Below are positions 1 through 64,000 of a stretch of 64,000 nt of DNA, in pieces (the stretch's first letter is position 1; every line of letters starts with the position of its first letter). The notes below the pieces were generated by a model, which saw only the letters and a list, made by a program, of their open reading frames with translations, was not told where the DNA came from and ran no database searches. Source of the DNA: Halorubrum ruber. Lineage in GTDB: Archaea > Halobacteriota > Halobacteria > Halobacteriales > Haloferacaceae. The stretch lies in the NCBI RefSeq assembly GCF_018228765.1, contig NZ_CP073695.1:434001-498000 (forward strand), written 5' to 3'. The translations under genes were made by a program, and so were the position numbers.

Positions 1-751
1 CGCGGGCGGCGAACCCGCGGTCGCGTAAGTCGAGCATGCCGAACAGCCGGTCGGGCGCGAGCGGGTCGGCGACCTCTAAGCACACCTCCTCGCCGTCGAT
101 GAGGTAGAAGTTCCCGTACGCGTCCTCGGTGATCCGCAGCTCGAAGGGGCCCTGCGCGATCGTCAGCGTCGCGCGGTCCTCGTCGACGGCGGCGCGGGCG
201 TCGTCGAACACGCTCGGCGAGAGCAGCACGGAGACGTCGACGCCGCTCCGAATCGCCGCGAGGAGGCGGTCGAGCAGCTCCGGCCCCTCGCGGTCGACGT
301 CGAACTGCGCGGAGACGTCGGTGGCGACGACGACAATCGACTCCTCGGCGGCGTCGATGCGCTCGAAGAGGAGGTCGAGCGAGTCGTCGGCGCCGACCGC
401 GGCGGTCCAGAACTCGTCGTCGGTCGCCTCGGCGTCCGCCAGCCGGTCGATCAGCTCCGACTTGCCCGACTCGTACGTCTCGATCCGCTGTCGCAGCTCC
501 CGCCGCTTCGCCTCGACGAGCCGGTCGACGGCGACCGCGGGCTCGACGGGCGCGTACCGCTTCGGCTCCCGGTCGGTCTGGACGCGGACCAGCCCGCGCG
601 ACTCTAAGCCGCCGAGCGCGTCGTAGATGCGCCCCTTCGGCACGCCGCTCTCCTCGGCGGCGGCCGCGGCGGTCCCGGTGCCGAGCGCCAGCAGCGCGCG
701 GTACGCCCGGTCCTCGTAGCTCGACAGGCCGAGGTCGCGGAGCGACTCCAT
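1..751 (-). CDS. TrmB-family transcriptional regulator (C-terminus cut by window edge)
   Basis: Reading from the ATG at 751, the protein opens with a winged-helix TrmB domain: MESLRDLGLSSYEDRAYRAL followed by an AAEESGVPKGRIYDALGGLE recognition-helix segment. A coiled region and a PLD-like sensor domain of the TrmB type follow (residues about 100-250). About 250 residues are visible and the frame is still open at base 1, so the gene is partial. It is divergent from the secreted protein/RND exporter pair at 1034-5443, so it is a reasonable candidate regulator of that pair. TrmB-family proteins usually bind a sugar or other small ligand; nothing here identifies the ligand. The family call is confident, the target is inference. 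Confidence 0.85.
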   Translation of the reverse strand, partial: MESLRDLGLSSYEDRAYRALLALGTGTAAAAAEESGVPKGRIYDALGGLESRGLVRVQTDREPKRYAPVEPAVAVDRLVEAKRRELRQRIETYESGKSELIDRLADAEATDDEFWTAAVGADDSLDLLFERIDAAEESIVVVATDVSAQFDVDREGPELLDRLLAAIRSGVDVSVLLSPSVFDDARAAVDEDRATLTIAQGPFELRITEDAYGNFYLIDGEEVCLEVADPLAPDRLFGMLDLRDRGFAAR

Positions 752-804
752 GCCTTCCCGTAGGCCCGGCCCCCACAAAGCGTCGGCGCTCTCCGCCGCA
801 CGAG

Positions 805-813
805 TATATAAAA
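805..813 (-). promoter_or_regulatory. TATA-like box in the divergent intergenic region
   Basis: An AT-only stretch (tatataaaa on the + strand) stands out in otherwise GC-rich sequence, about 54 bp upstream of the TrmB-type start at 751. It would place a transcription start near 778 and give a short leader for the regulator. It is more than 200 bp from the start at 1034, so a role for that gene is less likely. Confidence 0.4.
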
Positions 814-1033
814 GAACGCGCGTACAACGTCCGACCGTTTCGCTGTCGCCCCGCGACGGTCGGCCGCGGATCCGCTCTCGGAACGATTCAACGCGTCCAC
901 AACCGGTGAAATTCCGGTCTCGGCGAACTTCAATCGCCACCGAACTCTGTGGTTCATCTACGAAAACAGATACGTTGTTGTCATAGGTTCCCGAAGGGTA
1001 TTACGTCGCAGTCCCGTACCCGTTCGCAGTTAC

Positions 1034-2836
1034 ATGAGTCGAATCCGGACGGCCGCCGTCCTCCTCCTCGTCGCGTCCCTGCTCGCGACCGGCACGGCGG
1101 TCGCGCAGACGGCCAACGACACGGTGCGCGGCGACCCCGACATCGAGGCGTTCGCGCCGGAGACGGCGTTCGTCCCCGGCGAGGAGTCGACGCTCCAGGT
1201 GAGCCTGAACAACCGCGGCGACATCGACGCGCAGGGGGCGGACAACCTCGAGAGCGAGGTGGTGACCGCCCACGAGACGACGGCGCGGATCCTCACCGGC
1301 GACGCGGCCAACCGCGAGGTCCCGTTCGACGTGCGGACCGGCGAGCAGACCGTCGGCGACGTCGCGCGCGGCGTCACCGGGCCGATCGAGTTCACCGTCG
1401 TCCCGGACAAAGACGCCGAGCCGGGCGTCTACCGCGTTCCGATCCGACTGGAGTACCGCAACGTCGAGAGCGCCGAGGTCGACGACGGCTCCACCGTCCG
1501 CGACGAGGAGATCGTGACGGAGACGGTGTACGTCTCCGTGGAGATCACGGACCGCGCGCAGTTCGCGGTCGTCGACGTCGACGGCGTCGTCCAGGCCGGG
1601 GACAACGGCCTCGTCGACGTGACGCTGCGGAACGTCCGGAACGAGACCGCCCACGAGGCCAGCGTGGCGGCGAACCCGATCGACCCCGACCTCTCCTTCG
1701 CCACCGACGCGGGCACGACCGAGACGTACGTCGGCGCGTGGGAACCGGGCGAGAACCGCACGTTCACCTACCGGCTGGCCGCCGCGGGCCAGGCGACCGC
1801 GCGAGCGTCGACGCTGGAGTTCGACGTCGACTACCGCGACGCCGAGCGCGCGAACGCGGCCGCGCGGACGGTCCGGACGGGCGTGACGCCGCTCTCGCGG
1901 CAGGCGTTCTCCGCGGAGGGGTTGAACAGCACGCTGCGCGTCGGCGAGGACGGCTCGTTCACCGTCGAGGTTCGCAACCGCGGCCCTCGCGACATCGAGA
2001 ACGCGGTCGTCGTCTTCAGTAACGAGGCGCCCGCGCCCGAGGGTGTCGGGCAGGAGACGGTCCAGTCCGACCCGAACATCGTCCCGCGCTCGACGCGGGA
2101 CACGGTCGGCGACCTCGCGGTCGGCGAGACCGCGACCGCGACGTTCGACGCCGGCCTCCGGACGGACGCGAACCCCGGCGCGCGGACGGTCAACGTGGCG
2201 GTCCGCTACCGCGGGCTCGGCACCGACGAGGGGGTGAGCGCGAGCGAGGGCGACGACGGCACCGTCTCGCTCGTCTCGACGGGGTCGGCCGGCGACGTCA
2301 TCGTCTCCGACACGCTCGACGTGGTCGTCGACGTCGCCCCCGAGGCGGACGTCTTCGCCGTGTCGCCCGCCGAGCCGAACGCGACCGACCCCTCGTCGGT
2401 GACGCCCGGGTCGACGGTCCGGTACGACGCGGTCGTCCGCAACACCGGGCCCGAGCCGATCTCGAACCTACAGGCGAAGCTGTTCGTCGACTCGCCGCTC
2501 TCCTCGTCCGACGACGAGGCGTTCGTCACCTCGCTCGACCCGGGCGAGGAGACGACGGTCAGCTTCGAGGTCGCGGTCGACGGCGGCGCGACGCCGAAGA
2601 CGTACGCGGCCGCGGTCGACTTCCGGTACGACGACGCCGACGGCGACGAACAGCTCTCCGACACCTACCGGCTCCCGGTCGAGGTGACGACCGCCGACGA
2701 CAGCGGGGCCCTCACCTCACCGCTCGGGATCGTCGCCCTGCTCGGCGTCGTCGCGGTCGGCGGCGCCCTGGTCTGGCAGCGCGGCCGGGTGAGCCGGGCG
2801 ATCGCTCGGCTTCGAAGCCGGCTCCGCTCCCGATAG
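1034..2836 (+). CDS. Secreted, C-terminally anchored COG1361-type (S-layer-like/CARDB) protein
   Basis: A 600-aa protein with a Sec signal peptide (hydrophobic AAVLLLVASLLATGTAVAQT near the N-terminus), several Ig-like/NEW3 or CARDB-type repeats (phrases such as VSLNNRGDIDA, VEVRNRGPRDIENAVV and VVRNTGPEPISNLQAKL), and a C-terminal transmembrane helix (about 565-582) followed by an Arg-rich cytoplasmic tail. It should sit on the outer face of the membrane. The stop codon directly abuts the ATG of the RND exporter, so the two are co-transcribed. In haloarchaea and methanogens COG1361 proteins are commonly paired with MMPL/RND exporters and may act as their external partner; that partnership is inferred from context. 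Confidence 0.8.
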   Translation: MSRIRTAAVLLLVASLLATGTAVAQTANDTVRGDPDIEAFAPETAFVPGEESTLQVSLNNRGDIDAQGADNLESEVVTAHETTARILTGDAANREVPFDVRTGEQTVGDVARGVTGPIEFTVVPDKDAEPGVYRVPIRLEYRNVESAEVDDGSTVRDEEIVTETVYVSVEITDRAQFAVVDVDGVVQAGDNGLVDVTLRNVRNETAHEASVAANPIDPDLSFATDAGTTETYVGAWEPGENRTFTYRLAAAGQATARASTLEFDVDYRDAERANAAARTVRTGVTPLSRQAFSAEGLNSTLRVGEDGSFTVEVRNRGPRDIENAVVVFSNEAPAPEGVGQETVQSDPNIVPRSTRDTVGDLAVGETATATFDAGLRTDANPGARTVNVAVRYRGLGTDEGVSASEGDDGTVSLVSTGSAGDVIVSDTLDVVVDVAPEADVFAVSPAEPNATDPSSVTPGSTVRYDAVVRNTGPEPISNLQAKLFVDSPLSSSDDEAFVTSLDPGEETTVSFEVAVDGGATPKTYAAAVDFRYDDADGDEQLSDTYRLPVEVTTADDSGALTSPLGIVALLGVVAVGGALVWQRGRVSRAIARLRSRLRSR

Positions 2837-5443
2837 ATGGACCCCGTCACCCGGCTGTTCGGCGCGATCACCGACCGGGTCATCGAGCAGCCGCGCCGGG
2901 TCGTGATCGCCTGCCTCGTCGTCACCGCCCTGTTCGCGCCCGGCATGGCGCTGCTGGAGGCGAGCGCAGGCAGCGACCAGTTCACGGACGGGATCGAGGA
3001 GGCGGACGCGCTCGACCGCGTGAACGAGCGGTTCGAGCCCGCGTTCGGGGGTGACGACCCGACGACGCAGCTGATCCAGCGCGACGTAAACGTGCTCGAC
3101 CGCCGCGGCCTGCTCGACATGCTGGCGACCGCCGAGCGGTTGGACGAGCGCGACGGGTTGCGGGTGACCGACTTCTCCGCCCCGGCGATGGACGTCGCGG
3201 CCGAGCTCGACGAGGACGCCGACACCCCCGAGGACGCCCGCGACGCGATCGAGCGCGCCAGCGACGGCGAGATCGACGACGCGGTCGACGCCGCGGCAGA
3301 GGACCCCGGCTTCGCGACGCTGCTGTCCGACGATTTCAACAGCGAGTCCGGCACCGCCTCTGCGTCGCTCGGCGTCGTCTCCCACTCGTTCCCGGCCTCG
3401 GCGGACACCCAGGCGATCCAAAGCGAGGCCCGCACCGTCGCCGAGGAGGCCCCGGGTGACATCACCGCGTTCGGCGGGGGGATCGTCGATGATGAGTTCG
3501 AGCGCGTCATCTTCGACTCGCTGTCGATCGTCGTGCCCGCGGCGCTCGCGGTCATCCTCGGCCTCTTGGCGTACGCCTACCGCGACCCCTTCGACTTCGT
3601 GCTCGGCGGGATCGCACTGTTGATGACGGTCGTGTGGACGTTCGGCTTCACGGGGTACGCGGGGATCGCCTTCTCGGAGGTGCTGATCGCGGTGCCGGTC
3701 CTCCTCTTAGCGATCGGGATCGACTTCGGGATCCACACGGTAAACCGCTACCGCGAGGACCGCGCGGCGGGCGCGCCGCCGGAGACGGCGATGCGCGGCG
3801 CGCTCGGCCAGCTCGTGGTGGCGTACTCGATCATCGCCGGCACGACGATCATCGGCTTCCTCGCGAACCTCACCAGCTCGCTGCCCCCGCTCCGGGAGTT
3901 CGGGTTGGTCGCCGGGCTCGGGATCTGTTTCACCCTCGTCATCTTCGTCGGCTTCCTCCCGGCCGCCAAGCTGCTCTTAGACCGCTGGCGCGCAAAGCGC
4001 TCGCTGCCCGAGTTCGGCTCCCGCCCGCTCGGCGCCGAGGACTCCGCGCTCGGGCGGCTCCTCCCCAAACTGTCCGCGATATCGCGGCCCGCACCCGCGG
4101 TCTTCCTCGTCGTCGTCCTGCTGATCACGGCCGGCGCCGCGGGCTACGGCGCGGGCGTCGACACAACCTTCGAGCAGGACGACTTCCTGCCGCCGAGCGA
4201 GGAGCCGGCGTACATCGACTACTTCCCCGGCCCGCTCCAGCCCGGCGAGTACACCGCGACGGAGACGATCAACTTCCTCTCCGACAACTTCGCCACGAGC
4301 GAGGACGACACCGTCACCATCTACGTGGAGCGGCGCATGACCAGCGACAGCGCCCTCCGCAGCCTCGCGCGCGCCGAGCGCGACCCGCCCGACTCGTTCG
4401 TCACGGTCGACGGCCGCGCCAGCGCCGACAGCGTCCAGAGCGCGATCGACGCCTACGCCGCCGAGGACCCAGAGTTCGAGCAGCTGGTCGAGGAGTCCGC
4501 GCTCGACGACGGGCGGCCGAACCGGAACCTCGACCGCATCTACGCCGAGCTGCGGAACTCGCCGTACGACGACTTCACCGGCGAGTACCTCGCCGACGAC
4601 AGCCGCTCGACGCGGATCGTGTACGCCGTCGAGTCCGACGCCAGCGACGCCGAGATCACCGCCGACGCCCGGCGCGTGGCCGACCGCTACCGCGGCGACG
4701 CGACCGCGACCGGCCAGATCGTCGTGTTCCAGGCGGTCGCGGACACGATCTTCGACTCCGCGATCGTCTCGCTGGCGGCCGCTCTCGGGCTCTCGGCGGT
4801 GTTCCTCGTAATCTTGTTCTGGCTGCTGCTCGGCAGCCCGACGCTGGGGCTCGTCACGCTCGTCCCGGTCACGGTCGCCGTCGCGACGCTCACCGCCACG
4901 ATGCGGCTCGGCGGCATCCCGTTCAACGCGATCACCGCGACGATCCTCGCGATCACTATCGGGCTCGGGGTGGACTACACCGTCCACGTCGCGCACCGGT
5001 TCCACGACGAGTACCCCCGCGGCGGCGACGTCGACGCCGCGGTCGTCACCACGCTCCGCGGCACCGGCGGCGCGCTCACCGGCACGTGGGCGACGACCGC
5101 GCTCGGCACGGGCGTCCTCGTCTTGGCCATCACCCCGATCCTCGGCCAGTTCGGGCTGCTCACCGCCGCCAGCATCACGCTCGCGTACCTGGCGTCGCTG
5201 ATCGTGTTGCCGCCGGCGCTCGTCGTCTGGGTCGCCGTCGTCGAGCGCCGCCCCGGACTGCTGTTCGTGGGTCGCTTCCTCGACGCCGCGGGCGCCATCG
5301 ACGCCGACGCCGAGGGCGACGCGACCGACCGAGCTCGGACCGACGGCGGGACGGCCGACTCCGGCGTCGCCGACGACGCCGACGCGTTCGAGTGGCAGAC
5401 CGACCCACGGCCGCCCGCCGAGGACCCGAGTCAGAAGGATTAA
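2837..5443 (+). CDS. RND superfamily exporter (MMPL type)
   Basis: An 868-aa membrane protein with the duplicated RND layout. One transmembrane helix near residue 25 is followed by a large external loop, a block of about five helices (about 235-385), another helix near 415-435, a second external loop with acidic residues, and a second helix block (about 640-800). The second block contains the proton-relay style motif GLGVDYTVHVAHRF, and the first block carries its counterpart GIDFGIHTVNRYRED. The C-terminal tail is acidic and disordered. It is proton-driven and probably exports lipids or hydrophobic compounds, but the substrate is unknown. It directly abuts the COG1361 gene upstream (TAG then ATG) and is the last gene before tRNA-Arg. 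Confidence 0.88.
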   Translation: MDPVTRLFGAITDRVIEQPRRVVIACLVVTALFAPGMALLEASAGSDQFTDGIEEADALDRVNERFEPAFGGDDPTTQLIQRDVNVLDRRGLLDMLATAERLDERDGLRVTDFSAPAMDVAAELDEDADTPEDARDAIERASDGEIDDAVDAAAEDPGFATLLSDDFNSESGTASASLGVVSHSFPASADTQAIQSEARTVAEEAPGDITAFGGGIVDDEFERVIFDSLSIVVPAALAVILGLLAYAYRDPFDFVLGGIALLMTVVWTFGFTGYAGIAFSEVLIAVPVLLLAIGIDFGIHTVNRYREDRAAGAPPETAMRGALGQLVVAYSIIAGTTIIGFLANLTSSLPPLREFGLVAGLGICFTLVIFVGFLPAAKLLLDRWRAKRSLPEFGSRPLGAEDSALGRLLPKLSAISRPAPAVFLVVVLLITAGAAGYGAGVDTTFEQDDFLPPSEEPAYIDYFPGPLQPGEYTATETINFLSDNFATSEDDTVTIYVERRMTSDSALRSLARAERDPPDSFVTVDGRASADSVQSAIDAYAAEDPEFEQLVEESALDDGRPNRNLDRIYAELRNSPYDDFTGEYLADDSRSTRIVYAVESDASDAEITADARRVADRYRGDATATGQIVVFQAVADTIFDSAIVSLAAALGLSAVFLVILFWLLLGSPTLGLVTLVPVTVAVATLTATMRLGGIPFNAITATILAITIGLGVDYTVHVAHRFHDEYPRGGDVDAAVVTTLRGTGGALTGTWATTALGTGVLVLAITPILGQFGLLTAASITLAYLASLIVLPPALVVWVAVVERRPGLLFVGRFLDAAGAIDADAEGDATDRARTDGGTADSGVADDADAFEWQTDPRPPAEDPSQKD

Positions 5444-5470
5444 ACGCTCGCCGCGGATACCGGCTCGTGA

Positions 5471-5543
5471 GGGCGCGTAGCTCAGCGGACAGAGCACTTG
5501 GTTCCGGACCAAGATGCCGCGGGTTCAAATCCCGTCGCGCCCG
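5471..5543 (+). tRNA. tRNA-Arg (anticodon CCG)
   Basis: A complete 73-nt cloverleaf: acceptor GGGCGCG pairs with CGCGCCC (5536-5542) and the discriminator is G. The D-stem is GCTC/GAGC, the anticodon stem CTTGG/CCAAG closes a TTCCGGA loop with anticodon CCG, and the T-arm is GCGGG-TTCAAAT-CCCGT. No CCA is encoded and no intron is seen. Its 3' end is the probable attachment site of the following island: partial copies of aaatcc.gtcgcgcc recur at 5747, 17763, 20354 and 21220. Confidence 0.95.
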
Positions 5544-5573
5544 CTATCTGCGAACGAAGTGAGCAGTAGCGGC

Positions 5574-5710
5574 GCATGCGGGATTTGAACCCTGCCAGTC
5601 GCAGCCCGCGCAGCGAACGGAGTGAGCGAGCAGGACCGTCTGGCTCTGGTTCAAAGTCCCGTCGCACCCGTGTTCTCGCGTCGCTTCGCTCGCTCGAACA
5701 CGGGTGCGAC
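5574..5710. repeat. tRNA 3'-end debris with inverted and direct T-arm copies plus a 15-bp hairpin
   Basis: After the tRNA there is an inverted T-arm-like segment (gcgggatttgaaccctgc, about 5577-5594). A direct one follows (ctggttcaaagtcccgtcgc, about 5645-5664), and then a perfect 15-bp inverted repeat (5661-5675 with 5696-5710) with a 20-nt loop. The stretch lies within the 275 bp between tRNA-Arg and the next gene and holds no convincing ORF. It looks like residue of repeated integration and excision at the tRNA gene. Confidence 0.7.
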
Positions 5711-5751
5711 TGGCTCCACGCTCGCTCCCTTCGGTCGCTCGCGTGGATCCC

Positions 5752-5770
5752 GTCGCGCCGTATCGTTCTA
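5752..5770. repeat. att-like 19-bp core, copy 1
   Basis: GTCGCGCCGTATCGTTCTA. The first eight bases match the tRNA-Arg 3' end, and the preceding 'atccc' extends that match. The core and about 90 bp beyond it are nearly identical to copy 2 at 17770. Each of the four cores lies about 50 bp from the stop codon end of the same short acidic ORF. Confidence 0.75.
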
Positions 5771-5818
5771 CCCGACCGATAGCAACAGCGTAGAACTGTG
5801 AAACCGTAACAGCGCCGA

Positions 5819-5959
5819 CTACTCGTCTTCGAGGGCGTCGTAGATGTCTCGGTTCGCATCGCGGTCGTCTGCCGCGACCCGTCGAACCAGTTCCTGCCAA
5901 CTATCCTCCATCACACCGTCAAGCGGCGAGGTCAGTTCTGCGCCTTCCTCTGTGACCAT
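5819..5959 (-). CDS. Short conserved acidic protein, copy 1 of a repeated module
   Basis: A 46-aa ORF starting MVTEEGAELTSPLDGVMED and ending in the block RRVAADDRDANRDIYDALED. A near-identical 46-aa ORF exists at 20422, a 30-aa form at 17837, and a frameshifted relic at 21283, which argues that it is a real, maintained gene. It begins 28 nt after the stop of the winged-helix gene at 5988, and that spacer is itself similar to the spacer upstream of the 20422 copy. It is too short for a known catalytic domain. It could be an antitoxin or a partner of the upstream protein, but no family is recognised. Confidence 0.6.
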   Translation of the reverse strand: MVTEEGAELTSPLDGVMEDSWQELVRRVAADDRDANRDIYDALEDE

Positions 5960-5987
5960 ATCCGAAGAGACGCTTTGAGGGTCGTTA

Positions 5988-6326
5988 CTACTCGCCGACG
6001 CTGTTGAGCGCGCTGTTCAGCTCGAAGAGTTCGCGGACGGCATCGCTGTCCGCGACCCGGTACCGACGCGGTGACGTGTTCGGAACCTCCTCGATGAGTT
6101 CGACCTCGATCAGGAGATCGGTGTAGTTACCGACGGTTTGGCGCGTGACGCCGGCGTGTTCTGCGAATTCGGTTTTGTTGAACTCGCGGTTCGGCGGGAG
6201 ATCGAGCAACGCGTCTACGAGAATTGGGATCGCATCGTGCTGCGTGAGGTACAGCCACCCGCTCGGGTGCTCCTTCCGGAGCTCTTTCTTCGCCCCGCGG
6301 TCGTCCGCCTGTTCCAGACTACTCAT
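5988..6326 (-). CDS. Winged-helix DNA-binding protein
   Basis: A 112-aa protein beginning MSSLEQADDRG. The middle part, HDAIPILVDALLDLPPNREF then FNKTEFAEHAGVTRQTVGNY, is a typical haloarchaeal winged-helix with a clear recognition helix, followed by a wing (VPNTSPRRYRVAD). I chose the start at 6326 because a TATA box (6349-6356 on the opposite strand) lies 27 bp upstream, which suits a leaderless transcript; in-frame upstream starts at 6341 and 6365 would lie at or before the box. It is divergent from the 6420 gene and upstream of the short repeated ORF. It probably regulates its own module. Confidence 0.75.
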   Translation of the reverse strand: MSSLEQADDRGAKKELRKEHPSGWLYLTQHDAIPILVDALLDLPPNREFNKTEFAEHAGVTRQTVGNYTDLLIEVELIEEVPNTSPRRYRVADSDAVRELFELNSALNSVGE

Positions 6327-6348
6327 ACAGAGAGACACCATCTGTATG

Positions 6349-6356
6349 TGTATAAG
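6349..6356 (-). promoter_or_regulatory. TATA box for the winged-helix gene at 5988
   Basis: Reads CTTATAC on the minus strand and sits 25-27 bp upstream of the ATG at 6326, the canonical haloarchaeal leaderless spacing. The divergent gene has its own box at about 6389-6396. Confidence 0.55.
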
Positions 6357-6419
6357 CGTTCCCACTAGCGTTAACTGTCATTAACAGCCTTTATGTATGA
6401 ATGGATTCATCCCTCCGCT

Positions 6420-6734
6420 ATGGAGAAGCCGTCGGTGAAGTGTGCCCTCCTGGCGACGATGATAGCGAAACACAAGTGGGGCACACCGATCACGGAGGAG
6501 GCGCTCCTCAATCTCTCAGCGATCGACGGCGACTACCCGACTGCGCGTGACGTCTATGCGGACCTTCGACGCGAACCCTACATCACTTACCGCGGAAACC
6601 GCGGTATCGAGCTCAACAAGAGTCGCTTCGACAAACTCGCCGATGTTCTCTACCACGAATGCGGCTGGGAAGCCTGGGAGATCGATAGTCGCCTGAAACA
6701 CTACGAGGGCATCGAGGAGCATGATTGGAAGTGA
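6420..6734 (+). CDS. Hypothetical protein, small, island-encoded
   Basis: A 104-aa protein from ATG 6420 (MEKPSVKCALLATMIAKHKW), basic to neutral, with predicted helices and a conserved-looking GIELNKSRFDKLADVLYHEC segment. A TATA-like tttatgta at about 6390-6397 sits about 27 bp upstream of 6420, which favours this start over the ATG at 6393. No family is recognised. It may be an HTH-like or effector-associated domain: the pairing of short helices and a RxPYITYRGNRGIELN strand turn resembles a winged helix, but this is weak. It is transcribed divergently from the winged-helix regulator. Confidence 0.6.
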   Translation: MEKPSVKCALLATMIAKHKWGTPITEEALLNLSAIDGDYPTARDVYADLRREPYITYRGNRGIELNKSRFDKLADVLYHECGWEAWEIDSRLKHYEGIEEHDWK

Positions 6735-6828
6735 GTCCTCTATACAGACCGACCAAATCCACACTGAGCCCCGACGCGAGATATCCGTTCTGTATCTCGC
6801 ACGGATGGCACATACTACTAAACCAGTT

Positions 6829-6919
6829 GTCAGAAACGGCAGTTTTGAAACGGCCGAATTCAGCCGCCTCACACCTGGAAGGTCTCGTCGTTCGACGGCC
6901 GAACCAGCGCCCGTCGCGC
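6829..6919. repeat. 91-bp dispersed repeat, copy A
   Basis: An ungapped alignment of equal length pairs this stretch with 21137-21227 (about three quarters identical by eye, sharing gtcagaaac, ctcacacctg.aaggtc, gttcgac and gcgcccgtcgcgc). It occupies the 345-bp gene-free stretch 6735-7079. The rest of that stretch shows nothing except the TATA box of the next gene. Its partner copy ends exactly in att-like core 4, tying the repeat to the island. Confidence 0.65.
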
Positions 6920-7048
6920 TGGTCGAATATACTTCTGACCGACCCATCGACATTCAGAGAATACCCAGTGGACTGACTGAAGTCATCAGCGAGTAAATCT
7001 CGATATGGCTTCCTCTTCCGGTTCTTTGATTTGATATCTCATACTAAA

Positions 7049-7058
7049 AATATATTTA
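7049..7058 (+). promoter_or_regulatory. TATA box for the 7080 nuclease gene
   Basis: The AT-rich run aaatatatttatc lies about 24-30 bp upstream of the ATG at 7080, consistent with a leaderless transcript. Confidence 0.55.
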
Positions 7059-7079
7059 TCCGGCGTTTGATATTCGGGC

Positions 7080-8096
7080 ATGTATCGGTTCACGCCGGAC
7101 GAAATTGACTACGAGCGGGCCAACCACCAAGCGGTCATCCAAGGGGCGGACGACATAGACGTGAAGCGAATCGGCAACCTCGGCGAGCTCGCGTTCGAGC
7201 AGTTCTGTCGCGAGTATCTCCCCGTCGAGATGTGGGAGTGGGAAAACGAGGAAGCAATCCGGCGGTGTAACTCCGAGAGCTTCTCTGGGCATGACTTCGA
7301 GGTTTTCGGCTACACGGTCGACGTGAAGTCATCGCGGGACGTCTCGGCCTTCCTTCCCGAGTCGCTCGTTGAACGCGATCCCGATGACGACATCGTAGTA
7401 ATGGTCTGGCATCGAGATAACGAGGATAGTCTGATGTTGCTCGGGTGGGAACGCCTCGAAACGCTGAAATCGAAGGTCGAAACGGAGAAGGCGTTCTCGG
7501 GCGAGTCCCCGGAAAAACTCGACCACCTCGCGGCCCGCCCGATGAACGAACTGATCGACCTCGGTCCTAACACCGCTCACATGAACCAGAAGCCGGAGAA
7601 TCCGTTCTCACCAGGGGATCGGGTGGTGAAGGCTGGCGACTCGGAGCCGTCGGTGGGAATCGCCGTCGAGGTACTACCGCCGGAGCAGAACACCGGCGCG
7701 TTCGGACACGAAATGGACGGGGAAGCGGTGCGGGTCGCGTTCCCGAGTTCGCTCGATGAGGGACCAGGTGCGTGGCGGGACTACCACCCCGCGATCCTCG
7801 CGTCGTACTGTGACGATCAGGACATCAAACTCTGGACGTACAAACACGAGAACCTCGCGTTCGCGGAGAATCCGTACGTGGCAGGTGACAAGGTAATTAA
7901 GACCAGCCACAGCGACCCGAACACGGCCGTCGTGGTGGAAGGCTCCGAGGAGCGTGAGGACGACAACGTGACTGTCGCATTTTTGGGTGACTTCGAGGAG
8001 GAGGACATCTTGCCGGGAGAGCTTGCGACGCACTGTGAGGCGAACGGGATCAAGTGTTACACGTACGAGTATTCGGAATTGGATTTCTCAACATAA
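7080..8096 (+). CDS. PD-(D/E)XK nuclease-domain protein with two C-terminal tandem repeats
   Basis: 338 aa. Residues 30-95 carry a restriction-endonuclease-like core: GNLGELAFEQF (Glu36), GHDFEV (Asp72) and TVDVKSS (Asp81, Lys83), the expected E...D...DxK arrangement. The C-terminal half has two copies of a beta-rich module of about 75 residues, starting NPFSPGDRVVKAGDSEPSV (about 175) and NPYVAGDKVIKTSHSDPNTA (about 262). Each ends in a related ILASYCDD / ELATHCEAN segment with a YKHENLAF / YEYSELDF tail. The repeats look like small beta-barrels that might recognise modified DNA or act as sensors. It is the first gene of a run of restriction or defence-type genes. The specific system is not recognised. 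Confidence 0.7.
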   Translation: MYRFTPDEIDYERANHQAVIQGADDIDVKRIGNLGELAFEQFCREYLPVEMWEWENEEAIRRCNSESFSGHDFEVFGYTVDVKSSRDVSAFLPESLVERDPDDDIVVMVWHRDNEDSLMLLGWERLETLKSKVETEKAFSGESPEKLDHLAARPMNELIDLGPNTAHMNQKPENPFSPGDRVVKAGDSEPSVGIAVEVLPPEQNTGAFGHEMDGEAVRVAFPSSLDEGPGAWRDYHPAILASYCDDQDIKLWTYKHENLAFAENPYVAGDKVIKTSHSDPNTAVVVEGSEEREDDNVTVAFLGDFEEEDILPGELATHCEANGIKCYTYEYSELDFST

Positions 8097-8140
8097 GCCT
8101 CATCCAGCTACCGAAACGGACTGGTTGCTCTGGCGAGTGG

Positions 8141-8148
8141 ATTTTTAT
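8141..8148 (+). promoter_or_regulatory. TATA box pointing to an upstream start of the Mrr-like gene
   Basis: The tract ttttta-tt sits about 28 bp upstream of the ATG at 8174, not of the in-frame ATG at 8254. This supports the view that translation originally started at 8174 and that the gene has a frameshift. Confidence 0.5.
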
Positions 8149-8253
8149 TCAGCGGCGAAAACTTCGATCTTGAATGAAAGCATCGACCGCGAAGGAGGAA
8201 CTGCTTGATAAGGGTTACAGATCGATCACGAGCAGTTTGAACAGCTCTGTAAG

Positions 8254-9210
8254 ATGGTGATCGAGCGTGCGGAGCCAACTCGTGAACTTGAGCTAACGCC
8301 CTTCCGTGGCGATGGCGGGATCGATATTCACGCCGTTATCGATCGAGAACTGTTCCACGCTCGGCTCGGCGTACAAGCGAAACAATATGCTACCGGGAAC
8401 AGCGTCGGCGCCCGCACCCTCCGCGGATTTAAAGGCGCTCTCTCGGAGCAACAGTATCACATCGGAACGGTGATCACGACCTCCTCGTTCACCTCTGGAG
8501 CCGAGACAAGCGCAGACCAAGATTTCATCCGATTGATCGACGGTGACCGTCTCACAGACATCATGGTTGAGAGCGGCATCGGTGTCGTTACAAACGACGA
8601 ATCCTACGAACTTGACCCCACGTTCTGGAGTGCGTTCGAGAAGCCGGAGCGCACCGATACCATCCCATCTCTAGAGGTACCACAGGCGGACAACTTTGAG
8701 GTGATTCGCACTGTCATCCAAGCGGTCGGAGTGGGTTCTGATATTAAACCCGATATCGCAGAATACGTTCGAAGACGGACGGATTCAGACAGCTTCGATC
8801 CACGGCAAGCGGATTACTACGGTATTGCTGCGTGGCTTCTCCAGTTCCTCCACAAAGAACAGGAGGTCGAGATTGACAACCACACGATCCGCCGCTGGGG
8901 ACTCACCCGCCTCGGCGAGGAATATCTCACGTATCTCGATCGCGGCAATCGAGAATCTGCGGACGCCCTCCTCACACAGCAGATCCGTGATGTCGAGATC
9001 ATCTCCCGTGTATACGCTCAACTCGAAGAAGACGGTACTCTCTCCCGACGCGATATTACGGAGATCCTCGCAGACGAGACCACTCTCTCGGATTCAACCA
9101 CGCGTCGACGCGCCCGAACCGTTGGCGAGTGGCTCGTTTGTCTCCCTGAAATCACGACGAGCGGCCGGGGATCTGAGCAACAATACGTGCTGGACTCAAC
9201 GCCACGTTGA
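8254..9210 (+). CDS. Mrr-like restriction endonuclease with C-terminal winged helices (probably frameshifted near its start)
   Basis: 318 aa in the open frame. The Mrr catalytic domain is clear: FRGDGGIDIHAV (catalytic Asp), LGVQAKQYATG (the QxK motif), then ALSEQQYHIGTVITTSSFT. The C-terminal part has winged-helix segments (about 130-215 and 240-318). The usual Mrr N-terminus (xIDxEEFExLC...) is found partly before the ATG: IDHEQFEQLCK reads in frame from about 8221. A separate ORF from ATG 8174 (MKASTAKEELLDKGY) supplies the remainder in another frame, and 8174-9210 is one base short of a multiple of three. So a single-base deletion near 8215-8222 probably breaks the original gene. It is convergent with the Dam-type methylase, fitting a restriction role. 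Confidence 0.75.
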   Translation: MVIERAEPTRELELTPFRGDGGIDIHAVIDRELFHARLGVQAKQYATGNSVGARTLRGFKGALSEQQYHIGTVITTSSFTSGAETSADQDFIRLIDGDRLTDIMVESGIGVVTNDESYELDPTFWSAFEKPERTDTIPSLEVPQADNFEVIRTVIQAVGVGSDIKPDIAEYVRRRTDSDSFDPRQADYYGIAAWLLQFLHKEQEVEIDNHTIRRWGLTRLGEEYLTYLDRGNRESADALLTQQIRDVEIISRVYAQLEEDGTLSRRDITEILADETTLSDSTTRRRARTVGEWLVCLPEITTSGRGSEQQYVLDSTPR

Positions 9211-9225
9211 GCGGTCTCCGACAGC

Positions 9226-10095
9226 TCATTCAGTAAAATCCGAGAGAGTCTTTCTCCGCTGCGCCTCTGCTGGAACGTTTGTAATGAGAACTTCTGAGAC
9301 CTCTCCGCGACTACTGGCATCGCTGTTTATCGCACGAGTAGCATCTACATATCTGATCGAGAACATGCCGTGGTCCTCGTATAACTCCGTGACTGGCGGG
9401 GAGTTAGAGAGGATCACGGAAACATCCATTTCCGTGAGTTCCACCACGACATCGCGAAGTCGGCGTTGATCCTCTCGGTCGAATCCCTCTGCTTGGTACG
9501 AATTGAAATCCGCGGTTTTCGACACCGGTTCGTACGGCGGATCAAAATACACAAGATCGCCGCTGGAAGCCTCATCGACGACGTAGCTGAAATCCGTATT
9601 GAACACGGCCGTGCCTTGGAGGACGCGCGATGCCTTTCGGATCCGCTGTTCTTGTACCCAGTCTGGGTTTGAATACCGGCCGAAAGAGACGTTAAATTCG
9701 CCGTCACTGTTCTCTCGGTACAATCCGTTGAAACAGGTCCGATTCAAATATAAAAGCAAACTCGCCTCTCGGACTCGCTCGTCCCGCGTTAGATTCGACT
9801 GTGAGAAGAGCGCATTAAACTCCGAGCGAGCGTTATAGTAGTATTCTTCCGTGTGTTCGTGCGTCTTGTTTTCGTCTATAAGTGCGTCTGGTTGATATCG
9901 AACGATCTCATAAAAGGTAGTCAACCGCGTGTTCAGATCGTTGATCGTTCCATCGTCAGGATCTTGATCAAAAAAGACAGCGCCACCTCCCACGAACGGT
10001 TCGTGATACGCCTCATATGTGGTTGGAAACAGCGCCGTGATTTCTGAGAGAAGCTGGCGCTTTCCACCTGCCCATTTTAAGATCGGCTCTACCAT
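9226..10095 (-). CDS. D12-class N6-adenine DNA methyltransferase (Dam family)
   Basis: 289 aa with the full D12 motif set: WAGGKRQLL at the N-terminus (motif X), HEPFVGGGAVFF (SAM-binding motif I), and YFDPPYEPVS (catalytic DPPY, motif IV), with SILSN-like VSVILSNSPP downstream. It methylates adenine in DNA. It ends 15 bp from the convergent Mrr-like endonuclease gene, so it may have protected against that enzyme or act alone in the island. Its ATG overlaps the stop of a small upstream ORF (10089-10334). The recognition sequence cannot be read from the protein; GATC is possible given the Dam resemblance, but CTAG and others also occur in D12 enzymes. Confidence 0.88.
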   Translation of the reverse strand: MVEPILKWAGGKRQLLSEITALFPTTYEAYHEPFVGGGAVFFDQDPDDGTINDLNTRLTTFYEIVRYQPDALIDENKTHEHTEEYYYNARSEFNALFSQSNLTRDERVREASLLLYLNRTCFNGLYRENSDGEFNVSFGRYSNPDWVQEQRIRKASRVLQGTAVFNTDFSYVVDEASSGDLVYFDPPYEPVSKTADFNSYQAEGFDREDQRRLRDVVVELTEMDVSVILSNSPPVTELYEDHGMFSIRYVDATRAINSDASSRGEVSEVLITNVPAEAQRRKTLSDFTE

Positions 10096-10334
10096 TCAGT
10101 GTAGATCTCCTCGGTATTCGCAAAAAACTGTCCCGTTGGGGTAGTATGGACACTTGAGATGTGGTTTAGAGATCCGTCAGCCGCAGCACGACTGTATTGT
10201 ACTCTATCGGGCTTTGAGTGGAAGAGACGGACGGAGGGGGGTGCGTCCAGCAAACTACAGAGGTACTCGACTGCGATTCCAGTGTCGTAACACGAGACAC
10301 GATCCCAGAGTCGCCTCTGTATCGAATTCGACAC
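10089..10334 (-). CDS. Small ORF overlapping the start of the Dam-type gene
   Basis: 81 codons (MSNSIQRRLWDRVSCYDTG... ending TEEIYTEW). The stop TAG falls inside ATGGTAG, so it overlaps the methylase start by seven bases, an arrangement seen with translational coupling. The product resembles no family I know and contains one copy of the ggaggggggtgcgtcc repeat within its coding sequence (10229-10245), which argues it may be a remnant instead of a working gene. It is the only content of the 361-bp stretch between the methylase and the next gene apart from the repeats and a TATA box. Confidence 0.3.
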   Translation of the reverse strand: MSNSIQRRLWDRVSCYDTGIAVEYLCSLLDAPPSVRLFHSKPDRVQYSRAAADGSLNHISSVHTTPTGQFFANTEEIYTEW

Positions 10335-10369
10335 TCGTATTCATCTCTTCAGGGTCATCTTCGCCGGGA

Positions 10370-10389
10370 GGGGGGTGCGTCCGGCAACG
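10370..10389 (+). repeat. Left arm of an inverted repeat flanking the DUF4268-like gene
   Basis: cgggaggggggtgcgtccgg. The same sequence inverted is found at about 11470-11489 (cggacgcacccccctccccc), after the gene. A third, direct copy lies at 10229-10245. Inverted arms of about 18-20 bp around a single gene suggest a mobile cassette, although no transposase is present and no target duplication was recognised. Confidence 0.6.
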
Positions 10390-10423
10390 AATCGCAGCGC
10401 ACGACGCTCCGGGACGGCCCACA

Positions 10424-10432
10424 ACCATTTAT
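10424..10432 (+). promoter_or_regulatory. TATA box for the 10457 gene
   Basis: ccatttatc, about 27-30 bp upstream of ATG 10457, supports that start over the longer upstream-open frame. Confidence 0.5.
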
Positions 10433-10456
10433 CAAAACTCCCGGCGACGCCTGTCT

Positions 10457-11410
10457 ATGGACCACAACGTCTCGCGAATCCACGAGCACGACCTCCGCTC
10501 GGTGTGGGAGAACGAAGAGCGGGATTTCACGCAATGGTTGACAGAGAACATCGACCTGCTCGCGTCCGAGTTGGGGATAGAAATTGAAGACGCACGAGCT
10601 GAGGAAGCCGTCGGTGACTTCTCGGCCGACATCGTCGCACGAGAGATGAACACCGGTGAGACCGTCGTTATCGAGAATCAATACAATCGGACGGACCACG
10701 ACCACTTGGGGAAGCTCCTGACGTACTCGTCGGGAAAGAACGCTGGGTTCACGATGTGGCTCGCCGAGGAATTCCGGCCGGAACACCGGAGCGTCCTCGA
10801 ATGGTTGAACGAAACCGGGCCGAAAGGTGCGAAATTCTTCGCGATCAGACCCCGCGTCGTGAGTATCGAGGGATCCGAGGAGCGTGGGTTCGAGTTCGAA
10901 GTCGTTGTCGAGCCCAACGAATGGGAACGCGAGGTGAGCACCGAGTCGCTGTCCGACCTTGAGCGTAGCTACCGGCAGTTCTTCGCCGAGATGGTCGAGG
11001 CGTACTCGCAGCGACGGCCGACTTGGTACAAACTCAAGCCCGGACCTCGGAACTATCTAACGTTCAGTGCCGGTATCGGGGGCGTCCGATTCGGCTGGGT
11101 GTTCCACCAGGGGCCGGAGTTCTCCGTTGAGCTCTACATCTCCACGTCGGATAAGGAACGCAACGAGGAGATATTCGAGGCGCTGAAACGCGACCGAACG
11201 GAGATTGAGAGCAATTTAGGCGTCGAGTTAGAGTGGGAACGTTTGCCTGAGAAACAAGCATCCCGGATCAAACAGCCTGAAGATATTGATCGGACCATCA
11301 CCGATCTCACCGCAGACCAGCGAAATCACTTGGTCGAATGGGGGGTGGATGCGATGGACGAATTCCAGGAGGAGTTCGAACCACGTCTTTCCGCTCTCGG
11401 CTCCAACTGA
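10457..11410 (+). CDS. DUF4268-like PD-(D/E)XK nuclease-fold protein
   Basis: 317 aa. The N-terminal half looks like a restriction-endonuclease fold: SVWENEERDFTQWLTENIDL, then VGDFSADIVAREMNTGETVV (Asp), then VIENQYNRTDHDHLGKLLTY, where E-N-Q replaces the E-x-K signature, a variation seen in this family. The C-terminal half (RQFFAEMVEAYSQRRPTWYK onward, with YLTFSAGIGGVRFGWVF) matches the DUF4268 module usually found fused to such nucleases. It probably cleaves foreign DNA. Inverted repeats flank the gene, suggesting it arrived as a unit. The start at 10457 fits the TATA box at 10424-10432. Confidence 0.7.
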   Translation: MDHNVSRIHEHDLRSVWENEERDFTQWLTENIDLLASELGIEIEDARAEEAVGDFSADIVAREMNTGETVVIENQYNRTDHDHLGKLLTYSSGKNAGFTMWLAEEFRPEHRSVLEWLNETGPKGAKFFAIRPRVVSIEGSEERGFEFEVVVEPNEWEREVSTESLSDLERSYRQFFAEMVEAYSQRRPTWYKLKPGPRNYLTFSAGIGGVRFGWVFHQGPEFSVELYISTSDKERNEEIFEALKRDRTEIESNLGVELEWERLPEKQASRIKQPEDIDRTITDLTADQRNHLVEWGVDAMDEFQEEFEPRLSALGSN

Positions 11411-11469
11411 TCGCTGCTTCTACCGGTGTAACGAACTCGCTGCGTAGGTGCCTTCCATCCTCCCCGTCT

Positions 11470-11489
11470 TGTCGGACGCACCCCCCTCC
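11470..11489 (-). repeat. Right arm of the inverted repeat flanking the DUF4268-like gene
   Basis: cggacgcacccccctccccc is the reverse complement of the arm at 10370-10389 over about 18 bases. It lies about 60 bp past the gene's stop codon. Confidence 0.6.
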
Positions 11490-11639
11490 CCCACTATCTA
11501 GTTTGAACTACAGCTCCGATGAGATTCCCTACTGAGACTCGTTTCAGGAGTATACGGTATACACAGCGCAAAATTTGAAAGATACCGCCCTAAGAACTCA
11601 TCTACAAATTATTTCATGACAGCGGCCCCAGCGTGTCAC

Positions 11640-11957
11640 ATGGAGTTTATTCGGTCTGACTCGAAGGACGTTCGAATCCGTGTTCATCTCCGTGCCGGCA
11701 GTATGGATGGTGATGACGTGGTTGCCTACGAGGATGTAGATGAACTCCCCGACGACGCAGCGACTCGAATACCACAGATTCTCGATGATCACCCTCTCGA
11801 ACGGTATCCAGTGGGAGCATATATTGGAACATTATCCCCACCAGGACTCGAATCGAGACAGATCCGCGATCCAGATGAGGTTCTCTCAGAGCCATATCCA
11901 AGAGATATTGAATTAGCTGAGTTTCCACCTGAAGAAGACCAACTGTACAAGTGGTAG
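11640..11957 (+). CDS. Hypothetical acidic protein
   Basis: 105 aa from ATG 11640 (MEFIRSDSKDVRIRVHLRAG). It is acidic and Pro-rich in its second half (IGTLSPPGLESRQIRDPDEV), ending EEDQLYKW. An aattattt box at 11606-11613 is about 27 bp upstream of 11640, which is why I prefer it to the ATG at 11616. No family is recognised. It lies between two defence-type genes and shares their orientation, but with a 190-bp gap on each side. Confidence 0.55.
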   Translation: MEFIRSDSKDVRIRVHLRAGSMDGDDVVAYEDVDELPDDAATRIPQILDDHPLERYPVGAYIGTLSPPGLESRQIRDPDEVLSEPYPRDIELAEFPPEEDQLYKW

Positions 11958-12117
11958 AACGCCGAATTTTATCCATTACGTCCTATCTGTGGAGCCAACT
12001 ATCACACACACTTCTGCTGACAGTGGGTGAGCGTGATAGCGGGTCGCAGCAAACCTGTGGGATGAGTAGCTCAACCTACCTGCGATCAATCTGAGCCACC
12101 CAGAACGTGACAACCAC

Positions 12118-12125
12118 GATTTATA
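12118..12125 (+). promoter_or_regulatory. TATA box for the DUF262/DUF1524 gene
   Basis: gatttata sits about 26-30 bp upstream of ATG 12151 in otherwise mixed sequence, giving a leaderless transcript. Confidence 0.5.
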
Positions 12126-12150
12126 CGGGCCGGCACACCACCCTATCAGC

Positions 12151-14256
12151 ATGGAAACCCGCACGGTCCATCTCGATTCCCTGTTGACGGACGGGTTGTT
12201 CGATATTCCGAGCTACCAGCGCAGCTACTCGTGGACCGAGCCCCAGCTCACGGACCTGTTTGAGGACCTCCTATACCTCCCAGAGGCGAAGTCGCACTTC
12301 TTCGGGAACATCATCCTCCGCAAGCAGGACACCCAGTTCGAGACGGACCGCCGCCGTCGGTTTGACAAGTACGACGTCGTGGACGGCCAACAGCGGCTAA
12401 CATCGGCGATTATCTTTCTCTACGTCGCGTCGAAGTTCGACGACACGATCGCGGCGACACTCGACGAGGATAACCTCCTCTTCCCCGTCAAGGAGCGACC
12501 GCGATTACTTCCACAGGATCAGGACTCCGAGTACTTCCGTGACGGACTCCTCGGCTCCGCATCCATCGACCCGGAAACGCCGTCGCAGACGCGGCTCAAG
12601 GCTGCCGCGGACTTCTTCACAGAACAGTTTGAGGAGCTCGATGATCCTGAAGCCGTAGCCGATCTCGCAGAGACGCTCCGGTACGACTGCCGGATCAACG
12701 TTGTCGAGATCGATGACGGCTCCGAGGCAGCCTCGATCTTCGAGAGTCTCAACGATCGCGGCCGACCACTGTCGACACTCGACAAAACGAAGAGCTTCCT
12801 GATGTATATGGACGACCGCTCCAGCAATCAGGGCGCTCTCGAAACCAAGATCAAACAACGCTTCGGGAGTATCTACCGGGACCTGTTCGTTTTCAACACC
12901 GGTCATAATCGGGTGAATGACTTCGATGAAGACAGCTTCCTTCGGTTCCACTGGGGCATCTATGACGGCTATAACTCTGATGAGTATTTCAACGGGTTCG
13001 AGACGCTGAAAGATCGACTCCGTGAGCGGTTCCGCGCCGGCGAACTCGACGCCGTCCAGTCGGAAATTGACGCGTACGTCCAAGACCTCCGTGAGGCCGC
13101 GACGGCGTTCTCAGCGATACTCCAGCCGGATGTCCCGGATTCCGTTGAACTCTCCCTTACACGACTCCTAGAGCTCGGACGATTGGCGAACGTTCTCCCC
13201 GTCCTGATGGCGTCGTATCTGAACTTTGCCGACGATGATCCCGAGGGCTTCGCTGCCGTCGTCGACGCATGTGAAACGCTCGTGTTCCGGATGTACGCAA
13301 TTGACTCACGGCGATCGGACACGGGCCGGGGACGACTCGTTCGACTCGCTCACGACGTTCACACGACACCGTCGATCGATCCCGAGACAGTCGTCGAACG
13401 ACTCGACTCGATCACACAGCGATACACGGACGACGACCGGTTCGAGCGCCAACTCCGCGATCCGGACTTCTACCAGAGCACGTCGAGTCGAGACACGAAG
13501 TACCTGCTCTATCACTACGGGCAACAGGTCGAATCCGAGGCCGGCGAGGAGGTCCTGACAAGTCCCGGGCATATTCTATCGACCGAGTTCCAAGTCGAGC
13601 ACATCCTTGCTCGGAAGCTCCCCGCCGATGCGATCCCCGAGAGCCTCGTCGACGAGTTCGATGAGCACGTCCACCGTCTCGGGAACCTCACGCTCGCCAG
13701 CCGGTACTGGAACAGTTCGTACGGTAATCTGCCGTTCGCCGAAAAGAAACACGCGAGCGGCGGACGCGAGAAGGAGTACGCCTCCTCGTCCTTGCGCGTC
13801 CAGCGGGAACTCGCCGCGTTCGACACGTTCGGGAAGTCGGCCATCGATGAGCGGACCGACACGCTCGTCGAATTCGCGCTCGATCACTGGTCTATCGATC
13901 CCGCGTCCCCCGAGCCGGATTCAACGGATGTCCCCGCTGAGTTCACCGGGTGGTTCCCGTCCGACTTCTTCGACCGCCTCACCAGCAAACAGGAGGCGAT
14001 GTTTCGGGTTCTGTACGCCGCCGAGGAGCCCTTGCTCACCGACGACCTGATTGAACGGATGGAAGACGAGTACGGTGAGACGGTTGGTGGCAGTAGCGGT
14101 CTTTCAGGCATTCTCGCGGGACTGACGTCGAAACACTCCAAGGAGTTCCGCCACTCGATCATGTCCACGTCGTGGGTAGGAGATCAGTTCGAATGGGTTC
14201 TCACGCTCGATTCTGCTCAACGGGAGCAGTTCGAAGCAGAAATGGATCTGAAGTGA
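12151..14256 (+). CDS. GmrSD-like type IV restriction protein (DUF262 plus HNH DUF1524)
   Basis: 701 aa. The N-terminal DUF262 domain shows FDIPSYQRSYSWTEPQL and YDVVDGQQRLTSAIIFLYVA, with the DGQQR nucleotide-binding motif. The central part is helical (about 200-440). The HNH-like DUF1524 nuclease follows near residue 480 (FQVEHILARKLP with the catalytic His, then VHRLGNLTLASRYWNSSYGN). An extra C-terminal domain of about 120 residues (FFDRLTSKQEAMFRVLYAAE...) resembles a winged helix. GmrSD-type enzymes cleave modified phage DNA with NTP dependence; a similar role here is likely. Length and domain order match single-chain GmrSD proteins. Confidence 0.85.
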   Translation: METRTVHLDSLLTDGLFDIPSYQRSYSWTEPQLTDLFEDLLYLPEAKSHFFGNIILRKQDTQFETDRRRRFDKYDVVDGQQRLTSAIIFLYVASKFDDTIAATLDEDNLLFPVKERPRLLPQDQDSEYFRDGLLGSASIDPETPSQTRLKAAADFFTEQFEELDDPEAVADLAETLRYDCRINVVEIDDGSEAASIFESLNDRGRPLSTLDKTKSFLMYMDDRSSNQGALETKIKQRFGSIYRDLFVFNTGHNRVNDFDEDSFLRFHWGIYDGYNSDEYFNGFETLKDRLRERFRAGELDAVQSEIDAYVQDLREAATAFSAILQPDVPDSVELSLTRLLELGRLANVLPVLMASYLNFADDDPEGFAAVVDACETLVFRMYAIDSRRSDTGRGRLVRLAHDVHTTPSIDPETVVERLDSITQRYTDDDRFERQLRDPDFYQSTSSRDTKYLLYHYGQQVESEAGEEVLTSPGHILSTEFQVEHILARKLPADAIPESLVDEFDEHVHRLGNLTLASRYWNSSYGNLPFAEKKHASGGREKEYASSSLRVQRELAAFDTFGKSAIDERTDTLVEFALDHWSIDPASPEPDSTDVPAEFTGWFPSDFFDRLTSKQEAMFRVLYAAEEPLLTDDLIERMEDEYGETVGGSSGLSGILAGLTSKHSKEFRHSIMSTSWVGDQFEWVLTLDSAQREQFEAEMDLK

Positions 14257-14314
14257 TCTCGCCTCCCGTTTGAGGAATGTCGGAAACATACTACAGTAGA
14301 CTCATAGAGTCGGA

Positions 14315-15348
<1,034 letters not shown>

Positions 15349-15587
15349 AACCTCGTGGAAAGGGGTTCTCGACGCGACCCCGTGGGGTCCGACGTAGATG
15401 TATTCACGATCCGCGATCTATGTACTTCGCTCAGCGCGCTCGCCACGTGAGGTACATAGAAATCGGTTGGGTTGCGGGTGGCGGCCGCGGTGATCGTGGT
15501 CGATCCGTGGGTACTACTTCAGCACGGATCAGTTCAGTCACTCCAGAACGACGGGATCGTGACCCCCGTACATACGATGTGGTATAA

Positions 15588-15845
15588 ATGAGCCGTCGAA
15601 CCAGCCTCAAACTCACCGATGAACGCGAACGGCAGCTCGAAAAGGCGAGCGAAATTGTGGCGAGCGGTCCCGACGACGACCCGCCCATGAGCGTGGTGAT
15701 CGACGCCGCGCTCGCGCATCTGATACAATCGGAGGCTAATATCCACAAGGCTCGTGACGAACTCGATCCGGGCACAATTCAGCAGTTCAACACGGACGTT
15801 ATCGGGTTGCGGTACAGGATAAGAATAGAAAGCCGCTGGCGGTAG
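15588..15845 (+). CDS. Ribbon-helix-helix-type small protein
   Basis: 85 aa starting MSRRTSLKLTDERERQLEKA. A basic beta-strand followed by two helices (ERERQLEKASEIV and PMSVVIDAALAHLIQSE) is the classic ribbon-helix-helix (CopG/Arc) layout. The tail YRIRIESRWR is typical of a haloarchaeal plasmid/provirus RHH family. It probably binds DNA as a dimer and regulates element genes. It follows the 69-aa gene after about 240 bp in which I see nothing but an imperfect palindrome around 15411-15460 (gtacattcga and related steps). Confidence 0.7.
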   Translation: MSRRTSLKLTDERERQLEKASEIVASGPDDDPPMSVVIDAALAHLIQSEANIHKARDELDPGTIQQFNTDVIGLRYRIRIESRWR

Positions 15846-15884
15846 ATTTACGCCAGATAATTGAAAGAGTGTACAGCTAAAGAA

Positions 15885-16334
15885 TTAGCTTGAGCTTTTA
15901 ACCGTGGCCGTATCCTCGTAGATTGCGTTACCGCTCGGGTCGTGAATAAGTCTAATTGTGATAGAATCATCGGCAGATGCGGTCCCAACGCCCTCTACAA
16001 CTGCTGTGGTTCCGCTTTGCCACGTGTCTGTGAGAGTGGAATTGCTCGCAACTGTACCGCTCCTATCACCATCAACAACGATTGTAACTTCTCTCGGGTC
16101 GATGTCCTGACCACCGGTCTTAGTAATCTCCACATCTACACCAGTACCATTGTCAGTTACATCATCTATACTGAAACTCGCCTGTGGCGCGGTGTCTCCT
16201 AACTGATCGCCGAGTCCGAGGACGAACGTCCCGATGACGGCGGCCAGAATGACGGTAATCGCGACCATGAGTATGACCCCGATAACGGGGCTGACAGCAC
16301 GGTCTTCTCCTTTGGACGGGTTGCTTGGTTTCAT
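15885..16334 (-). CDS. Type IV pilin-like protein
   Basis: 149 aa from ATG 16334. The N-terminus has the haloarchaeal prepilin signature: GEDRAVSPVIGVILMVAITV, with a short charged leader cut by prepilin peptidase before the hydrophobic helix (about residues 14-38). The rest is a Thr/Asp-rich extracellular beta domain (DVEITKTGGQDIDPREVTIV). It belongs to the archaeal Pilin_N (formerly DUF1628) family and should assemble into an adhesion or DNA-related pilus. A TATA-like motif on the minus strand at about 16427-16436 lies some 90 bp upstream, so its transcript has a leader. It is carried by the island, so it may alter surface or virus interactions of the host. Confidence 0.85.
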   Translation of the reverse strand: MKPSNPSKGEDRAVSPVIGVILMVAITVILAAVIGTFVLGLGDQLGDTAPQASFSIDDVTDNGTGVDVEITKTGGQDIDPREVTIVVDGDRSGTVASNSTLTDTWQSGTTAVVEGVGTASADDSITIRLIHDPSGNAIYEDTATVKSSS

Positions 16335-16508
16335 GATTGAACCCAGCTGGGGCCGAGGACTCGTTCCCGAGACTGATGTCGGACCAAGTCCTTCGGATTG
16401 CTGGCTACTCGGAAAGACGCTGATCTGGTATATGTACTTAATGGCGTGGGTATCACGGGTGAAAATTTGAGGCATGAGTTCAAATCCTGTTGTCACAAAA
16501 TCACGTGT

Positions 16509-17285
16509 ATGGTCCCCACGGCAGTCTCTCTCGCTCGCACATATAGCGATCGTGAGTATCCGGATCCTTGGGAGAAGGTACTCGACTATCGGCGGGTTCG
16601 AGAGTATGCGGCCGAACATCCTAACCACGGCCGAATCCGAGTCGGGAAGGCTCTCGATCTTCCGTCGGGTCGCGTTCGAGGATGGCTCGACGGAGGGATG
16701 CCGGACTCCGTCCGTGGGATTCAAACTGCGATTGATCACGGCTGGCTCGACCCGGACCCCGAGAGTGAGACGGCCGCCGCGCTCGTCGAGCTGCTCGCAC
16801 ACGTCCTCGCGGGCGGGAGCATCGCGACCGAGAGCTACGGCCCTGCGGTGACGCCCGGGAAACGAGTGAGCCCCACGGAGGTCCGGAACGCCTTCGAGTG
16901 CGTCGGCGTGGAGACGCGCACCCGCAACGCAGACACTCCGAACCGGGCGACCGAGATTGTCCCCACGTGTGCCGGGACTGTTCTCGGTCGGTGCCTCGTT
17001 GCGATGGGCGCGCCGACCGGCGCGAAAACGTCGCTCGATCACCTCCCTGCGGTTGTGTGGGATGTCCCTCGATCGGTCCGGCGGTCGTTCGCGCGGATAT
17101 ACGTTCGACACCGCGGACTGAACTACGCCGACAAATCGACGACTCGCGTTCAGGTCGAACGACCGAGTTCGTTCATCGAAGAACTGCGCGAGGTACTCGA
17201 CGACGTGATCGACGAGCGTGTTACGACGGCCGACGCCGGGCTCACCATCTCTGCGGCCGCCGCCCGCGAACTCGGTGTCGAGTAG
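16509..17285 (+). CDS. Island-encoded hypothetical protein with HTH-like N-terminus
   Basis: 258 aa from ATG 16509 (MVPTAVSLARTYSDREYPDP). The segment DYRRVREYAAEHPNHGRIRV followed by LPSGRVRGWLDGGMPDSVRG looks like a homeodomain/HTH that binds DNA, with a conserved-looking WLDGGMPD loop. The rest (AALVELLAHVLAGGSIATES... and SFARIYVRHRGLNYADK) recalls the two-subdomain layout of LAGLIDADG-like proteins but lacks a clear LAGLIDADG motif. It is typical of proviral or integrative-element cargo. It ends 18 bp before a convergent remnant of a repressor. Confidence 0.55.
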   Translation: MVPTAVSLARTYSDREYPDPWEKVLDYRRVREYAAEHPNHGRIRVGKALDLPSGRVRGWLDGGMPDSVRGIQTAIDHGWLDPDPESETAAALVELLAHVLAGGSIATESYGPAVTPGKRVSPTEVRNAFECVGVETRTRNADTPNRATEIVPTCAGTVLGRCLVAMGAPTGAKTSLDHLPAVVWDVPRSVRRSFARIYVRHRGLNYADKSTTRVQVERPSSFIEELREVLDDVIDERVTTADAGLTISAAAARELGVE

Positions 17286-17303
17286 CGCCGTCGGTTCAGT
17301 TCA

Positions 17304-17527
17304 CTACTCTTCGAGGTCGTCCGCGTCGAGGTCGCCAGGGAGGTAGGCCCGCCCGCGTTCGGTGATCCGGTTGTACCCTCGCTTCTCGGAGGTCTTCTCG
17401 ACGAGTCCATGCTCGTCGAGGATCGGGAGCCGTCGATTCACCGTCGGGTGAGAGACGCCGTCGACGTTGTGAGAAATCACCGCTGGGGGAAAGTCGTGTA
17501 AGTTCGCGACGTTCCGCCACGTGAGCG
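17304..17527 (-). pseudogene. C-terminal remnant of a phiH-repressor-like winged-helix gene
   Basis: The last 70-odd residues are a good winged helix ending: FPPAVISHNVDGVSHPTVNR then LPILDEHGLVEKTSEKRGYN and ERGRAYLPGDLDADDLEE, which is the usual tail of phiH1-repressor-like regulators. The expected N-terminal helix does not exist; upstream of about 17527 the reading frame enters the antisense of an integrase fragment. So the gene was cut at this junction. Confidence 0.65.
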
Positions 17528-17751
17528 GGTGTCCGTCCGCTCGGTCGCCCCACGACGCCCGCAAGGCGCGGGTGACCAAGTATCGGAACGACGGCGTCCC
17601 TCGGGGCGTCGTTTCGGACCAGCTCAACGCGAGCGAGGACGTTCTCGACAAGCACTACGACCGCGCTTCGGAGCGCGAGAAGGCAGACCGCCGCTGGCGG
17701 ATTATACAACAACGAGTGTCACACAAATTCAAGCTGATTACAGCGGGATAA
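17521..17751 (+). pseudogene. C-terminal fragment of a tyrosine recombinase (integrase)
   Basis: 76 codons carrying SPHDARKARVTKYRND (the HxxR box), GVPRGVVSDQLNASEDVLDK and HYDRASEREKADRRWRI, with the catalytic Tyr in KHYDRAS. The N-terminal core-binding domain and the first catalytic Arg are missing; the sequence starts abruptly where the repressor remnant ends. Its stop lies 18 bp before att-like core 2, the position expected for an integrase next to its attachment site. Confidence 0.75.
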
Positions 17752-17769
17752 TTACGGGACCCAAATCCA

Positions 17770-17788
17770 GTCGCGCCGTATCGTTCTA
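17770..17788. repeat. att-like 19-bp core, copy 2
   Basis: GTCGCGCCGTATCGTTCTA, identical to copy 1 and preceded by cccaaatcca, a near match to the tRNA-Arg T-arm end (ttcaaatccc). From here to about 17866 the sequence is almost identical to 5752-5848. It marks the junction between the first accreted element (defence genes) and the second (HEPN/MNT). Confidence 0.8.
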
Positions 17789-17836
17789 CCCGACCGATAG
17801 CAACAGCGTAGAACTGTGAAACCGTAACAGCGCCGG

Positions 17837-17929
17837 CTACTCGTCTTCGAGGGCGTCGTAGACGTCCCAGTGAGCATCGCGATCATCCGCTGCGACCCGC
17901 CGAACCAGTTCCCGCCGGATGTCCTCCAT
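17837..17929 (-). CDS. Short conserved acidic ORF, copy 2 (shortened, in frame with the HEPN gene)
   Basis: 30 codons from ATG 17929: MEDIRRELVRRVAADDRDAH then WDVYDALEDE. It matches the C-terminal two thirds of the 46-aa copies. The HEPN gene upstream ends RGDD-TAG and is followed at once by GTG-ATG in the same frame; where the 46-aa copies read LDDVMED, this one has DD-stop-VMED. So the two coding sequences were joined here, separated by one TAG codon. Confidence 0.5.
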   Translation of the reverse strand: MEDIRRELVRRVAADDRDAHWDVYDALEDE

Positions 17930-17932
17930 CAC

Positions 17933-18463
17933 CTAGTCGTCACCTCTCGGCTGTCGGGCGTCGCAGACACAGACGCCGCCTTCCCGTATCTGGTCCGTGA
18001 CGTGCTGGTGAACGCTGCGAGAAAGCGCATACAGACTATCCGCTTGCTTCTCGGTGGGCCGCTTGCCGCCGTAGTAGCTGTCTGTCCTGTTGTCGTCGTA
18101 CAGTCCCCGAAGCTCCCGTGTCGCCGTCCGGGAGAGCAGGCCGAGGTCGGCAGCTCGGTCGTAACAGTGCGTGTGGTCGTGGAAGTCGTCCAGTTCATCA
18201 CCACCGACTGCGAGGGCATAAGCCTCGATAGACCGCTCGGTTGCCCCGAAGCAAAGTTCGATGACGGCGGTGTAGTGCCCTTGCCCGTCGATTCGTGCGA
18301 CTGCGTCTAGCAGCCGACACGCCTTCGTGAGCTGTGTCTTCCAATCGTCGCCGGTCGCGATCGCATCCTCGCGGTTCGGGACGCCGAACCCCTCCTCGTT
18401 GAACGCGTCGATAGCCGCATCGAGAGCCGTCCGGATATCCCGCGGATCGGACCCTTCACTCAT
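17933..18463 (-). CDS. HEPN-domain protein (probable toxin RNase of a HEPN/MNT pair)
   Basis: 176 aa from ATG 18463 (MSEGSDPRDIRTALDAAIDA). It is all-helical, with the HEPN signature near the middle of the second half: RELRGLYDDNRTDSYYGG, that is R-x(4-6)-N/H, plus KQADSLYALSRSVHQHV. HEPN proteins paired with MNT nucleotidyltransferases form type VII-like toxin-antitoxin systems in which HEPN cleaves RNA and MNT neutralises it. The start overlaps the end of the MNT gene by eight bases, so the pair is translated from one message. Part of its 3' end is duplicated as a relic at 21378-21514. Confidence 0.8.
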   Translation of the reverse strand: MSEGSDPRDIRTALDAAIDAFNEEGFGVPNREDAIATGDDWKTQLTKACRLLDAVARIDGQGHYTAVIELCFGATERSIEAYALAVGGDELDDFHDHTHCYDRAADLGLLSRTATRELRGLYDDNRTDSYYGGKRPTEKQADSLYALSRSVHQHVTDQIREGGVCVCDARQPRGDD

Positions 18464-19148
18464 CGAGATCACCGTGGAAAACCATATTTCGGACCGTCTG
18501 GAACTTCTCCGTCCCGTGGATCACGATCCCGTCGCTGAGCACCTCCCGTATCTCGGCGATGTACTTCGGGACCGCCTGAAGCGCCTCGATGTCGATCTCG
18601 TATTCGTACCGGCCGTTCTCGAACTCCTCGTCTTCGAGCCCTTGTTTGACCTGATTCGCCGCTCGCTGGTTCGCCATCCGATCTTCCTCGACGAGCACCC
18701 AGAGATCGATGTCGCTCCGCCGGTCCGCTTCGCCTCGCGCGACACTGCCGTACAGAACGACCCCGATCACGCCGTCGAGTTCGCCGCGGAGTTCGGTTGC
18801 TGCTGCTCTCACCGGCTCTTGGAACTCGGCCTGCGGAATCTGTAAATGGGGATCGTCCGGAACGTGGAGCCGCTCGCGGTTGATTCGAACCCATCGCGTG
18901 TTGCCCTCGCGTCGTTCGACGACGAGATCGTTTTCGGAGAGTACGGTTACCGCCTTGGAGACGCTCGGCTGCGAATAGTCCACTGCCTCGACGAGGTCAC
19001 TAATCGAGAACTCCTCAGTGTGGTGGCGGGATAAAAAGGAGAGAACCGTGTCTGTGGCCGTACTACCGAATAAATTCCCGCTTTGGGTCGGTATGTCGAG
19101 AAGTATCTGTAGCCTGTCTTCGGCCACAATATTCGAGCTGCTTTTCAT
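18456..19148 (-). CDS. Winged-helix-MNT nucleotidyltransferase (probable antitoxin)
   Basis: 230 aa. An N-terminal winged helix (FSISDLVEAVDYSQPSVSKA, then DLVVERREGNTRWVRINRER) is followed by a minimal nucleotidyltransferase: VVLYGSVARGEADRRSDIDL, with GS and DxD in the right spacing and ALQAVPKYIAEI beyond. Such proteins AMPylate or otherwise modify and block the HEPN partner. The winged helix would also let it repress the pair. A TATA box (19173-19180) stands 25-27 bp before the start. It is directly upstream of, and overlapping, the HEPN gene. Confidence 0.82.
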   Translation of the reverse strand: MKSSSNIVAEDRLQILLDIPTQSGNLFGSTATDTVLSFLSRHHTEEFSISDLVEAVDYSQPSVSKAVTVLSENDLVVERREGNTRWVRINRERLHVPDDPHLQIPQAEFQEPVRAAATELRGELDGVIGVVLYGSVARGEADRRSDIDLWVLVEEDRMANQRAANQVKQGLEDEEFENGRYEYEIDIEALQAVPKYIAEIREVLSDGIVIHGTEKFQTVRNMVFHGDLDE

Positions 19149-19172
19149 AGCAAACGATCTATTTCTCTTTCT

Positions 19173-19180
19173 ATTTAAAG
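19173..19180 (-). promoter_or_regulatory. TATA box for the MNT-HEPN operon
   Basis: atttaaag on the + strand (CTTTAAAT on the minus), 25-32 bp before ATG 19148, fits leaderless transcription. The 107 bp between 19149 and 19255 are otherwise AT-rich with no gene. Confidence 0.5.
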
Positions 19181-19255
19181 TTTATATAAGAAATGCGGAT
19201 TGGTTTATATTAGATAGTTTTGTGGAGTGGTGAGCGACGGCGGCCGGGAGTGACT

Positions 19256-20265
19256 CTATATGTCGTCGAGGTATCCCCTCCGTTGTTCCATCTTCTCTTT
19301 CTGCGAGCGCTGGTCGTAGTGCTGGTCGATGACATCGGACGTTACGTTCGCCCGGTCGCTGACCACCGTCTCGGGTACGTCACTCTGTAAGTAGTGCGTG
19401 ATGGCGCCGCGACGGAACGGATGCGGGCTCACGCTTGACGGACACTGTGCCGAGTGGTCTTTGTTGGTGGCTTCACACTCGCTTTCATCACGGTCATGAG
19501 GGCAGGGTTGTCCGTACCACAGGGACGGGTGATCTGGTAGCAGTACGTCCGGACCGTGGTTGTTGCTACTCGTCCTTGATTCGTCGCTAAGAGCGGCTCT
19601 CGTCCGTGGTCATCCGTAACGTCAGGTCGGTTTTCACGGATCCAGTCGTCGAGAACGAGACAGACCTCGTTCGACACCGCGATAATGCGCTCTCCCTGTT
19701 GCTTGTTCTTAAGCGGTGTCCCGGTCTCAGGGCGATGTCGAAGCGTGAGCGACCGCTTTTCGGGGTCGTAGTCTCTGATGTCGAGTGCGCGCACGGACCC
19801 CATCCGAAGCATCGTGTGCCACAGTAGCGTCGCGGTCACGTGTCGGATCGACGCGTACTCGTACCGCTCGAGATGCTGGAGCATCGCCTCCGCGTCGTCA
19901 GCCTCGAGCATCACGTCGCGGCTATTCTCACCCGGATTGAGATCCGGCGACCGGACCTTCTTATGAAGTTCTTGTTCCACGCCGTCGATGGATTCCAGCC
20001 ACTTGACGAAGACGCGGACCGTATCCATGATCGTCTTTACCGTCGCCTTTGTCAGGTCGCCGGTGTTGCGTCGCCAGAGTCGGAACTCCTGTATCTTCCG
20101 GCCAGTCAGCTCGTTCAGATTCTCGATGTCGCGCTTCCCACACCACTCGATAAAGAACTTCAACCGCGACCTGTGGGAGACGAGCGTCGCGTCCGAAACC
20201 GAGGTCTCTTTTTCTGCGAGGTACAGCTCGAATGCCGTTTCGGGGTCGATTGGTTCGATTTCCAT
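19256..20265 (-). pseudogene. Tyrosine recombinase (integrase), broken by one frameshift
   Basis: From ATG 20265 (MEIEPIDPETAFELYLAEKE) the core-binding domain (LVSHRSRLKFFIEWCGKRDI) and the first catalytic region (TLLWHTMLRMGSVRALDI, with Arg) are intact. Near 19530 the frame shifts: TRPCGTDNP is read where a different frame gives WYGQPCPHDRDESECE. The second frame continues with HPFRRGAITHYLQSD (HxxR) and VIDQHYDQRSQKEKME (catalytic Tyr) to a TAG at 19256. The total of 1010 bases is one short of a multiple of three, so a single base deletion explains it. Uncorrected, the protein lacks HxxR and Tyr and cannot recombine DNA. It belongs to the second accreted element. Confidence 0.82.
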
Positions 20266-20354
20266 GGTTCGATCGGTCTCGAACCACACGAAGGCGCGGC
20301 CTTCGACACCCGTTCGGCGAATCACCAACTTTTCCGCAGTGCCGTCTTACTCCT

Positions 20355-20373
20355 GTCGCGCCGTATCGCTCTA
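20355..20373. repeat. att-like 19-bp core, copy 3
   Basis: GTCGCGCCGTATCGCTCTA, one base different from copies 1 and 2. It lies 89 bp upstream of the start of the integrase pseudogene and about 50 bp from the end of the third short ORF, marking the start of the third module. Confidence 0.75.
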
Positions 20374-20421
20374 GTTGAGGGATAACGACCGATCAAACCC
20401 GAAAAATCGCAACAATGCCGG

Positions 20422-20562
20422 CTACTCGTCTTCGAGCGCGTCGTAGATGTCTCGGTTCGAATCGCGGTCGTCCGCCGCAACCCGCCGAATCAGTTCCCGC
20501 CGGATGTCCTCCATCACGTCGTCAAGCGGAGAGACCGGTTCTGTACCTTCTTCGGTGGCCAT
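20422..20562 (-). CDS. Short conserved acidic protein, copy 3 (46 aa)
   Basis: MATEEGTEPVSPLDDVMEDI then RRELIRRVAADDRDSNRDIY and DALEDE. Same length as copy 1 and about 80 percent identical, with differences spread along it and silent changes between the two DNA copies, which suggests selection on the protein. It starts 25 nt after the stop of the Fic/Doc gene, and the intervening leader resembles that of copy 1. It may be the antitoxin or an accessory of the Doc-like protein, although Phd-type antitoxins normally precede doc. Confidence 0.6.
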   Translation of the reverse strand: MATEEGTEPVSPLDDVMEDIRRELIRRVAADDRDSNRDIYDALEDE

Positions 20563-20587
20563 GTCTGAACGGACGCTTCGAACGCCG

Positions 20588-21076
20588 TTAATCGTTCGGG
20601 TTTGAGGAATCGCCGGTCAACTGATCAAGCCCGTACGTGACGAGTTCGTCTCGCCAGTCGTCGATCTCACCGGCCAGATCCATCTCTTTGGTGTGGGATC
20701 GGAGATACTCGGTGGTGTCTCCTTCATCGACCGCTGCCTCGTCGGTTCCGAACTCTTTCAGAATCGCCCTCACTTCGTTGTCGTACTCGAACCGATTCCC
20801 GTTGAGGAAGTAGAAGACGACCGTCACGTTGAGTGCAGTTCGTTTGTTCGCATCGACGAAGGGGTGATTGGCGACGAGGAGACGGAAGAGGTGATACGCC
20901 TTCTCGTGGATGGTGTCTGGTGCGGAACCGAAACTCCCCTCTTCGATGTAGTCTAATGCGAACTCGATGTCACCACGGTTCCGAACACCGGCGGGAGTGT
21001 CGGGGTACTCCGCGACGACATCGTCGTGGATGGTGACGATGTCTTCGACGGACGGGTACCATAACGAGTCGGCCAT
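20588..21076 (-). CDS. doc: Fic/Doc-family toxin
   Basis: 162 aa from ATG 21076 (MADSLWYPSVEDIVTIHDDV; an upstream ATG at 21157 is less likely because a GATACAGTATC box lies just before 21076). The Fic core is ANHPFVDANKRTALNVTVVF, matching HxFx(D/N)xNKR, preceded by the helix KAYHLFRLLV. Short Doc-type proteins with this core phosphorylate or AMPylate targets such as EF-Tu and act as toxins. No Phd-like gene precedes it; the short acidic ORF follows instead. Confidence 0.82.
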   Translation of the reverse strand: MADSLWYPSVEDIVTIHDDVVAEYPDTPAGVRNRGDIEFALDYIEEGSFGSAPDTIHEKAYHLFRLLVANHPFVDANKRTALNVTVVFYFLNGNRFEYDNEVRAILKEFGTDEAAVDEGDTTEYLRSHTKEMDLAGEIDDWRDELVTYGLDQLTGDSSNPND

Positions 21077-21136
21077 TCGCTCCAATCTCGATACTGTATC
21101 AGTGTAGATGTTGCTATGATGAGGCGGGTGAGTGAT

Positions 21137-21227
21137 GTCAGAAACCACCGTTTTCACGACGGCGATTTCGACCGTCTCACACCTGAAAGGTCGATCCGTT
21201 CGACAGTCGAAGTAGCGCCCGTCGCGC
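21137..21227. repeat. 91-bp dispersed repeat, copy B
   Basis: Pairs ungapped with 6829-6919. It overlaps the 5' side of the Doc gene's upstream region and runs directly into att-like core 4. Confidence 0.65.
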
Positions 21228-21239
21228 CGTATCGCTCTA
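21221..21239. repeat. att-like 19-bp core, copy 4
   Basis: GTCGCGCCGTATCGCTCTA, identical to copy 3. It is followed about 45 bp later by a decayed copy of the short ORF and a HEPN remnant, so a fourth, mostly deleted element once started here. Confidence 0.75.
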
Positions 21240-21282
21240 CGCGACGCATAGCGACAGGTGGGCTCGTGAAACCGTGCGTCGG

Positions 21283-21374
21283 ATACTCGTCTTCGAGCGC
21301 GTCGTAGACGTCTCGGTTCGCATCGCGCTCGTCCGCCGCGACTCGCCGAACCAGTTCCCGCCGATCTCCACCAT
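21283..21374 (-). pseudogene. Decayed copy 4 of the short acidic ORF
   Basis: Alignment with copy 2 shows loss of one C (atc-ggcggg for atccggcggg) right after the start and loss of the stop codon (tat in place of tag). The DNA between still encodes RRVAADERDANRDVYDALED in the shifted frame. Confidence 0.7.
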
Positions 21375-21377
21375 CAC

Positions 21378-21514
21378 TTAGTCATCACGTCCCGACTATC
21401 GAGTGTCGCAGACACAGACGCCGCCTTCCCGTATCTGGTCCGTGACGTGCTGGTGAACGCTACGAGAGAGCGCGTACATACTATCCGCTTGCTTCTCGGT
21501 GGGCCGCTTGCCGT
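21378..21514 (-). pseudogene. 3' remnant of a HEPN gene
   Basis: About 137 bp almost identical to 17933-18071 (cagacacagacgccgccttc... through gtgggccgcttgcc). It corresponds to the last 45 codons of the HEPN gene and breaks off at about 21514, where unrelated sequence begins. No MNT partner is left. Confidence 0.75.
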
Positions 21515-21518
21515 TGCG

Positions 21519-21603
21519 GGAGTCACCCATCGCTGCCAAGCTGAACGGCTACGCCGCCGGACACGACGTCGCGGTGGTCGAGGAGCTCCCGGCGTCCGGC
21601 TGA
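21519..21603 (+). pseudogene. C-terminal stub of an unidentified gene at the island's right edge
   Basis: The sequence becomes GC-rich and reads AAKLNGYAAGHDVAVVEELP-ASG-stop in one frame with haloarchaeal codon use. It has no start and joins directly to the HEPN remnant, so it is probably the surviving end of a backbone gene cut when island DNA arrived or rearranged. Confidence 0.4.
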
Positions 21604-21684
21604 TGCCGTCGGCCGTCGGTTCTCACGGCGCGGCCGATGTCCACAGATGCCACAGGCTTTCCGTGTGGCGCGTCTCGTACTCGT

Positions 21685-22155
21685 ATGTCGATAACTACTG
21701 GCGACTCCGTGACGCTCGAGTACACCGGCCGACTCGACGACGGCACCGTCTTCGACACATCTCAGCAATCGGTCGCCGAGGAGGCGGGCCTCGCCGAGGC
21801 CCAGCCCGACCGCGAGTACACGCCGCTAACGGTCGACGTGGGGGCCGGACAGGTCATCGAGGGGATGGAGGAGGGACTCATCGGATTGGAAGCCGGCGAG
21901 ACGGACACGCTGACGATTCCGCCGGAGGAGGCCTACGGACAGCCCAGCGACGAGAACGTCGAGGAGTTCGAGACCGACGAACTTCGGGAGCTGCTCGGCG
22001 GCCAACTGCCCGAGGAGGGCGCGTACCTCGAGGCCCAAGACGGCAGCCAAGGCGAAGTCGTCCACGTCGACGACGACACCGTTCGGGCGGACTTCAACCC
22101 GCCGCTCGCCGGGGAGACGCTGACGTTCGACGTCGAAATTCTCGAAACCAACTGA
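21685..22155 (+). CDS. FKBP-type peptidyl-prolyl isomerase (SlyD-like)
   Basis: 156 aa from ATG 21685 (MSITTGDSVTLEYTGRLDDG). The FKBP half-domains VTLEYTGRLDDGTVFDTS and GAGQVIEGMEEGLIGLEAGE bracket the usual fold. After IPPEEAYGQ comes an inserted flap (ETDELRELLGG...QLPEEGAYLEA), as in SlyD, and the fold closes with ADFNPPLAGETLTFDVEI. It catalyses prolyl cis-trans isomerisation and chaperones proteins in the cytoplasm. It is the first complete backbone gene after the island. Confidence 0.9.
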   Translation: MSITTGDSVTLEYTGRLDDGTVFDTSQQSVAEEAGLAEAQPDREYTPLTVDVGAGQVIEGMEEGLIGLEAGETDTLTIPPEEAYGQPSDENVEEFETDELRELLGGQLPEEGAYLEAQDGSQGEVVHVDDDTVRADFNPPLAGETLTFDVEILETN

Positions 22156-22188
22156 GTTCGAACCGTCCGCCCCGCGTGCCCGGCGGGA

Positions 22189-22566
22189 CTACCCGTGGAA
22201 CCGGTACAGCGACGTGACGTACGGGAGCCGGTTGAGCATCCAGATCGCGACCGGTAGCCCCACGACTGTCATCGCGAGCGCGGACGCCACGTTCGCCCAC
22301 AGCAGGCTCAGCCACCACCCGACGAGGACGAAGTAGATCGCACGGACGACGAGCGACCGCTGCCCCCGGGCCGAGTCAGGGTCGGAAAGCGACCGCGGCT
22401 CCGCGAGCGTGAGCACCGTCGGGACGAGGTTGATCAGCTTGATCCCGACGGGGAGCAGCACGATCGTGACGTTGAGCAGCCACGCGACGTTGACGACGAT
22501 CGGCGTCGCCCACCAGCCGATAAATACGAACCACAGCGCCCGAACGAGCAGGGACCGTTGTGCCAT
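22189..22566 (-). CDS. YccF-domain membrane protein
   Basis: 125 aa from ATG 22566 (MAQRSLLVRALWFVFIGWWA). Two homologous YccF (DUF307) units: VRALWFVFIGWWATPIVVNV with LLPVGIKLINLVPTVLTL, and VRAIYFVLVGWWLSLLWANV with VVGLPVAIWMLNRLPYVTSL. Four transmembrane helices are expected. The family is widespread and of unknown function. It is convergent with the FKBP gene. Confidence 0.85.
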   Translation of the reverse strand: MAQRSLLVRALWFVFIGWWATPIVVNVAWLLNVTIVLLPVGIKLINLVPTVLTLAEPRSLSDPDSARGQRSLVVRAIYFVLVGWWLSLLWANVASALAMTVVGLPVAIWMLNRLPYVTSLYRFHG

Positions 22567-22808
22567 TACTCGGGATAGACGCTCAGGGGGGAAATCCGTG
22601 TCGTCGGCCGCCGTCGCCGCGAACCGTTCGAGCAGGGGCGATGCCGGACGTCGCGGCGACAGGCGCTTCGAGTCGGTTCCCCCGGTAACGTGTTCGAGGC
22701 GACTACTGCGAGGCGCCCCGCCCGACCCCGTCCGTTTCAAGACGCTCGCCGGCCTGTCTCTCGTATGGAACTGACGCGGGCGTACACGGGCTCCCGTTAC
22801 GGGTATCG

Positions 22809-23441
22809 ATGGACGACCGCGACGCGACGTTCAACGCGACCGCCGTCGAGACGCCGCAGGGACTCCTCCTGATCGACGTCGGGCTCCCCGACACGGTGGA
22901 CGTGCTCGAAGCCGCGCTCGACGACGAGGGGTTGCGCCTCGCCGACATTTGGGGAATCCTCGTCACCCATCAAGATCCGGACCACGCCGGCTGTCTGGCG
23001 GCCGTCGTCGACCGGACCGACGCCGTCGTGTTCGCGCACGAGACGGAGGTGCCGTACCTGGAAGGTGACAAGGAGCTCGTCAAATCCACCGAGGAGCGAC
23101 CGCTGTCGATCGACCCGACGACGGTCGACGTCCGCCTGACGGGGGGCGAAACCTTCGCGACCGCCGCGGGGCCGATGGAGGTCATTGCGACGCCCGGCCA
23201 CAGTCCGGGGCACGTGTCCGCGCACTTCCCCGACGCGGAGCTGCTCGTCAGCGCCGACGCGCTCAACGTCGTCGACGACGAGCTCGTCGGCCCCCGACCC
23301 GAGGTGACGCAGGATCTCGAAACCGCGTGGGAGAGCGTCGAGACGCTCGCCGACCGGGCCGTGACTGAGACGTTCTGCTTCCACGGCGGCCGCGTCGCCG
23401 CGGGGACGGACCGCATCCGGGAGTTGGCGGCCGACCGGTAG
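22809..23441 (+). CDS. MBL-fold metallo-hydrolase
   Basis: 210 aa. Zinc-binding motifs are present in order: LVTHQDPDHAGCL (HxDxDH variant), TPGHSPGHVSAHF, LLVSADALNVV (Asp ligand) and FCFHGGRVAAG (His ligand). The protein starts at MDDRDATFNATAVETPQGLL, somewhat short at the N-terminus: the ATG at 22765 opens MELTRAYTGSRYGYR in another frame, which would join well to MDDRDATF if one base were missing around 22800. It hydrolyses an unknown ester or thioester; close relatives include glyoxalase II-like proteins. Confidence 0.82.
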   Translation: MDDRDATFNATAVETPQGLLLIDVGLPDTVDVLEAALDDEGLRLADIWGILVTHQDPDHAGCLAAVVDRTDAVVFAHETEVPYLEGDKELVKSTEERPLSIDPTTVDVRLTGGETFATAAGPMEVIATPGHSPGHVSAHFPDAELLVSADALNVVDDELVGPRPEVTQDLETAWESVETLADRAVTETFCFHGGRVAAGTDRIRELAADR

Positions 23442-23526
23442 GGACAGACCGACGGCGGCCGCCGTAATCGCCGCCGTCGAAGCCGCGACCCCAACCGACT
23501 TGCCCGGCGGGCGCGTCCCCCCGCTC

Positions 23527-24531
23527 ATGCCAGCTTCATCGAACGGCTCGACGAGCCTCGAATTCGGCGTCCTCGGCACCGCGGAGATCGCGCGTAAAGC
23601 CGTGATCCCGGCGATCGCCGCCAGCGATCACGCCGTCGGCGCGGTGGCGTCCCGGGACGCGGCCCGCGCGGAGCGGTTCGCCGCCGAGAACTCGATCCCC
23701 CGGAGCTACGGCTCCTACGAGGCGCTCCTCGAGGACGACGCCCTCGACGCGGTGTACGTCCCGCTCCCGAACGGGGCCCACGCCGAGTGGACGAAACGCG
23801 CCGCGGACGCCGACCTGGACGTCCTCTGCGAGAAGCCGCTGGCCGCCGACGCCGACGAGGCGCGCGACGTGGTCGACTACTGCGACGAGCGGGGCGTCAC
23901 GCTGATGGAGGCGTTCATGTACCGCTACCACCCGCGCACCGAGCGCGCCGTCGCGCTCGCGGCCGACGAGCTCGACGACGTGCGCACGGTGACGGCCACC
24001 TTCCGCTTCCCGCTGTATGACCGCCCCAACGACGTGCGGCTCGACCCCGACCTCGCGGGCGGGTCGCTGATGGACGTGGGCTGTTACCCCGTCTCGCTCG
24101 CTCGGACGATTCTCGGGGAGCCGGACCGCGCGTACGCCCACGCCGGCGACACCCGTGACGCCGGCGTCGACACGGAGCTCGCGGGGGTGCTGGCGTACGA
24201 CGACGGCCGCTCGGCGCGAGTCGCCTCCGGCTTCGACACCCAACTGGTCCAGCGGTACCGCGTCGACGCGACGAACGGGTGGGTCGAAGTCGAGCGCGCG
24301 TTCGACGCCCCGACTGACGAGCCCGTCGAGCTGGAGTACGAGATCGACGGCCGGCACGGCGTCGAGACGTTCCCCGCGGTCGATCAGTACCGGCTTCAGA
24401 TCGACCGCTTCGCCGAGTGCGTCGCCGACGGGACCGCCCCCCTGACCGACGGCGAGGAAGCGGTCGCGAACATGGAGGCCATCGACGCGCTCGCCGCAAG
24501 CGCCGCCGAGGGCGGCCCCGTCGAACTCTGA
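23527..24531 (+). CDS. Gfo/Idh/MocA oxidoreductase, D-xylose 1-dehydrogenase-like
   Basis: 334 aa. A Rossmann domain (FGVLGTAEIARKAVIPAIAA) is followed by VYVPLPNGAHAEWTKRAADA, the LCEKPLAA (EKP) catalytic motif and GVTLMEAFMYRYHPR. The C-terminal domain has the GGSLMDVGCYPVSLARTI helix. The family resemblance is to haloarchaeal NADP-dependent aldose dehydrogenases (Gfo6/XacA). It would oxidise an aldose at C1 to the lactone. It stands beside KDG kinase and close to sugar-acid dehydratase and aldolase genes, so an entry step into the same pathway is likely; the substrate (xylose, glucose or galactose) is not decided by sequence. Confidence 0.8.
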   Translation: MPASSNGSTSLEFGVLGTAEIARKAVIPAIAASDHAVGAVASRDAARAERFAAENSIPRSYGSYEALLEDDALDAVYVPLPNGAHAEWTKRAADADLDVLCEKPLAADADEARDVVDYCDERGVTLMEAFMYRYHPRTERAVALAADELDDVRTVTATFRFPLYDRPNDVRLDPDLAGGSLMDVGCYPVSLARTILGEPDRAYAHAGDTRDAGVDTELAGVLAYDDGRSARVASGFDTQLVQRYRVDATNGWVEVERAFDAPTDEPVELEYEIDGRHGVETFPAVDQYRLQIDRFAECVADGTAPLTDGEEAVANMEAIDALAASAAEGGPVEL

Positions 24532-24599
24532 ACGCGGCCGCCGGAGAACAGCCTCCGAACTCCCGTCCCGTCAGTACGTCCCGAGCGCCGCCGCCCGCC

Positions 24600-25556
24600 T
24601 CACCGGTCGATCCCGCCCTCGCCGTCGATGACGTCGCGGACCTCCGCCCGGTTCGTCACCGCGAGGTCGCCGTCGGTGGTGCGTTTCAGCGCCGCGGTCG
24701 CCGACCCCCACCGGAGCGCCGCGGGGAGGTCGCCGCCGCGCAGCCGCTCGGCGACGTAGCCGGCGACGAACGCGTCGCCGGTGCCGATCGCGTCGAACGT
24801 CTCCGCCTCGTACACGTCCTGCTCGTACACCGAGCCGTCGTGGAGCGCGACCGCCCCCTCCAGCCCGCGGGTGACGACCACCGTGTCGAAGCCGAACTCC
24901 GTGGCGAGCCCGTGCGCGATCTCGACGGCGCCGCCCTCGCGGTCGAGCACCTCACGGGCGTCCCGCCGCGGGACAAACAGGGTGTCGACGTGCTCGAACA
25001 GGTCCTCGTAGGCCGACCGCGCGGTCTCCGGGTCCCAGAGCTTCGCCCGGTAGTTCAGGTCGAACGAGCGCGTGGTCCCCGCCTCGCCGGCGGTCCGCAG
25101 CAGCGCGGTCGTCGTCGCCGCGGTCGCCTCCGAGAGGGCGGGCGTGATCCCGGTCGTGTGGAACCACTCCGCCTCGGCGACCGCCTCCGTCGGGAGTTCG
25201 TCGGGTTCGACGGTCGTGATCGCCGCGTCGGCGCGGTCGTAGATCACGTTCGTCCCCCGCGGCTCGCCGCCGTGTTCGAGGTAGTAGGTCCCCACGCGGC
25301 TCTCGTCCGCGTCGGCCCACGCGACCCCCGGGCGGACGCCGTGGCTCCGCAGTTCGGTCACGATCCGCCGGCCCAGCGGCGAGTCGGGGAGCTTCGAGAG
25401 CCAGCGGGCGTCAGCGCCGAGCCGCGCGGCCCCGACCGCGACGTTGCTCTCGGCGCCGCCGGCTTGGACGGTCAGGTCGCGCGTCGTCTCCAGCCGCTCG
25501 CCGCGCGGCGGCGACAGCCGGAGCATCGTCTCGCCGAACGTGACGAGGTCGGTCAT
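24600..25556 (-). CDS. kdgK: 2-keto-3-deoxygluconate kinase (PfkB family)
   Basis: 318 aa from ATG 25556 ([20 protein letters not shown]). PfkB signatures: [17 protein letters not shown] near the N-terminus and [20 protein letters not shown] (catalytic Asp in GTGDAF) near the C-terminus, with [11 protein letters not shown] between them. It phosphorylates KDG to KDPG in the semi-phosphorylated Entner-Doudoroff pathway, feeding the KDPG aldolase at 29421. A TATA box (25615-25623) lies too far for a leaderless start at 25556 but fits a 13-codon leader ORF that overlaps it (see next entry). Confidence 0.87.
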
Positions 25557-25594
25557 CGGCGCCACCCCGCACCGCAGGTCTCGAACGGGTTCAT
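25553..25594 (-). CDS. Possible 13-codon leader ORF overlapping kdgK
   Basis: ATG 25594 lies 25 bp from the centre of the TATA box, the leaderless spacing. It encodes [13 protein letters not shown] and stops at TGA inside ATGA, whose ATG is the kdgK start. Translation of kdgK may therefore be coupled to a leader peptide. Alternatively it is a chance reading frame in a 40-nt leader. Confidence 0.35.
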
Positions 25595-25614
25595 GGTGGG
25601 TGCTACGCTCGGCC

Positions 25615-25623
25615 GATTATAAG
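25615..25623 (-). promoter_or_regulatory. TATA box of kdgK
   Basis: CTTATAATC on the minus strand, the only AT-rich tract in the 150 bp between kdgK and the SDR gene. Confidence 0.55.
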
Positions 25624-25707
25624 AGGGGGTGATCGCCGTCGGCCTGCGCGGGCGGGGGCGCCCGCGCTTCACTCGCGCCGCGTCTCTCCTCACCGCGCCG
25701 TCCCCGC

Positions 25708-26538
25708 CTACTCTCGGTCTTCTCGCGCCCGGTAGTCCGGGAGCGTGTCATCTTGCATCACCGCGCCGCGGCCGCCGTCGACGAGCAGCGCGGCCCCCGT
25801 GACGAACGAGGCGTCCTCGCTCGCGAGGAAGGAGACGGCGCCGGCGACGTCGGCGGGCGTCCCGATCCGCCCGGTCGGGTGGATCGACTCGACCTCCTCG
25901 AACCGCCCCTCCGAGAGCTCCTCGCGGGTCCGTTCGATCTCCACCCAGCCGGGGACGACCGTGTTCACCCGGACGCGGGGGCCGAAGTCGACCGCGAGCG
26001 ACCGCGTCATCCCGTTTATCCCCGCCTTCACGGCGTTGTACGGGAAGTGCGCCGGCATCGTCGCGTACGCGTGGTTCGACGAGACGTTCACGATCGCGCC
26101 GCGGTCCATGTGTTCGAGGGCGGCCCGCGCGGCGAGCCAGTACGCCCGGAAGTCCGTCTCGACGACGAACGCCCAGTCGTCGAGCGTCGCGTCGTCGGCG
26201 GCCGTCTCCGTCTGGACGCCCGCGTTGTTCACGAGCACGTCGACCGAGCCGTAGCGCTCGGCCGCCGCCTCCGCCAGCGCGGCCACGTCGTCCGGGTCGC
26301 GCATGTCGGCGCGGACGAACGTCGCGTCTCCTTCCGCACCCCCCGCCGCGATCCGCTCGGCGACGGCCTCCCCCGCCTCCTCGGAGCGCCCGCTGACCAC
26401 GACGTTCGCCCCCTCGGCGGCGAGCCGCTCCGCGATCCCGGCGCCGATCCCCCGCGTCGACCCGGTGACGATCGCGGTCTCACCGGCGAACCGCCCGGGG
26501 ACCGCGCCCTCGGTCGGCGACTCGCGTCGGCGGGTCAT
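25708..26538 (-). CDS. SDR-family NAD(P)-dependent dehydrogenase
   Basis: 276 aa. TAIVTGSTRGIGAGIAERLA (cofactor-binding glycine motif), DVLVNNAGVQTE, NVSSNHAYATMPAHFPYNAV (catalytic Ser and Tyr with Lys in YNAVK) and the VNTVVPGWVEIERTREEL loop are all present. This is a classical SDR of the FabG/glucose-dehydrogenase subgroup. It follows the sugar-acid dehydratase gene by 40 bp in the same direction, so it probably acts on a sugar or sugar acid; the specific reaction is not known. Confidence 0.85.
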   Translation of the reverse strand: MTRRRESPTEGAVPGRFAGETAIVTGSTRGIGAGIAERLAAEGANVVVSGRSEEAGEAVAERIAAGGAEGDATFVRADMRDPDDVAALAEAAAERYGSVDVLVNNAGVQTETAADDATLDDWAFVVETDFRAYWLAARAALEHMDRGAIVNVSSNHAYATMPAHFPYNAVKAGINGMTRSLAVDFGPRVRVNTVVPGWVEIERTREELSEGRFEEVESIHPTGRIGTPADVAGAVSFLASEDASFVTGAALLVDGGRGAVMQDDTLPDYRAREDRE

Positions 26539-26578
26539 CGGTCGCCCTCCAGTCGTCGAAATTCGGTCGCCATCGGGA

Positions 26579-27730
26579 TCACCACTCTGCGACGGAGCCG
26601 TCGTCGTGGCGCCAGACGGGGTTGTGCCAGTCGACGTCCTCCTCGGCCTGCTCGCGGACGTGTTCCTCGTCTATCTCGATCCCTAACCCGTCGCCGTCGG
26701 GAACCTCGACGAACCCGTCGCGGTACTCGAACACCGACGGGTCGGCGAGGTAGTCTAGCACGTCGCTCGTCTCGTTGTAGTGGATGTCGAGCGACTGCTC
26801 CTGGATGAGCGCGTTCGGCGTACAGGCGTCGACCTGAATGCAGGAGGCGAGCGCGATCGGCCCGAGCGGGCAGTGCGGGGCGACCGACACGTCGTACGCC
26901 TCCGCCATCGACGCGATCTTCTTCAGCTCGGTGATCCCGCCGGCGTGGGAGACGTCCGGCTGGATCAGGTCCACCGCGTCCGCCTCTAACACCTCCTTGA
27001 AATCCCACCGCGAGTACATCCGCTCGCCGGTCGCGATCGGGATCGTCGTCGACGCCCGGATCGCCGGGAGCGCGTCGTTGTTCTCGGGGAGCACCGGCTC
27101 CTCGATGAACATTGGGTCGTACGGTTCGAGCGCCGCCGCGAGCCGGCGGGCCATCGGCTTGGCCACCCGGCCGTGGAAGTCGACGCCGACGTCGACCTCG
27201 TCGCCGACCGCCTCCCGGACGGCCGCGATCCGCTCGGCCGCGGCGTCGACCGCGGCCGGCGAGTCGATCGACTCCAACTCCGCGGTAGCGTTCATCTTCA
27301 GCGCCGAGAAGCCGGCGTCGACCTTCTCGCGCGCGGCCTCGCCCACGTCCGCCGGGCGGTCGCCGCCGATCCACTGATAGACGCGGACCCGGTCGCGCGC
27401 GCGACCGCCGAGCAGCTCGTGGACGGGCGCGCCGAACTGCTTCCCCTTGAGGTCCCACAGCGTCTGGTCGATGCCGGCGATGGCGCTCATCAGCACCGGA
27501 CCGCCGCGGTAGAAGCCGCCGCGGTACATCGTCTGCCAGTGGTCTTCGATCCGCGTCGGGTCCTCGCCGAGCAGGTAGTTGTCGAGCAGCTCCTCGACCG
27601 CCGCGGCGACCGTCTTGGCGCGGCCCTCCACGACGGGCTCCCCCCAGCCGACCCTCCCGTCGCTCGTCGTGAGTTTCAGGAACAGCCAGCGGGGCGGCAC
27701 TTCGAACAGCTCGTAGTCGGTGATGTACAT
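26579..27730 (-). CDS. dgoD: Enolase-superfamily sugar-acid dehydratase (D-galactonate/D-gluconate dehydratase)
   Basis: 383 aa. The family-specific MYRGGFYRGGPVLMSAIAGI and DQTLWDLKGKQFGAPVHELL, catalytic KMNA (Lys/Asn region near 165), VDFHGRV, the metal ligands FIEEPVLPEN and ATGERMYSRWDF, and VAPHCPLGPIALAS (catalytic His) all match galactonate dehydratase-type proteins. It makes 2-keto-3-deoxy acids, the substrate of kdgK. In Haloferax a protein of this class acts on gluconate, so the symbol is by family, not by proven substrate. It is first in an operon with the SDR gene. The IS1341-type element ends 10 bp upstream of its ATG, so its native promoter is gone or displaced. Confidence 0.82.
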   Translation of the reverse strand: MYITDYELFEVPPRWLFLKLTTSDGRVGWGEPVVEGRAKTVAAAVEELLDNYLLGEDPTRIEDHWQTMYRGGFYRGGPVLMSAIAGIDQTLWDLKGKQFGAPVHELLGGRARDRVRVYQWIGGDRPADVGEAAREKVDAGFSALKMNATAELESIDSPAAVDAAAERIAAVREAVGDEVDVGVDFHGRVAKPMARRLAAALEPYDPMFIEEPVLPENNDALPAIRASTTIPIATGERMYSRWDFKEVLEADAVDLIQPDVSHAGGITELKKIASMAEAYDVSVAPHCPLGPIALASCIQVDACTPNALIQEQSLDIHYNETSDVLDYLADPSVFEYRDGFVEVPDGDGLGIEIDEEHVREQAEEDVDWHNPVWRHDDGSVAEW

Positions 27731-27740
27731 GGTGAGTTGG

Positions 27741-29061
<1,321 letters not shown>

Positions 29062-29387
29062 ATGTATTTGTTGGAATATCGGGCGCGCTATGGTCGGTGG
29101 GTTTTGTCACCGAGTGTCGGATTCATCCCCACCCTGAAGGGCAGGGCTTTCTCCTTGTACTTCCGTAACTCCAAACCGGTCCGCCGGTCGCGGGACTCGC
29201 GCCCCTCGGTCGCCGCGGGTCGCGCGCCGTCTGTCGCCACGGATCGCGCGCCGTCTGTCGCCGTCCGTCACCGCCCGCGTTCGATCCGGACCGGTCCGTC
29301 GCCACGGTCGTACTTGCCCGTCCGTCTCTTAAATAGCGGGTGTGTGCGACCGCGCCGCGGGCGTCCCCACACGGCCGCGACACACCT

Positions 29388-29396
29388 CGATTTAAG
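29388..29396 (+). promoter_or_regulatory. TATA box of kdgA
   Basis: cgatttaag stands 25-32 bp before ATG 29421, giving a leaderless transcript. The remaining sequence between the IS left end (about 29160) and this box (about 230 bp) has only GC-rich imperfect direct repeats (gcgccgtctgtcgcc twice near 29226-29262) and no gene. Confidence 0.55.
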
Positions 29397-29420
29397 CCCC
29401 CGCGACGAGCAGGACCACGC

Positions 29421-30059
29421 ATGCGAACCGACCGACTCGACCGGATCACGGACGGCGGCGTGATCGCGATCCTCCGCGGCGTGGGGCGAGACGACGCCGT
29501 GGCGGTCGCGGACGCGGTCGTCGACGCCGGCGTGACGGCGCTGGAGGTGACGGCGGACACGCCGAACGCGATGGCCTCTATCGAGGCGATAGCCGAACGC
29601 ACCGACGACGCCGTCGTTGGCGCCGGCACCGTCCTCGACGCGGAGACCGCTCGCGCGGCGCAGCTCGCGGGCGCCGAGTTCCTCGTGACGCCGACGGTGA
29701 ACCGGGACGTGATCCGGACGGCGAACCGGTACGGGACGCCGGTCGTCGTCGGCGCGTACACGCCGACCGAGGCAATCGAGGCCTACGAGGCGGGCGCCGA
29801 CGCGGTGAAGGTGTTCCCCGCGAAGACCGGCGGCCCGGACCACGTCGCGGCGATCGGCGGCCCGCTCCCGCAGGTCCCGCTCGTGCCGACCGGCGGCGTC
29901 GGCGCCGACAACGCGGGCGAGTACGTCCGGGCGGGCGCGGTCGCGGTCGGCGTCGGGAGTTCGATCGTCGACGGCGAGGCGGTCGCCGACGGCGACTTCG
30001 ACGTGATCCGGGAAAACGCGCGCGCGGTCATCGAAGCCGTCGCTGCGGCTCGGGAGTGA
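29421..30059 (+). CDS. kdgA: KDPG/KHG aldolase (Eda type)
   Basis: 212 aa. TDGGVIAILRGVGRDDAVAV, VTALEVTADTPNAMASI (Glu of the active site), GAGTVLDAETARAAQLAGAE, VVVGAYTPTEAIEA, GADAVKVFPAKTGG (Schiff-base Lys) and LVPTGGVGADNAGEYVRAGA are the usual Eda motifs in order. It splits KDPG to pyruvate and glyceraldehyde 3-phosphate, the last step of the pathway served by kdgK and the dehydratase. Start chosen at 29421 from the TATA box spacing. Confidence 0.88.
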   Translation: MRTDRLDRITDGGVIAILRGVGRDDAVAVADAVVDAGVTALEVTADTPNAMASIEAIAERTDDAVVGAGTVLDAETARAAQLAGAEFLVTPTVNRDVIRTANRYGTPVVVGAYTPTEAIEAYEAGADAVKVFPAKTGGPDHVAAIGGPLPQVPLVPTGGVGADNAGEYVRAGAVAVGVGSSIVDGEAVADGDFDVIRENARAVIEAVAAARE

Positions 30060-30104
30060 CCGCTCACCGCTCCGATCCGGCGTCGCCGCCGAACCCGAGG
30101 CCCG

Positions 30105-30260
30105 CTACCGCGCGGGCGACCGAGTCTCGTCGGCGGCGTCGGCGGAGGGGGAGCGAACCGCGTCCCACCCGCTGATACAGGCCTCACACAGGTAGTACGC
30201 GAAGCCGTCAACGTCCCGGTGCGCGAGCGGAGCGTCGACGCCGCACTTTTCGCAGTTCAT
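30105..30260 (-). CDS. Small zinc-finger protein
   Basis: 51 aa from ATG 30260 (MNCEKCGVDAPLAHRDVDGF). Two CxxC pairs, CEKCG and CEACISGW, with an intervening aromatic YYLC, form one zinc ribbon. Haloarchaea carry many such microproteins, often of regulatory function. No partner is evident; it is convergent with kdgA. Confidence 0.65.
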   Translation of the reverse strand: MNCEKCGVDAPLAHRDVDGFAYYLCEACISGWDAVRSPSADAADETRSPAR

Positions 30261-30557
30261 GGCCAGCGAGTGCGCTATGATGGATATATGTCTTCTGTTC
30301 GCGACCAGATCTGTGATAATTCGTGACAGAAGCGACCGAACAGACGTTTGTCGTCCGCGTGTTCGGCTCATCTCGGTATCTCCCCTCACAGTTCGTCGAT
30401 ACCGAACTCTGATCGCCGGCCCGCGACCCGCGGTTCGCGGTCGCGTTCGAGGACCGTCACGGGCTGGGGGCGCAGTCCGTCTTCTGTCGGACCGTGACAG
30501 ATCGACGCGAAGAAAGAAACCCGGCGCGCTGTGGTCGGCGTTCCCGACCGGTCGGGT
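30261..30557. other. Gene-free stretch
   Basis: About 297 bp between the zinc-finger gene's start and the end of the cohesin-domain gene. Apart from AT-rich bases near 30280-30320 (gatggatatatgtctt), which include the likely promoter of the zinc-finger gene, I see nothing in it. Confidence 0.5.
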
Positions 30558-31307
30558 TCAGAGGCGCTTTCCGAGGAAGACGCCGCCGGCGACGGCGCTC
30601 CCGAGCGCCGCGGCGCCGCCGGCGACCACGACGAGATTCACGTCGCCGAGCAGTCCGCCACTGTTGCCGCCGTTGCCGGTGGTTTCGCTGCCGTCGCTCG
30701 CGCCCTGTTGGCCGTCGTTGTTGGCGACGACGTCGCCGGCCGCGACGTCGACTTGCCCGCCGACAAGCGCCACGTCGACGCTGGCGCGGTCGGCATCGTT
30801 GACGGCCGTGTCCTCGCCCACGAAGGACAGATCCGTCGAGTCGCCGTCGTCGCCGACGGCGGTGACTCGGAGCCGAGCCAGTACCGGTTCGTCGACGCCC
30901 TCGGTACCGGACTGCGTGAAGACGACCCACCCCTCGTCGTTGTTCACGTTCACAACGGGGTCGTCGAAGTCGTCGCTCCCAACGACGCCCTCGACTTGGA
31001 CGACGGACGAGTCGAAGGTCACGTTGGTCTGATAGCCGGCGACGTTGCTGGCGTCGGTCGACACCCGAACCACGGCGGTGTCGTTCGGGTTGACTGTCGT
31101 CGATCCGAGCCGGAGCTGCGGGGCGTCGGACTGCTGTGCGTACTGCTGGGAGAGGAGGGCATTGTCGCTCGCGGTCGTACCGGCCTTGTCGGTCACCACG
31201 GGGGTCCCGTCGGCGGTGGCGGCGGCCGCTACGGGCGCGGCGACGGGGGCCAACGCCAGCGCGAGCACGAGTGCGAGCGCGGCGGCGTGTCTGGTGTCAT
31301 CGAACAT
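30558..31307 (-). CDS. Membrane-anchored cohesin-domain surface protein
   Basis: 249 aa. A signal peptide (AALALVLALALAPVAAPVAA) is followed by a cohesin-like beta-sandwich (LRLGSTTVNPNDTAVVRVST, ASNVAGYQTNVTFDSSVVQV, DDPVVNVNNDEGWVVFTQSG, DEPVLARLRVTAV). A Gly/Asn/Ser-rich linker and a C-terminal transmembrane helix (NLVVVAGGAAALGSAVAGGV) with a KRL tail complete it. It should be anchored at the cell surface with the cohesin outside. The next gene upstream encodes a protease with a dockerin, so this protein may hold that enzyme at the envelope; the pairing is inferred. Confidence 0.75.
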   Translation of the reverse strand: MFDDTRHAAALALVLALALAPVAAPVAAAATADGTPVVTDKAGTTASDNALLSQQYAQQSDAPQLRLGSTTVNPNDTAVVRVSTDASNVAGYQTNVTFDSSVVQVEGVVGSDDFDDPVVNVNNDEGWVVFTQSGTEGVDEPVLARLRVTAVGDDGDSTDLSFVGEDTAVNDADRASVDVALVGGQVDVAAGDVVANNDGQQGASDGSETTGNGGNSGGLLGDVNLVVVAGGAAALGSAVAGGVFLGKRL

Positions 31308-31401
31308 ACGTTATCTGTGTGTAAGGATCCGTGTTAATCATTTCGCGCGTTCTGCGGTACGAAAAATTGTGGCGGCTGTGGTTGACGGGTGGTTCGACCG
31401 G

Positions 31402-34400
31402 TCAGAGCGCGGGTGCGCTCGGCGTGGCGGTCGATTCGACGCTCGGAGCGGTGACCGAGGACTGGGTGTCCGCGGCGTTCATCTCCGGCGGTTCCTCGAT
31501 GCCGGCGACGATCTGCAGGATGTAGGTCACGTCAGCGGACGTGATCTGTCCGTCCTGGTTGACGTCACCGAGCATCTCGATCTGGTCGTCCGGAACCTCG
31601 GTCGGCAGGCCGGCGATGTAGCGCTGGACGATGACCGCGTCACCGGCGGTGATCTCGCCATCGGCGTTCACGTCGCCGAGCTGGCCGTCGAGGACCGTGA
31701 CGTGGCCGTTGTCCCAGTTGGTGAGGTAGGAGTCACCGTCGGGGCCGAAGACCGCGGACTCGGAGCCGACGAGGCTGACTTCGGCCTCCTCGCCGTTATC
31801 CATGTCGACGACCTCGAACTCGATGGAGGCCATCTCGGGCGCGTCGGCGCCCTCCGCCTGCGCCTGCGTGAGGAACAGCACGCCGTTCTCGTTGTCAACC
31901 TCCATCACGGGGTCAGCCATGTCCTCGCCGGAGACGTCCTCGACTTGGAGCTTCTCTGGATCGAACTCGATCGTCGCCTCGTAGCCGGAGACGTTGCTGA
32001 CGTCCGTCTGGAGCGTCACTTCGGCGTTGCTACCGGGCGAGACCGTCGTCTCGGTCACTTCGACCGTGCCGGCGGGCTCCGGCGGGTTCGCCGCGACCTC
32101 GACCATGTTCGCGAGGATGGTGTTCGCCTCTTCGGTAAACTCGTCACCGTTGACGAATAGCGTGCTACCGAGGCCGGCACCGAGGACGTCCCACCGCTCC
32201 TCGCTGACTGCGGCGCCGCTACCGGGGACGGTGTCGCCGTCGAACTGGGCGTCGGCGAGCACGGTCCCTTCGGCACCGTTGAAGTACGACACGTCGATGC
32301 CCGTGTGGATCTGGACAGTGTCGCTGTCGATGCCGTCGAAGACCGGGTGGTCGGTCGCGATGTTCGTGTACGACGACTCGTCGCCGAGGTCGTCGTCGAC
32401 TTCGGCGGGCGCACCGATGGCGCTCGAGCGCGCCTCGATACCGTTGGAGTCGCTACCCCACTGGTCGAGGTAGACCGTGCCAACCCCGACGCTGGCGGTC
32501 GCGTCCGCGAACGCCTCGGCGTTCTCTTCGTCGATTTGCTGGACGACGAACGCATCGTACTCGCCGGTCGAGTCGATGGCGGTGTCGGCGTCGATGACTG
32601 TCAGCTCGTAGCTCGCCGGGAGCTGGCTGGCGGCGCGGCTCGCGACGTCAGAGCCGTACTCGCCGTCGTCATCGACGACGCCGACCTGCGTGAACTCGGC
32701 GAAGACCTCGGTCGGGCCCGTGGTGACTTCGAGACTGTCACCGGCGCCCTCGAAGGTGTGAACCACCGAGAGGTCGCCGCTGGAGCCGTCGGCCGTCTCG
32801 ACGGTCACGGTCGCCATGCCGCTGTAGTCGCCGAGGTCGACCGGTTCACCGAGCGCGATCTCGTTCCCGTTCAGGTACACCGTGGCGTTCTCGGCACTGA
32901 AGCCGTCGCCGAGTTCCGCGGTGTACGTCTCGAGGTTCGCGACCTGTACCGTCGCGGAGACGTTCTGGCCGCCTTCGACGGCGCTCGCCTGGCCGGACTC
33001 GAGCGAGACGCCGAGTGCGGGACCGAGGCTGAAGTTCGCGGTGACGGTCTCGTTATCACCGACTTCGACCGTCTGGCTCGAACTCTCCGCGCCGAACGCG
33101 TCGGCGGTAACGGTGACATTGCCGGTCTCGGCGAGCACCGTGTACTCACCGTCCTCGTTCGTGGTCGCTTCGAAGCCTTGGTCGGTGGAGACGGACGCGC
33201 CCCCGATGGCCGAACCGTCTTCGTCCGTCACCGTGCCGGTAATCTCCTGTTCGAGCGCGACCATGTCGGTCGCCTCCTTGATGTCGATAATCCCGTCACC
33301 GTACCGGGTCGGGTCGGGATCCTCCGTCGGCGCCCAGGCCGTCTCCGTGAGCGCCTCCGTAGCGGTGGACTTGTCGATGTCGCCGGCCGCGGAGAGCATC
33401 AGGGCGTACGCGCCGCTGATGTGCGGGGCGGCCATCGACGTGCCGGAGAGCTCTTGGTAGCCGCCGCCGGGCTGGGCGCTTTTCACCGCGACGCCGGGCG
33501 CGGCGTAGTCGGGCACGATGTAGGTGTCCGGCCAGTCGCTCGGGGCGGCGTCGCCCCAGTCAGCCTCGGTGTCGACTTCCTCACCGCTGGAGAACGAGGC
33601 GATGCCGCCGTCCTCGTTGCTGGCGCCCGCGGCGATGCTCTCGTAGACGTTCCCCGGGCTCCCGGAGCTACCCTCGTAGCTGTTGCCCGCGGACGCGACC
33701 AGCACTTTACCAGCCGCCTCGATGTTCTGCGTCGGCTCGATCATCTCGGTGAAGTAGCCTTCCGCACCCAGGCTCATCGAGACGACGTCGACGCCGGACT
33801 CGTTGGCGGCCCACTCCATCCCGCTGGCGACCTGCGCGAAGCTCCCGCTCCCGCCCGGGATGACAAGACCGTGGTAGAGCTCCGCATCGGGCGCGACGCC
33901 GATGTACTCGCCGCTGGCGTTGCCGCCGACGACGGTCCCGGAAACGTGGGTTCCGTGGTCGCTGCTGTCGTACGGGTCCACGTTCTCGACGCCGTCCTCG
34001 GTCGCCTCGACGAAGTTATCGGGGTCGATGTTGATGTCCGGATGATCGGGATCGACGCCCGTGTCGAGCACGGCGACGCCGACGCCCTCACCCTGAGTGT
34101 CGTACTCGTCCCAGACCTCGGTCGCGTTGATCTGATCGAGGCCGTAAGTGGTGTTGTAGCTCGCGGACCGGACATCGTCGGCGCTCGCGCGCTCCTGCTG
34201 GAGGTTCTCCGGAACCGTCAGCTCGAAGTTCGCGTGTGCGCGGTCGACGCCTTTGATCTCGGTGACGCGCTCGATGTTCACCTCGTCCGTATCGACCTCG
34301 GCGAGCACCGCGTTCGCGATCCAGAACCGCTCGACGGTCTCGATTCCCTCCGTACTACCCGCGTACCGGAGGAAGTTCTGCTGGGTGGCCGCCGAGTGCT

Positions 34401-34698
34401 GTTTCATCGACCGGATGGCTGCTTGTCCCGTCACGCCCTGGAGGGACGCGCGGTCGATCTCGTCGAAGCGGAAAATCACTTCGACGGTACCGTCAGCCTC
34501 CTGGAGGGCCGGGTCGACGTCACCCTGTGTCCCGAACTCTACTGGAGCTCCGGGGTTCTGGATGCCGTCGCCGAACGATGCCGTATCAGTTGCCGCGTCT
34601 GTTCCCCCGCTCCCCGGTGCTACCCCGGCCGCGCCTCCAACAGGCGCGAGCAGGAGTATCACCGCGAATACCGTGGCGAATATTACGTTACGTGACAT
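31402..34698 (-). CDS. Secreted subtilisin-like protease with cohesin and dockerin modules
   Basis: 1098 aa. A signal peptide (1-24) and an inhibitor-like propeptide (about 60-160) precede a peptidase S8 domain with the triad Asp212 (AVLDTGVDPDHPD), His248 (SSDHGTHVSGT) and Ser421 (SGTSMAAPHISGA), and oxyanion Asn339 (ASAGNS). Next are a carboxypeptidase-regulatory-like domain (about 485-555), a ThuA/glutamine-amidotransferase-like region (about 640-830), a cohesin-like domain (about 845-975) and a type I dockerin with two calcium loops, GDVNADGEITAGDAVIVQRY and GDVNQDGQITSADVTYIL. Multi-domain extracellular proteases of this kind are known in haloarchaea. The neighbouring membrane protein has a matching cohesin. 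Confidence 0.88.
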   Translation of the reverse strand: MSRNVIFATVFAVILLLAPVGGAAGVAPGSGGTDAATDTASFGDGIQNPGAPVEFGTQGDVDPALQEADGTVEVIFRFDEIDRASLQGVTGQAAIRSMKQHSAATQQNFLRYAGSTEGIETVERFWIANAVLAEVDTDEVNIERVTEIKGVDRAHANFELTVPENLQQERASADDVRSASYNTTYGLDQINATEVWDEYDTQGEGVGVAVLDTGVDPDHPDINIDPDNFVEATEDGVENVDPYDSSDHGTHVSGTVVGGNASGEYIGVAPDAELYHGLVIPGGSGSFAQVASGMEWAANESGVDVVSMSLGAEGYFTEMIEPTQNIEAAGKVLVASAGNSYEGSSGSPGNVYESIAAGASNEDGGIASFSSGEEVDTEADWGDAAPSDWPDTYIVPDYAAPGVAVKSAQPGGGYQELSGTSMAAPHISGAYALMLSAAGDIDKSTATEALTETAWAPTEDPDPTRYGDGIIDIKEATDMVALEQEITGTVTDEDGSAIGGASVSTDQGFEATTNEDGEYTVLAETGNVTVTADAFGAESSSQTVEVGDNETVTANFSLGPALGVSLESGQASAVEGGQNVSATVQVANLETYTAELGDGFSAENATVYLNGNEIALGEPVDLGDYSGMATVTVETADGSSGDLSVVHTFEGAGDSLEVTTGPTEVFAEFTQVGVVDDDGEYGSDVASRAASQLPASYELTVIDADTAIDSTGEYDAFVVQQIDEENAEAFADATASVGVGTVYLDQWGSDSNGIEARSSAIGAPAEVDDDLGDESSYTNIATDHPVFDGIDSDTVQIHTGIDVSYFNGAEGTVLADAQFDGDTVPGSGAAVSEERWDVLGAGLGSTLFVNGDEFTEEANTILANMVEVAANPPEPAGTVEVTETTVSPGSNAEVTLQTDVSNVSGYEATIEFDPEKLQVEDVSGEDMADPVMEVDNENGVLFLTQAQAEGADAPEMASIEFEVVDMDNGEEAEVSLVGSESAVFGPDGDSYLTNWDNGHVTVLDGQLGDVNADGEITAGDAVIVQRYIAGLPTEVPDDQIEMLGDVNQDGQITSADVTYILQIVAGIEEPPEMNAADTQSSVTAPSVESTATPSAPAL

Positions 34699-35111
34699 TC
34701 GGTGCGCGCGGCGGTACCACGCACCTCGAGGCCACAGCCCATCGGGGCATAGTTAGTAGACAGAATATGATCACCTTAATGACCGCATTTGGGGGGTTTC
34801 GTTCCTATGTAGCCCCATAATCTGTGGAATATGGCGGTAAAAGGATACCACAACGGATGTCTATGGAACGCGCAGCAGCTCACTTCGTTCCGAGTATTTG
34901 GTGTGAATTTTTCCGTTGCGAGAGCGCAGTCAACTGCCGCAGATCGCGCAAGTGAAAGAATACGTACACCAGTGTACGAAGTCATCCATGAATGTTATTT
35001 TCAACTTGTAAGAATGGAGAATGAGCCGATGAATAGCAGAAAATATATAGATACTGTCAATTGAAAAGTTTTAGTTGTTATACATATATTTGGAGATACG
35101 GAGGGAGCGGT
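34699..35111. other. AT-richer intergenic region with divergent promoters
   Basis: About 410 bp upstream of both the protease gene and the regulator at 35112. It is visibly lower in GC than the flanks. It holds a TATA-like tatacatatat at 35078-35088 serving the regulator. Open frames here (for example 34831-35064) have no codon bias or family signal. I see no repeat. Confidence 0.5.
35080..35090 (+). promoter_or_regulatory. TATA box for the 35112 gene
   Basis: The acatatattt tract centred near 35085 is 27 bp before GTG 35112, which fixes that codon as the probable leaderless start. Confidence 0.55.
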
Positions 35112-35717
35112 GTGAACACTACACAAGTACGTACGGACGATGGCGACGAAGAGACGGCCACGCCCTGCGGCGGCGTGACCGTACTCTGCGAACGGCTCGA
35201 TGAGGGCACGAGAAACCCGGACGACCTCAATCTCATCTACGACGTCCTCAGCAACTACCGTCGACGGCAGATGCTTCAACTCCTCGGAGCCGAGTCCAAC
35301 AACTCGGCGACGATACCCGATCTCGCATCTACTATCGCCGCGTGGGAGATAGATGTCGACGACCCCGACGCAGTCAGCTACGACGACCGAAAGTCGGTAC
35401 AGTCGACTATCTATCAGCACCACGCGCCCAAGATGGCCGACGCCGGTCTCGTCGAGTTCGACAAGCGGACCAGCCGCCTAGAACTCACCGACCGCGCGAA
35501 CCGTCTCGGACTCGGCGGAGACGACGCTGACGTCGACGGCTCGGCGGGTGACGAGAGGAAGTGGATGTCTTCAGACGCGGCCGCCGTCACCGGTGTCCTA
35601 GCGGTGGCCGTCAGCGTCGCCGCGACGGCGACTGTCGCCGGTTCCCCGACCGCGTTCGTGGTCCTCGCAACCTCCATCGTGACCGGAGTGGTCACTTGGA
35701 ATCGTTCCGGCCGGTAG
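35112..35717 (+). CDS. Winged-helix membrane protein (haloarchaeal DUF7344-like regulator)
   Basis: 201 aa from GTG 35112 (VNTTQVRTDDGDEETATPCG). A winged helix fills residues 45-145: LIYDVLSNYRRRQMLQLLGA, then SVQSTIYQHHAPKMADAGLV and EFDKRTSRLELTDR. Two hydrophobic segments at the C-terminus (AAAVTGVLAVAVSVAATATV and TAFVVLATSIVTGVVTW) should anchor it in the membrane. Haloarchaea have many such regulators, often next to surface-protein genes. Divergent placement from the protease suggests it may regulate it. Confidence 0.75.
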   Translation: MNTTQVRTDDGDEETATPCGGVTVLCERLDEGTRNPDDLNLIYDVLSNYRRRQMLQLLGAESNNSATIPDLASTIAAWEIDVDDPDAVSYDDRKSVQSTIYQHHAPKMADAGLVEFDKRTSRLELTDRANRLGLGGDDADVDGSAGDERKWMSSDAAAVTGVLAVAVSVAATATVAGSPTAFVVLATSIVTGVVTWNRSGR

Positions 35718-35847
35718 TCGTCGTCTCGGTCGACTCGGTCAGACCGTCGACGGCGAGCCGCTGTCTTAGCCTCGGCAGTCGTCGCGCTAGAATGCGGTCG
35801 ACCCGGACGATTCCGTCACTGCGGCCTGTCCGTCCGACGCTCGGCGT

Positions 35848-37629
35848 TCACCGCAGCGCGTCGAGGTCGAACTCGAAGGCGGCGACCGGCACCTCCAGGT
35901 CGTGTTCGACGAGCACCGCGGGGTGGAGCTCGCCGATCACGCCGACGCGCTCGCCGTCGATCTCGACGTCGGCGGCGCGGCCCTCGATGAACGACGGGTG
36001 TTCGGTCCGCGGGGTCGCCAACTCGGCGCCGAAGTCGTCACAGAGCGCCTGGAGGCGCCCCTTCGCGGCCTCGTAGGAGGCGTCGCGGCGGGCGACCGCG
36101 CCGGCGACGTGGCGGGACTCGGCGACGTTCGCCTCCTCGTCGTCGTCGCGCTCGGCGACGAAGCCGACCTCGGCGACGTCTTGCGGGTAGGCGTTGTGGG
36201 TGTTCCGCTCCAACAGCATCACGAGCGACGGAAGTGCCCACGTGCGGAGCTGGGTGTACTCCTCGCTGTACGGCTCGGTGATCTCGACGGGGTCGCCGCC
36301 GCCGAAGACGCCGGCGCTCGCGTTCGCCGTCTCCCCGTCGGCGAGCGCCGCGCCCCCGGTCCCGGGCTCGACGTTCATCCGGTCGTAGTTCTCCGTTCCG
36401 CTCGTCATGTGGAAGTTCAGGAGATCCTCGAAGCCGAGGCCGACGAGGCTCGTCCGGACCGCGTCCTCTAAGCGCGAGCGCTCATGGCGGCCCCCCACTG
36501 TCCCCACGTCGGGGTAGCGCGGCTCTAAGTTGTCGAAGCCGTACGCGCGCCCCACGTCGTCGACGAGGTCGAGCGGGTGGAGCACGTCGACGCGGTACGG
36601 CGGAATCGACACCTCGTAGGTCACGTCCTCATCGAGGGTGTAGGAGGCGTCGAGCCCGGCGCGCTCGAAGCAGTCGACGACCTCCTCGGGCTCGAACTCG
36701 ACGCCGAGCAGCGTCTCGATCCGGTCGTGCGAGACGGTCTTCTCGTCGACGTCGAGGTTCGGGCGGACGAGCTCTCGGCCGTACTCGCTCGGGTGCGTGG
36801 CGCCCTCGGCGTAGTTCACCTTGACCTCCTCGATCGTCGCGCCGCGGGCAGACAGCGCGTAACAGATGATATTACACATCCGGTCGATCGTCCACTGGTC
36901 GGTGCCGGTGAGTTCGACGAGCAGCTCGCGGGAGCCGGTCGTCACCTCGGTGCGCTTCCCGTTGATAACCGGCGGGAACGAGAAGAGGCCGAGCTCGTCG
37001 TAGATCGCCGGGTAGCGGTCGAGCCCCTCGACGAGATCGGCGTAGGTCGTCCCCGTGTCGTGCTCATCAAGGACCTCGTTCGGGGTCAGCTCGTCGTTCG
37101 CGTCGAGCGGGACGAACGTGTCGCCGTCGGGGTCGACACCGCGGTAGGTGATCGACGGCTCCGCGCCCTCCTGGAGCGGTGCGCCCTTCACCATCGCGAG
37201 GTCGTGGATCCCGATCGCGCCCTTTGCGCGGCCGCGACCCATCGTCGCGTGGAGCTTCTCCTGGAGCTGGATCAGCGACTCTAAGGCCGCCTCGTCGAGG
37301 TCGAGGCCGCGGACGACGGCGCCGGTGACGTACGGGCGCTCGTCGGGCACCGACTCGTCGACTTCGATCGTCCACTCGGGGTCGTTCGTGTCGGGGACGT
37401 AGACGCCGCGGTCGTCGCCGTAGTGGTAGCGCAGCGAGCGCGCGACCCCCTCGACGGAGAGTCGGTCGAGCCGGTCGGGCGCGAACTCGAACTGGAGGAG
37501 CCCGTCGTCGGTCTCGCCCTCGAACTCTAAGCCGAGGCCGAACAGGTCCTCCTTGAACTCCTCGTCGCTCGTGTCGGTGCGGCCGGTGAGCCCGCGCAGC
37601 TCGTCGGTGTCGATGTCGACGACGGGCAT
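35848..37629 (-). CDS. pheT: Phenylalanyl-tRNA synthetase beta subunit
   Basis: 593 aa, typical for the archaeal beta chain. MPVVDIDTDELRGLTGR opens it; B3/B4 editing elements (MGRGRAKGAIGIHDLAMVKG, FSFPPVINGKRTEVTTGSRE), the B5 domain (EFEPEEVVDCFERAGLDASY) and the catalytic-like core (RTSLVGLGFEDLLNFHMTSG) follow in order. With PheS it forms the heterotetramer charging tRNA-Phe and edits Tyr-tRNA-Phe. Its ATG overlaps the pheS stop by one base. Confidence 0.95.
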   Translation of the reverse strand: MPVVDIDTDELRGLTGRTDTSDEEFKEDLFGLGLEFEGETDDGLLQFEFAPDRLDRLSVEGVARSLRYHYGDDRGVYVPDTNDPEWTIEVDESVPDERPYVTGAVVRGLDLDEAALESLIQLQEKLHATMGRGRAKGAIGIHDLAMVKGAPLQEGAEPSITYRGVDPDGDTFVPLDANDELTPNEVLDEHDTGTTYADLVEGLDRYPAIYDELGLFSFPPVINGKRTEVTTGSRELLVELTGTDQWTIDRMCNIICYALSARGATIEEVKVNYAEGATHPSEYGRELVRPNLDVDEKTVSHDRIETLLGVEFEPEEVVDCFERAGLDASYTLDEDVTYEVSIPPYRVDVLHPLDLVDDVGRAYGFDNLEPRYPDVGTVGGRHERSRLEDAVRTSLVGLGFEDLLNFHMTSGTENYDRMNVEPGTGGAALADGETANASAGVFGGGDPVEITEPYSEEYTQLRTWALPSLVMLLERNTHNAYPQDVAEVGFVAERDDDEEANVAESRHVAGAVARRDASYEAAKGRLQALCDDFGAELATPRTEHPSFIEGRAADVEIDGERVGVIGELHPAVLVEHDLEVPVAAFEFDLDALR

Positions 37630-39164
37630 CAGTAGCTCACCTCCGCGTTCCGCAGGAAGTCGATGTCGGCTAAGGTTCCGTGGAGGTCACGGATGTCCTC
37701 CGCCCCGGTGGTGAGCATCGCCAGTCGCTCCAAGGCGAGCCCCCACGCCATCACGTCGCAGTCGACGCCGAGCGGGCCGGTGACCTCCTCGCGGAAGACG
37801 CCGGAGTTGCCGATCTCGATCTCCTCGCCCGTCTCCGGGTGCTCGCCGAACAGCTCGAAGGAGGGCTCCGTGTACGGGTTGTAGTGCGGCTTGAACCGGA
37901 TGTCCGTGATCCCGAACTGCCGGTAGAACTCCTCGAAGGTGCCCATCAGGTCGCGCACCGAGAGGTCCTCGGCCATCACCCACCCCTCGATCTGGAAGAA
38001 CTCCAGCAGGTGCGTCGGGTCGAGCGTGTCGTTGCGGTACACCTTCTCGACCGAGAAGTAGCGCTGGGGCGGCTCCAGCTCCGCGCCCGCGATCCCCGAG
38101 AGGTAGCGCATCGACAGCGAGGTGGTGTGACCGCGGAGCGCGACCTCGCGGGCGAAGTCGGCCGACCACGGCGAGTGGTAGCCGTCGCCGTCGACCCCCC
38201 ACCCGTCGCGGTGGGCGGCCTCGACGCGGGCCATCAGCTCGTCCGGAATCGACTCCATCCGGTCCACGTCGAGCGCGAACCGGTCCCAGTGGGTCCGCGC
38301 CGGGTGGTCCTGGGGCATGAACAGGCAGTCGTTGATCCAGAAGTCGGCGTCGGCGTGCGGGCCCTCCATCTCTTGGAACCCCATGCCGACCAGCACGTCC
38401 TTCACGCGGTCGGCGGTCCGACGGAGGACGTGTTTCCGGCCGCCGCGGGCCGTCTCAGCGTCGGCCTCGACGTTGTACTCGGCGAACTCGGCGTCACGCC
38501 ACTCGCCGCTGGCGAGGAGTTCGGGCGTGAGCGCCCCGACCGTCTCGGTCGCCTCCACGCCGGTCATCAGCGCGTCGACGCCGTCGTCGGTGAGCCGGAC
38601 CGTCCGCGTGACCGACTCGCCGACCGCCACTAACCCGCGCGAGTCGAGCTGGTCGATCGCCGCCTCGTCGACATCAAGGGCCTCCGCGTCGAGCCCCTCG
38701 CCCTCACCGCCGGCGTCAGCGAGCGCCGCGAGCGCCGTCGCCTCGGGGTCGGCGTCCGGGTCGACGTCCGGATCGACCGAGAGCTCGCCGCCGTTGACGC
38801 TCCCGAATCCCTTCCGCGCGAAGTTCGCGAGCGCGATGTCGACCTCGGGGCCGTCTAGATCGGCCCCGCCGATGACCTCGCCCATCGAGACCGGTTCGGC
38901 GTCGGCGCCCGCGTCGAGCCCGGCCCGGTAGAGCCGCGTCTCGGGGAGCCCGTCCTCGACGTAGGTCCGTCCCTCGTCGGTGAGTTCGAGCGTCTCGTCG
39001 GTCGCGGACCCGACCTCGACGAGCCCCTCGTCGGCGAGGTCGAACGCCGCGCCGGCGACCGTCTCCGGCTTCAGGTCCGTCTCGTCGGCTATCTCCGCCA
39101 CCGTTCGTTCGTCCGTCGCGCTCGCGGCCTCGAGGACCGCGAGCTGTCGTTCCGGGAGTCGCAT
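37629..39164 (-). CDS. pheS: Phenylalanyl-tRNA synthetase alpha subunit
   Basis: 511 aa. The N-terminal winged-helix repeats of archaeal/eukaryotic alpha chains (LPERQLAVLEAASATDERTV, VAEIADETDLKPETVAGAAF) precede the class II core: motif 1 around MGFQEMEGPHADADFWINDC, motif 2 (YFSVEKVYRNDTLDPTHLLE) and motif 3 (DVMAWGLALERLAMLTTG). FQIEGWV and EPSFELFGEHPETGEEIE lie between motifs 2 and 3. It charges tRNA-Phe with PheT, encoded directly downstream. Confidence 0.95.
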   Translation of the reverse strand: MRLPERQLAVLEAASATDERTVAEIADETDLKPETVAGAAFDLADEGLVEVGSATDETLELTDEGRTYVEDGLPETRLYRAGLDAGADAEPVSMGEVIGGADLDGPEVDIALANFARKGFGSVNGGELSVDPDVDPDADPEATALAALADAGGEGEGLDAEALDVDEAAIDQLDSRGLVAVGESVTRTVRLTDDGVDALMTGVEATETVGALTPELLASGEWRDAEFAEYNVEADAETARGGRKHVLRRTADRVKDVLVGMGFQEMEGPHADADFWINDCLFMPQDHPARTHWDRFALDVDRMESIPDELMARVEAAHRDGWGVDGDGYHSPWSADFAREVALRGHTTSLSMRYLSGIAGAELEPPQRYFSVEKVYRNDTLDPTHLLEFFQIEGWVMAEDLSVRDLMGTFEEFYRQFGITDIRFKPHYNPYTEPSFELFGEHPETGEEIEIGNSGVFREEVTGPLGVDCDVMAWGLALERLAMLTTGAEDIRDLHGTLADIDFLRNAEVSY

Positions 39165-39255
39165 TCGAGTTGTCTCTACACGCGTGCGGCTGGTTGGTAA
39201 CGGTTCCGGGACCGGGACGTCGGAAGAGAATCGTTTCTGATAAATTGAGCGATCG

Positions 39256-39264
39256 AATCATATA
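39256..39264 (+). promoter_or_regulatory. TATA box for the HalOD1 gene
   Basis: aatcatata lies about 25-30 bp before ATG 39286, implying a leaderless transcript. Confidence 0.5.
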
Positions 39265-39285
39265 CCGTATCGGTGTACGGGAGCT

Positions 39286-39591
39286 ATGAGCAGCGCAACG
39301 ACCGGATCGAACGATTCCGGCTCGGTTCCGGAGACGGCCCGCGTCTGTCACGGCGACGACGGTCCCGCTCCGAGTCTCGCCGTCGTCGAGGCGATCGCCG
39401 AACTCGTCGATGTCGACCCCGTCGACCTGTCCAAGGAGGGCGTGGTGCTGTACGAACACGTCGATCCCGACGCGCTGAACGCGCTCGTCGCGGGACGGGC
39501 CGACGCCGACGTCGACATCTCGCTCACGGTGGCGGGCTACGACGTCCGCGTCGGCCCCGACTCCGCGGTCGCTCGCCGAGCGCGGGACTGA
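39286..39591 (+). CDS. HalOD1 output-domain protein
   Basis: 101 aa. After a disordered N-terminus, SLAVVEAIAELVDVDPVDLS then ALNALVAGRADADVDISLTV and GYDVRVGPDSAVAR match the HalOD1 domain, a small haloarchaeal output domain found alone or on response regulators. The function is unknown; it is thought to act in signal-transduction output. It is divergent from pheS. Confidence 0.78.
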   Translation: MSSATTGSNDSGSVPETARVCHGDDGPAPSLAVVEAIAELVDVDPVDLSKEGVVLYEHVDPDALNALVAGRADADVDISLTVAGYDVRVGPDSAVARRARD

Positions 39592-39625
39592 GACGCAGCC
39601 GACGGCGCGGACCCGTTTTCCGCCG

Positions 39626-40327
39626 CTACTCCCCGTCTGCCGCCCGCTCGCGGAGCCGCGCGATCCGATCGCCGAGCGGCGGCTGGACCTCGAACCACGT
39701 CGACCAGTCGCCGGTCTCTGGCTCGACCCCGCGGCGCTCCGCGATGCACTCGAACGCGTCGGCGACGCGGTCCGCGCCGACCGCGTCCGCGGCGCGGGCG
39801 TCCGCCGCGTACTGGACCCGCCGGCCGGCCCAGAAGGAAGCGATCCCTACGGCGATGACGGCGGCGAAGCCGGACTCGAACGGGACGAGCGTCGTGACGA
39901 CCGCCGCCAGCGTCGCCAGCACGGCGCCGACCGCGACGGCGCGGAACTCCGCGTAGTACGCCGCGACTCGCCCGGCCTCCGCCGCGAGCAGCCCGACCGC
40001 GACCTCCTCGTCGAGGTCGGTCAACACGTCCCCCGTGAGGAACAGCACCCGACGCCGGGGCGGCCCGCGGACGGCGACCTCGGCGGGACCGGTCGCCGAC
40101 CCTCCCTCGTTGCTTGCGCCGTTGCCGCTCCCCGCCCCGTCGACGGACTCGATCGCGACCCGCTCGATGTCGAGTCCGCCGGGATCTGCCAGCGCCGCGA
40201 TCTGCGCGCGCTCCGCATCCGTCGGCGGCCGCAAGTCCCGGTAGCGGTCGGCCGCGTACAGCGGTCCCACCGAGACCGCGAGCGCGGAGATGACGCCGAC
40301 GCCGACGACGAACGCGACTCCGATCAT
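39626..40327 (-). CDS. Degenerate M48-like membrane peptidase homologue
   Basis: 233 aa from ATG 40327. One helix at the N-terminus (MIGVAFVVGVGVISALAV) and two in the middle (AVAVGAVLATLAAVVTTLVP, FAAVIAVGIASFWAG) match the M48 topology. Where M48 proteins have ...HExxH..., this one reads DEEVAVGLLAAEAGRVAAYY, so both His are gone. The later ExxxD zinc-ligand segment aligns with AADARAADAVGADRVADAF, and the C-terminal PPLGDRIARLRERA is the usual M48 end (HPPLxxRIxxL). It is probably non-catalytic, perhaps a scaffold or decoy. It is last in the MinD operon. Confidence 0.65.
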   Translation of the reverse strand: MIGVAFVVGVGVISALAVSVGPLYAADRYRDLRPPTDAERAQIAALADPGGLDIERVAIESVDGAGSGNGASNEGGSATGPAEVAVRGPPRRRVLFLTGDVLTDLDEEVAVGLLAAEAGRVAAYYAEFRAVAVGAVLATLAAVVTTLVPFESGFAAVIAVGIASFWAGRRVQYAADARAADAVGADRVADAFECIAERRGVEPETGDWSTWFEVQPPLGDRIARLRERAADGE

Positions 40328-40440
40328 CGCTCTCGCTGACGGGACGACCGGAGTAAAAAGGCGCGGTGTCGCGACGCGTTCCCGGTTTTCCCGTCTCGCG
40401 CATCTCACCCGTCTTGCGCATCTCACCTGTCCCGCCCTCT

Positions 40441-41091
40441 TCACTCCGGGACGCGCCGCGCGAGCGCCCGGACCGCCGCCGCGGCCTCGCTGTCGGGCGC
40501 GGCGCTCACGATCGGCCGCTCCGTCGCGACGGACCGACCGACTCGCGGGTCGGTCGGGACCACCTCGACGGGCGCGCCGAGCGCGTCGCCGATCGGTTCG
40601 ACTGGCGGCGGCTCGGTCACGCGGTTGACCGCGCAGCCGACCAGGCCGGCGTCGAGCTCGCGGGCGAGCTCCCGGGTGCGGATCGCGTCGGCCAGCGCGA
40701 ACGCCCGGGGCGAGACGACGAGGAGGCAGGCGTCCGCGACCGCCAGCGGCACGCCGGCGTCGGCGCGGCGTCCCGCGGGACAGTCGAGGACGACGGTCCC
40801 GAACTCGCGCTCGACCGCGGCGACCGCCCCCTTCAGCCGGGTCAAGTCCGCGGCGCGCGCGCCGGCCAAGGTCCGCCCGCAGGGGACGATATCGACCGGC
40901 CCCGACCGGACCGTCTCTATCGGGTCCGCCGCGCCGGCGAGCACGTCGTGGAGGTCGGGGCCGCGGCCGTCAGGCAGGTCCGCCATCCCGAGGTCCGCGT
41001 CGACGACGACCCCGTCGAGCTCGGCGGCGACGTTGTACGCGAGCGTCGTCTTCCCGACGCCGCCCTTCCCGCCCGCCACCGCGAGGATCAC
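40441..41091 (-). CDS. MinD/ParA-type ATPase
   Basis: 216 aa from GTG 41091. Deviant Walker A LAVAGGKGGVGKTTLAYNVA, switch I (VVDADLGMADLPD) and switch II (VVLDCPAGRRADAGVPLAVA) are clear. No C-terminal amphipathic membrane helix typical of bacterial MinD is evident. The start overlaps the previous gene's stop as GTGA. Haloarchaea carry several such ATPases, whose roles go beyond division (positioning of motility and chemotaxis machinery, for example). The operon partners are uncharacterised, so the role is unknown. Confidence 0.85.
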   Translation of the reverse strand: MILAVAGGKGGVGKTTLAYNVAAELDGVVVDADLGMADLPDGRGPDLHDVLAGAADPIETVRSGPVDIVPCGRTLAGARAADLTRLKGAVAAVEREFGTVVLDCPAGRRADAGVPLAVADACLLVVSPRAFALADAIRTRELARELDAGLVGCAVNRVTEPPPVEPIGDALGAPVEVVPTDPRVGRSVATERPIVSAAPDSEAAAAVRALARRVPE

Positions 41092-41879
41092 GCCAGCGCC
41101 TCCAGCGCCTCGGTCGGGACCTCGCTCTCCTCCGCCCGCTCGGCCAGCGCCGCGGCGCGGTCGCGGACCGCCTTCAGGCGCTCGGCGTCGGTCGCGATGC
41201 GCTCGTCGAGTCCCTCCACCGCGTCGAGGCCGCCGACCTCCTCGACGACCGCCGTCGCCGTCGCGAGGTCGGCGTCGTCGAGTCGCTCCCCCCGCTCAAT
41301 CCGCGCCTCGACGGCCGCGAACCACGCGTCGATCTCGTCGGACCCCGCTGCGCTCGGCGGCGGATCGGGAGCCGCCGACCGGTCCGCGTCGCCGTCGCTC
41401 TCCTCGCCGTCGGCCGCTCTCCCGTTGACGTCGTTGCCCTCCTCGCCGTCACCGTCGTCCGTGTCACCGCCCACCTCGTTGACGGCGTCGCCAGCTTCCG
41501 CTCCGGCGACCGCACGCCGCGGGGGGCGATGCGATTCGAGGTCGCGCACCACCGCCCGCGCGAGGTCAGAGCCGTCCTCGGTCGCCGTGCGATCGTCCTC
41601 CGCGTCCGCGGGCTCGACGCTCGCGATTTCGACCGGCGGATCGACGGGGTCGGCGAGCGCTGCGAACCCGAACGCCGCACGGTCGCCCGGGTCGATCACC
41701 GCGGTCACGCCCCCGGCGTCCCACCCGGCTTCGGGGATGCCGCCGCGCCGCGGTGGAAGGACGGGGCCGTCCAGCCGGCTCTCGATCCGGACGCGCCGCG
41801 GGACCGCCCCGTCGTTGCGCACTCGGACGCCGACGAGCGACGCGTCCCCTTCGCGGTCGACGGACCAGTCGAGTTCCAT
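41088..41879 (-). CDS. Haloarchaeal conserved protein with N-terminal beta domain and helical tail
   Basis: 263 aa from ATG 41879 (MELDWSVDREGDASLVGVRV); an ATG at 41903, directly abutting the upstream stop, would add eight residues. An N-terminal beta-sandwich (ALVGVRVRNDGAVPRRVRIE, GVTAVIDPGDRAAFGFAALA) is followed by a long acidic disordered linker (about 120-190) and a helical C-terminus (EIDAWFAAVEARIERGERLD). It belongs to the compact operon with the MinD-like ATPase. No functional family is recognised. Confidence 0.65.
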   Translation of the reverse strand: MELDWSVDREGDASLVGVRVRNDGAVPRRVRIESRLDGPVLPPRRGGIPEAGWDAGGVTAVIDPGDRAAFGFAALADPVDPPVEIASVEPADAEDDRTATEDGSDLARAVVRDLESHRPPRRAVAGAEAGDAVNEVGGDTDDGDGEEGNDVNGRAADGEESDGDADRSAAPDPPPSAAGSDEIDAWFAAVEARIERGERLDDADLATATAVVEEVGGLDAVEGLDERIATDAERLKAVRDRAAALAERAEESEVPTEALEALA

Positions 41880-41903
41880 GCGTCGGGTGCCGCGGAATCG
41901 CAT

Positions 41904-42692
41904 TTAAGTGTCGGGGTCGGACCCCACGCGGACCGCCGCGGTCCGGAGCAGCGACCGCGCGCTCCGCTCGGACGCCGCGACCGCTCGGGCCGCGTCGCCG
42001 CGCAGTTCGACAGGGCTGTCGAGCGCCGCGACCCTGACCGCCGCGAGCGACGCCGCGACCGGGTCCCCGTCGTAGTCGTCCGGCGCCGCGCCGGCCGCGC
42101 TTGGATCGCCGCCCGGGACGACCCCCAGCGCGCGGCGGAACGACGGATAGACCGCCTCGGCGAGTTCGCGGCGGGCGGTCCGCAGCCGGTTTCGGAGCCG
42201 GTCGCGGAGCCGCAGCCGTCGCCGCCGCTCGTCCCGGTTCCGGGCCGCCTCGGCCCGCGCGCGCTCGAGCGCCTGCTCGGCGGCGATCGCCTCCGTCTGC
42301 GCGGCCGACAGCTCCGCGGCCGCTTCCTCCAGGTCGCCGAGCGTCTCGTCAGCCTCGGCGTCGACCGCGCGGCGCGCTCGGGCGTCGCCGCGCAGCGCCG
42401 CAACTCGTTCCTTCAACCGCTCGGTCTCTCCGGTCGTCTCGGCGACCCGCCGCCGCGCCGCCGTCAGGTCCACCGGCTCGATCTCGATCGCCGCGAGTTC
42501 CGCCTCGATCTCGTCGATCTCGGGCGCGACCGACGCGGTCCGTCCCCGCGAGCGCGCGGCCGCCGCGAGCTGTCGCCGGAGTCCCGCCTCGGTGGGGAGC
42601 CGCCCGAGCACCGCGCTCGGTTCCGGACGCTCCTCAACGCCGACGGAGCCGTCCACCTCGCTGTCATCGTCGGAATCCGGCGGGACCGACAT
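41904..42692 (-). CDS. Haloarchaeal conserved coiled-coil protein
   Basis: 262 aa from ATG 42692 (MSVPPDSDDDSEVDGSVGVE). The centre (about 45-200) is one long heptad-rich coiled coil: EIDEIEAELAAIEIEPVDLT, RLKERVAALRGDARARRAVD, AAQTEAIAAEQALERARAEA and so on. A globular end follows (LAEAVYPSFRRALGVVPGGD). It is probably structural within the complex formed by this operon. Stop at 41904 abuts the next ATG candidate. Confidence 0.65.
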   Translation of the reverse strand: MSVPPDSDDDSEVDGSVGVEERPEPSAVLGRLPTEAGLRRQLAAAARSRGRTASVAPEIDEIEAELAAIEIEPVDLTAARRRVAETTGETERLKERVAALRGDARARRAVDAEADETLGDLEEAAAELSAAQTEAIAAEQALERARAEAARNRDERRRRLRLRDRLRNRLRTARRELAEAVYPSFRRALGVVPGGDPSAAGAAPDDYDGDPVAASLAAVRVAALDSPVELRGDAARAVAASERSARSLLRTAAVRVGSDPDT

Positions 42693-42700
42693 CGCCCCGG

Positions 42701-43039
42701 TCACAGCTCCCGGTCGCGCATGGCGTCCGGGTCCGGATGCTCCGTCCCCGCCGCGAAGGCGGTGTACGGCGTCGACTCCGCGGACCGGTCCGCGTAGGCC
42801 GCGGCGGCCTTCCGGACCGGCTCGTCGACGGCGACGAACTCGTTGAACGGTTCGGTGCGCTCTATCTGGACGTCTCCGCCGTGTGACTCCCGCAGCCGGA
42901 GCGCGAGGAAGGCGGCGTACACCGTCTCGTCGAACAGCGCGGCGCGGCCGAACCGCCGGGCGACGACCGACTCGTGGCGACGACACAGGTTCCGGAGGCC
43001 GGTTCGGGCGGCCGCCGAATACGTCACGACCAGCAGCAC
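42701..43039 (-). CDS. Haloarchaeal small conserved protein, first gene of the MinD operon
   Basis: 112 aa from GTG 43039 (VLLVVTYSAAARTGLRNLCR). The start follows from the TATA box at 43061-43069. The sequence is compact and mixed alpha/beta, with VVARRFGRAALFDETVYAAF and VQIERTEPFNEFVAVDEPVR. Four genes follow with gaps of 0-10 bp or overlaps as far as the MinD-like ATPase, so they should work together. Function not recognised. Confidence 0.65.
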   Translation of the reverse strand: MLLVVTYSAAARTGLRNLCRRHESVVARRFGRAALFDETVYAAFLALRLRESHGGDVQIERTEPFNEFVAVDEPVRKAAAAYADRSAESTPYTAFAAGTEHPDPDAMRDREL

Positions 43040-43060
43040 GCCCGCCGGTGGTCGGTTTTG

Positions 43061-43069
43061 AAATTTATC
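43061..43069 (-). promoter_or_regulatory. TATA box of the MinD-containing operon
   Basis: GATAAATTT on the minus strand (aaatttatc on +), 22-30 bp before GTG 43039, in sharply GC-rich surroundings. Confidence 0.6.
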
Positions 43070-43169
43070 CGTTCCGGACCGGAACGTTTCAGCCGCCTTC
43101 AGCGACGGCGGGTCGGTTCCGCCCTTCGTCGGCCCGCTGTCGGCGGTCGGAACCGCCCGCCGTCGGACG

Positions 43170-43466
43170 TTAGAACCGCTCGACGTCGAACTCGGGATCG
43201 GTGTCACCCTCCGGGTCCCCCTCGTCGAGGTCACTGGCGGCGAGGACGCGCTCGCGGGCGGCCGGTTCCGAGGGCGCGACGACGACGGTGCCGTCGACGG
43301 GGTCGTCGCCGACCGCGCGGAACACGTCACCGTCGCCGTCGAACTCGGTCGCGTACGTCCGGAGTACGGCCGCCACGCGCCGCTCGGTGGCCGCGAGGTC
43401 GGCGTCGCCGTTCTCGAACTCGCGGAGCGCGTCCTCGACGTTCCGTATCGCGGAGATGCGGTCCAT
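43170..43466 (-). CDS. Small conserved haloarchaeal protein encoded behind mcm
   Basis: 98 aa (MDRISAIRNVEDALREFENG...). The first half is helical (DADLAATERRVAAVLRTYAT) and the second half a strand-rich VVVAPSEPAARERVLAASDL segment. The ATG directly abuts the mcm stop codon (TAG then ATG), so it is co-translated with the helicase. Function unknown. Confidence 0.65.
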   Translation of the reverse strand: MDRISAIRNVEDALREFENGDADLAATERRVAAVLRTYATEFDGDGDVFRAVGDDPVDGTVVVAPSEPAARERVLAASDLDEGDPEGDTDPEFDVERF

Positions 43467-46400
43467 CTACGTCGTTCGGAGGTGGCCCTGCTTGGGTTCG
43501 TACACCTCGCCCTTCGTCCGGAGCTTCTCGATCTCCTGTTCCGCCTTCCCCGGGTCCATCCCGATCTCGCCCGCGCGGTCGAGCACCTCGTCGACCGGCG
43601 CGCCCTCCTCGTACTCCTCCTCGATGTCGGCGATGAGCCCCTTGATGTTCTTGATGCGGTCGCGCTGGCTCTTCGAGGTGCCCGTTTCGACCACGTCCGC
43701 GTCGAACTGCCCCGTCTCGGGGTCGACGCCGATGTCTTTGAGACACGACTCGACGATGTCGGTCGCGCGGTCGGCGTCCTCGCGCTCGACGGTATCCGAC
43801 AGGCGGACCCGCGCGCTCGCCTCCGAGAGCCGCACCATCGCCTCCAGCTTCCGGGCGGTGACCGGTACCGGCGCGTCCTCGTCCGCGCCCTTCGAGCGCA
43901 GGTCGACGTAGAACTCCTCGATGAGCTCCTTCGCCTCGTCGGTCATCGTCGGGAAGCAGGACCGCTTCGCGTGGGCGATGTACTTCCGCAGCAGCTCCGA
44001 GTCGATCTCCGGCGCGACCTCCTCGGTCACCTCCGCAACCTGCTCGGACGTGAACTCCGAGCTCGCCAGCTCCTCGCGCTGGGTGTTGAGCTCGCCGGCG
44101 TAGTTCGTCTTGATGATGTGTTTCGCCAGCCGGGAGTCGTGTTCCGGGTCGGGACTGTCCGTCACCGTGAAGATCAGGTCGAACCGCGAGATGAGGGCGG
44201 GCTCTAAGTCGATCTGCTCGCCGATCGGCTCGTACTGGTCGAACCGGCCGTACTTCGGGTTCGCCGCGCCGAGCAGCGAACAGCGCGCCTTGAGGGTGGC
44301 GTTGATCCCGGCCTTCGAGACCGAGATCTTCTGTTGTTCGAGCCCCTCGTGCATCGCGGAGCGGTCAGAGGAGTTGTGGACGACGAGCCCGTTCGCGACG
44401 AAGTTGTGCGTCCCCTCTACGGTCAGGTCGTACACCCGCGGTCGCTCCCCGTCGTCGATCCGCGTCAGTATCGACCGCAGATCCTCTCTGACGGCGGTCA
44501 CCTCGCTCGCGACCGCCTCACGCACGTCGCCGAGCCGGTCGGTCTCGACAGCGCCCGACAGCCACCGAGATACGGTCGCCTGACTCACGTCGAGCCTCGA
44601 CGCCACATCCGCCTGACTAACCCCGTAGGCGTCGAGCGCCGCCGACAGCTCCGATCGCGTTTCGCCGACCGGACCGCGGTCGAGCAGTTCGCGAGCGCGC
44701 GTTTCCGCCGTGTCGACCGGCCCACCGATGACGTCTGCGAGATGCTGTCGGAGCACCTCGCCGCGGTGTTCGGTCGACTCCGGGGGGACCGTTTCGACCG
44801 ACTCGACCTGACGCCACTTCACGTCGCCGCGGACGAACTCGCGAAGGTCGTCGAAGTCGGTCTCCGCGACTCCGGTGAGGATCTCTCGCAGCCGCTCGGT
44901 CACCGTCCGACGGACCTCCTCGCTCTCGCCCCACTCGCGGGAGATCTGCTGTTGGGACAGCGTCGTCCCGTCCGCGAGTTCGGACTGCGAGACGTGGTAC
45001 CGCTCCCGCAGCTCCGAGAACATCTCCCACGTCGGTTTCTCGTCGAGTCGGCGCCGGTCCTCGGTGGCCGCCTCTCGCCGTTCCTCGAACGCCACGAGTA
45101 CCTGGCGGGCGCGGTGGAGCGAGACGTTCGCACCGCCGCTCTCGAAGTCGTGGTACGTGACCGCTTCGAGTCCGCACTCACGCTGATGGAGCCGGAGCGA
45201 GTCGCGACACCGCGCGAGCACGTCGCCGACCTCTGGGACTACGTCGAGGATCGTGCGACCGCCGCCTGCCGAATCGACGACGCGGTCGAGCGCCGCCGCC
45301 TTCCGCGTGGCCGTGAATCCGACGTACCGCCGGAACGCCGCGAGCGAGTCGGCGTCGGTCACCGTGAGGTAGTACACGTCGCGGCCCTCGTTCCGCTCGC
45401 GCCGCTGGAGCTGACTCGACACGCCGAACCCTAAGAGGAGGTTCCGCGTGCCTCGGAGCAGGTCTCGGCTCGCAGATGCTATCCGAACGTTGCCGGCCGA
45501 CTCGTCGACGTGCCCCTCGCTGTCCGCGAGCGCGCGGATGAACGCGGCCTTCGCCGCGCGGCTCCCGGTCGAAACGGGGGTCGGGAAGCACTTCTCGTCG
45601 TACCCACCGAGGTTCATTCCCGCGTCGAGGACGGCGTCGGCGTGTTCCTTCCCCGTGACGCGGACCGTCTCGACGCCGTCGTCGCGCTTCTCGCTCGGCG
45701 GACGGGTCGGCTCCGCGTCGAACGCCGCCCGCGCCGCGCGCTCGAAGTCGTCCAAGAGCTCGTCGTCTGCGTTGGTGAACCGGACGCCGTAGACGCCCTC
45801 GTCGCGGTCGTAGTAGACGTTCCCGTCGCCGGAGAGGTATCCGAGGACGCTCGCCATCGCGGGGTCGACGCCGTCAGTGTCGATTCTCTCGCTGTCGACC
45901 GGTTCGGTTACCGGTCGGTCTCCGCCGTTCGCCGCCACCGCTCCGCCGTCCGCCGCCTTCGTCGGGATCTCGCGGGGGACGTACACCCAGTCGCCGTCGT
46001 CGAGCGCGGCCGCCTCGCGCTCGACGCGCTCGCCGTCGTCGAGGACGAAGAACGGGTGGTCGGCGGTCGCGGTCAGCGACTCGCCGGTCTCCATCGTCAC
46101 CCGGGTCAACTCCGACGGCGCGTCGTACTCGTGGACCGCGGAGACGGGGCGCTCGACGAGGTTGCCGTCCCCGTCCATCGACCAGACGTCGAGGTCGACG
46201 TCGCGGACGCGGCGACCGTTCGAGAGCTCCTCGATGTCGCCGTCTTCGGCCGCTTCCCGCGCCAGTTCGTCGATGCGCTCGACGCGCCCGTCGGCGAGCG
46301 AGACCAGCGTGTCGCCCGTGACGCAGTCCATCTTGTCCAGCTCGTCGACCGCGGCGATCCCCTTGTCCGCGAGCACGAGCGCGCCGGCTTCGAGCGACCA

Positions 46401-49106
46401 CTGCTGGCCGTCGCCGAAATCGTCGCGGACGGCCGCCGCCGTGAGGCCCGCCGCGGACGACCCCTTCCCGGACGTGTACACCGAGCGAGGTGCGATGTTT
46501 TCGACGTACGAAATCATCTGGGAGTTATGAGAGACGACGCTGTTTCCGAGATACGTGTGCGTGTCTCTGACCTCGAGATCGTAGACCCACTCGTAATCCG
46601 GATCGACCGATTCGATCGACTCGATCCGGTCCCAGTGAACGTCGTTCGTACACAGACGATCGAGTTCGGAGATGTCTTGGCTGACGGATAATGCCTCGTC
46701 GAGACGATCCAAAATCACGTCCTTTGCATCCGCGGTCTGTCCACCGTCTGGAGCGACGTCGTTCCGCTCATAGTAGCTGATCGCGGTTTGAGAGACGTCC
46801 ATACCCTCCGAGAGTACCTTCTGAGAGATGTTCAGTTCCTCTCGTAGCGTCTCGACTGCCTGCCAGTCACCGTCCAGCAGCTCTCCGCGCTTCTCCCGAA
46901 GCCAGTCTAAGCGGGTTTCGAACGTGTCGACAACCGCTCTCAGACTCGCTCTACTCGGATTTCTGTCGCCGCGTTCGTAGTGTTGATACGTCGGACGCGG
47001 CAGTCCGATATCGAACTGTGACAACGCGAGCGCCTCGCGGATCTGCCGGAGATCGTCACTTAGTCCCGGAATCACATCCGTGTTTGTGTTCTCTGGAACG
47101 TCGTCGAACGCTTTCGAGGCCGTCGCTTTGCGATCGGTGACGAATCCAATTTCGTCGACGTATTTGACGAAATCCCGTCCACTGATGCGCAGTCGGTGGC
47201 TGTCGTTGTGTCGTTTCCGAAGATGGCTCTGGATCCCGAACGCGAGGAGTAACGTCTGTACTCCGGTCAGCAGTTCTCTACTCATCGAGGAAACCGTGAT
47301 TTCGCGTTCTTTGGGTGAGACTGTCCCCTCGCTGTCAACGTACGCCTGTAGGAATTCCTTCTTGTTCTCCGGACTCGCCCGTTTGAGACAATCGGGGACG
47401 AGTTGATTCTCAGAGTTTTTGAGAATTGCCGGTTCGAGTTCTCTGAGGAACCGGACGAACTCCAACGAGGAACAGCGGACGATTTCGGCAGTCTCATGAT
47501 CCCATTTCTCTAGACGGGACCACCGAACGCCCAACTCGCGGAAGCAGTTCTCCACGTCCGTCAGTATCTCTTCGTCGACGTTCGTAACCTCGGTAGCAGC
47601 ACTCGATCCCGAGAGATAGGTGTGGCCCTCTGCGATGATATAACCGAGGAGTCGAGCCAGAGTGGGATCGACTCGGGTGGGCGGCGTGAACGAATTCGCG
47701 TTGTAGGCTTCGACCTGCTGGAACGAAACATCAAGCGAATCATCCCAATCGGCGTCGATGTTTCCGGGGACCGCAATGAGGTCTCCTTCCGCCAATTGAT
47801 CTGCCCGTCGGGGAGACAATCCTCTGTTCAACTGTTTGAACAACGGGTGCGACGGTGTTACTTCTACTTCGCGCCCCGATGCCATCAAAATTCTGTGCAT
47901 CCTATCCGGCGCTTCTCGTTTCCAGACTTTTGTCGCGGTCCCAGTCTCGACGGCCCCCGATTCGGTTACTGTTTGAACGCCGACATCTACCGGTTCGTAT
48001 ACCCCGTCGTCGACCTCTATCGGGTCTTCGAGGTTTGACTCTACTATATCCCCGAGTGCCCGTTCCGTTCCGTCAGCAAGTGTCACCTCTGTATCATATT
48101 TTTGACACTTACCCGTACCAGGGTCGCCGATCAGGAGCATGTGGAGGTCGCCGCGGATCCGCGACCCGTCGGGGAGGTGTTTGGTGACGCCGGAGAACAG
48201 CTGGAGGATCATCGCGAGCTTCTCCTCCTCGTAGCCGTAGATGGCGGGCGCGATGGAGCCGACCATCGCCTCGTAGATGTCGTCGCGCTCGGAGAGCTCG
48301 ATGATGTCGCGTTTGTCCGCCTCCGTGATGTCCATGTCCTCGAACTCCTCGTCCTCGATGGCGATGGAGACGCCGTCCATGTAGAGGTCGAAGATGGCGG
48401 ACTTCTCGTTGCCCTGCTCGACCTGCTCGATGTGGAGGACGCCGACGCAGGTGACGTGGTCGCCGGGGCTCACCTCGCCGGTGATGTCGTCGACGATGTC
48501 GACGTCGATCGACTGGGGCGTCTCGCCGCCGCGCAGTCCCTCCGGAGACTCCTGGATGCGGAGCTTCTGGGAGTCGACGAACTCGGACTGGTCGAAGTTG
48601 ACGCGGAACGGGCCCTGCCGCTCGCAGCCCTGGCACTCGTGGGGCTCCTGGAAGCCGCCGTCGGACTGCGGGATGTACGTCATCGTGCCGCAGCGCTGGC
48701 ACTCGAAGGCGGCCTCGGTCACCTTGGGGCGGACGTCCGTGGCCTTCCGGACGATGCCCTGGATTGAGACGAGCTTGCCGATGTGGTCGTCGTGGACGCG
48801 GATGCCGCGGATGTCGACGCTCTCGGGGAGGTCCTCGATGCGGACGTGCGCGCGGCCGAGGCTGACGTCGGCGGGGAGGTCGTAGAGTCGCAGCGCCTCC
48901 TCGGCGTACTCGCGCATCTGCTCCGGCTTGTTCAGGAAGTCCTCGGCGAGGTCGCGGTCGAACTGGAAGAGGTCGTCGTAGGAGACGTACAGCGAGCGCT
49001 GCTCGTTGGGGTACCGCTGCGCGAGCTGCCCGATCTCCTCCCGATAGTAGTTGCGATAGAACTGAATGAACCGCTCCGTGAGGTCCTGGGTGCCGGCCTG
49101 AGCCAT
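43467..49106 (-). CDS. mcm: Replicative MCM helicase, interrupted by two inteins
   Basis: 1879 codons, of which about 700 remain after splicing, the normal haloarchaeal MCM length. Before intein 1: the N-terminal OB/zinc region (CQRCG...CQGCERQGPF zinc ribbon, residues 136-161) and the start of the AAA+ core to Walker A (LLIGDPGTGK, 324-333). Between the inteins: SQMISYVENIAPRSVYTSGK through the Walker B VLADKGIAAVDELDKMD (862-927). After intein 2: SSDRSAMHEGLEQQKISVSK, the arginine-finger region (LISRFDLIFTV) and the C-terminal winged helix. It unwinds DNA ahead of the replication fork. Both inteins sit in the ATPase site, so splicing is required for function. Confidence 0.95.
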   Translation of the reverse strand: MAQAGTQDLTERFIQFYRNYYREEIGQLAQRYPNEQRSLYVSYDDLFQFDRDLAEDFLNKPEQMREYAEEALRLYDLPADVSLGRAHVRIEDLPESVDIRGIRVHDDHIGKLVSIQGIVRKATDVRPKVTEAAFECQRCGTMTYIPQSDGGFQEPHECQGCERQGPFRVNFDQSEFVDSQKLRIQESPEGLRGGETPQSIDVDIVDDITGEVSPGDHVTCVGVLHIEQVEQGNEKSAIFDLYMDGVSIAIEDEEFEDMDITEADKRDIIELSERDDIYEAMVGSIAPAIYGYEEEKLAMILQLFSGVTKHLPDGSRIRGDLHMLLIGDPGTGKCQKYDTEVTLADGTERALGDIVESNLEDPIEVDDGVYEPVDVGVQTVTESGAVETGTATKVWKREAPDRMHRILMASGREVEVTPSHPLFKQLNRGLSPRRADQLAEGDLIAVPGNIDADWDDSLDVSFQQVEAYNANSFTPPTRVDPTLARLLGYIIAEGHTYLSGSSAATEVTNVDEEILTDVENCFRELGVRWSRLEKWDHETAEIVRCSSLEFVRFLRELEPAILKNSENQLVPDCLKRASPENKKEFLQAYVDSEGTVSPKEREITVSSMSRELLTGVQTLLLAFGIQSHLRKRHNDSHRLRISGRDFVKYVDEIGFVTDRKATASKAFDDVPENTNTDVIPGLSDDLRQIREALALSQFDIGLPRPTYQHYERGDRNPSRASLRAVVDTFETRLDWLREKRGELLDGDWQAVETLREELNISQKVLSEGMDVSQTAISYYERNDVAPDGGQTADAKDVILDRLDEALSVSQDISELDRLCTNDVHWDRIESIESVDPDYEWVYDLEVRDTHTYLGNSVVSHNSQMISYVENIAPRSVYTSGKGSSAAGLTAAAVRDDFGDGQQWSLEAGALVLADKGIAAVDELDKMDCVTGDTLVSLADGRVERIDELAREAAEDGDIEELSNGRRVRDVDLDVWSMDGDGNLVERPVSAVHEYDAPSELTRVTMETGESLTATADHPFFVLDDGERVEREAAALDDGDWVYVPREIPTKAADGGAVAANGGDRPVTEPVDSERIDTDGVDPAMASVLGYLSGDGNVYYDRDEGVYGVRFTNADDELLDDFERAARAAFDAEPTRPPSEKRDDGVETVRVTGKEHADAVLDAGMNLGGYDEKCFPTPVSTGSRAAKAAFIRALADSEGHVDESAGNVRIASASRDLLRGTRNLLLGFGVSSQLQRRERNEGRDVYYLTVTDADSLAAFRRYVGFTATRKAAALDRVVDSAGGGRTILDVVPEVGDVLARCRDSLRLHQRECGLEAVTYHDFESGGANVSLHRARQVLVAFEERREAATEDRRRLDEKPTWEMFSELRERYHVSQSELADGTTLSQQQISREWGESEEVRRTVTERLREILTGVAETDFDDLREFVRGDVKWRQVESVETVPPESTEHRGEVLRQHLADVIGGPVDTAETRARELLDRGPVGETRSELSAALDAYGVSQADVASRLDVSQATVSRWLSGAVETDRLGDVREAVASEVTAVREDLRSILTRIDDGERPRVYDLTVEGTHNFVANGLVVHNSSDRSAMHEGLEQQKISVSKAGINATLKARCSLLGAANPKYGRFDQYEPIGEQIDLEPALISRFDLIFTVTDSPDPEHDSRLAKHIIKTNYAGELNTQREELASSEFTSEQVAEVTEEVAPEIDSELLRKYIAHAKRSCFPTMTDEAKELIEEFYVDLRSKGADEDAPVPVTARKLEAMVRLSEASARVRLSDTVEREDADRATDIVESCLKDIGVDPETGQFDADVVETGTSKSQRDRIKNIKGLIADIEEEYEEGAPVDEVLDRAGEIGMDPGKAEQEIEKLRTKGEVYEPKQGHLRTT
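44373..46325 (-). mobile_element. Intein 2 of MCM (651 aa) with LAGLIDADG and HTH-like segments
   Basis: Starts at Cys928 (CVTGDTLVSLADGRVERI) and ends VEGTHNFVANGLVVHN at Asn1578, with Ser+1. Splicing blocks A, B (TATADHPFF), F and G are intact. DOD endonuclease motifs: ASVLGYLSGDGNVY and FIRALADSEGHV. Residues about 1364-1412 and 1486-1525 read like Cro/C1 helix-turn-helix units (HVSQSELADGTTLSQQQISR; YGVSQADVASRLDVSQATVS). The latter is inserted between WRQVESVETV and the terminal RVYDLTV strand, making this intein much longer than usual. Confidence 0.9.
46524..48107 (-). mobile_element. Intein 1 of MCM (528 aa) with LAGLIDADG and HTH-like segments
   Basis: Starts at Cys334 (CQKYDTEVTLADGTERAL) immediately after the Walker A Lys and ends RDTHTYLGNSVVSHN at Asn861, with Ser+1. 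Block B is EVTPSHPLF. DOD endonuclease motifs: RLLGYIIAEGHTYL and FLQAYVDSEGTVS. Two Cro/C1-like HTH segments lie after the second motif: IREALALSQFDIGLPRPTYQ...YERG (about 689-712) and LREELNISQKVLSEGMDVSQ...YYERND (about 754-783). Confidence 0.9.
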
Positions 49107-49206
49107 TGCGACACCACTTCGTCGGCATCACGTATGAACCTCCGGTTCGGAGCGGACGTGGTCGGACGCCCGGACGCGGCATCCCCCGACGGCGGTCTCG
49201 GCGCGG

Positions 49207-49569
49207 CTACGCGCGTCCGACGAACGTCGCGTCCGCAGAGGTGCGCCCCTCGTTGAAGGAGAGTACCTTCGCGCGGATCACGTCTCCCGGTTCGAGGCCG
49301 CCGGGGATATCCTCGGTGAAGAGGACGAACCCCTCGACCTTGCCGACGGCGACCTCCTCGCCGGAGTGGTGGTCGGTGAGCTCGGTGACGCCGAACTCGT
49401 ACGTCTCGCCGATCTCGACCGGCGGGTCGCGCTCCTGGGCCGCGTCGTGGGCGCGCTTCGACTCGCGCGCGTCGGCGGACGGCCCGCGGAGCCGTCGGGC
49501 GAGCACGAACAGCGCGAGCAGCGCGACCGCGACGGCGATGCCGACGACGACCGGTGACGATGGGATCAT
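49207..49569 (-). CDS. TRAM-domain protein with N-terminal membrane helix
   Basis: 120 aa from ATG 49569 (MIPSSPVVVGIAVAVALLAL). A single N-terminal transmembrane helix precedes a TRAM beta-barrel: VEIGETYEFGVTELTDHHSG, AVGKVEGFVLFTEDIPGGLE, GDVIRAKVLSFNEGRTSADA. TRAM domains bind RNA, and small haloarchaeal TRAM proteins are proposed RNA chaperones; membrane attachment is unusual. It lies just upstream of mcm in the same direction. Confidence 0.8.
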   Translation of the reverse strand: MIPSSPVVVGIAVAVALLALFVLARRLRGPSADARESKRAHDAAQERDPPVEIGETYEFGVTELTDHHSGEEVAVGKVEGFVLFTEDIPGGLEPGDVIRAKVLSFNEGRTSADATFVGRA

Positions 49570-49771
49570 ACCCGTGCGGTCGACCGCGGTCACCTAAACG
49601 ATGTGGGTCCGCGACCCCGCGTCGGCGCCCCGTGGCCTCGCGCTCCCGCCGCTCGACGGTCCGATTCTCCTCGCGCCCGCATGAGAAACGCCTTTGCCCT
49701 CGAAGCCCCCCTCTCGATCCGATGCGACACAGCCGCGGTTCCCGACGACACGCGTCCGGGTGTGGTGTGCC

Positions 49772-52114
49772 GTGAAGGTCGCGGACGCGGTGCCGGAGTT
49801 CGCTGACGCCTTCGGGTTCGACGAGTTCAACCGGATGCAGCGGGAGGCGCTCCCGGGCATCTTAGAGACCGACCACAACGTCGTCGCGTCGGCGCCGACG
49901 GCCTCCGGGAAGACGGCGCTCGCCGAGCTCGCGATCTGTAAGACCCTCTCCGAGGGCGGGACGGCCCTCTTCGTCGCCCCCCTGCGCGCGCTCACCAACG
50001 AGAAGGAGAGCGAGTGGGAGCGGTTCGAGGAGCTGGGCTACTCCGTCTACGTCGTCTCCGGCGAGCGCGACCTCAACCCCCGCCGCGCCGAGCGCGCCGA
50101 CGTGCTGGTGACGACCCCCGAGAAGGCCGACAGCGCGACGCGGAAGCACGACTCCGCCCGCTACTCCTTTATCACCGACGTGGACTGCGTCGTCATCGAC
50201 GAGGTCCACCTGCTCGACTCCGAGAAGCGCGGCGCGGTGCTGGAGGTGACCGTCTCGCGGCTTCGTCGGCTCCAGGACCCGCGCGTCGTGGCGCTGTCGG
50301 CGACGATGCCGAACATCGACGACGTCGCGGAGTGGCTCGACGCGCCCGCGGAGACGACGTACGCGTTCGGCGACGAGTACCGCCCGGTCGACCTCGAAAC
50401 GGGCGTGAAGACGTACTCGCACGGGTCGAACGCGTTCGCCGACAAGTACCGCCGGCTCTACCGCGCGCTCGACCTGGCCGAGCCGCACGTCCGCGAGGAC
50501 GGGCAGGCCTTGGTGTTCGTCTCCTCGCGGCAGGACACGGTCCAGGCCGCGAAGAAGGCGCGTGACGAGATCACCGAGCGCGACATCCCGATCGACTCGC
50601 GGGACGACTACGACTTCCACAACGAGGCGACGGAGCTCACCAACGACACCCTCCGCCAGTCGGTCACGGACGGCGTCGGCTTCCACCACGCCGGCCTCGG
50701 CAAGGACGACCGCGACCGCGTCGAGGAGTGGTTCAAGCAGGGGAAGATCAAGTTCCTCTTCTCGACGTCGACGCTCGCGTGGGGGGTGAACCTCCCCGCC
50801 CGCTGCGTCGTCATCCGCGACACGAAGTACCACGACCCGCTGGAGGGGGAGACGGACATCTCGCCTTTGGACGTGCTCCAGATGCTCGGCCGCGCCGGCC
50901 GCCCCGAGTACGACGACGTGGGGTACGGCTGGGTGGTCTGCGACCGCGCGGACGCCGACAAGTACCGCAAGCTGCTCCGCGACGGCAAGGAGATCGAGTC
51001 GCGGCTCGCCGCCGACCTCGAATCCCATCTCAACGCCGAGATCGCGATGGGGACGATCCGCGGGCTCGAAGACGTGATGGCGTGGTTAGAGACCACCTTC
51101 TACTACGTCCGCGCGAAGTCGCAGCCGGAGCAGTACGACTTCCCGACGCTCCGCGACCGCGTGCGCGACACGCTCGAATCGCTCGTCGACGACGGGTTCG
51201 TCGCGGCCGACGACGATCTCGCGATCGAACCGACCGCCCTCGGGCGCCTCGCCTCGAAGTACTACCTCCGCTTGGACACCGCGCGCCGCTTCCGGCGCCT
51301 CGCCGACCGCGAGACGCTGACGGTCGATTTCGTGCTTGAGACCGTCGCGTCGGCCGGCGAGTTCGACTCCGTCTCGGCGCGCTCGGCCGAGTCGGACGCG
51401 ATCGACCGGATCCTCGACGGGCGCGACACCGACCTCGAAGACGGCCACCGCAAGGTGTTCGCCATCCTGCTGGCGGGGATGGCGGACTCGATCCCCTCGG
51501 ACCTCCGATCGGACGCGTGGGTGATCCGGCAGAACGCCCTCCGCCTGCTCGCCGCGCTCGCGGAGTTCCTCGACCGCTTCGCCGGCCCGCGCGCCGCCAA
51601 CCTCGCCCGCCGCGTCGAGGCGCGCGTCGAACACGGCGTCTCCCGCGAGGCGGTCGCGCTCACCGCCATCGAAGGGGTCGGCTCCGGTCGCGCCGAGCGC
51701 CTCGCGGACGCCGGGCTCACCTCCCCGGCCGACGTCGTCGACGCCGGCGCGAAAGAGCTCGAAAACGCCGGCATGAGCGGCTCCGTCGCGGAGCGCATCG
51801 TCGACGCCGCGCGCGACTGTCCCCGGATCGACGTCGACTGGGGCGAGTTCCCCGAGACCATCGCGGTCGGCGAAAACGAGATGTGCGAGGTCGCCGTAAC
51901 CGCCGTCTCCGGGAGCGCCCGCGCGGGGATCCGCGTCACCGTCAACGACGTGGAGATGACCGCGACGACGACGTACCTCGACGGCGAGGTGACCGTCCCG
52001 GTCGGCGTGTTCGGAACCCCCGACGCCGACGAGTTAGAGTTCGTCGTCGAGGTCGTCTTCCCGGACCTCCCGCTGCTGCCGGTCACCGCGACGCGCACGG
52101 TTCGCGTGGAGTAG
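49772..52114 (+). CDS. Ski2/Hel308-type DEAD-box helicase
   Basis: 780 aa from GTG 49772 (VKVADAVPEFADAFGF). Helicase motifs: Q-like FNRMQREALPGILETD, I VVASAPTASGKTALAEL, II VVIDEVHLL (DEVH), III LSATMPNIDD, then FHHAGLGKDDRDRVEEWF, V STSTLAWGVNLPARCVV and VI QMLGRAGRPEYDD. A winged helix and ratchet region follow (about 430-590), then helix-hairpin-helix (IEGVGSGRAERLADAGLTSP, about 640-690) and a C-terminal beta domain of the Sec63 type. It unwinds DNA or RNA 3' to 5', probably in repair of stalled forks. It is divergent from the TRAM gene. Confidence 0.88.
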   Translation: MKVADAVPEFADAFGFDEFNRMQREALPGILETDHNVVASAPTASGKTALAELAICKTLSEGGTALFVAPLRALTNEKESEWERFEELGYSVYVVSGERDLNPRRAERADVLVTTPEKADSATRKHDSARYSFITDVDCVVIDEVHLLDSEKRGAVLEVTVSRLRRLQDPRVVALSATMPNIDDVAEWLDAPAETTYAFGDEYRPVDLETGVKTYSHGSNAFADKYRRLYRALDLAEPHVREDGQALVFVSSRQDTVQAAKKARDEITERDIPIDSRDDYDFHNEATELTNDTLRQSVTDGVGFHHAGLGKDDRDRVEEWFKQGKIKFLFSTSTLAWGVNLPARCVVIRDTKYHDPLEGETDISPLDVLQMLGRAGRPEYDDVGYGWVVCDRADADKYRKLLRDGKEIESRLAADLESHLNAEIAMGTIRGLEDVMAWLETTFYYVRAKSQPEQYDFPTLRDRVRDTLESLVDDGFVAADDDLAIEPTALGRLASKYYLRLDTARRFRRLADRETLTVDFVLETVASAGEFDSVSARSAESDAIDRILDGRDTDLEDGHRKVFAILLAGMADSIPSDLRSDAWVIRQNALRLLAALAEFLDRFAGPRAANLARRVEARVEHGVSREAVALTAIEGVGSGRAERLADAGLTSPADVVDAGAKELENAGMSGSVAERIVDAARDCPRIDVDWGEFPETIAVGENEMCEVAVTAVSGSARAGIRVTVNDVEMTATTTYLDGEVTVPVGVFGTPDADELEFVVEVVFPDLPLLPVTATRTVRVE

Positions 52115-52195
52115 GCGAGCCGGCGTCCAAATCCGATTTTACGAACTGTCGCCAGCAATCGGGCATTTAAATATCACCTCCGGTGACGTCGATAT

Positions 52196-52638
52196 CTTAT
52201 AAATAAACGAGGCGGTGGCGCGTGCCTGCGAGCGGCCGCCATCGGCGGCCGCGAGACAGCACCGCGCGAGGGAGTCGGCCGGTCGGAGCGAAGCGGAGAC
52301 CGGCCGACGAGGCTGGGGAGGCGTGAGGTGCTGTGCGGTGCCGTGCGGGGCGGGACTCAAAGGGGCAGCCGCGAGGCGGGCGCAGGCGACGTAAGCACCG
52401 CAGCGAAGGAGCGAGCAGCGCGAGCGACTGAGCGAGGCGCGCAACGAGCGTGCGCCCGCCTCGCGGCTGGGGCTTTGGAGGTGTTCGCCGCCGATCCGTC
52501 AGCGGTCATTTATATCCTCGCAGCTGGGGCTTTGGAGGTGTTCGCCGCCGATCCGCAGTCATCTATTTATAAACGAGCGACTGGGGCTTTGGCGGTGTTC
52601 GCCGCCGATCTGACAGCGACCATTTATAAATAAACGAC
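52196..52638. repeat. Highly structured repeat block (hairpins, 19-bp inverted repeat, 57-bp tandem repeats)
   Basis: This fills most of the 643-bp gene-free stretch between the helicase and the NucS-like gene. It is bounded at both ends by the same ttataaataaacga motif (52196, 52624). Inside are a 9-bp stem with a 3-nt loop (52232-52252), an 11-bp perfect stem (52274-52284 with 52298-52308) and a perfect 19-bp inverted repeat (52366-52384 with 52451-52469, 66-nt loop). Then come three 57-bp direct repeats (52467, 52524, 52581), each with ctggggctttgg and gttcgccgccgatc. It could be a structured RNA or a miniature mobile element. Confidence 0.75.
52467..52637 (+). repeat. Three 57-bp tandem repeats
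   Basis: Units start at 52467, 52524 and 52581, so the spacing is exactly 57 both times. The first 31 bases of each unit are nearly invariant (ctggggctttgg with A or C, then ggtgttcgccgccgat); the rest drifts but keeps an atttata near its end. Because 57 is a multiple of three, a 19-aa unit (AGALEVFAADP...IYK) reads through in one frame, but no start or function is apparent. Confidence 0.75.
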
Positions 52639-52757
52639 CGGAGCGTCCGAGCGATTCGCCACCTCGTCGCTCCACCAGTAGTCACCGCGACCCGCCACGT
52701 ATCCCACATAAACCCCCGCAACGACCGCTTTTCACCCATACCGCGGCCACCCGCCCC

Positions 52758-53540
52758 ATGCCGCAACGACTCCGCGTGCTGGCCGGCGACTGCGTAGTGA
52801 CCGACCGCGGCGACCGCACCCGCACCCACCGCGGGCGCGTCGTCGTCTTGATAAAGCCCGACGACACGACGCTCGTCCACGACGCCGACGGCTACCAGCC
52901 CGTCGCGTGGCTCACCCGTCCCGAGAGCGTCGTCGTCGAGGGCGGCGGCGACGGGTTCACCGTCACCGCCCGCGACGGCTCTCGACAACTCCGGGTCGTC
53001 GCCGAGGAGGCGACCGCGAGCCGCGCGCTCCCCGTCACCGAGGCGGGCGTTCCGGTCGGGACCTGCCCGGACGACGGCGGGCCGCTCGTGCGCTCGCGCG
53101 GCGACGTGGTCTGTCTCGACTGCGAGGAACGCTGGGGGCTGCCGGCGGGCGCGAGCGTGACGGACGCGACCTGCGACGACTGCGGGCTGCCGAAGATTCG
53201 CGTCGAGCGCGGCGAGCCGTTCCACCTCTGTCTCGACCCCGCCTGCGACCCGATGGAGGACGCCGTCAGCGACCGCTTTGACGGGGTTTGGGACTGCCCG
53301 GACTGCGACGGCGACCTCCGGGTGCGCTCCGCGCCCGGCCGCGTCTACCTCGGCTGCGAGAACTACCCCGACTGCGAGACCACCTTCTCGTTCCCGGCGG
53401 GCGTCGTCGTCGACGAGTGCGACTGCGGGCTCCCCGTCTTCGAGACGGCCGCCGGGCTGGGCTGTCTGGACGGCACCTGCCCGCTCGACGGACACGCGGC
53501 GGGTAGAGAGTCGGAAGAACAGAGACCGAACGACGCGTAG
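52758..53540 (+). CDS. NucS-like N-domain protein with topoisomerase-type zinc fingers
   Basis: 260 aa. The first 95 residues (LRVLAGDCVVTDRGDRTRTH, RGRVVVLIKPDDTTLVHDAD, GYQPVAWLTRPESV) match the DNA-binding beta domain of NucS (DUF91). The nuclease domain is replaced by C4 zinc ribbons: GTCPDDGGPLV..CLDCEERWG, ATCDDCGLPKIR..LCLDPACDP and DCPDCDGDLR..YLGCENYPDC. The last is the topoisomerase I C-terminal type (zf-C4_Topoisom). It probably binds single-stranded DNA. It is convergent with tyrS. Confidence 0.8.
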   Translation: MPQRLRVLAGDCVVTDRGDRTRTHRGRVVVLIKPDDTTLVHDADGYQPVAWLTRPESVVVEGGGDGFTVTARDGSRQLRVVAEEATASRALPVTEAGVPVGTCPDDGGPLVRSRGDVVCLDCEERWGLPAGASVTDATCDDCGLPKIRVERGEPFHLCLDPACDPMEDAVSDRFDGVWDCPDCDGDLRVRSAPGRVYLGCENYPDCETTFSFPAGVVVDECDCGLPVFETAAGLGCLDGTCPLDGHAAGRESEEQRPNDA

Positions 53541-53561
53541 CGGCCGGAGAACGCGACCGGG

Positions 53562-54548
53562 CTACTCCGCGAGCTGCTGGCGGCCCGGGGCGATGAGGCG
53601 GTCGAGGTACTCCGCGAGCGCGCCCTTCGCGTCCGCGGGATGGAGCTCGCCGGACTCCAAGTCCGCCTCCAAGTCGTCGTAGGCGTCGTACTCAAGATTC
53701 CCGCCGTACTCTTCCGGGCGCTCGACGGTCACCGCGTCGAACCGCGGGAACACGTGGTACTCGAACACCTGGAGGACGGGGTTGTCGCGGGCCGTGCCGT
53801 CGTCCGCCGGCTCGGGGTCGGCGGTGGGCGGGCAGTAGGCGTCGTTCACCTTCGACTCGATGTCCTCGCGGGAGTCCTCCATCGAGATGGTGACGCCCTC
53901 GCTGGAGGACATCTTCCCGCGGCCGGTGCCGAGGTCGGCGATGAGCGGCGTGTGGAGGCTCGTCGGCGGCTCGCGGTCGATGCTCGGTAACACGTCGCGC
54001 GCGAGCATGTGGACCTTGCGCTGTTCCATCCCGCCGACCGCGATGTCGACGCCGAGGTACGGGATGTCGAGCGCCTGCATCAGCGGGTAGACGGCCTGCG
54101 ACACCTTCACCGAGTCGCCGGAGGTGATCTCGGCCATCGCCCGCTCAGCGCGGGCGAGCGTGGTCTCCAGTTCGAGGGCGTGGAGGTCGAGGGTGTAGTC
54201 GTCGTCGAGCTGGAAGTCGGAGCCGAGGACGAACTGCGTGTTCGACTCGTCGAGCCCGTAGGCGATGAACTGGTCGCGCATCCGCTCCGCGGTGTGGCGG
54301 ATCTCCTCGAACGACCCCTTGTCGTTGAGGTACGCGTGTACGTCGGCCAACAGTACGGTCACCTCGAACCCCGCCTCCTGGAGGTCGATGAGCTTGTTCG
54401 CGGTGAGCATGTGACCGATGTGGAGCACGCCCGAGGGCTCGTAGCCGACGTACGCCCGCTTACCCTCGGGGTCGTCGGCCAGCGCCTCGATCTCCGCCTC
54501 GGTGACCACCTCGGCCGCGTTCCGGGTGATCAGCTCGTGAGCGTCCAT
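53562..54548 (-). CDS. tyrS: Tyrosyl-tRNA synthetase
   Basis: 328 aa, archaeal/eukaryotic-type TyrRS without a long C-terminal domain. Class I signatures are GVLHIGHMLTANKLIDLQEA (HIGH) and GRGKMSSSEGVTISMED (KMSSS). YVGYEPSG at the N-terminus and VYPLMQALDIPYLGVDIAVG (tyrosine binding and dimer interface) are as expected. It charges tRNA-Tyr. Confidence 0.95.
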   Translation of the reverse strand: MDAHELITRNAAEVVTEAEIEALADDPEGKRAYVGYEPSGVLHIGHMLTANKLIDLQEAGFEVTVLLADVHAYLNDKGSFEEIRHTAERMRDQFIAYGLDESNTQFVLGSDFQLDDDYTLDLHALELETTLARAERAMAEITSGDSVKVSQAVYPLMQALDIPYLGVDIAVGGMEQRKVHMLARDVLPSIDREPPTSLHTPLIADLGTGRGKMSSSEGVTISMEDSREDIESKVNDAYCPPTADPEPADDGTARDNPVLQVFEYHVFPRFDAVTVERPEEYGGNLEYDAYDDLEADLESGELHPADAKGALAEYLDRLIAPGRQQLAE

Positions 54549-54668
54549 ACGTCCGACTGTGCGTTACCGGACATATGACTTCTGGATGCGTGCCGACGGA
54601 TCACGCGGAGCGCCGCCAGCGCGGCCGTCGGGCGCTCGCTCTTCGGGTTCGAGGCGACCCCGCCGCCC

Positions 54669-56726
54669 TTACTCCTCCGTCTCGGGCAGCGTCCGCCCCG
54701 CCCGGTGTTCGGAGATGATCCGGTCGATCCGCTCGGCCTTCTGGTCGCGCCGCCGCTCCTCGGCCTCCTCCTCCCACTCCTCGACGGCCGCGACGAGGTC
54801 CTCCTCGCTCGCGACCGCCAGCTCGTCCACCTCGCGGACCGGCACGGCGTCCGCGGGCACCACCGGCACCCCGCGCTCGAACAGCACCGCGTCCGCGACG
54901 TCCGAGAGGTTCCCCTCGCCGCGGATCACCGCTCGCGGCTCCGTCTCCGCGAGGCGCTCGGCGGTCCGGCGGCCGGCGCCGGACGCGTCCCGGAGGAACA
55001 CCACGTCGCCGGCGACGAGCCCGTACGCCTCGTCCGCGGCGTCGAGCGCGTCGAGCGTGAACTGCTCGACGACTTTCACGCTCACGAGCCCCCGCTCCTC
55101 CGCGACGTCGCCGAAGTTCGAGTGGTCGAGCCGCCACAGCTCTTTCAACGTCTCCACCTTCCGTTCGAGGTCCGCGACGCGCTCCTGTGCCTCGTCGCGC
55201 TCGCGCTCCAACCGGTCCGTCTCGCGTTCGAGCCGCGAGACCGCCCGACGCTCGCGGGCCTCGATGCGCTCCTCGCGTTTCGCCTCCTCTAACTCCCCCT
55301 CAAGCTCCGCGATCCGGTCGTCGCGCTCCTCTAAGTCCTCCTCCAGCGACTCGGCGTGCGACTCCAGCCGGTCGACGCGCTCGCGGAGCCGCCGGATCGT
55401 CTCCTCCTCCTCGGTGCGCTCCGGCTCCGTGGGGTCCGACTCGTCGCCGTCGCCGTCGCCGCTCCCGCCACCGCCGCTCCCGTCGTCCTCGCTCAGGTCC
55501 TCGATGACGGCCTCGACCGACGAGTCGCCCGCGACGACGCCGGCGATCACCGCCTCGCGGTCGAGCCGGGGCGGCGTCTTCGCCGCGATCCGCTCGAACT
55601 GGTCCTCGTGGTCGTCGTAGGCGTACAGCGCGGCCGCGAGCGCGTCGCGCTCGTGGTCGTTGTCGTAGCTCGCCTCGCGGGTGCGGTGGAGCTTCTCGTC
55701 GACCGGGAGATCGGTGGTGGGCTTCCACCCCGCGGCGTCGAACGAGCGCCGGAACTTCTCGACGGTCTCCGGCATCGGCTCCACGTCGGCGGCGACGATG
55801 ATCGGGCGGCCCTGCTCGACGATCCACTCGGTCACCTCGGCGGTGTCGCCGGTCCGCGAGGAGTAGAGCGCGTGGACGGTGCCGTCGAGCCCGACGACCG
55901 CGGCCGCGGTGGTGGTCCCGGGGTCGATCCCGACGATGACGCGGTCGCGCCGCTGTACGAGCGGCTCGTACTCGATGCCGTCGCGGCGCTCGCGCTCGAC
56001 CTCGACGCGCACGTCGCCGGCCCGCGAGTTCGACACGGGGATGTCCTCGGGGCGCGCCTCGACCGTGAACGTCGCGTTCGCGTAGCCGCCGTACTTCTCG
56101 GTCACGTCGCGCTCGAAGTCGAGGTTCGCCTCCTTCAGCTTCGACTGGACCTGCCGCGTCCGCTTCTTCACGTTGCCGTGGATCCGTCGGGTGTAGCGGT
56201 CCTGGCTCCACCCGCCCTTGCCGGTCGAGCGCCCGCGGGACACCTTCACCCGCGTCTCGTCGGTGAAGGCGGTAACCTCGTGGCCGACGTTGGCCGCGGC
56301 GAGCCGCGCGGCCGCCTCCGCCTCCTTCATCGGCTCCTTCCCGTAGGGGATCCCGTGGCGGGAGGCGACCCGCGAGAGCGGCTCCGGGCGCTCCGCGCCG
56401 GTCACCTGAACGAGCCGGGTACCGTCCGGGAGCGACCGGAGGAAGTTGACGAGCTCCCCCTTGTCGGCCGCCAGCTCGTAGGCGTTGTCGGTGGCGACGT
56501 AGAGGGGCTCGCGGTCGTCGATCAGCCGGCAGAGCTTCCGGAAGGAGACCACGTCGCGGGTGACCCGCGCCATCGGCCCGTCTGCGTCCGGGGCGTCCGG
56601 GTCGTCCTCGTCGACCGGATCGAGTATCACGAGCGCGTAGGAGGGGCTGTCGCCGCGGACGTCGCCGCTGTGGACGTCGACGCCGAACACCGGCCGGTCG
56701 CGGGCGCGGATGGTCCGGGTTGTCAC
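54669..56726 (-). CDS. DUF460 predicted RNase H-like nuclease with coiled coil
   Basis: 685 aa from GTG 56726 (VTTRTIRARDRPVFGVDVHS), chosen because a TATA box is 25-30 bp upstream. RNase H-like segments: VFGVDVHSGD at the N-terminus and RDRVIVGIDPGTTTAAAVVG in the middle, with REASYDNDHERDALAAALYA following, the DxGTT...ExxD type architecture of DUF460/RuvC-like folds. A long coiled coil (about 440-550) and a C-terminal alpha/beta domain (KVETLKELWRLDHSNFGDVA ... RTAERLAETEPRAVIRG) complete it. The family is archaeal and of unproven function; RNA or DNA junction cleavage is suspected. Confidence 0.8.
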   Translation of the reverse strand: MTTRTIRARDRPVFGVDVHSGDVRGDSPSYALVILDPVDEDDPDAPDADGPMARVTRDVVSFRKLCRLIDDREPLYVATDNAYELAADKGELVNFLRSLPDGTRLVQVTGAERPEPLSRVASRHGIPYGKEPMKEAEAAARLAAANVGHEVTAFTDETRVKVSRGRSTGKGGWSQDRYTRRIHGNVKKRTRQVQSKLKEANLDFERDVTEKYGGYANATFTVEARPEDIPVSNSRAGDVRVEVERERRDGIEYEPLVQRRDRVIVGIDPGTTTAAAVVGLDGTVHALYSSRTGDTAEVTEWIVEQGRPIIVAADVEPMPETVEKFRRSFDAAGWKPTTDLPVDEKLHRTREASYDNDHERDALAAALYAYDDHEDQFERIAAKTPPRLDREAVIAGVVAGDSSVEAVIEDLSEDDGSGGGGSGDGDGDESDPTEPERTEEEETIRRLRERVDRLESHAESLEEDLEERDDRIAELEGELEEAKREERIEARERRAVSRLERETDRLERERDEAQERVADLERKVETLKELWRLDHSNFGDVAEERGLVSVKVVEQFTLDALDAADEAYGLVAGDVVFLRDASGAGRRTAERLAETEPRAVIRGEGNLSDVADAVLFERGVPVVPADAVPVREVDELAVASEEDLVAAVEEWEEEAEERRRDQKAERIDRIISEHRAGRTLPETEE

Positions 56727-56748
56727 GGCCCGAGGTAGGTCGTTGCCG

Positions 56749-56756
56749 CGTATATA
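56749..56756 (-). promoter_or_regulatory. TATA box of the DUF460 gene
   Basis: tatatac at this position is 23-30 bp upstream of GTG 56726, matching leaderless transcription and arguing against the longer ATG start at 56762. Confidence 0.55.
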
Positions 56757-56862
56757 CCCCACGCCGGGGGAGACGATTCCTCGCCGGCGAGTTGGTGAGC
56801 GGTCGGTGGATCGATGTCGAATCGGCGGGCGGTCAGCGGATCGGCGCTAAGTTGACGAGCCC

Positions 56863-58047
56863 TCAGAGGATCCGCGGCTCGTCGCCCGCCCCCTGCTGCC
56901 GGCCGCTGATGATCCCGGGCGTTCCGCCGGTCTGGATGATGTTGAACGCGGTCATCAGGTCCGACCGCGAGATGAGGCCGACGAGCTCGCCGTCGGCGTC
57001 GACCACGGGCAGTCGCCCGACGCCGTGTTCCTGCATGGTCTGGAGCGCGGTCAGGGCGTCGGCGTTCGGGTCGGCCGCGACGAGGTCGGTCGCCATCACG
57101 TCGTCGACGCGGTAGGCGTCGCGCTCGACCTCGCGGACCGAGCGGGCGTCCTCTAAGGTGACCATCCCGACGAGTTCGTCGCCGTCGAGGACGGGGTAGC
57201 CGGTGTGGCGCTCCTCGAACATCCGGCTCATCAGGTCGGCGACGGAGGTGTCCTCCGACACCGTGTGGAGGTCATCGCGGGGCGTCATGATGTCCGTGAC
57301 GGTGACGCCCTCGAAGGCGGCCTTCAGGGTCGTCTGCTGCGCCTCGCCGGAGGCGGCGATGTAGACGAAGAAGGCGAGCACGATGAGAAGCAGCTGGAAC
57401 GTGAACAGGCCGATGATCCCCATCAGGAACGCGAACACCTTCCCCACGGCGGCGGCCCGCTGGGTCGCCTGCGCGTGCGGCTGGTTCCGCGCGAGCAGCG
57501 CCCGGAGGACCCGGCCGCCGTCCATCGGGAACGCGGGGAGCATGTTGAACACCGCGAGGACGACGTTCAACAGCGCGAGGTAGCCGAACACGAAGAGGAG
57601 GGCGTCGGAGCCGCCCGCACCGACGAGGACGACCCCGTAGCAGGCGACCCCGACCGCGACGCTGACGAGCGGGCCGGCGATCGCGATCCAGAACTCGTGT
57701 TTCCAGTCCTCGGGGAAGTCTTTGAAGCTGGCGAGCCCGCCGAGCAGCCACAGCGTGATCGACTCGATCTCGTAGCCGTAGCGCATCGCGACCAGCGAGT
57801 GGCCGAACTCGTGGAGCAACACCCCGACGAACAGCCCCACCGCGGCCGTCAGCCCGAGCAGCCACGGGGTGTTGCCGGCCGCGACCGCGCCCGCGTCGAT
57901 CCCGAGCCCGGCGACCTCGTTCATCACTCCGGCGATCTCTCCCACCTGTCCGCCGATGAGGTACGCGAACAGCGGTAAAACGATCAGGAAGGTCCAGTTG
58001 AGGCGGATCGGAATGCCGAACGCGCTCCCGACCTTGATTCCACGCAT
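56863..58047 (-). CDS. Site-2 protease family membrane metalloprotease with CBS pair
   Basis: 394 aa. Six hydrophobic helices carry the M50 motifs: GVLLHEFGHSLVAMRYGYEI (HExxH) and NMLPAFPMDGGRVLRALLAR (NxxPxxPxDG). Two CBS domains follow (VTVTDIMTPRDDLHTVSEDT to about 325, and VDDVMATDLVAADPNADALT to about 385). Intramembrane proteolysis is expected, with CBS domains sensing a nucleotide. Archaeal family members have this same fusion. Confidence 0.92.
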   Translation of the reverse strand: MRGIKVGSAFGIPIRLNWTFLIVLPLFAYLIGGQVGEIAGVMNEVAGLGIDAGAVAAGNTPWLLGLTAAVGLFVGVLLHEFGHSLVAMRYGYEIESITLWLLGGLASFKDFPEDWKHEFWIAIAGPLVSVAVGVACYGVVLVGAGGSDALLFVFGYLALLNVVLAVFNMLPAFPMDGGRVLRALLARNQPHAQATQRAAAVGKVFAFLMGIIGLFTFQLLLIVLAFFVYIAASGEAQQTTLKAAFEGVTVTDIMTPRDDLHTVSEDTSVADLMSRMFEERHTGYPVLDGDELVGMVTLEDARSVREVERDAYRVDDVMATDLVAADPNADALTALQTMQEHGVGRLPVVDADGELVGLISRSDLMTAFNIIQTGGTPGIISGRQQGAGDEPRIL

Positions 58048-58160
58048 GCCATCGAGTTCGGGTGGTGACCGGTTAAGTCACGGGGTCCGGGAAGCGATCG
58101 GACCGCTCGCACGGTCCGGTCGGTGATGGCTTAAATACCCGGCTCCCGTCACAGACGCCC

Positions 58161-58541
58161 ATGAGCGACGCAGCCCACACCGACCCGGTCGTGAAGCGCG
58201 GCGAAGAAATCCGCTACGAACCCGTCGACGCCGCCGAGGGGCTCTCGAAGGGCGTCCTCCTCGACGAGTCGGACGGCGCGCCGAACTTCGCGATGCGCCG
58301 GTTCGAGCTCGCGGCGGGCGCCGAGGTCCCGCGCCACACCAACGCGGTCGAACACGAGCAGTACGTCCTCGCCGGCGAGTACGTCGTCGGGATCGGGGAC
58401 GAGGAGCACACCGTCTCGCCCGGCGACGCGCTCCTCATCCCCGCGGGCGTCGAACACTGGTACCGCAACGAAGGCGACGAGCCCGGCGCGTTCATCTGCG
58501 CGGTGCCGAACGGCGACGACACCATCGAACTCGTCGAGTAG
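58161..58541 (+). CDS. Cupin-domain protein
   Basis: 126 aa, a single cupin barrel: PRHTNAVEHEQYVLAGEYVV (metal-binding His/His/Glu cluster) and VSPGDALLIPAGVEHWYRNE (second His motif). Substrate unknown. It is divergent from the M50 gene and convergent with the aspartoacylase-like gene. Confidence 0.85.
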   Translation: MSDAAHTDPVVKRGEEIRYEPVDAAEGLSKGVLLDESDGAPNFAMRRFELAAGAEVPRHTNAVEHEQYVLAGEYVVGIGDEEHTVSPGDALLIPAGVEHWYRNEGDEPGAFICAVPNGDDTIELVE

Positions 58542-58571
58542 AAATCCGACCGTCTCGGTCCCGCGGGCCGA

Positions 58572-59375
58572 CTACTCCAGCGTGCCGACCCGGTCGGCGA
58601 CGTAGCCGAACTGGTCGCGGTAGCCGTTCGGCGACAGCAGCACGGGGTAGAAGGGCTCGTCGGCGAGCAGCGGCTCGCCGTCGGCGGCCGCGAACCGCTC
58701 GCCGGACTCGACGCGTTCGAAGTTGCGCGCGAACACCTCGTACGCCTCCGCCTCCGGCTTCGGGATCCGCTCGCGGAGCCGGAACACCGGAACGTCCTCG
58801 CGGCCGCCGACGTCGAGCACGTCGTCGGCGCCGGGCGCGGAGACGGCGCCGGTCGAGGCGAGGAACGCCCGCGCCAGCCAGTAGGCGTTGTCGGCGGCGG
58901 CCTCCGAGCCCTGAAGTCCCGCCTCCACTTCGAGCGTGTGCGGGTGTTCGATGAGCCGGCCCTCGGTGAACGCGTCGGTCTGGATCACGGCGTCGACCGG
59001 GAGATGCGGCGCGACCGCGCGCGTCACCTCGTCCATCGAGTCGATGACGGCGAACGGCTCGGCGTACGACTGCGTCGAGTGGATCGCGAGGGTCGTACAC
59101 CCCTCTACGGCGTCGACGAGGTCGGCCGCGAGCCGCACCTCGTGGGCCGCCGCGTCGCGGTTGCCCGGGAACACCCGGTTGAGGTCGGCGTCGAGGTACC
59201 GCTCGCCGGCGGCGAGGGCCTCCTCGTTGGCGACGATCAGCCGCACCGGGCGCTCGGGGGCGAGGTCGGCGTCGAGCAGGCGCTCGACGGCGCGAGCGCC
59301 GCAGGGCTCGTCGCCGTGGATCGCGCCGACGACGGCGACCTCGGGCTCCCCGTCGCCCAGATCGTGAACTTCCAT
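58572..59375 (-). CDS. Succinylglutamate desuccinylase/aspartoacylase family zinc hydrolase
   Basis: 267 aa. VAVVGAIHGDEPCGARAVER (zinc HGDE), ADLNRVFPGNRDAAAHEVRL (NRxFPG), and TTLAIHSTQSYAEPFAV (second zinc His) followed by HTLEVEAGLQGSEAAADNAY (catalytic Glu) are all present. It removes an acyl group from an N-acyl amino acid or related compound. Family members in haloarchaea have not been assigned a fixed substrate. Confidence 0.85.
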   Translation of the reverse strand: MEVHDLGDGEPEVAVVGAIHGDEPCGARAVERLLDADLAPERPVRLIVANEEALAAGERYLDADLNRVFPGNRDAAAHEVRLAADLVDAVEGCTTLAIHSTQSYAEPFAVIDSMDEVTRAVAPHLPVDAVIQTDAFTEGRLIEHPHTLEVEAGLQGSEAAADNAYWLARAFLASTGAVSAPGADDVLDVGGREDVPVFRLRERIPKPEAEAYEVFARNFERVESGERFAAADGEPLLADEPFYPVLLSPNGYRDQFGYVADRVGTLE

Positions 59376-59457
59376 ACGTCCCGCAGACGCGCGGCGGATA
59401 AGTGGCGTTCGGATCGGAGACGGAGGGCCGAATCGGCGGCGTCGCCCTCGGTTTCCC

Positions 59458-59523
59458 GTCGACGTGCTCAGTGCCCCCCGTCGACGCGCTTAGTGCCCCT
59501 CGTCGACGCGCTCAGTGGCCCTC
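59458..59523. repeat. Three 22-bp tandem repeats across a stop codon
   Basis: Units at 59458, 59480 and 59502 (gtcgacgcgctcagtgcccc-type). On the minus strand each encodes VDEGH or VDGGH followed by a stop, so the end of the DUF309 gene at 59512 has been copied downstream twice, leaving TGA, TAA and TGA in a row, each 22 bases apart. Confidence 0.75.
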
Positions 59524-60075
59524 GTCCACCTGATCCGCGTACTCGTAGTCGGCCGGGTAGGCGGGGGGCCGCGCGTCGTCGAGGGCGATCCGCCAGCCGT
59601 CGACCGCGCTCGGGTCGTCGAGCGCGGCGCGGAGCGTCTCCCGGACGTCGTCGACGTCGACCCCGTAGAAGTCGCCCGGGACGCCGTCGAGGTACTGGAG
59701 GGCCGTCTCGAACAGCGACCGCATCCCGGCGTCGTTCTCGAAGTCGACGCGCTTGTACGCGCCGGCCGCGACCTGAACCATCCCGTGGAGGAAGGCGCTC
59801 TCTGCGGTGCCGCTGCCGTAATTATACCACTCGTCTTCGAAGCAGTCGTGGCTCTCGTGGTAGGCGCCGTCGTTGAACAGCCGCACGCCGTGTTCGGTCG
59901 CGCGCCGAAGCGTCGCGTGTTCCCAGTAGCCGCCGACCGCCCGCGCGTCCGGCGGGCCGCCCGACGACTCGTCCTCCTCACCTGCCCCGGACGAGTTGGG
60001 TCGGTCGCCCGCGTGCCACCCGGTCGGGTTCCCGAGCGGCGGGGCGACGCCCGGGTCGCGGGTGTGGTCGTCCAT
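59512..60075 (-). CDS. DUF309-domain protein
   Basis: 187 aa from ATG 60075 ([20 protein letters not shown]). After a disordered N-terminus, [20 protein letters not shown] (the DUF309 HExxE-like motif [12 protein letters not shown]), [20 protein letters not shown] and [20 protein letters not shown] make up the helical family fold. DUF309 resembles a metal-binding helical bundle of unknown reaction. The C-terminus ends in the VDEGH unit that is repeated after the stop. Confidence 0.85.
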
Positions 60076-60187
60076 GTCCGGGCCGTTCACGCGGGAGCGA
60101 CCTAACCGTTTCGCGGGGGGTGGAGGATGAACCGGCTCGGGACCGGATCGAACCCTTCTTTCCCCCGGTCGCGCTCGGGGCGAACGA

Positions 60188-61063
60188 ATGGACGCCGGAC
60201 TCCTCTTCGCGCTCGCCGCCGCCGTCGTCTGGGGACGTACCTCTTCGTCCTGAAGCGCGCCTTCTCGGAGTATCCCCCCGCCGCGCTGACGGTGGCGATA
60301 AACGCCGCGGCGCTCGGGTGGTTCCTCGCTGCGACCGGGCTCACGGTCGGCTTCGGCGACGCCGCGGCCGGGCTGTCCGGGCTCGTCGTCCCGCGGCGGT
60401 TCGCGGTCGTCGCCGTCACGAGCCTCGCGACGGCCGCGGCGTTCGTCCTCTTTCTGCGCGCCATCGAGAACGGTGTCGTACGTCGCGCCGATCAACAAGG
60501 TCGTCCCGATGTTCGTCCTCCCGCTGGAGGTCGGGCTGCTCGGGCAGGTGCTGGCGCCGATCCAGGTCGCCGGCGTCGTCGTCACCACGCTCGCGGTGTA
60601 CGTCGCGAACTACGAGCCGGGCAGCTTCTTCGCGCCGCTCGCGCGGGCCGCCCGCTCGCGTCCCGCGCAGCTGGCGCTCGCGAGCGCGGCCTGCTACGCG
60701 GTCGCGGACGTGGGCAAGCGGGTGGCGCTCCAGGAGCTCGCGATTCCCGGCACGCTCTGGGTGCCGCTGCTGCTCGTCGGCGTCGCGGTCGTGCTGCTCC
60801 CCGCGGCGATCCGGAACCCGATCGAGGCGAGCCGCGACGACGTTCCGAAGTTCCTCGCGGCCGGCGCGCTCGTCGCGCTGGGCGAGCACCTGACGACGGT
60901 CGCGTTCGCGGCGCTGCCCGCGAGCGTCGCCTCCCCGGTGATCAACACGCAGGCGATCGTCGCGGTCGTCCTCGGAGGCGTGCTGCTCGGCGAGCGCCAC
61001 TTCCGGCTCCGGCTCGTCGCGGCCGTCCTCGCGGTGGTCGGCGTCGCGATGATCGCGGGCTGA
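60188..61063 (+). pseudogene. DMT-superfamily (EamA) transporter with two frameshifts
   Basis: Joining three frames gives a normal 290-residue, ten-helix transporter: [16 protein letters not shown] (60188 onward), then [20 protein letters not shown] to [10 protein letters not shown] (60236-60470), then [20 protein letters not shown] to LAVVGVAMIAG (60473-61063). The first break is in the GGGG run near 60232-60235 (one base missing) and the second near 60471. The longest single frame covers only the last two thirds, from GTG 60473. Either it is a pseudogene or the assembly has errors at GC-rich positions. Confidence 0.75.
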
Positions 61064-61169
61064 GGCGGCGCGCGGGACGGACGGCGCGCGGGAGGAGCCG
61101 CCGCCCACCTCGACCGTCACGCCTGCCGCTACCCGAGAGACACTTGCCCGTTCGGCCCGTATCGATCGT

Positions 61170-62222
61170 ATGAACTCCTCGCCGGAGTCGAGCCCGATTG
61201 ACCACGCCGAGTCGATCGTGAACGCGCTCGGCGACGGCGCGTACGTCCTCGGCGCCGACCGGACTCGCGTGTTCGTCAACGACCGGCTCCGCGAGGTGAC
61301 CGGGTTCGATGAGGACGTCCTCCACGACGAACACCCGGAACGGCTCGTCGAGGAGGGGTACTGGTCCGAGGAGACCGGCGAGCGCTACCGGGCGGCCGTT
61401 GAGCGCGTCCTCGCGGGCGAGACGGACGACGAGCGCGTCCAGCTCACGACGACGCTCGCGGACGGCGGCGAGGTGACCACCGAGACCCGGCTGACGCCGA
61501 TCGAGCGCGACGGCTCGGTCGTCGGCGCGGTCGGAGTGATCCGCGACGTCACGGACCGCGTCGAGCGCGAACGAGAGTTAGAGCGGCTCAACGAGCGGCT
61601 CGAACGGCTCGCCGGCTTCCTCTCGCACGACCTCCGGAACCCCCTGTCGGTCGCCCGCGGCTACGTCGAGCTCGCCCGCGAGACGGGCGACACCGAGCGG
61701 CTGGCGGCCGCCGAGGAGGCGCTCGACCGGATCGAGTCGATGATCGACGAGGCGCTGGTGATGGCCCGCGACCCGAACGAGGTGGAGACCGCGGACGCCG
61801 CGGTCGACCTCGGAGACCTCGCCGCCGACTGCTTGGAGTCGGGCGACGTCGGCGATTGCCCGGCCGACGCCGAGCTCGTCGTCGAGGACCCCGGGCCGGT
61901 GGCCGGCGACCCGACCCTGCTCCGGCGCGCCGTCAGCAACCTCATCGGCAACGCCTTCGACCACGGCGGCGACGAGCCTACGGTCCGGGTCGGCGTCGAC
62001 GACCGAGGGGTGTACGTGGCCGACGACGGACCGGGGCTTCCGGACGACGAGCAGGCGCGCGCGGAACTGACCGACTTCGGCGTCTCGCCGGAGGGGGGCA
62101 CAGGCATCGGACTCGCCATCGTCGAGCGCGTCGCGGCCGCGCACGGCTGGACGCTCGAGATCGGCGAGTCGGCCGAGGGCGGGTTCCGCGCGACGCTGGC
62201 CGGTGCGAAATCGACGAAATAA
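61170..62222 (+). CDS. PAS-domain sensor histidine kinase
   Basis: 350 aa. A PAS domain (NALGDGAYVLGADRTRVFVN to GAVGVIRDVTDRVERERELE) is followed by HisKA (LAGFLSHDLRNPLSVARGYV, phospho-acceptor His in SHDLRNP) and HATPase (RRAVSNLIGNAFDHGGDEPT, VADDGPGLPDDEQ, GTGIGLAIVERVAAAHGWTL). No membrane segment is seen, so it senses a cytoplasmic signal. The response regulator is not adjacent. Confidence 0.9.
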   Translation: MNSSPESSPIDHAESIVNALGDGAYVLGADRTRVFVNDRLREVTGFDEDVLHDEHPERLVEEGYWSEETGERYRAAVERVLAGETDDERVQLTTTLADGGEVTTETRLTPIERDGSVVGAVGVIRDVTDRVERERELERLNERLERLAGFLSHDLRNPLSVARGYVELARETGDTERLAAAEEALDRIESMIDEALVMARDPNEVETADAAVDLGDLAADCLESGDVGDCPADAELVVEDPGPVAGDPTLLRRAVSNLIGNAFDHGGDEPTVRVGVDDRGVYVADDGPGLPDDEQARAELTDFGVSPEGGTGIGLAIVERVAAAHGWTLEIGESAEGGFRATLAGAKSTK

Positions 62223-62252
62223 AGGGGGGGCCGAGCCAACGCCAGTCCGCGT

Positions 62253-62336
62253 GCGAGGGTAGCCAAGCCCGGAAACGGCGGCGGATTCAAGCTCCGCTCC
62301 TGTAGAGGTCCGTGGGTTCAAATCCCTCCCCTCGCA
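62253..62336 (+). tRNA. tRNA-Leu (anticodon CAA)
   Basis: An 84-nt type II cloverleaf: acceptor GCGAGGG with CCCTCGC and discriminator A, D-arm GCC...GGC, anticodon stem GCGGA/TCCGC with loop TTCAAGC (anticodon CAA) and a long variable arm. The T-arm is GTGGG-TTCAAAT-CCCTC, with one U-U mismatch. It is followed by partial copies of itself, see the next entry. Confidence 0.88.
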
Positions 62337-62840
62337 TGAGCGCGTCCACAACGCGCGAATGCATCAGGGGAGAGGATTTGAATCAGGGAGCGCCTCTGGC
62401 GCGACCGTGGTTCAAATCCCTCCCCTCGCATCGCCGGGGTCCACCCCCCGTGATGCGGAAGACGCTCTCGGAGCGCTCTTCCCTCGCAAAACTTCACTCG
62501 ACTCACGCAGAGCCCCCGGTATCGCCAAGCCCGGAAACGGCGGCGGATTCAAGCTCCGCTCCTGTAGAGGTCTCGTGAGCGAGCGACGCGAGCGAACGAG
62601 AGCACGCGAGTCGCAGCCGGCGAGCGAAGCGAGCCGGACCGTCTCGCGGTGGTCCGTGGGTTCAAATCCCTCTCCTCGCATGAACGCGCCCACAGCGCGC
62701 GAATACATCAGGGGGGAGGATTTGAATCAGGGAGCGCCTCTGGCGCGACCGTGGTTCAAATCCCTCCCCTCGCATCGCCGGGGTCCACCCCCCGTGATGC
62801 GGAAGACGCTCTCGGAGCGCTCTTCCCTCGCAAAAATTCC
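62337..62840. repeat. tRNA-Leu-derived duplicated array
   Basis: A block downstream of the tRNA (an inverted T-arm, then direct gtggttcaaatccctcccct, then a gctctcggagcgc hairpin; 62337-62490) is repeated 344 bp later (62679-62838) with few changes. Between the blocks lies a partial tRNA body (62521-62573) and an 82-nt hairpin-bearing insert. The remaining sequence to 63072 (about 230 bp) shows nothing I can name. Such arrays arise when elements integrate repeatedly at a tRNA gene. Confidence 0.75.
62521..62680 (+). pseudogene. Broken tRNA-Leu copy
   Basis: gccaagcccggaaacggcgg through cctgtagaggtc repeats the real tRNA from its D-arm to the variable arm, but the 5' acceptor strand is absent. 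An insert of about 82 nt separates the body from a T-arm and 3' end (ttcaaatccctctcctcgca). It cannot fold as a tRNA. Confidence 0.7.
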
Positions 62841-63072
62841 TCAGTCGACTCTCGTAGCCGCGGCGCTCTCATCGAACCCCGTCGCCGCGGCGCTTCGACC
62901 GGCTCCCGCGACCGGGGCAAGGCCCGGACGCGGAGCCCGCCACATCGAATCGGTGTCGGTCTCGTCGGCCGTTGCCCCGGCGGCAGGCGTTAGTAAGCAG
63001 TCCATTCCGGGGCGCTCCTCAGCTCTGAAACCGGGACATAAGCTCGCGACACCCGTAAGACGGTCCATAACC

Positions 63073-63927
63073 ATGTACCGCTACCGTCATGATGCGACGA
63101 TGAGTCACAATCCCGGGCCGGAGACCGAACCGACGACGAAGCTCCGTGTTCAATCGTTCATCGAACGCGCCACGCGGCTGTGGGAGGACCTCAGGTACAA
63201 ACAGCACCGGCTCCGGAGCGACACCTACCGAGTGGCGGTCGGCGAGGCGGAGGCGGACCTCTACGCGCTGTCGAAAAGCGAATACCTCGACTTCGCGCGG
63301 CTCCCGGAGCGGGGCATCCTCGAAGAGCTGCTCTCGGATCTGCGGCCCGACGACATCTTCTACGACCTCGGTGCGAACCTCGGGCTGTACGCCTGTCTCG
63401 CCGCTGACGTCCTCGACACGACGATCGTGGCGTTCGAACCCCATCCGAAGAACGCCGACCGGCTCGCACGGAACGCCGAACTGAACGGGTCGAAGGTCGC
63501 CGTTCATCGCGTCGCCCTGGCCGCCTCGTCGGGAAGCGCACAGATGAAGCTCTCGCCCGGGTTCGGACCCGATAACCTCGGGTCCGCCGGGCACACGCTC
63601 CTCACGGAGTACTACGAGGAGGAGTCCGAATCGGTCCCGGTCACGAAGCTGCGAGGCGACGAGTTCGTCGCCGAGGAGCGCGCACCGCCGCCGACCGCGT
63701 TGAAGATAGACGTCGAAGGAACGGAGATGGACGTCCTACAGGGCCTCGACTCGACCCTGTCGCGCCCCGAGTGTCGGCTCGTCTACTGCGAGGTCCACGA
63801 GGACCGGCTCGACTCTCAGGGGTACTCCGTCTCCGACGTGTCAGACTTTCTCGCATCCCGCGGCTTCTCCGTCGAGAGGCGTTCGATCGACGGCTATCAG
63901 TCGTTCATCCGCGCGGAAAAGGTCTGA
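63073..63927 (+). CDS. FkbM-family methyltransferase
   Basis: 284 aa from ATG 63073 (an in-frame ATG at 63100 gives 275 aa, MSHNPGPETEPTTK). SAM-binding YDLGANLGLYACLAADVLDT, the acidic loop IVAFEPHPKNADRLARNAEL and the FkbM-specific TALKIDVEGTEMDVLQGLDS are clear. FkbM enzymes O-methylate sugars or small molecules; haloarchaeal members often sit near surface glycan genes. It lies just after the tRNA-Leu array, so it could itself be recently acquired. Confidence 0.85.
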   Translation: MYRYRHDATMSHNPGPETEPTTKLRVQSFIERATRLWEDLRYKQHRLRSDTYRVAVGEAEADLYALSKSEYLDFARLPERGILEELLSDLRPDDIFYDLGANLGLYACLAADVLDTTIVAFEPHPKNADRLARNAELNGSKVAVHRVALAASSGSAQMKLSPGFGPDNLGSAGHTLLTEYYEEESESVPVTKLRGDEFVAEERAPPPTALKIDVEGTEMDVLQGLDSTLSRPECRLVYCEVHEDRLDSQGYSVSDVSDFLASRGFSVERRSIDGYQSFIRAEKV

Positions 63928-64000
63928 GCGCGAGTCGTCGTTCCTCTGGGTACTGTTTCTCCCGGCCCAGACTCGAATCGGTGAGCGCCGTCGCTCCTAC

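Follow-up and report, generated by a model that had tools for sequence, protein, structure and literature searches.

Two inteins in the MCM helicase gene of Halorubrum ruber carry helix-turn-helix domains, one of them predicted to lie inside the splicing fold

In PI-SceI, the yeast VMA intein, the accessory insertion is located in the N-terminal Hint half, and this is, to our knowledge, the only precedent for placing an accessory domain within Hint. TliVMA (7qss, 7qsu), as characterized in the available part of PMC8966425, combines Hint and a LAGLIDADG homing endonuclease (HEN) with a helix-turn-helix (HTH)-like domain between the HEN and the C-terminal Hint half. According to the same text, this accessory domain brings an alternative (second) cleavage site in vitro, an ability that is transferred by grafting; its deletion lowers DNA binding, and the isolated domain seemingly adds little or nothing to the overall affinity. 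PI-TkoII, or PI-PkoII (2cw7), is also described there as a HEN intein; its accessory domain is HTH-like, and it has a domain IV besides. In Haloferax mediterranei, the LAGLIDADG HENs of two MCM inteins cut and home in vivo, and a target of 34-35 bp suffices for cutting and lowers plasmid transformation (PMC10643990, available part). The Pyrococcus CDC21-1 inteins (6rpp, 6rpq) occupy the P-loop site of an MCM-family protein and are reported as mini-inteins without HEN in the accessible text of PMC6801210, which also describes the HEN insertion site in inteins as extremely conserved and other insertions into the splicing fold as restricted, the permitted side being the dorsal one.

The window analysed here is a stretch of 64,000 nucleotides of Halorubrum ruber, and it contains an mcm gene interrupted by two inteins (Table 1). 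The sequence-only reading had placed an MCM with two inteins at 43467-49106, and these limits proved exact, a single frame of 1879 aa occupying them on the minus strand. In a Pfam profile search, the MCM family (PF00493) was matched as three pieces, the inteins splitting it. By position, intein 1 occupies MacNeill site A (MCM-a) and intein 2, inserted three residues beyond Walker B, occupies MacNeill site C, following the site naming in the available part of PMC3972481; the junction of intein 2 matches the R/S or D/S site named MCM-d in the corresponding part of PMC10643990. Class 1 splicing residues are present in both inteins (Cys1, block B His, block F, terminal His-Asn and +1 Ser), and in the intein 2 family C1, H90, H640, H650 and N651 are invariant in 67/67 alignment members. 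Each intein has two LAGLIDADG motifs, matched by PF14528 as two stretches with the catalytic acids present, and both show the sporadic occurrence of class 1 LAGLIDADG (DOD) inteins, with empty and mini alleles at the same site. We regard both as ordinary mobile LAGLIDADG inteins. The layout of intein 1 is of the already known kind with HEN and accessory HTH, and the domain layout of intein 2 appears to be new.

Table 1. Features of the mcm gene and its inteins; nucleotide positions are those of the window, and residue numbers are those of the respective intein unless marked as protein
Feature	Position	Strand	Detail or basis
mcm, replicative helicase, two inteins	43467..49106	minus	ORF, 1879 aa; extein 700 aa
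Intein 1, 528 aa, protein aa 334-861	46524..48107	minus	between GDPGTGK and S of Walker A
Intein 1 LAGLIDADG endonuclease, residues 145-335, E160 and E260 present	47103..47675	minus	LAGLIDADG_3 1.1e-25
Intein 1 HTH1, residues 345-409, helices 350-359, 371-379	46881..47075	minus	HTH_3; model
Intein 1 HTH2, residues 412-485, helices 415-424, 429-436, 440-448	46653..46874	minus	HTH_3/HTH_19; model
Intein 2, 651 aa, protein aa 928-1578	44373..46325	minus	after DELDKMD, before S; D/S junction
Intein 2 LAGLIDADG endonuclease, residues 150-346, D167 and E270 present	45288..45878	minus	LAGLIDADG_3 1.3e-27
Intein 2 HTH1, residues 358-424, helices 367-377, 388-396, 403-427	45054..45254	minus	hhalign to intein 1 HTH1; model
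Intein 2 HTH2, residues 430-497, helices 433-443, 447-451, 458-464	44835..45038	minus	HTH_3 4.6e-5; model
Intein 2 Hint C-half, residues 498-515, strand 502-513, upstream of insert	44781..44834	minus	model; mini-intein alignment
Intein 2 HTH3 insert, residues 516-629, inside C-terminal Hint half	44439..44780	minus	HTH_3 4.1e-6; model; alignment
Intein 2 HTH3 core, helices 557-567, 571-578, 582-590	44556-44657	minus	model
Intein 2 splicing blocks F and G, RVYDLTVEGTHNFVANGLVVHN	44373..44438	minus	continuous with mini-intein fold

In intein 1, a tandem pair of Cro/C1-type HTHs is located between the HEN and the C-terminal Hint half. HTH_3 (PF01381) was matched in two stretches, with E=7.6e-17 for the whole intein and 1.3e-18 for the segment alone (67.2 bits on the segment, cut-off 23 bits), in agreement with the two HTH units recognized by the sequence-only reading. 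Intein 2 repeats the HEN-HTH1-HTH2 order of intein 1 and adds a third HTH, so that the "at least two" units noticed earlier became three, and the profile search proposed as a check found HTH_3 in both inteins, together with LAGLIDADG_3 and Intein_splicing. The PF01381 scores in intein 2 are 23.8 bits for HTH2 and 27.2 bits for HTH3; HTH1 of the window copy gave no significant Pfam match (best HTH_31, E=0.6). HTH_3 was matched at E<=0.001 in 63 of the 67 members of the intein 2 alignment, which excludes a chance resemblance to an HTH. An additional HTH interrupting the stretch just before the C-terminal splicing block had also been noticed in the letters; it is found there, but its size is 114 residues as drawn (516-629), or about 110 net of the mini-intein loop, and not about 90. 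The distance from the WRxV strand to VYDL has a median of 123 residues (102-127) in the 84 of 85 full alleles where it was measurable, and it is 13 residues, counted by eye, in the mini-intein of G075.

AlphaFold2 models were built from the window sequence together with 66 (intein 2) or 24 (intein 1) related sequences, and reached pLDDT 86 and pTM 0.82 for intein 2, and pLDDT 91 and pTM 0.85 for intein 1. The modelled HTH3 sits between Hint strands 502-513 and 630-636, flanked by helices 519-533, 537-549 and 598-627. The alignments to the I-DmoI endonuclease cover only residues 150-352 of intein 2 and 143-333 of intein 1. The sequence-only reading had named structure prediction as the check that could turn the HTH segments into parts of the endonuclease core; the models predict instead folds apart from it, and, judged by the models and by fold matches with the limits of I-DmoI, the core alternative was ruled out. 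In a Foldseek search, TliVMA (7qss, 7qsu) was the top match for both models. Intein 2 matched 7qsu with Z 35.7 (340 residues aligned, 3.5 Å), 2cw7 with Z 34.2 (383, 3.6 Å) and 7qss with Z 33.6 (404, 3.7 Å), and intein 1 matched 7qss with Z 32.8 (407, 2.7 Å), 7qsu with Z 31.9 (339, 2.5 Å) and 2cw7 with Z 31.3 (394, 2.6 Å), where values of Z differing by at most 1 count as ties. Intein 1 aligns 68 residues fewer to 7qsu than to 7qss and, with 7qsu taken as the accessory-deleted TliVMA, this deficit fits a TliVMA accessory HTH that matches one HTH of intein 1. The C-terminal Hint piece is without insert in 5/5 aligned solved chains (2cw7, 7qss, 7qsu, 6rpp and 6rpq); HTH3 is thus predicted at a position of Hint that is free of inserts in all five.

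The HTHs of the two inteins are related to each other. Profile-profile alignment of intein 1 with intein 2 (hhalign) gave probabilities of 99.8% for the HEN, 99.5% for HTH1 and 97.4% for HTH2. Since all three pairs align, the two sites most likely share one HEN-HTH1-HTH2 module by descent. The HTH3 profile aligns with HTH2 of either intein (97.1% and 96.3%) and not with HTH1 (<1%), and, within intein 1, the HTH1 and HTH2 profiles match one another as well (95.0%). HTH3 may have arisen by duplication of HTH2, with a generic likeness among Xre domains as the alternative explanation of these scores.

A wide distribution of HTH3 as an intein domain was considered and rejected. When its insert profile was applied to 392 genomes of the phylum, with at most 11 candidates scored per genome so that weak relatives may be missed, matches of at least 100 bits were confined to 20 genomes and to mcm in all of them; 19 of these genomes are represented by mcm genes already sampled, and in G418 the gene was assigned to mcm by its frame size and the intein 2 search. 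The next best score, 30.6 bits, was reached both in G012, by the Walker-A-site intein, and in G112, by a 324-aa frame. The HTH1-HTH2 profile, applied to 146 genomes (at most 27 candidates each), exceeded 49 bits only in mcm frames, those of G013 and G019 being assigned by size and match, and two further matches of 27.7 bits were both 219-aa frames. No match to the HTH profiles was found in the other inteins of the same genome, of which, with the host proteins named by eye, two lie in PolB and one each in the large subunit of DNA polymerase II, in RNA polymerase A'' and in the RFC small subunit. Two scans of viral contigs yielded 59 and 13 loci, many of which carry HENs of this kind; among them, matches of the HTH1 profile were confined to L277 and L279, two frames that are not inteins, the HTH2 profile had no match, and the single match of the HTH3 profile, at 17 bits, was a 101-aa frame in L235. 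In the inteins of sites B and D (two proteins each), no HTH exceeded the Pfam cut-off, the match of L207 being weak (HTH_3, 7.4e-4). HTH-like segments were noticed by eye in site B inteins. A search with intein 2 in 170 genomes of the family gave 54 matches, 52 of which span the whole intein; the frame sizes at the two partial ones (G547, G549) equal those of the Haloquadratum loci L203 and L200.

For the comparison of alleles, 146 genomes of the order were searched, 139 had an mcm match, and 89 mcm genes were taken, namely frames of at least 814 aa and two intein-free ones. The 75 named loci added to them come from the best 80 of 469 relatives of intein 2 and, being chosen by likeness to it, over-represent full-length alleles in the set of 100 at its site. 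After identical sequences had been collapsed, with near-copies kept and the samples overlapping, the Walker A site was represented by 97 alleles and the post-Walker-B site by 100, the latter count being without L203 (which contains a stretch of N), L183, L192 and L197 (all three lacking an unbroken intein there) and G081 (a broken frame on the same contig as L197). At the Walker A site, 34 alleles have HEN, HTH1 and HTH2, 25 have HEN and HTH1, five have HTH1 and HTH2 without HEN, and 33 have none of them. HTH1 is therefore present in 59/59 distinct alleles with a HEN match. Two of the alleles with HEN and HTH1 have lost an acid and the other 23 retain both acids without HTH2, and HTH2 is dispensable at this site. 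The five HEN-less alleles with both HTHs cannot be placed on the tree with fewer than four changes, each of which is required by well-supported branches, with gain and loss indistinguishable.

At the post-Walker-B site, all 88 distinct alleles with a HEN match have HTH1 and HTH2, and HTH3 is present in 86 of the 100 distinct alleles of this set enriched for full-length ones. Both HEN acids occur in 83 alleles, of which 82 have a full HTH3 and one a shortened one (L195). Complete loss of HTH3 was found in 0/83 of these vs 14 of the 17 alleles with a damaged (5) or absent (12) HEN. Among the five with a damaged HEN, three keep HTH3 (G010, L196, L198) and two are without it. All 12 mini-inteins lack the HEN and all three HTHs and retain Cys1, the block B TxxH, THN and the final HN; they provide the comparison with shorter alleles that the sequence-only reading had called for, the same site being occupied by such mini forms in 12/100 alleles. 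In the evenly drawn order sample, the 38 alleles at this site are 30 full and 8 mini, with no intermediates. The association between HEN and HTH3 gives a Fisher p of 1.5e-14, uncorrected for descent. On the splicing-domain tree, HTH3 changes 5 times, and only 2 independent pairs are joined by well-supported branches (median p of the sign test, 0.5); because the mini-inteins cluster and independent pairs are few, the link is not significant after correction for descent and is therefore used for its direction only, neither pair running in the opposite direction. The clearest sister pair is G039 (mini) vs G012 (full), with support 99, and the second is L199 beside L163 and L195, with support 87. 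Among nine genomes of the genus (the window's and eight others), six have the post-Walker-B intein, seven have a Walker-A-site intein, one has a site-B intein alone, and one has no intein. The A- and C-site inteins of the Halorubrum relative G044 are identical to those of Halorubrum sodomense (L137).

In Halorubrum, purifying selection acts on the HTHs of intein 2. Dividing mean dN by mean dS over 375 of the 378 pairs of 28 alleles, which share branches and are not independent, gives ratios of 0.27 for HTH1, 0.27 for HTH2, 0.20 for HTH3 and 0.17 for the HEN, compared with 0.13 for the N-terminal Hint half and 0.17 for the C-terminal blocks. In the recognition helix of HTH3, residues T584, S586, R587 and W588 are at least 90% conserved across 67 alleles. 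The HEN-less HTHs of G012 and G039 differ by 6 non-synonymous and 6 synonymous changes, a ratio of 0.36 from few changes, and the intein 1 HTHs had changed too little among close relatives to yield a ratio.

We consider it likely that the two inteins are mobile and that HTH1-3 are DNA-binding accessory domains of the homing endonuclease, which help it to find or select its target in mcm. Both inteins would excise themselves from MCM and invade mcm alleles that lack them, which would make these very copies mobile elements. HTH1 and HTH2 would join the HEN to the C-terminal splicing half, contact the DNA at the homing site, and position and select the mcm target; HTH3, most similar to HTH2 in sequence and perhaps its duplicate, would have entered a splicing-domain loop of intein 2 and would serve the same purpose. 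Binding of the homing site was one of the roles suggested in the sequence-only reading, and it appears to fit best with HTH1 in every HEN-bearing allele of the Walker A site, with HTH1 and HTH2 in every such allele of the other site, with the absence of complete HTH3 loss while the HEN is intact, and with the in vitro behaviour of TliVMA. The target that suffices in H. mediterranei leaves little DNA for three HTHs to read, and HTHs reaching further are unneeded for cutting; they may tune specificity or target search. It is unlikely that the segments are passengers, relics of domain shuffling that simply await deletion. The 23 Walker-A-site alleles that manage without HTH2 despite intact HEN acids, the five in which HTHs persist without HEN, the faster evolution of HTH1 and HTH2 than of the HEN in intein 2, and the weak HTH1 signature of the window copy would agree with such a status, but it is made improbable for the intein 2 HTHs by their dN/dS of 0.20-0.27, and the unbroken association of HTH1 with the HEN at the Walker A site and the conserved HTH3 recognition helix also speak against it.

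A further suggestion made from the letters, that splicing in the ATPase centre acts as a switch on replication, found no support, and the inteins come and go among congeners. Its most explicit form, in which HTH3 couples DNA binding to splicing so that mcm or chromosomal DNA speeds or blocks excision and gates the maturation of MCM, is very unlikely: an essential switch is not expected to be as patchy as an intein found in six of nine genomes of the genus, and 12/12 mini-inteins at the site keep the splicing residues without HTH3. In its favour, HTH3 lies within the Hint fold adjoining block F and is not merely tethered to the HEN, it is conserved and under purifying selection, three alleles with a damaged HEN retain it, and 5/97 Walker-A-site alleles have HTHs without HEN. 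These HEN-less HTHs, together with the place of HTH3 in the splicing fold, leave a regulatory role, which the sequence-only reading had also proposed, a low probability. A variant in which an HTH of intein 2 senses DNA, either the empty mcm site or MCM-loaded DNA, and times excision so that splicing and homing are coupled, is hardly to be expected. Membership of the HTHs in the Cro/C1 (Xre) family and the existence of inteins with HTHs and no HEN could also suggest that the excised intein represses a gene such as mcm, or its own endonuclease, and thereby curbs HEN toxicity. However, the HEN is made from the mcm message, so such self-repression would presumably cut the expression of an essential gene, and we give this explanation the least credence.

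Returning to the preferred interpretation, in which the HTHs assist the HEN in homing, the presence of HEN-HTH1-HTH2 in both inteins of one gene agrees with a published proposal in which accessory domains aid the spread of inteins to new sites. Moreover, the alleles represent a natural deletion series, with three, two, one or no HTH and with HTHs without HEN, in which the role of accessory domains can be probed. The words "HTH" and "helix-turn-helix" are absent from the main text of PMC10643990, PMC6801210 and PMC4071816, and among the literature matches listed, with most subscription journals outside the coverage, there was no description of HTHs in haloarchaeal MCM inteins or of an HTH in the C-terminal Hint half. 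The H. mediterranei inteins appear to occupy the same two mcm sites, as judged from the D/S or R/S junction given in the available text of PMC10643990.

Compared with the solved structures, the Pyrococcus CDC21-1 inteins share the P-loop site in an MCM-family protein and a superposable Hint fold (Z 24-26), and differ from the inteins described here in the absence of the HEN. PI-TkoII has unaligned extras before the HEN (chain 130-270) and after it (433-485), but its C-terminal Hint (486-528) is intact. TliVMA, also an intein inserted in a P-loop, is the closest in architecture: HTH1 and HTH2 lie, like its accessory domain, between the HEN and the C-terminal Hint half. It has, however, one accessory domain against two in intein 1 and three in intein 2, and its C-terminal Hint piece is uninterrupted, whereas that of intein 2 is predicted to contain HTH3. 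In being inserted within the Hint fold, HTH3 resembles the accessory domain of PI-SceI, which the available parts of the literature do not count with the two accessory domains they term HTH-like. The insertion of PI-SceI lies in the N-terminal Hint half and HTH3 is placed in the C-terminal half, before block F. The insertion of 114 residues would represent a further tolerated site in the splicing fold.

The Cro/C1-type domains HTH1 and HTH2, which lie between the LAGLIDADG homing endonuclease (HEN) and the C-terminal half of the splicing fold (Hint), can occur in inteins that lack the endonuclease. Among the inteins at site A of mcm, the Walker A position, both domains were present in five without the HEN (fetched loci L127, L128, L094, L061 and L165), with a short HEN remnant in L061. 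Mapped onto the tree, this state, in which an intein bears the HTH domains and lacks the HEN, calls for a minimum of four changes. The comparison of the site-A inteins of L094 (genome G119) and L098 (genome G143) revealed a close relationship in the HTH domains (dN 0.07) and in the C-terminal half (dN 0.04), together with a distant N-terminal Hint half (dN 0.39). This uneven divergence along the sequence looks like the mark of a recombinant intein at site A.

At site C, after Walker B, HTH3 is inserted into the C-terminal Hint half. It was absent from the inteins of L200 and L203, two Haloquadratum MAGs whose mcm genes each hold several inteins, and both catalytic acids of the HEN were changed in the L200 intein. 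The L195 intein has both HEN acids, and its HTH3 lacks about 20 residues, starting at the recognition helix; this was the only shortened HTH3 among the 83 distinct site-C alleles with both acids.

In the order as a whole, four intein sites are occupied in mcm. A weak HTH_3 match was found in one of the two scanned site-D inteins. In site-B inteins, an HTH-like segment N-terminal of the HEN was observed by eye.

The genome that contains the window also carries two inteins in PolB, one mini-intein in the DNA polymerase II large subunit, and one intein each in RNA polymerase A'' and the RFC small subunit; the mcm-intein HTH profiles matched none of these. Within the window, subtilase, carboxypeptidase-regulatory-like, cohesin and dockerin domains are combined in a single chain.

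Features with their positions or loci
Feature	Position	Strand	Loci	Remark
Multidomain protein, 1098 aa	window 31402-34698	minus		
Further inteins, Halorubrum ruber genome	outside window		L343-L346	hosts named by eye
mcm intein	site 360 of extein		L047 (G120), L144, L161 and others	
mcm intein	site 413 of extein		L162, L207	

On viral contigs, P-loop inteins were observed within helicase-like proteins (L267, L268, L270, L271 and L274), and the HTH1 profile gave no match to these five. C-terminal of their HEN lies a segment that, by eye, resembles HTH1 through its RNPTxxxL motif.

Follow-up and report, generated by a model that had tools for sequence, protein, structure and literature searches.

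We found that a folded non-coding block in Halorubrum ruber belonged to an order-wide family of dispersed haloarchaeal repeats, mainly chromosomal and intergenic, whose plus strand was constrained to fold, whose hairpins were exchanged between copies and whose loci turned over between species. The block was located in the window, a stretch of 64,000 nucleotides (NZ_CP073695.1, positions 434,001 to 498,000), and a preliminary description had proposed it to be an undescribed structured RNA or a miniature element with recurrent end units. As a description this agreed with the copies and the compensatory changes that we observed, whereas the interpretation of the identical ends as termini and the notion of end units were unsupported.

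The anatomy reported earlier for the block was accurate, including its coordinates (Table 1). The perfect stems of 9, 11 and 19 bp were all present, the three units were spaced 57/57 and were 83-88% identical to each other, and the right arm of the 19-bp stem continued into the first unit as had been claimed. Behind the conserved core the array extended to about 52633, and the sequence found at both ends had no third occurrence in the window. The 445-nt block was predicted to fold with z = -5.8 (equally stable shuffles 0/100) and the 269-nt core alone with z = -5.5. According to R1, a covariance model based on 46 copies, the window contained one full copy of the family. Elsewhere in the window, an ORF of 1879 aa on the minus strand (43467-49106) encoded an MCM helicase and read like it contained two inteins, each with helix-turn-helix-like stretches, and the region of about 6001-22000 had a G+C of 0.52-0.63 against about 0.70, possibly representing an integrated element or provirus.

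Table 1. Positions of the parts of the repeat in the window
Feature	Position	Strand	Remarks
TATA-like box TTATAAATAAACGA	52197-52210	+	flank upstream of core; variable in the family, at variable distance, present in most copies
Conserved folded core	52212-52478	+	R1 match 52214-52478, 241 bits, E 3e-51
Hairpin H1, 9-bp stem (52232-52240/52244-52252), within outer stem GCGCGTGC/GCACCGCGC	52232-52252	+	
Hairpin H2, 11-bp stem (52274-52284/52298-52308)	52274-52308	+	variability highest of all modules; exchanged most often
G-tract 1, TGGGGAGG	52314-52321	+	in 150/150 own copies
G-tract 2, GGGGCGGGACT	52347-52357	+	GGGNGGG in 146/150 own copies
5' side of closing clamp, CAAAG, with G-tract 3	52358-52366	+	AAAGGGGC-type in 148/150 own copies
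19-bp stem, left arm	52366-52384	+	
Ladder of 2-bp steps with tandem G.A 2x2 loops between (helices 7-10)	52388-52449	+	
19-bp stem, right arm	52451-52469	+	
Tandem unit 1, 57 bp	52463-52519	+	its CTGGGGCTTTG doubles as 3' side of clamp and G-tract 4
Tandem unit 2, 57 bp	52520-52576	+	
Tandem unit 3, 57 bp	52577-52633	+	TTTATAA box at its end
TTATAAATAAACGA at array end	52624-52637	+	

The search for further copies that had been suggested for the block returned at least 150 full-length matches to R1 in the 3.02-Mb genome. All candidates scored were matched, and since the weakest still had an E value of 1e-27, the true copy number was probably above 150. Blast of the same genome gave 40 scored places, mostly matches of 300-450 bp at 79-86% identity, and a 26-nt unit pattern (up to 3 mismatches) occurred 207 times versus 0 for the reversed control. 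Searching across Halorubrum, as had also been suggested, revealed the family in 53/53 genomes of the genus, with a density of about one copy per 20 kb. In a sample of the order Halobacteriales it was present in 75/117 genomes and 33/48 genera. All genomes with a match in a phylum-wide sample belonged to this order, and there was no match outside it among the matches listed; a pattern scan over wider genome contigs gave mainly chance matches in bacteria. Among the genomes sampled, the family was found only in these salt-loving archaea. The relative G049 also had at least 150 matches, and all those listed were on its 2.84-Mb main replicon. Six plasmid records had one match each, and this rarity on secondary replicons weighed against an ordinary mobile element. 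A phage origin was rejected because the phage records had no match at all.

In alignment A1, the plus-strand structure comprised 255 positions with 62 predicted pairs. Compensatory changes, the absence of which in related strains would have spoken against the preliminary description, were double changes at 31 of these pairs. Paired cells amounted to 98.4%, compared with 88.8% in shuffles, a difference that does not translate into a probability since the sequences were related, and with 29-45% when the partners were slid, a control that preserved the relatedness; double-change cells numbered 249 versus 63. With two G.U-rich pairs left out, there were 64 G.U cells and 7 A.C cells, indicating that the folding strand was the plus strand. 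From 5' to 3', the element consisted of the outer stem with H1, the hypervariable H2, the island TGGGGAGG, GGGYGGGACTCAAAGGGGCAG, a long stem capped by the ladder of 2-bp steps and tandem G.A loops, and the closing CTGGGGCTTTG. The four G-tracts were near-invariant, each being present in 145-150 of the 150 own copies. A simple search of 18 copies taken from other genera showed the same constancy for tracts 2 and 3 and a lower one for tracts 1 and 4. The cytosol is rich in potassium, and all four tracts may combine there into a G-quadruplex-like clamp. Archaeal ncRNA has been reported to be enriched in G-quadruplex motifs (PMC7565180). At one position of the arm, two copies of the H. ruber genome (G000:C1:1624296-1624597 and 2370920-2371231) contained double-hairpin inserts that were nearly identical (TGGTTCGAGACGCCGGAGGCGTCTCGTCATCCCGAAAATC...), and copy 2213321 had two other hairpins inserted elsewhere.

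The unit spacing of the array was exactly 57 bp in 173/188 cases, with 0-8 units per locus. Units within a locus were often near identical and decayed distally, which is the pattern expected from tandem duplication. Unit 1 doubled as the arm's 3' strand in the fold, and the further units repeated that strand. The units were tandem duplicates including this strand rather than the recurrent end units of a miniature element. The distant family f17 also had arrays of 54-57 bp, which followed an element that retained the GAAAGGGGC/GGGGCTTTC clamp and had another body. At its loci L381-L384 (genomes G120, G148 and G090), the GGGACTGAAAGGGGC/GGGGGCTTTC clamp and the 54-57-bp units were kept with a different inner body, and short tandem repeats of about 26-30 bp (CGGTGACACATC...) were located upstream.

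The 5' edge of the element was sharp at GCGGTGGCGCG. The TTTATAA-like box upstream was separated by 14-24 nt from the beginning of the 5' stem and was missing in 32/145 copies. As its distance varied, a promoter at a fixed distance was not supported as a component of the element. Both the position of the edge and the behaviour of the box disagreed with the proposal that the identical ends were the element termini. Left and right flanks of the same locus resembled each other hardly more than shuffled pairs did (p 0.04-0.17), and a target-site duplication was rejected on this comparison. The identical ends are TATA-like boxes found family-wide, with no target duplication. Terminal inverted repeats were absent when the 5' edge GCGGTGGCGCG was compared with the array end, where only palindromic TTTATAAA paired, and weakly. 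The sites compared between relatives revealed no insertion with clean ends. Of two apparently empty sites, one had a deletion remnant and the other was a replaced region, so that we infer the exact ends of an insertion.

All 150 copies examined were intergenic, none of them overlapping any gene predicted by a codon-usage caller that had been trained on the window. Convergent gaps contained 47 copies, divergent gaps 16 and tandem gaps 84, so divergent promoter gaps were avoided. There was no preferred orientation in the tandem gaps (38 with and 46 against the gene direction). The element started at a median of 59 nt past the upstream stop codon, and median distances to start codons were 111-145 nt. 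The distances between copies looked random, not even. Among neighbouring pairs less than 3 kb apart, 9/13 were tail to tail in G000, and neighbouring copies in other genera were mostly head to head. Taken together, the absence of orientation, the absence of a fixed promoter distance and the cramped head-to-head copies weighed against simple transcription units. A role as a riboswitch or 3'-UTR was rejected since orientation and context were unsuitable.

At the locus of the window, between the Hel308 and zinc-ribbon genes, R1 detected the element in 14/30 Halorubrum genomes (two partial, at the locus end); in several other Halorubrum genomes the genes were about 55-110 bp apart. About half of 20 copies in G049 had both flanks in common with a copy of the H. 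ruber genome, and half of the loci differed between these species that were about 92% identical. At the intergenic site L386, which was occupied by the element in G049, this genome had only an apparent 5' remnant (CCGTGGCGCGAG), which pointed to loss by deletion. Among 16 orthologous pairs, whose flanks were for the most part 87-97% identical, H2 differed in 15 (it was >90% identical in only one) and still folded in all 16. For 8 of the 16 pairs, the H2 of G049 was identical letter for letter to that of another copy in the H. ruber genome, and in two orthologous pairs the 3' arm was 98-99% identical. It was implausible that 33-nt hairpins had converged. Across 120 parsed copies, H1 was shared in 0.7% of cases given a shared H2, compared with a background of 0.4%. 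The modules are therefore nearly unlinked, and hairpins reassort almost freely between copies with pairing nearly always kept. Near-unlinked modules together with exact H2 matches are the product expected from repeated conversion tracts that are one hairpin long.

None of the 4227 covariance models of Rfam represented the family, with only chance-level matches far below the gathering score, and no description of it was found in the open-access literature, although an earlier description elsewhere is possible. REPs are short palindromic units of 14-40 nt that are mobilised in trans by a REP-associated tyrosine transposase, and BIMEs are combinations of REPs with a head-to-head arrangement. Similar to these, the family had many dispersed intergenic chromosomal copies, a folded single strand and head-to-head combinations. 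In contrast to the short REP unit, it extended over about 255 positions with several helices, and it also differed by the 57-bp tandem array, the order-wide conservation of its islands and the exchange of modules. The nearest described kinds were REPs, known from both bacteria and archaea (PMC12306157), and the PATEs and SMRs of Haloquadratum walsbyi (PMC3119063). The latter two are likewise high-copy non-coding haloarchaeal repeats with palindromes and without target duplication; PATEs have near-terminal palindromes in common with IS605-type transposons, and SMRs have terminal inverted repeats, unlike our family. MITEs are defined by terminal inverted repeats and target-site duplication, and the family had neither. 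It resembled the large structured ncRNAs of Rfam in having a large conserved fold with covariation support (slid controls being far lower) and a function unknown at discovery, and differed from them by its reassorting hairpins and at least 150 copies per genome. As in CRISPR arrays, the tandem spacing was regular and the unit number variable; however, the units were contiguous and alike, without unique spacers, and the intergenic copies occurred chromosome-wide. It was also reported that a GC-rich intergenic stretch of Halorubrum blocked sequencing (PMC6011602), and any tie of this stretch to the element is a possibility only.

We favoured the interpretation that the family is a REP/BIME-like dispersed repeat that is shuffled by ectopic gene conversion and whose single strand, in its folded form, is recognised and under selection; we gave this a probability of about 0.5, and the agent favouring the fold and the mode of spread are what we infer. 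It would be a very large repeat of this type. Its copies would persist and from time to time spread, probably via a protein supplied in trans that would recognise the folded single strand (either RNA or ssDNA at a fork), and deletion would remove some of them. Gene conversion between copies, for which the invariant islands GAGGGAGTC, GAGGCTGGGGAGG, GGGACTCAAAGGGGCAG and CTGGGGCTTTGG may provide the anchors, would exchange hairpins as wholes and thereby alter their two arms at once. The array could be the product of a tandem duplication in which the 3' strand of the arm was copied along with the TTTATAA box, which would provide spare copies of G-tract 4. On the other hand, neither a target duplication nor a clean insertion was found, a mobile element would not usually be rare on plasmids, a fold of 255 positions is far larger than REP sequences, and a transcript could just as well be the target of the constraint. 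An alternative would be a host-beneficial ncRNA family, with every copy forming its own small transcription unit and the arm with its G-tract clamp giving an RNA that binds a conserved protein or ligand, the high copy number providing dose and the tandem units titrating or regulating it. Strong covariation on one strand with G.U pairs, near-invariant unpaired G-tracts, a TATA-like box upstream of most copies and conservation in 33/48 sampled genera were all consistent with such an RNA. Nevertheless, we considered it less likely, since with the box 14-24 nt from the 5' stem the usual haloarchaeal TSS would exclude the stem from the transcript, 32/145 copies had no box, head-to-head copies of other genera left little room for promoters, and half of the loci differed between species about 92% identical.

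A role as a chromosomal DNA element was less probable still. Its chromosome bias with roughly one copy per 20 kb and its intergenic position without orientation relative to genes would suit a site for a nucleoid, replication or segregation protein, structured as a cruciform or ssDNA hairpin, but the strand-specific tolerance of G.U (G.T) pointed to a folded single strand, the spacing looked random rather than even, and the pairing was conserved while the hairpin sequences were not. It was highly improbable that the units encode a 19-residue repeat peptide in a frame open across the array. Although the spacing is a multiple of 3 (57 = 3 x 19) and an ORF of 101 aa was present at 52328-52633, that frame ran across covarying helices, some units elsewhere contained stop codons, some spacings were 56 bp, and the codon-usage caller called no gene there. 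The variable unit columns had no third-position bias in this frame, and a coding repeat was rejected on codon phase.

We tentatively propose that the family may represent a new class of archaeal nucleic-acid element, namely a high-copy chromosomal scaffold (the tandem-G.A arm and the four-G-tract clamp) carrying dozens of distinct hairpins as a recombining repertoire shared among at least 150 loci and shuffled by ectopic gene conversion with the fold kept. If this is true, the family would be an unannotated component of haloarchaeal chromosomes across the order, and long intergenic regions would contain a folded family that gene annotation has missed. Cells with molar potassium would have yielded a new fold of RNA or ssDNA, and the family would serve as a countable natural assay of ectopic gene conversion in polyploid archaea.
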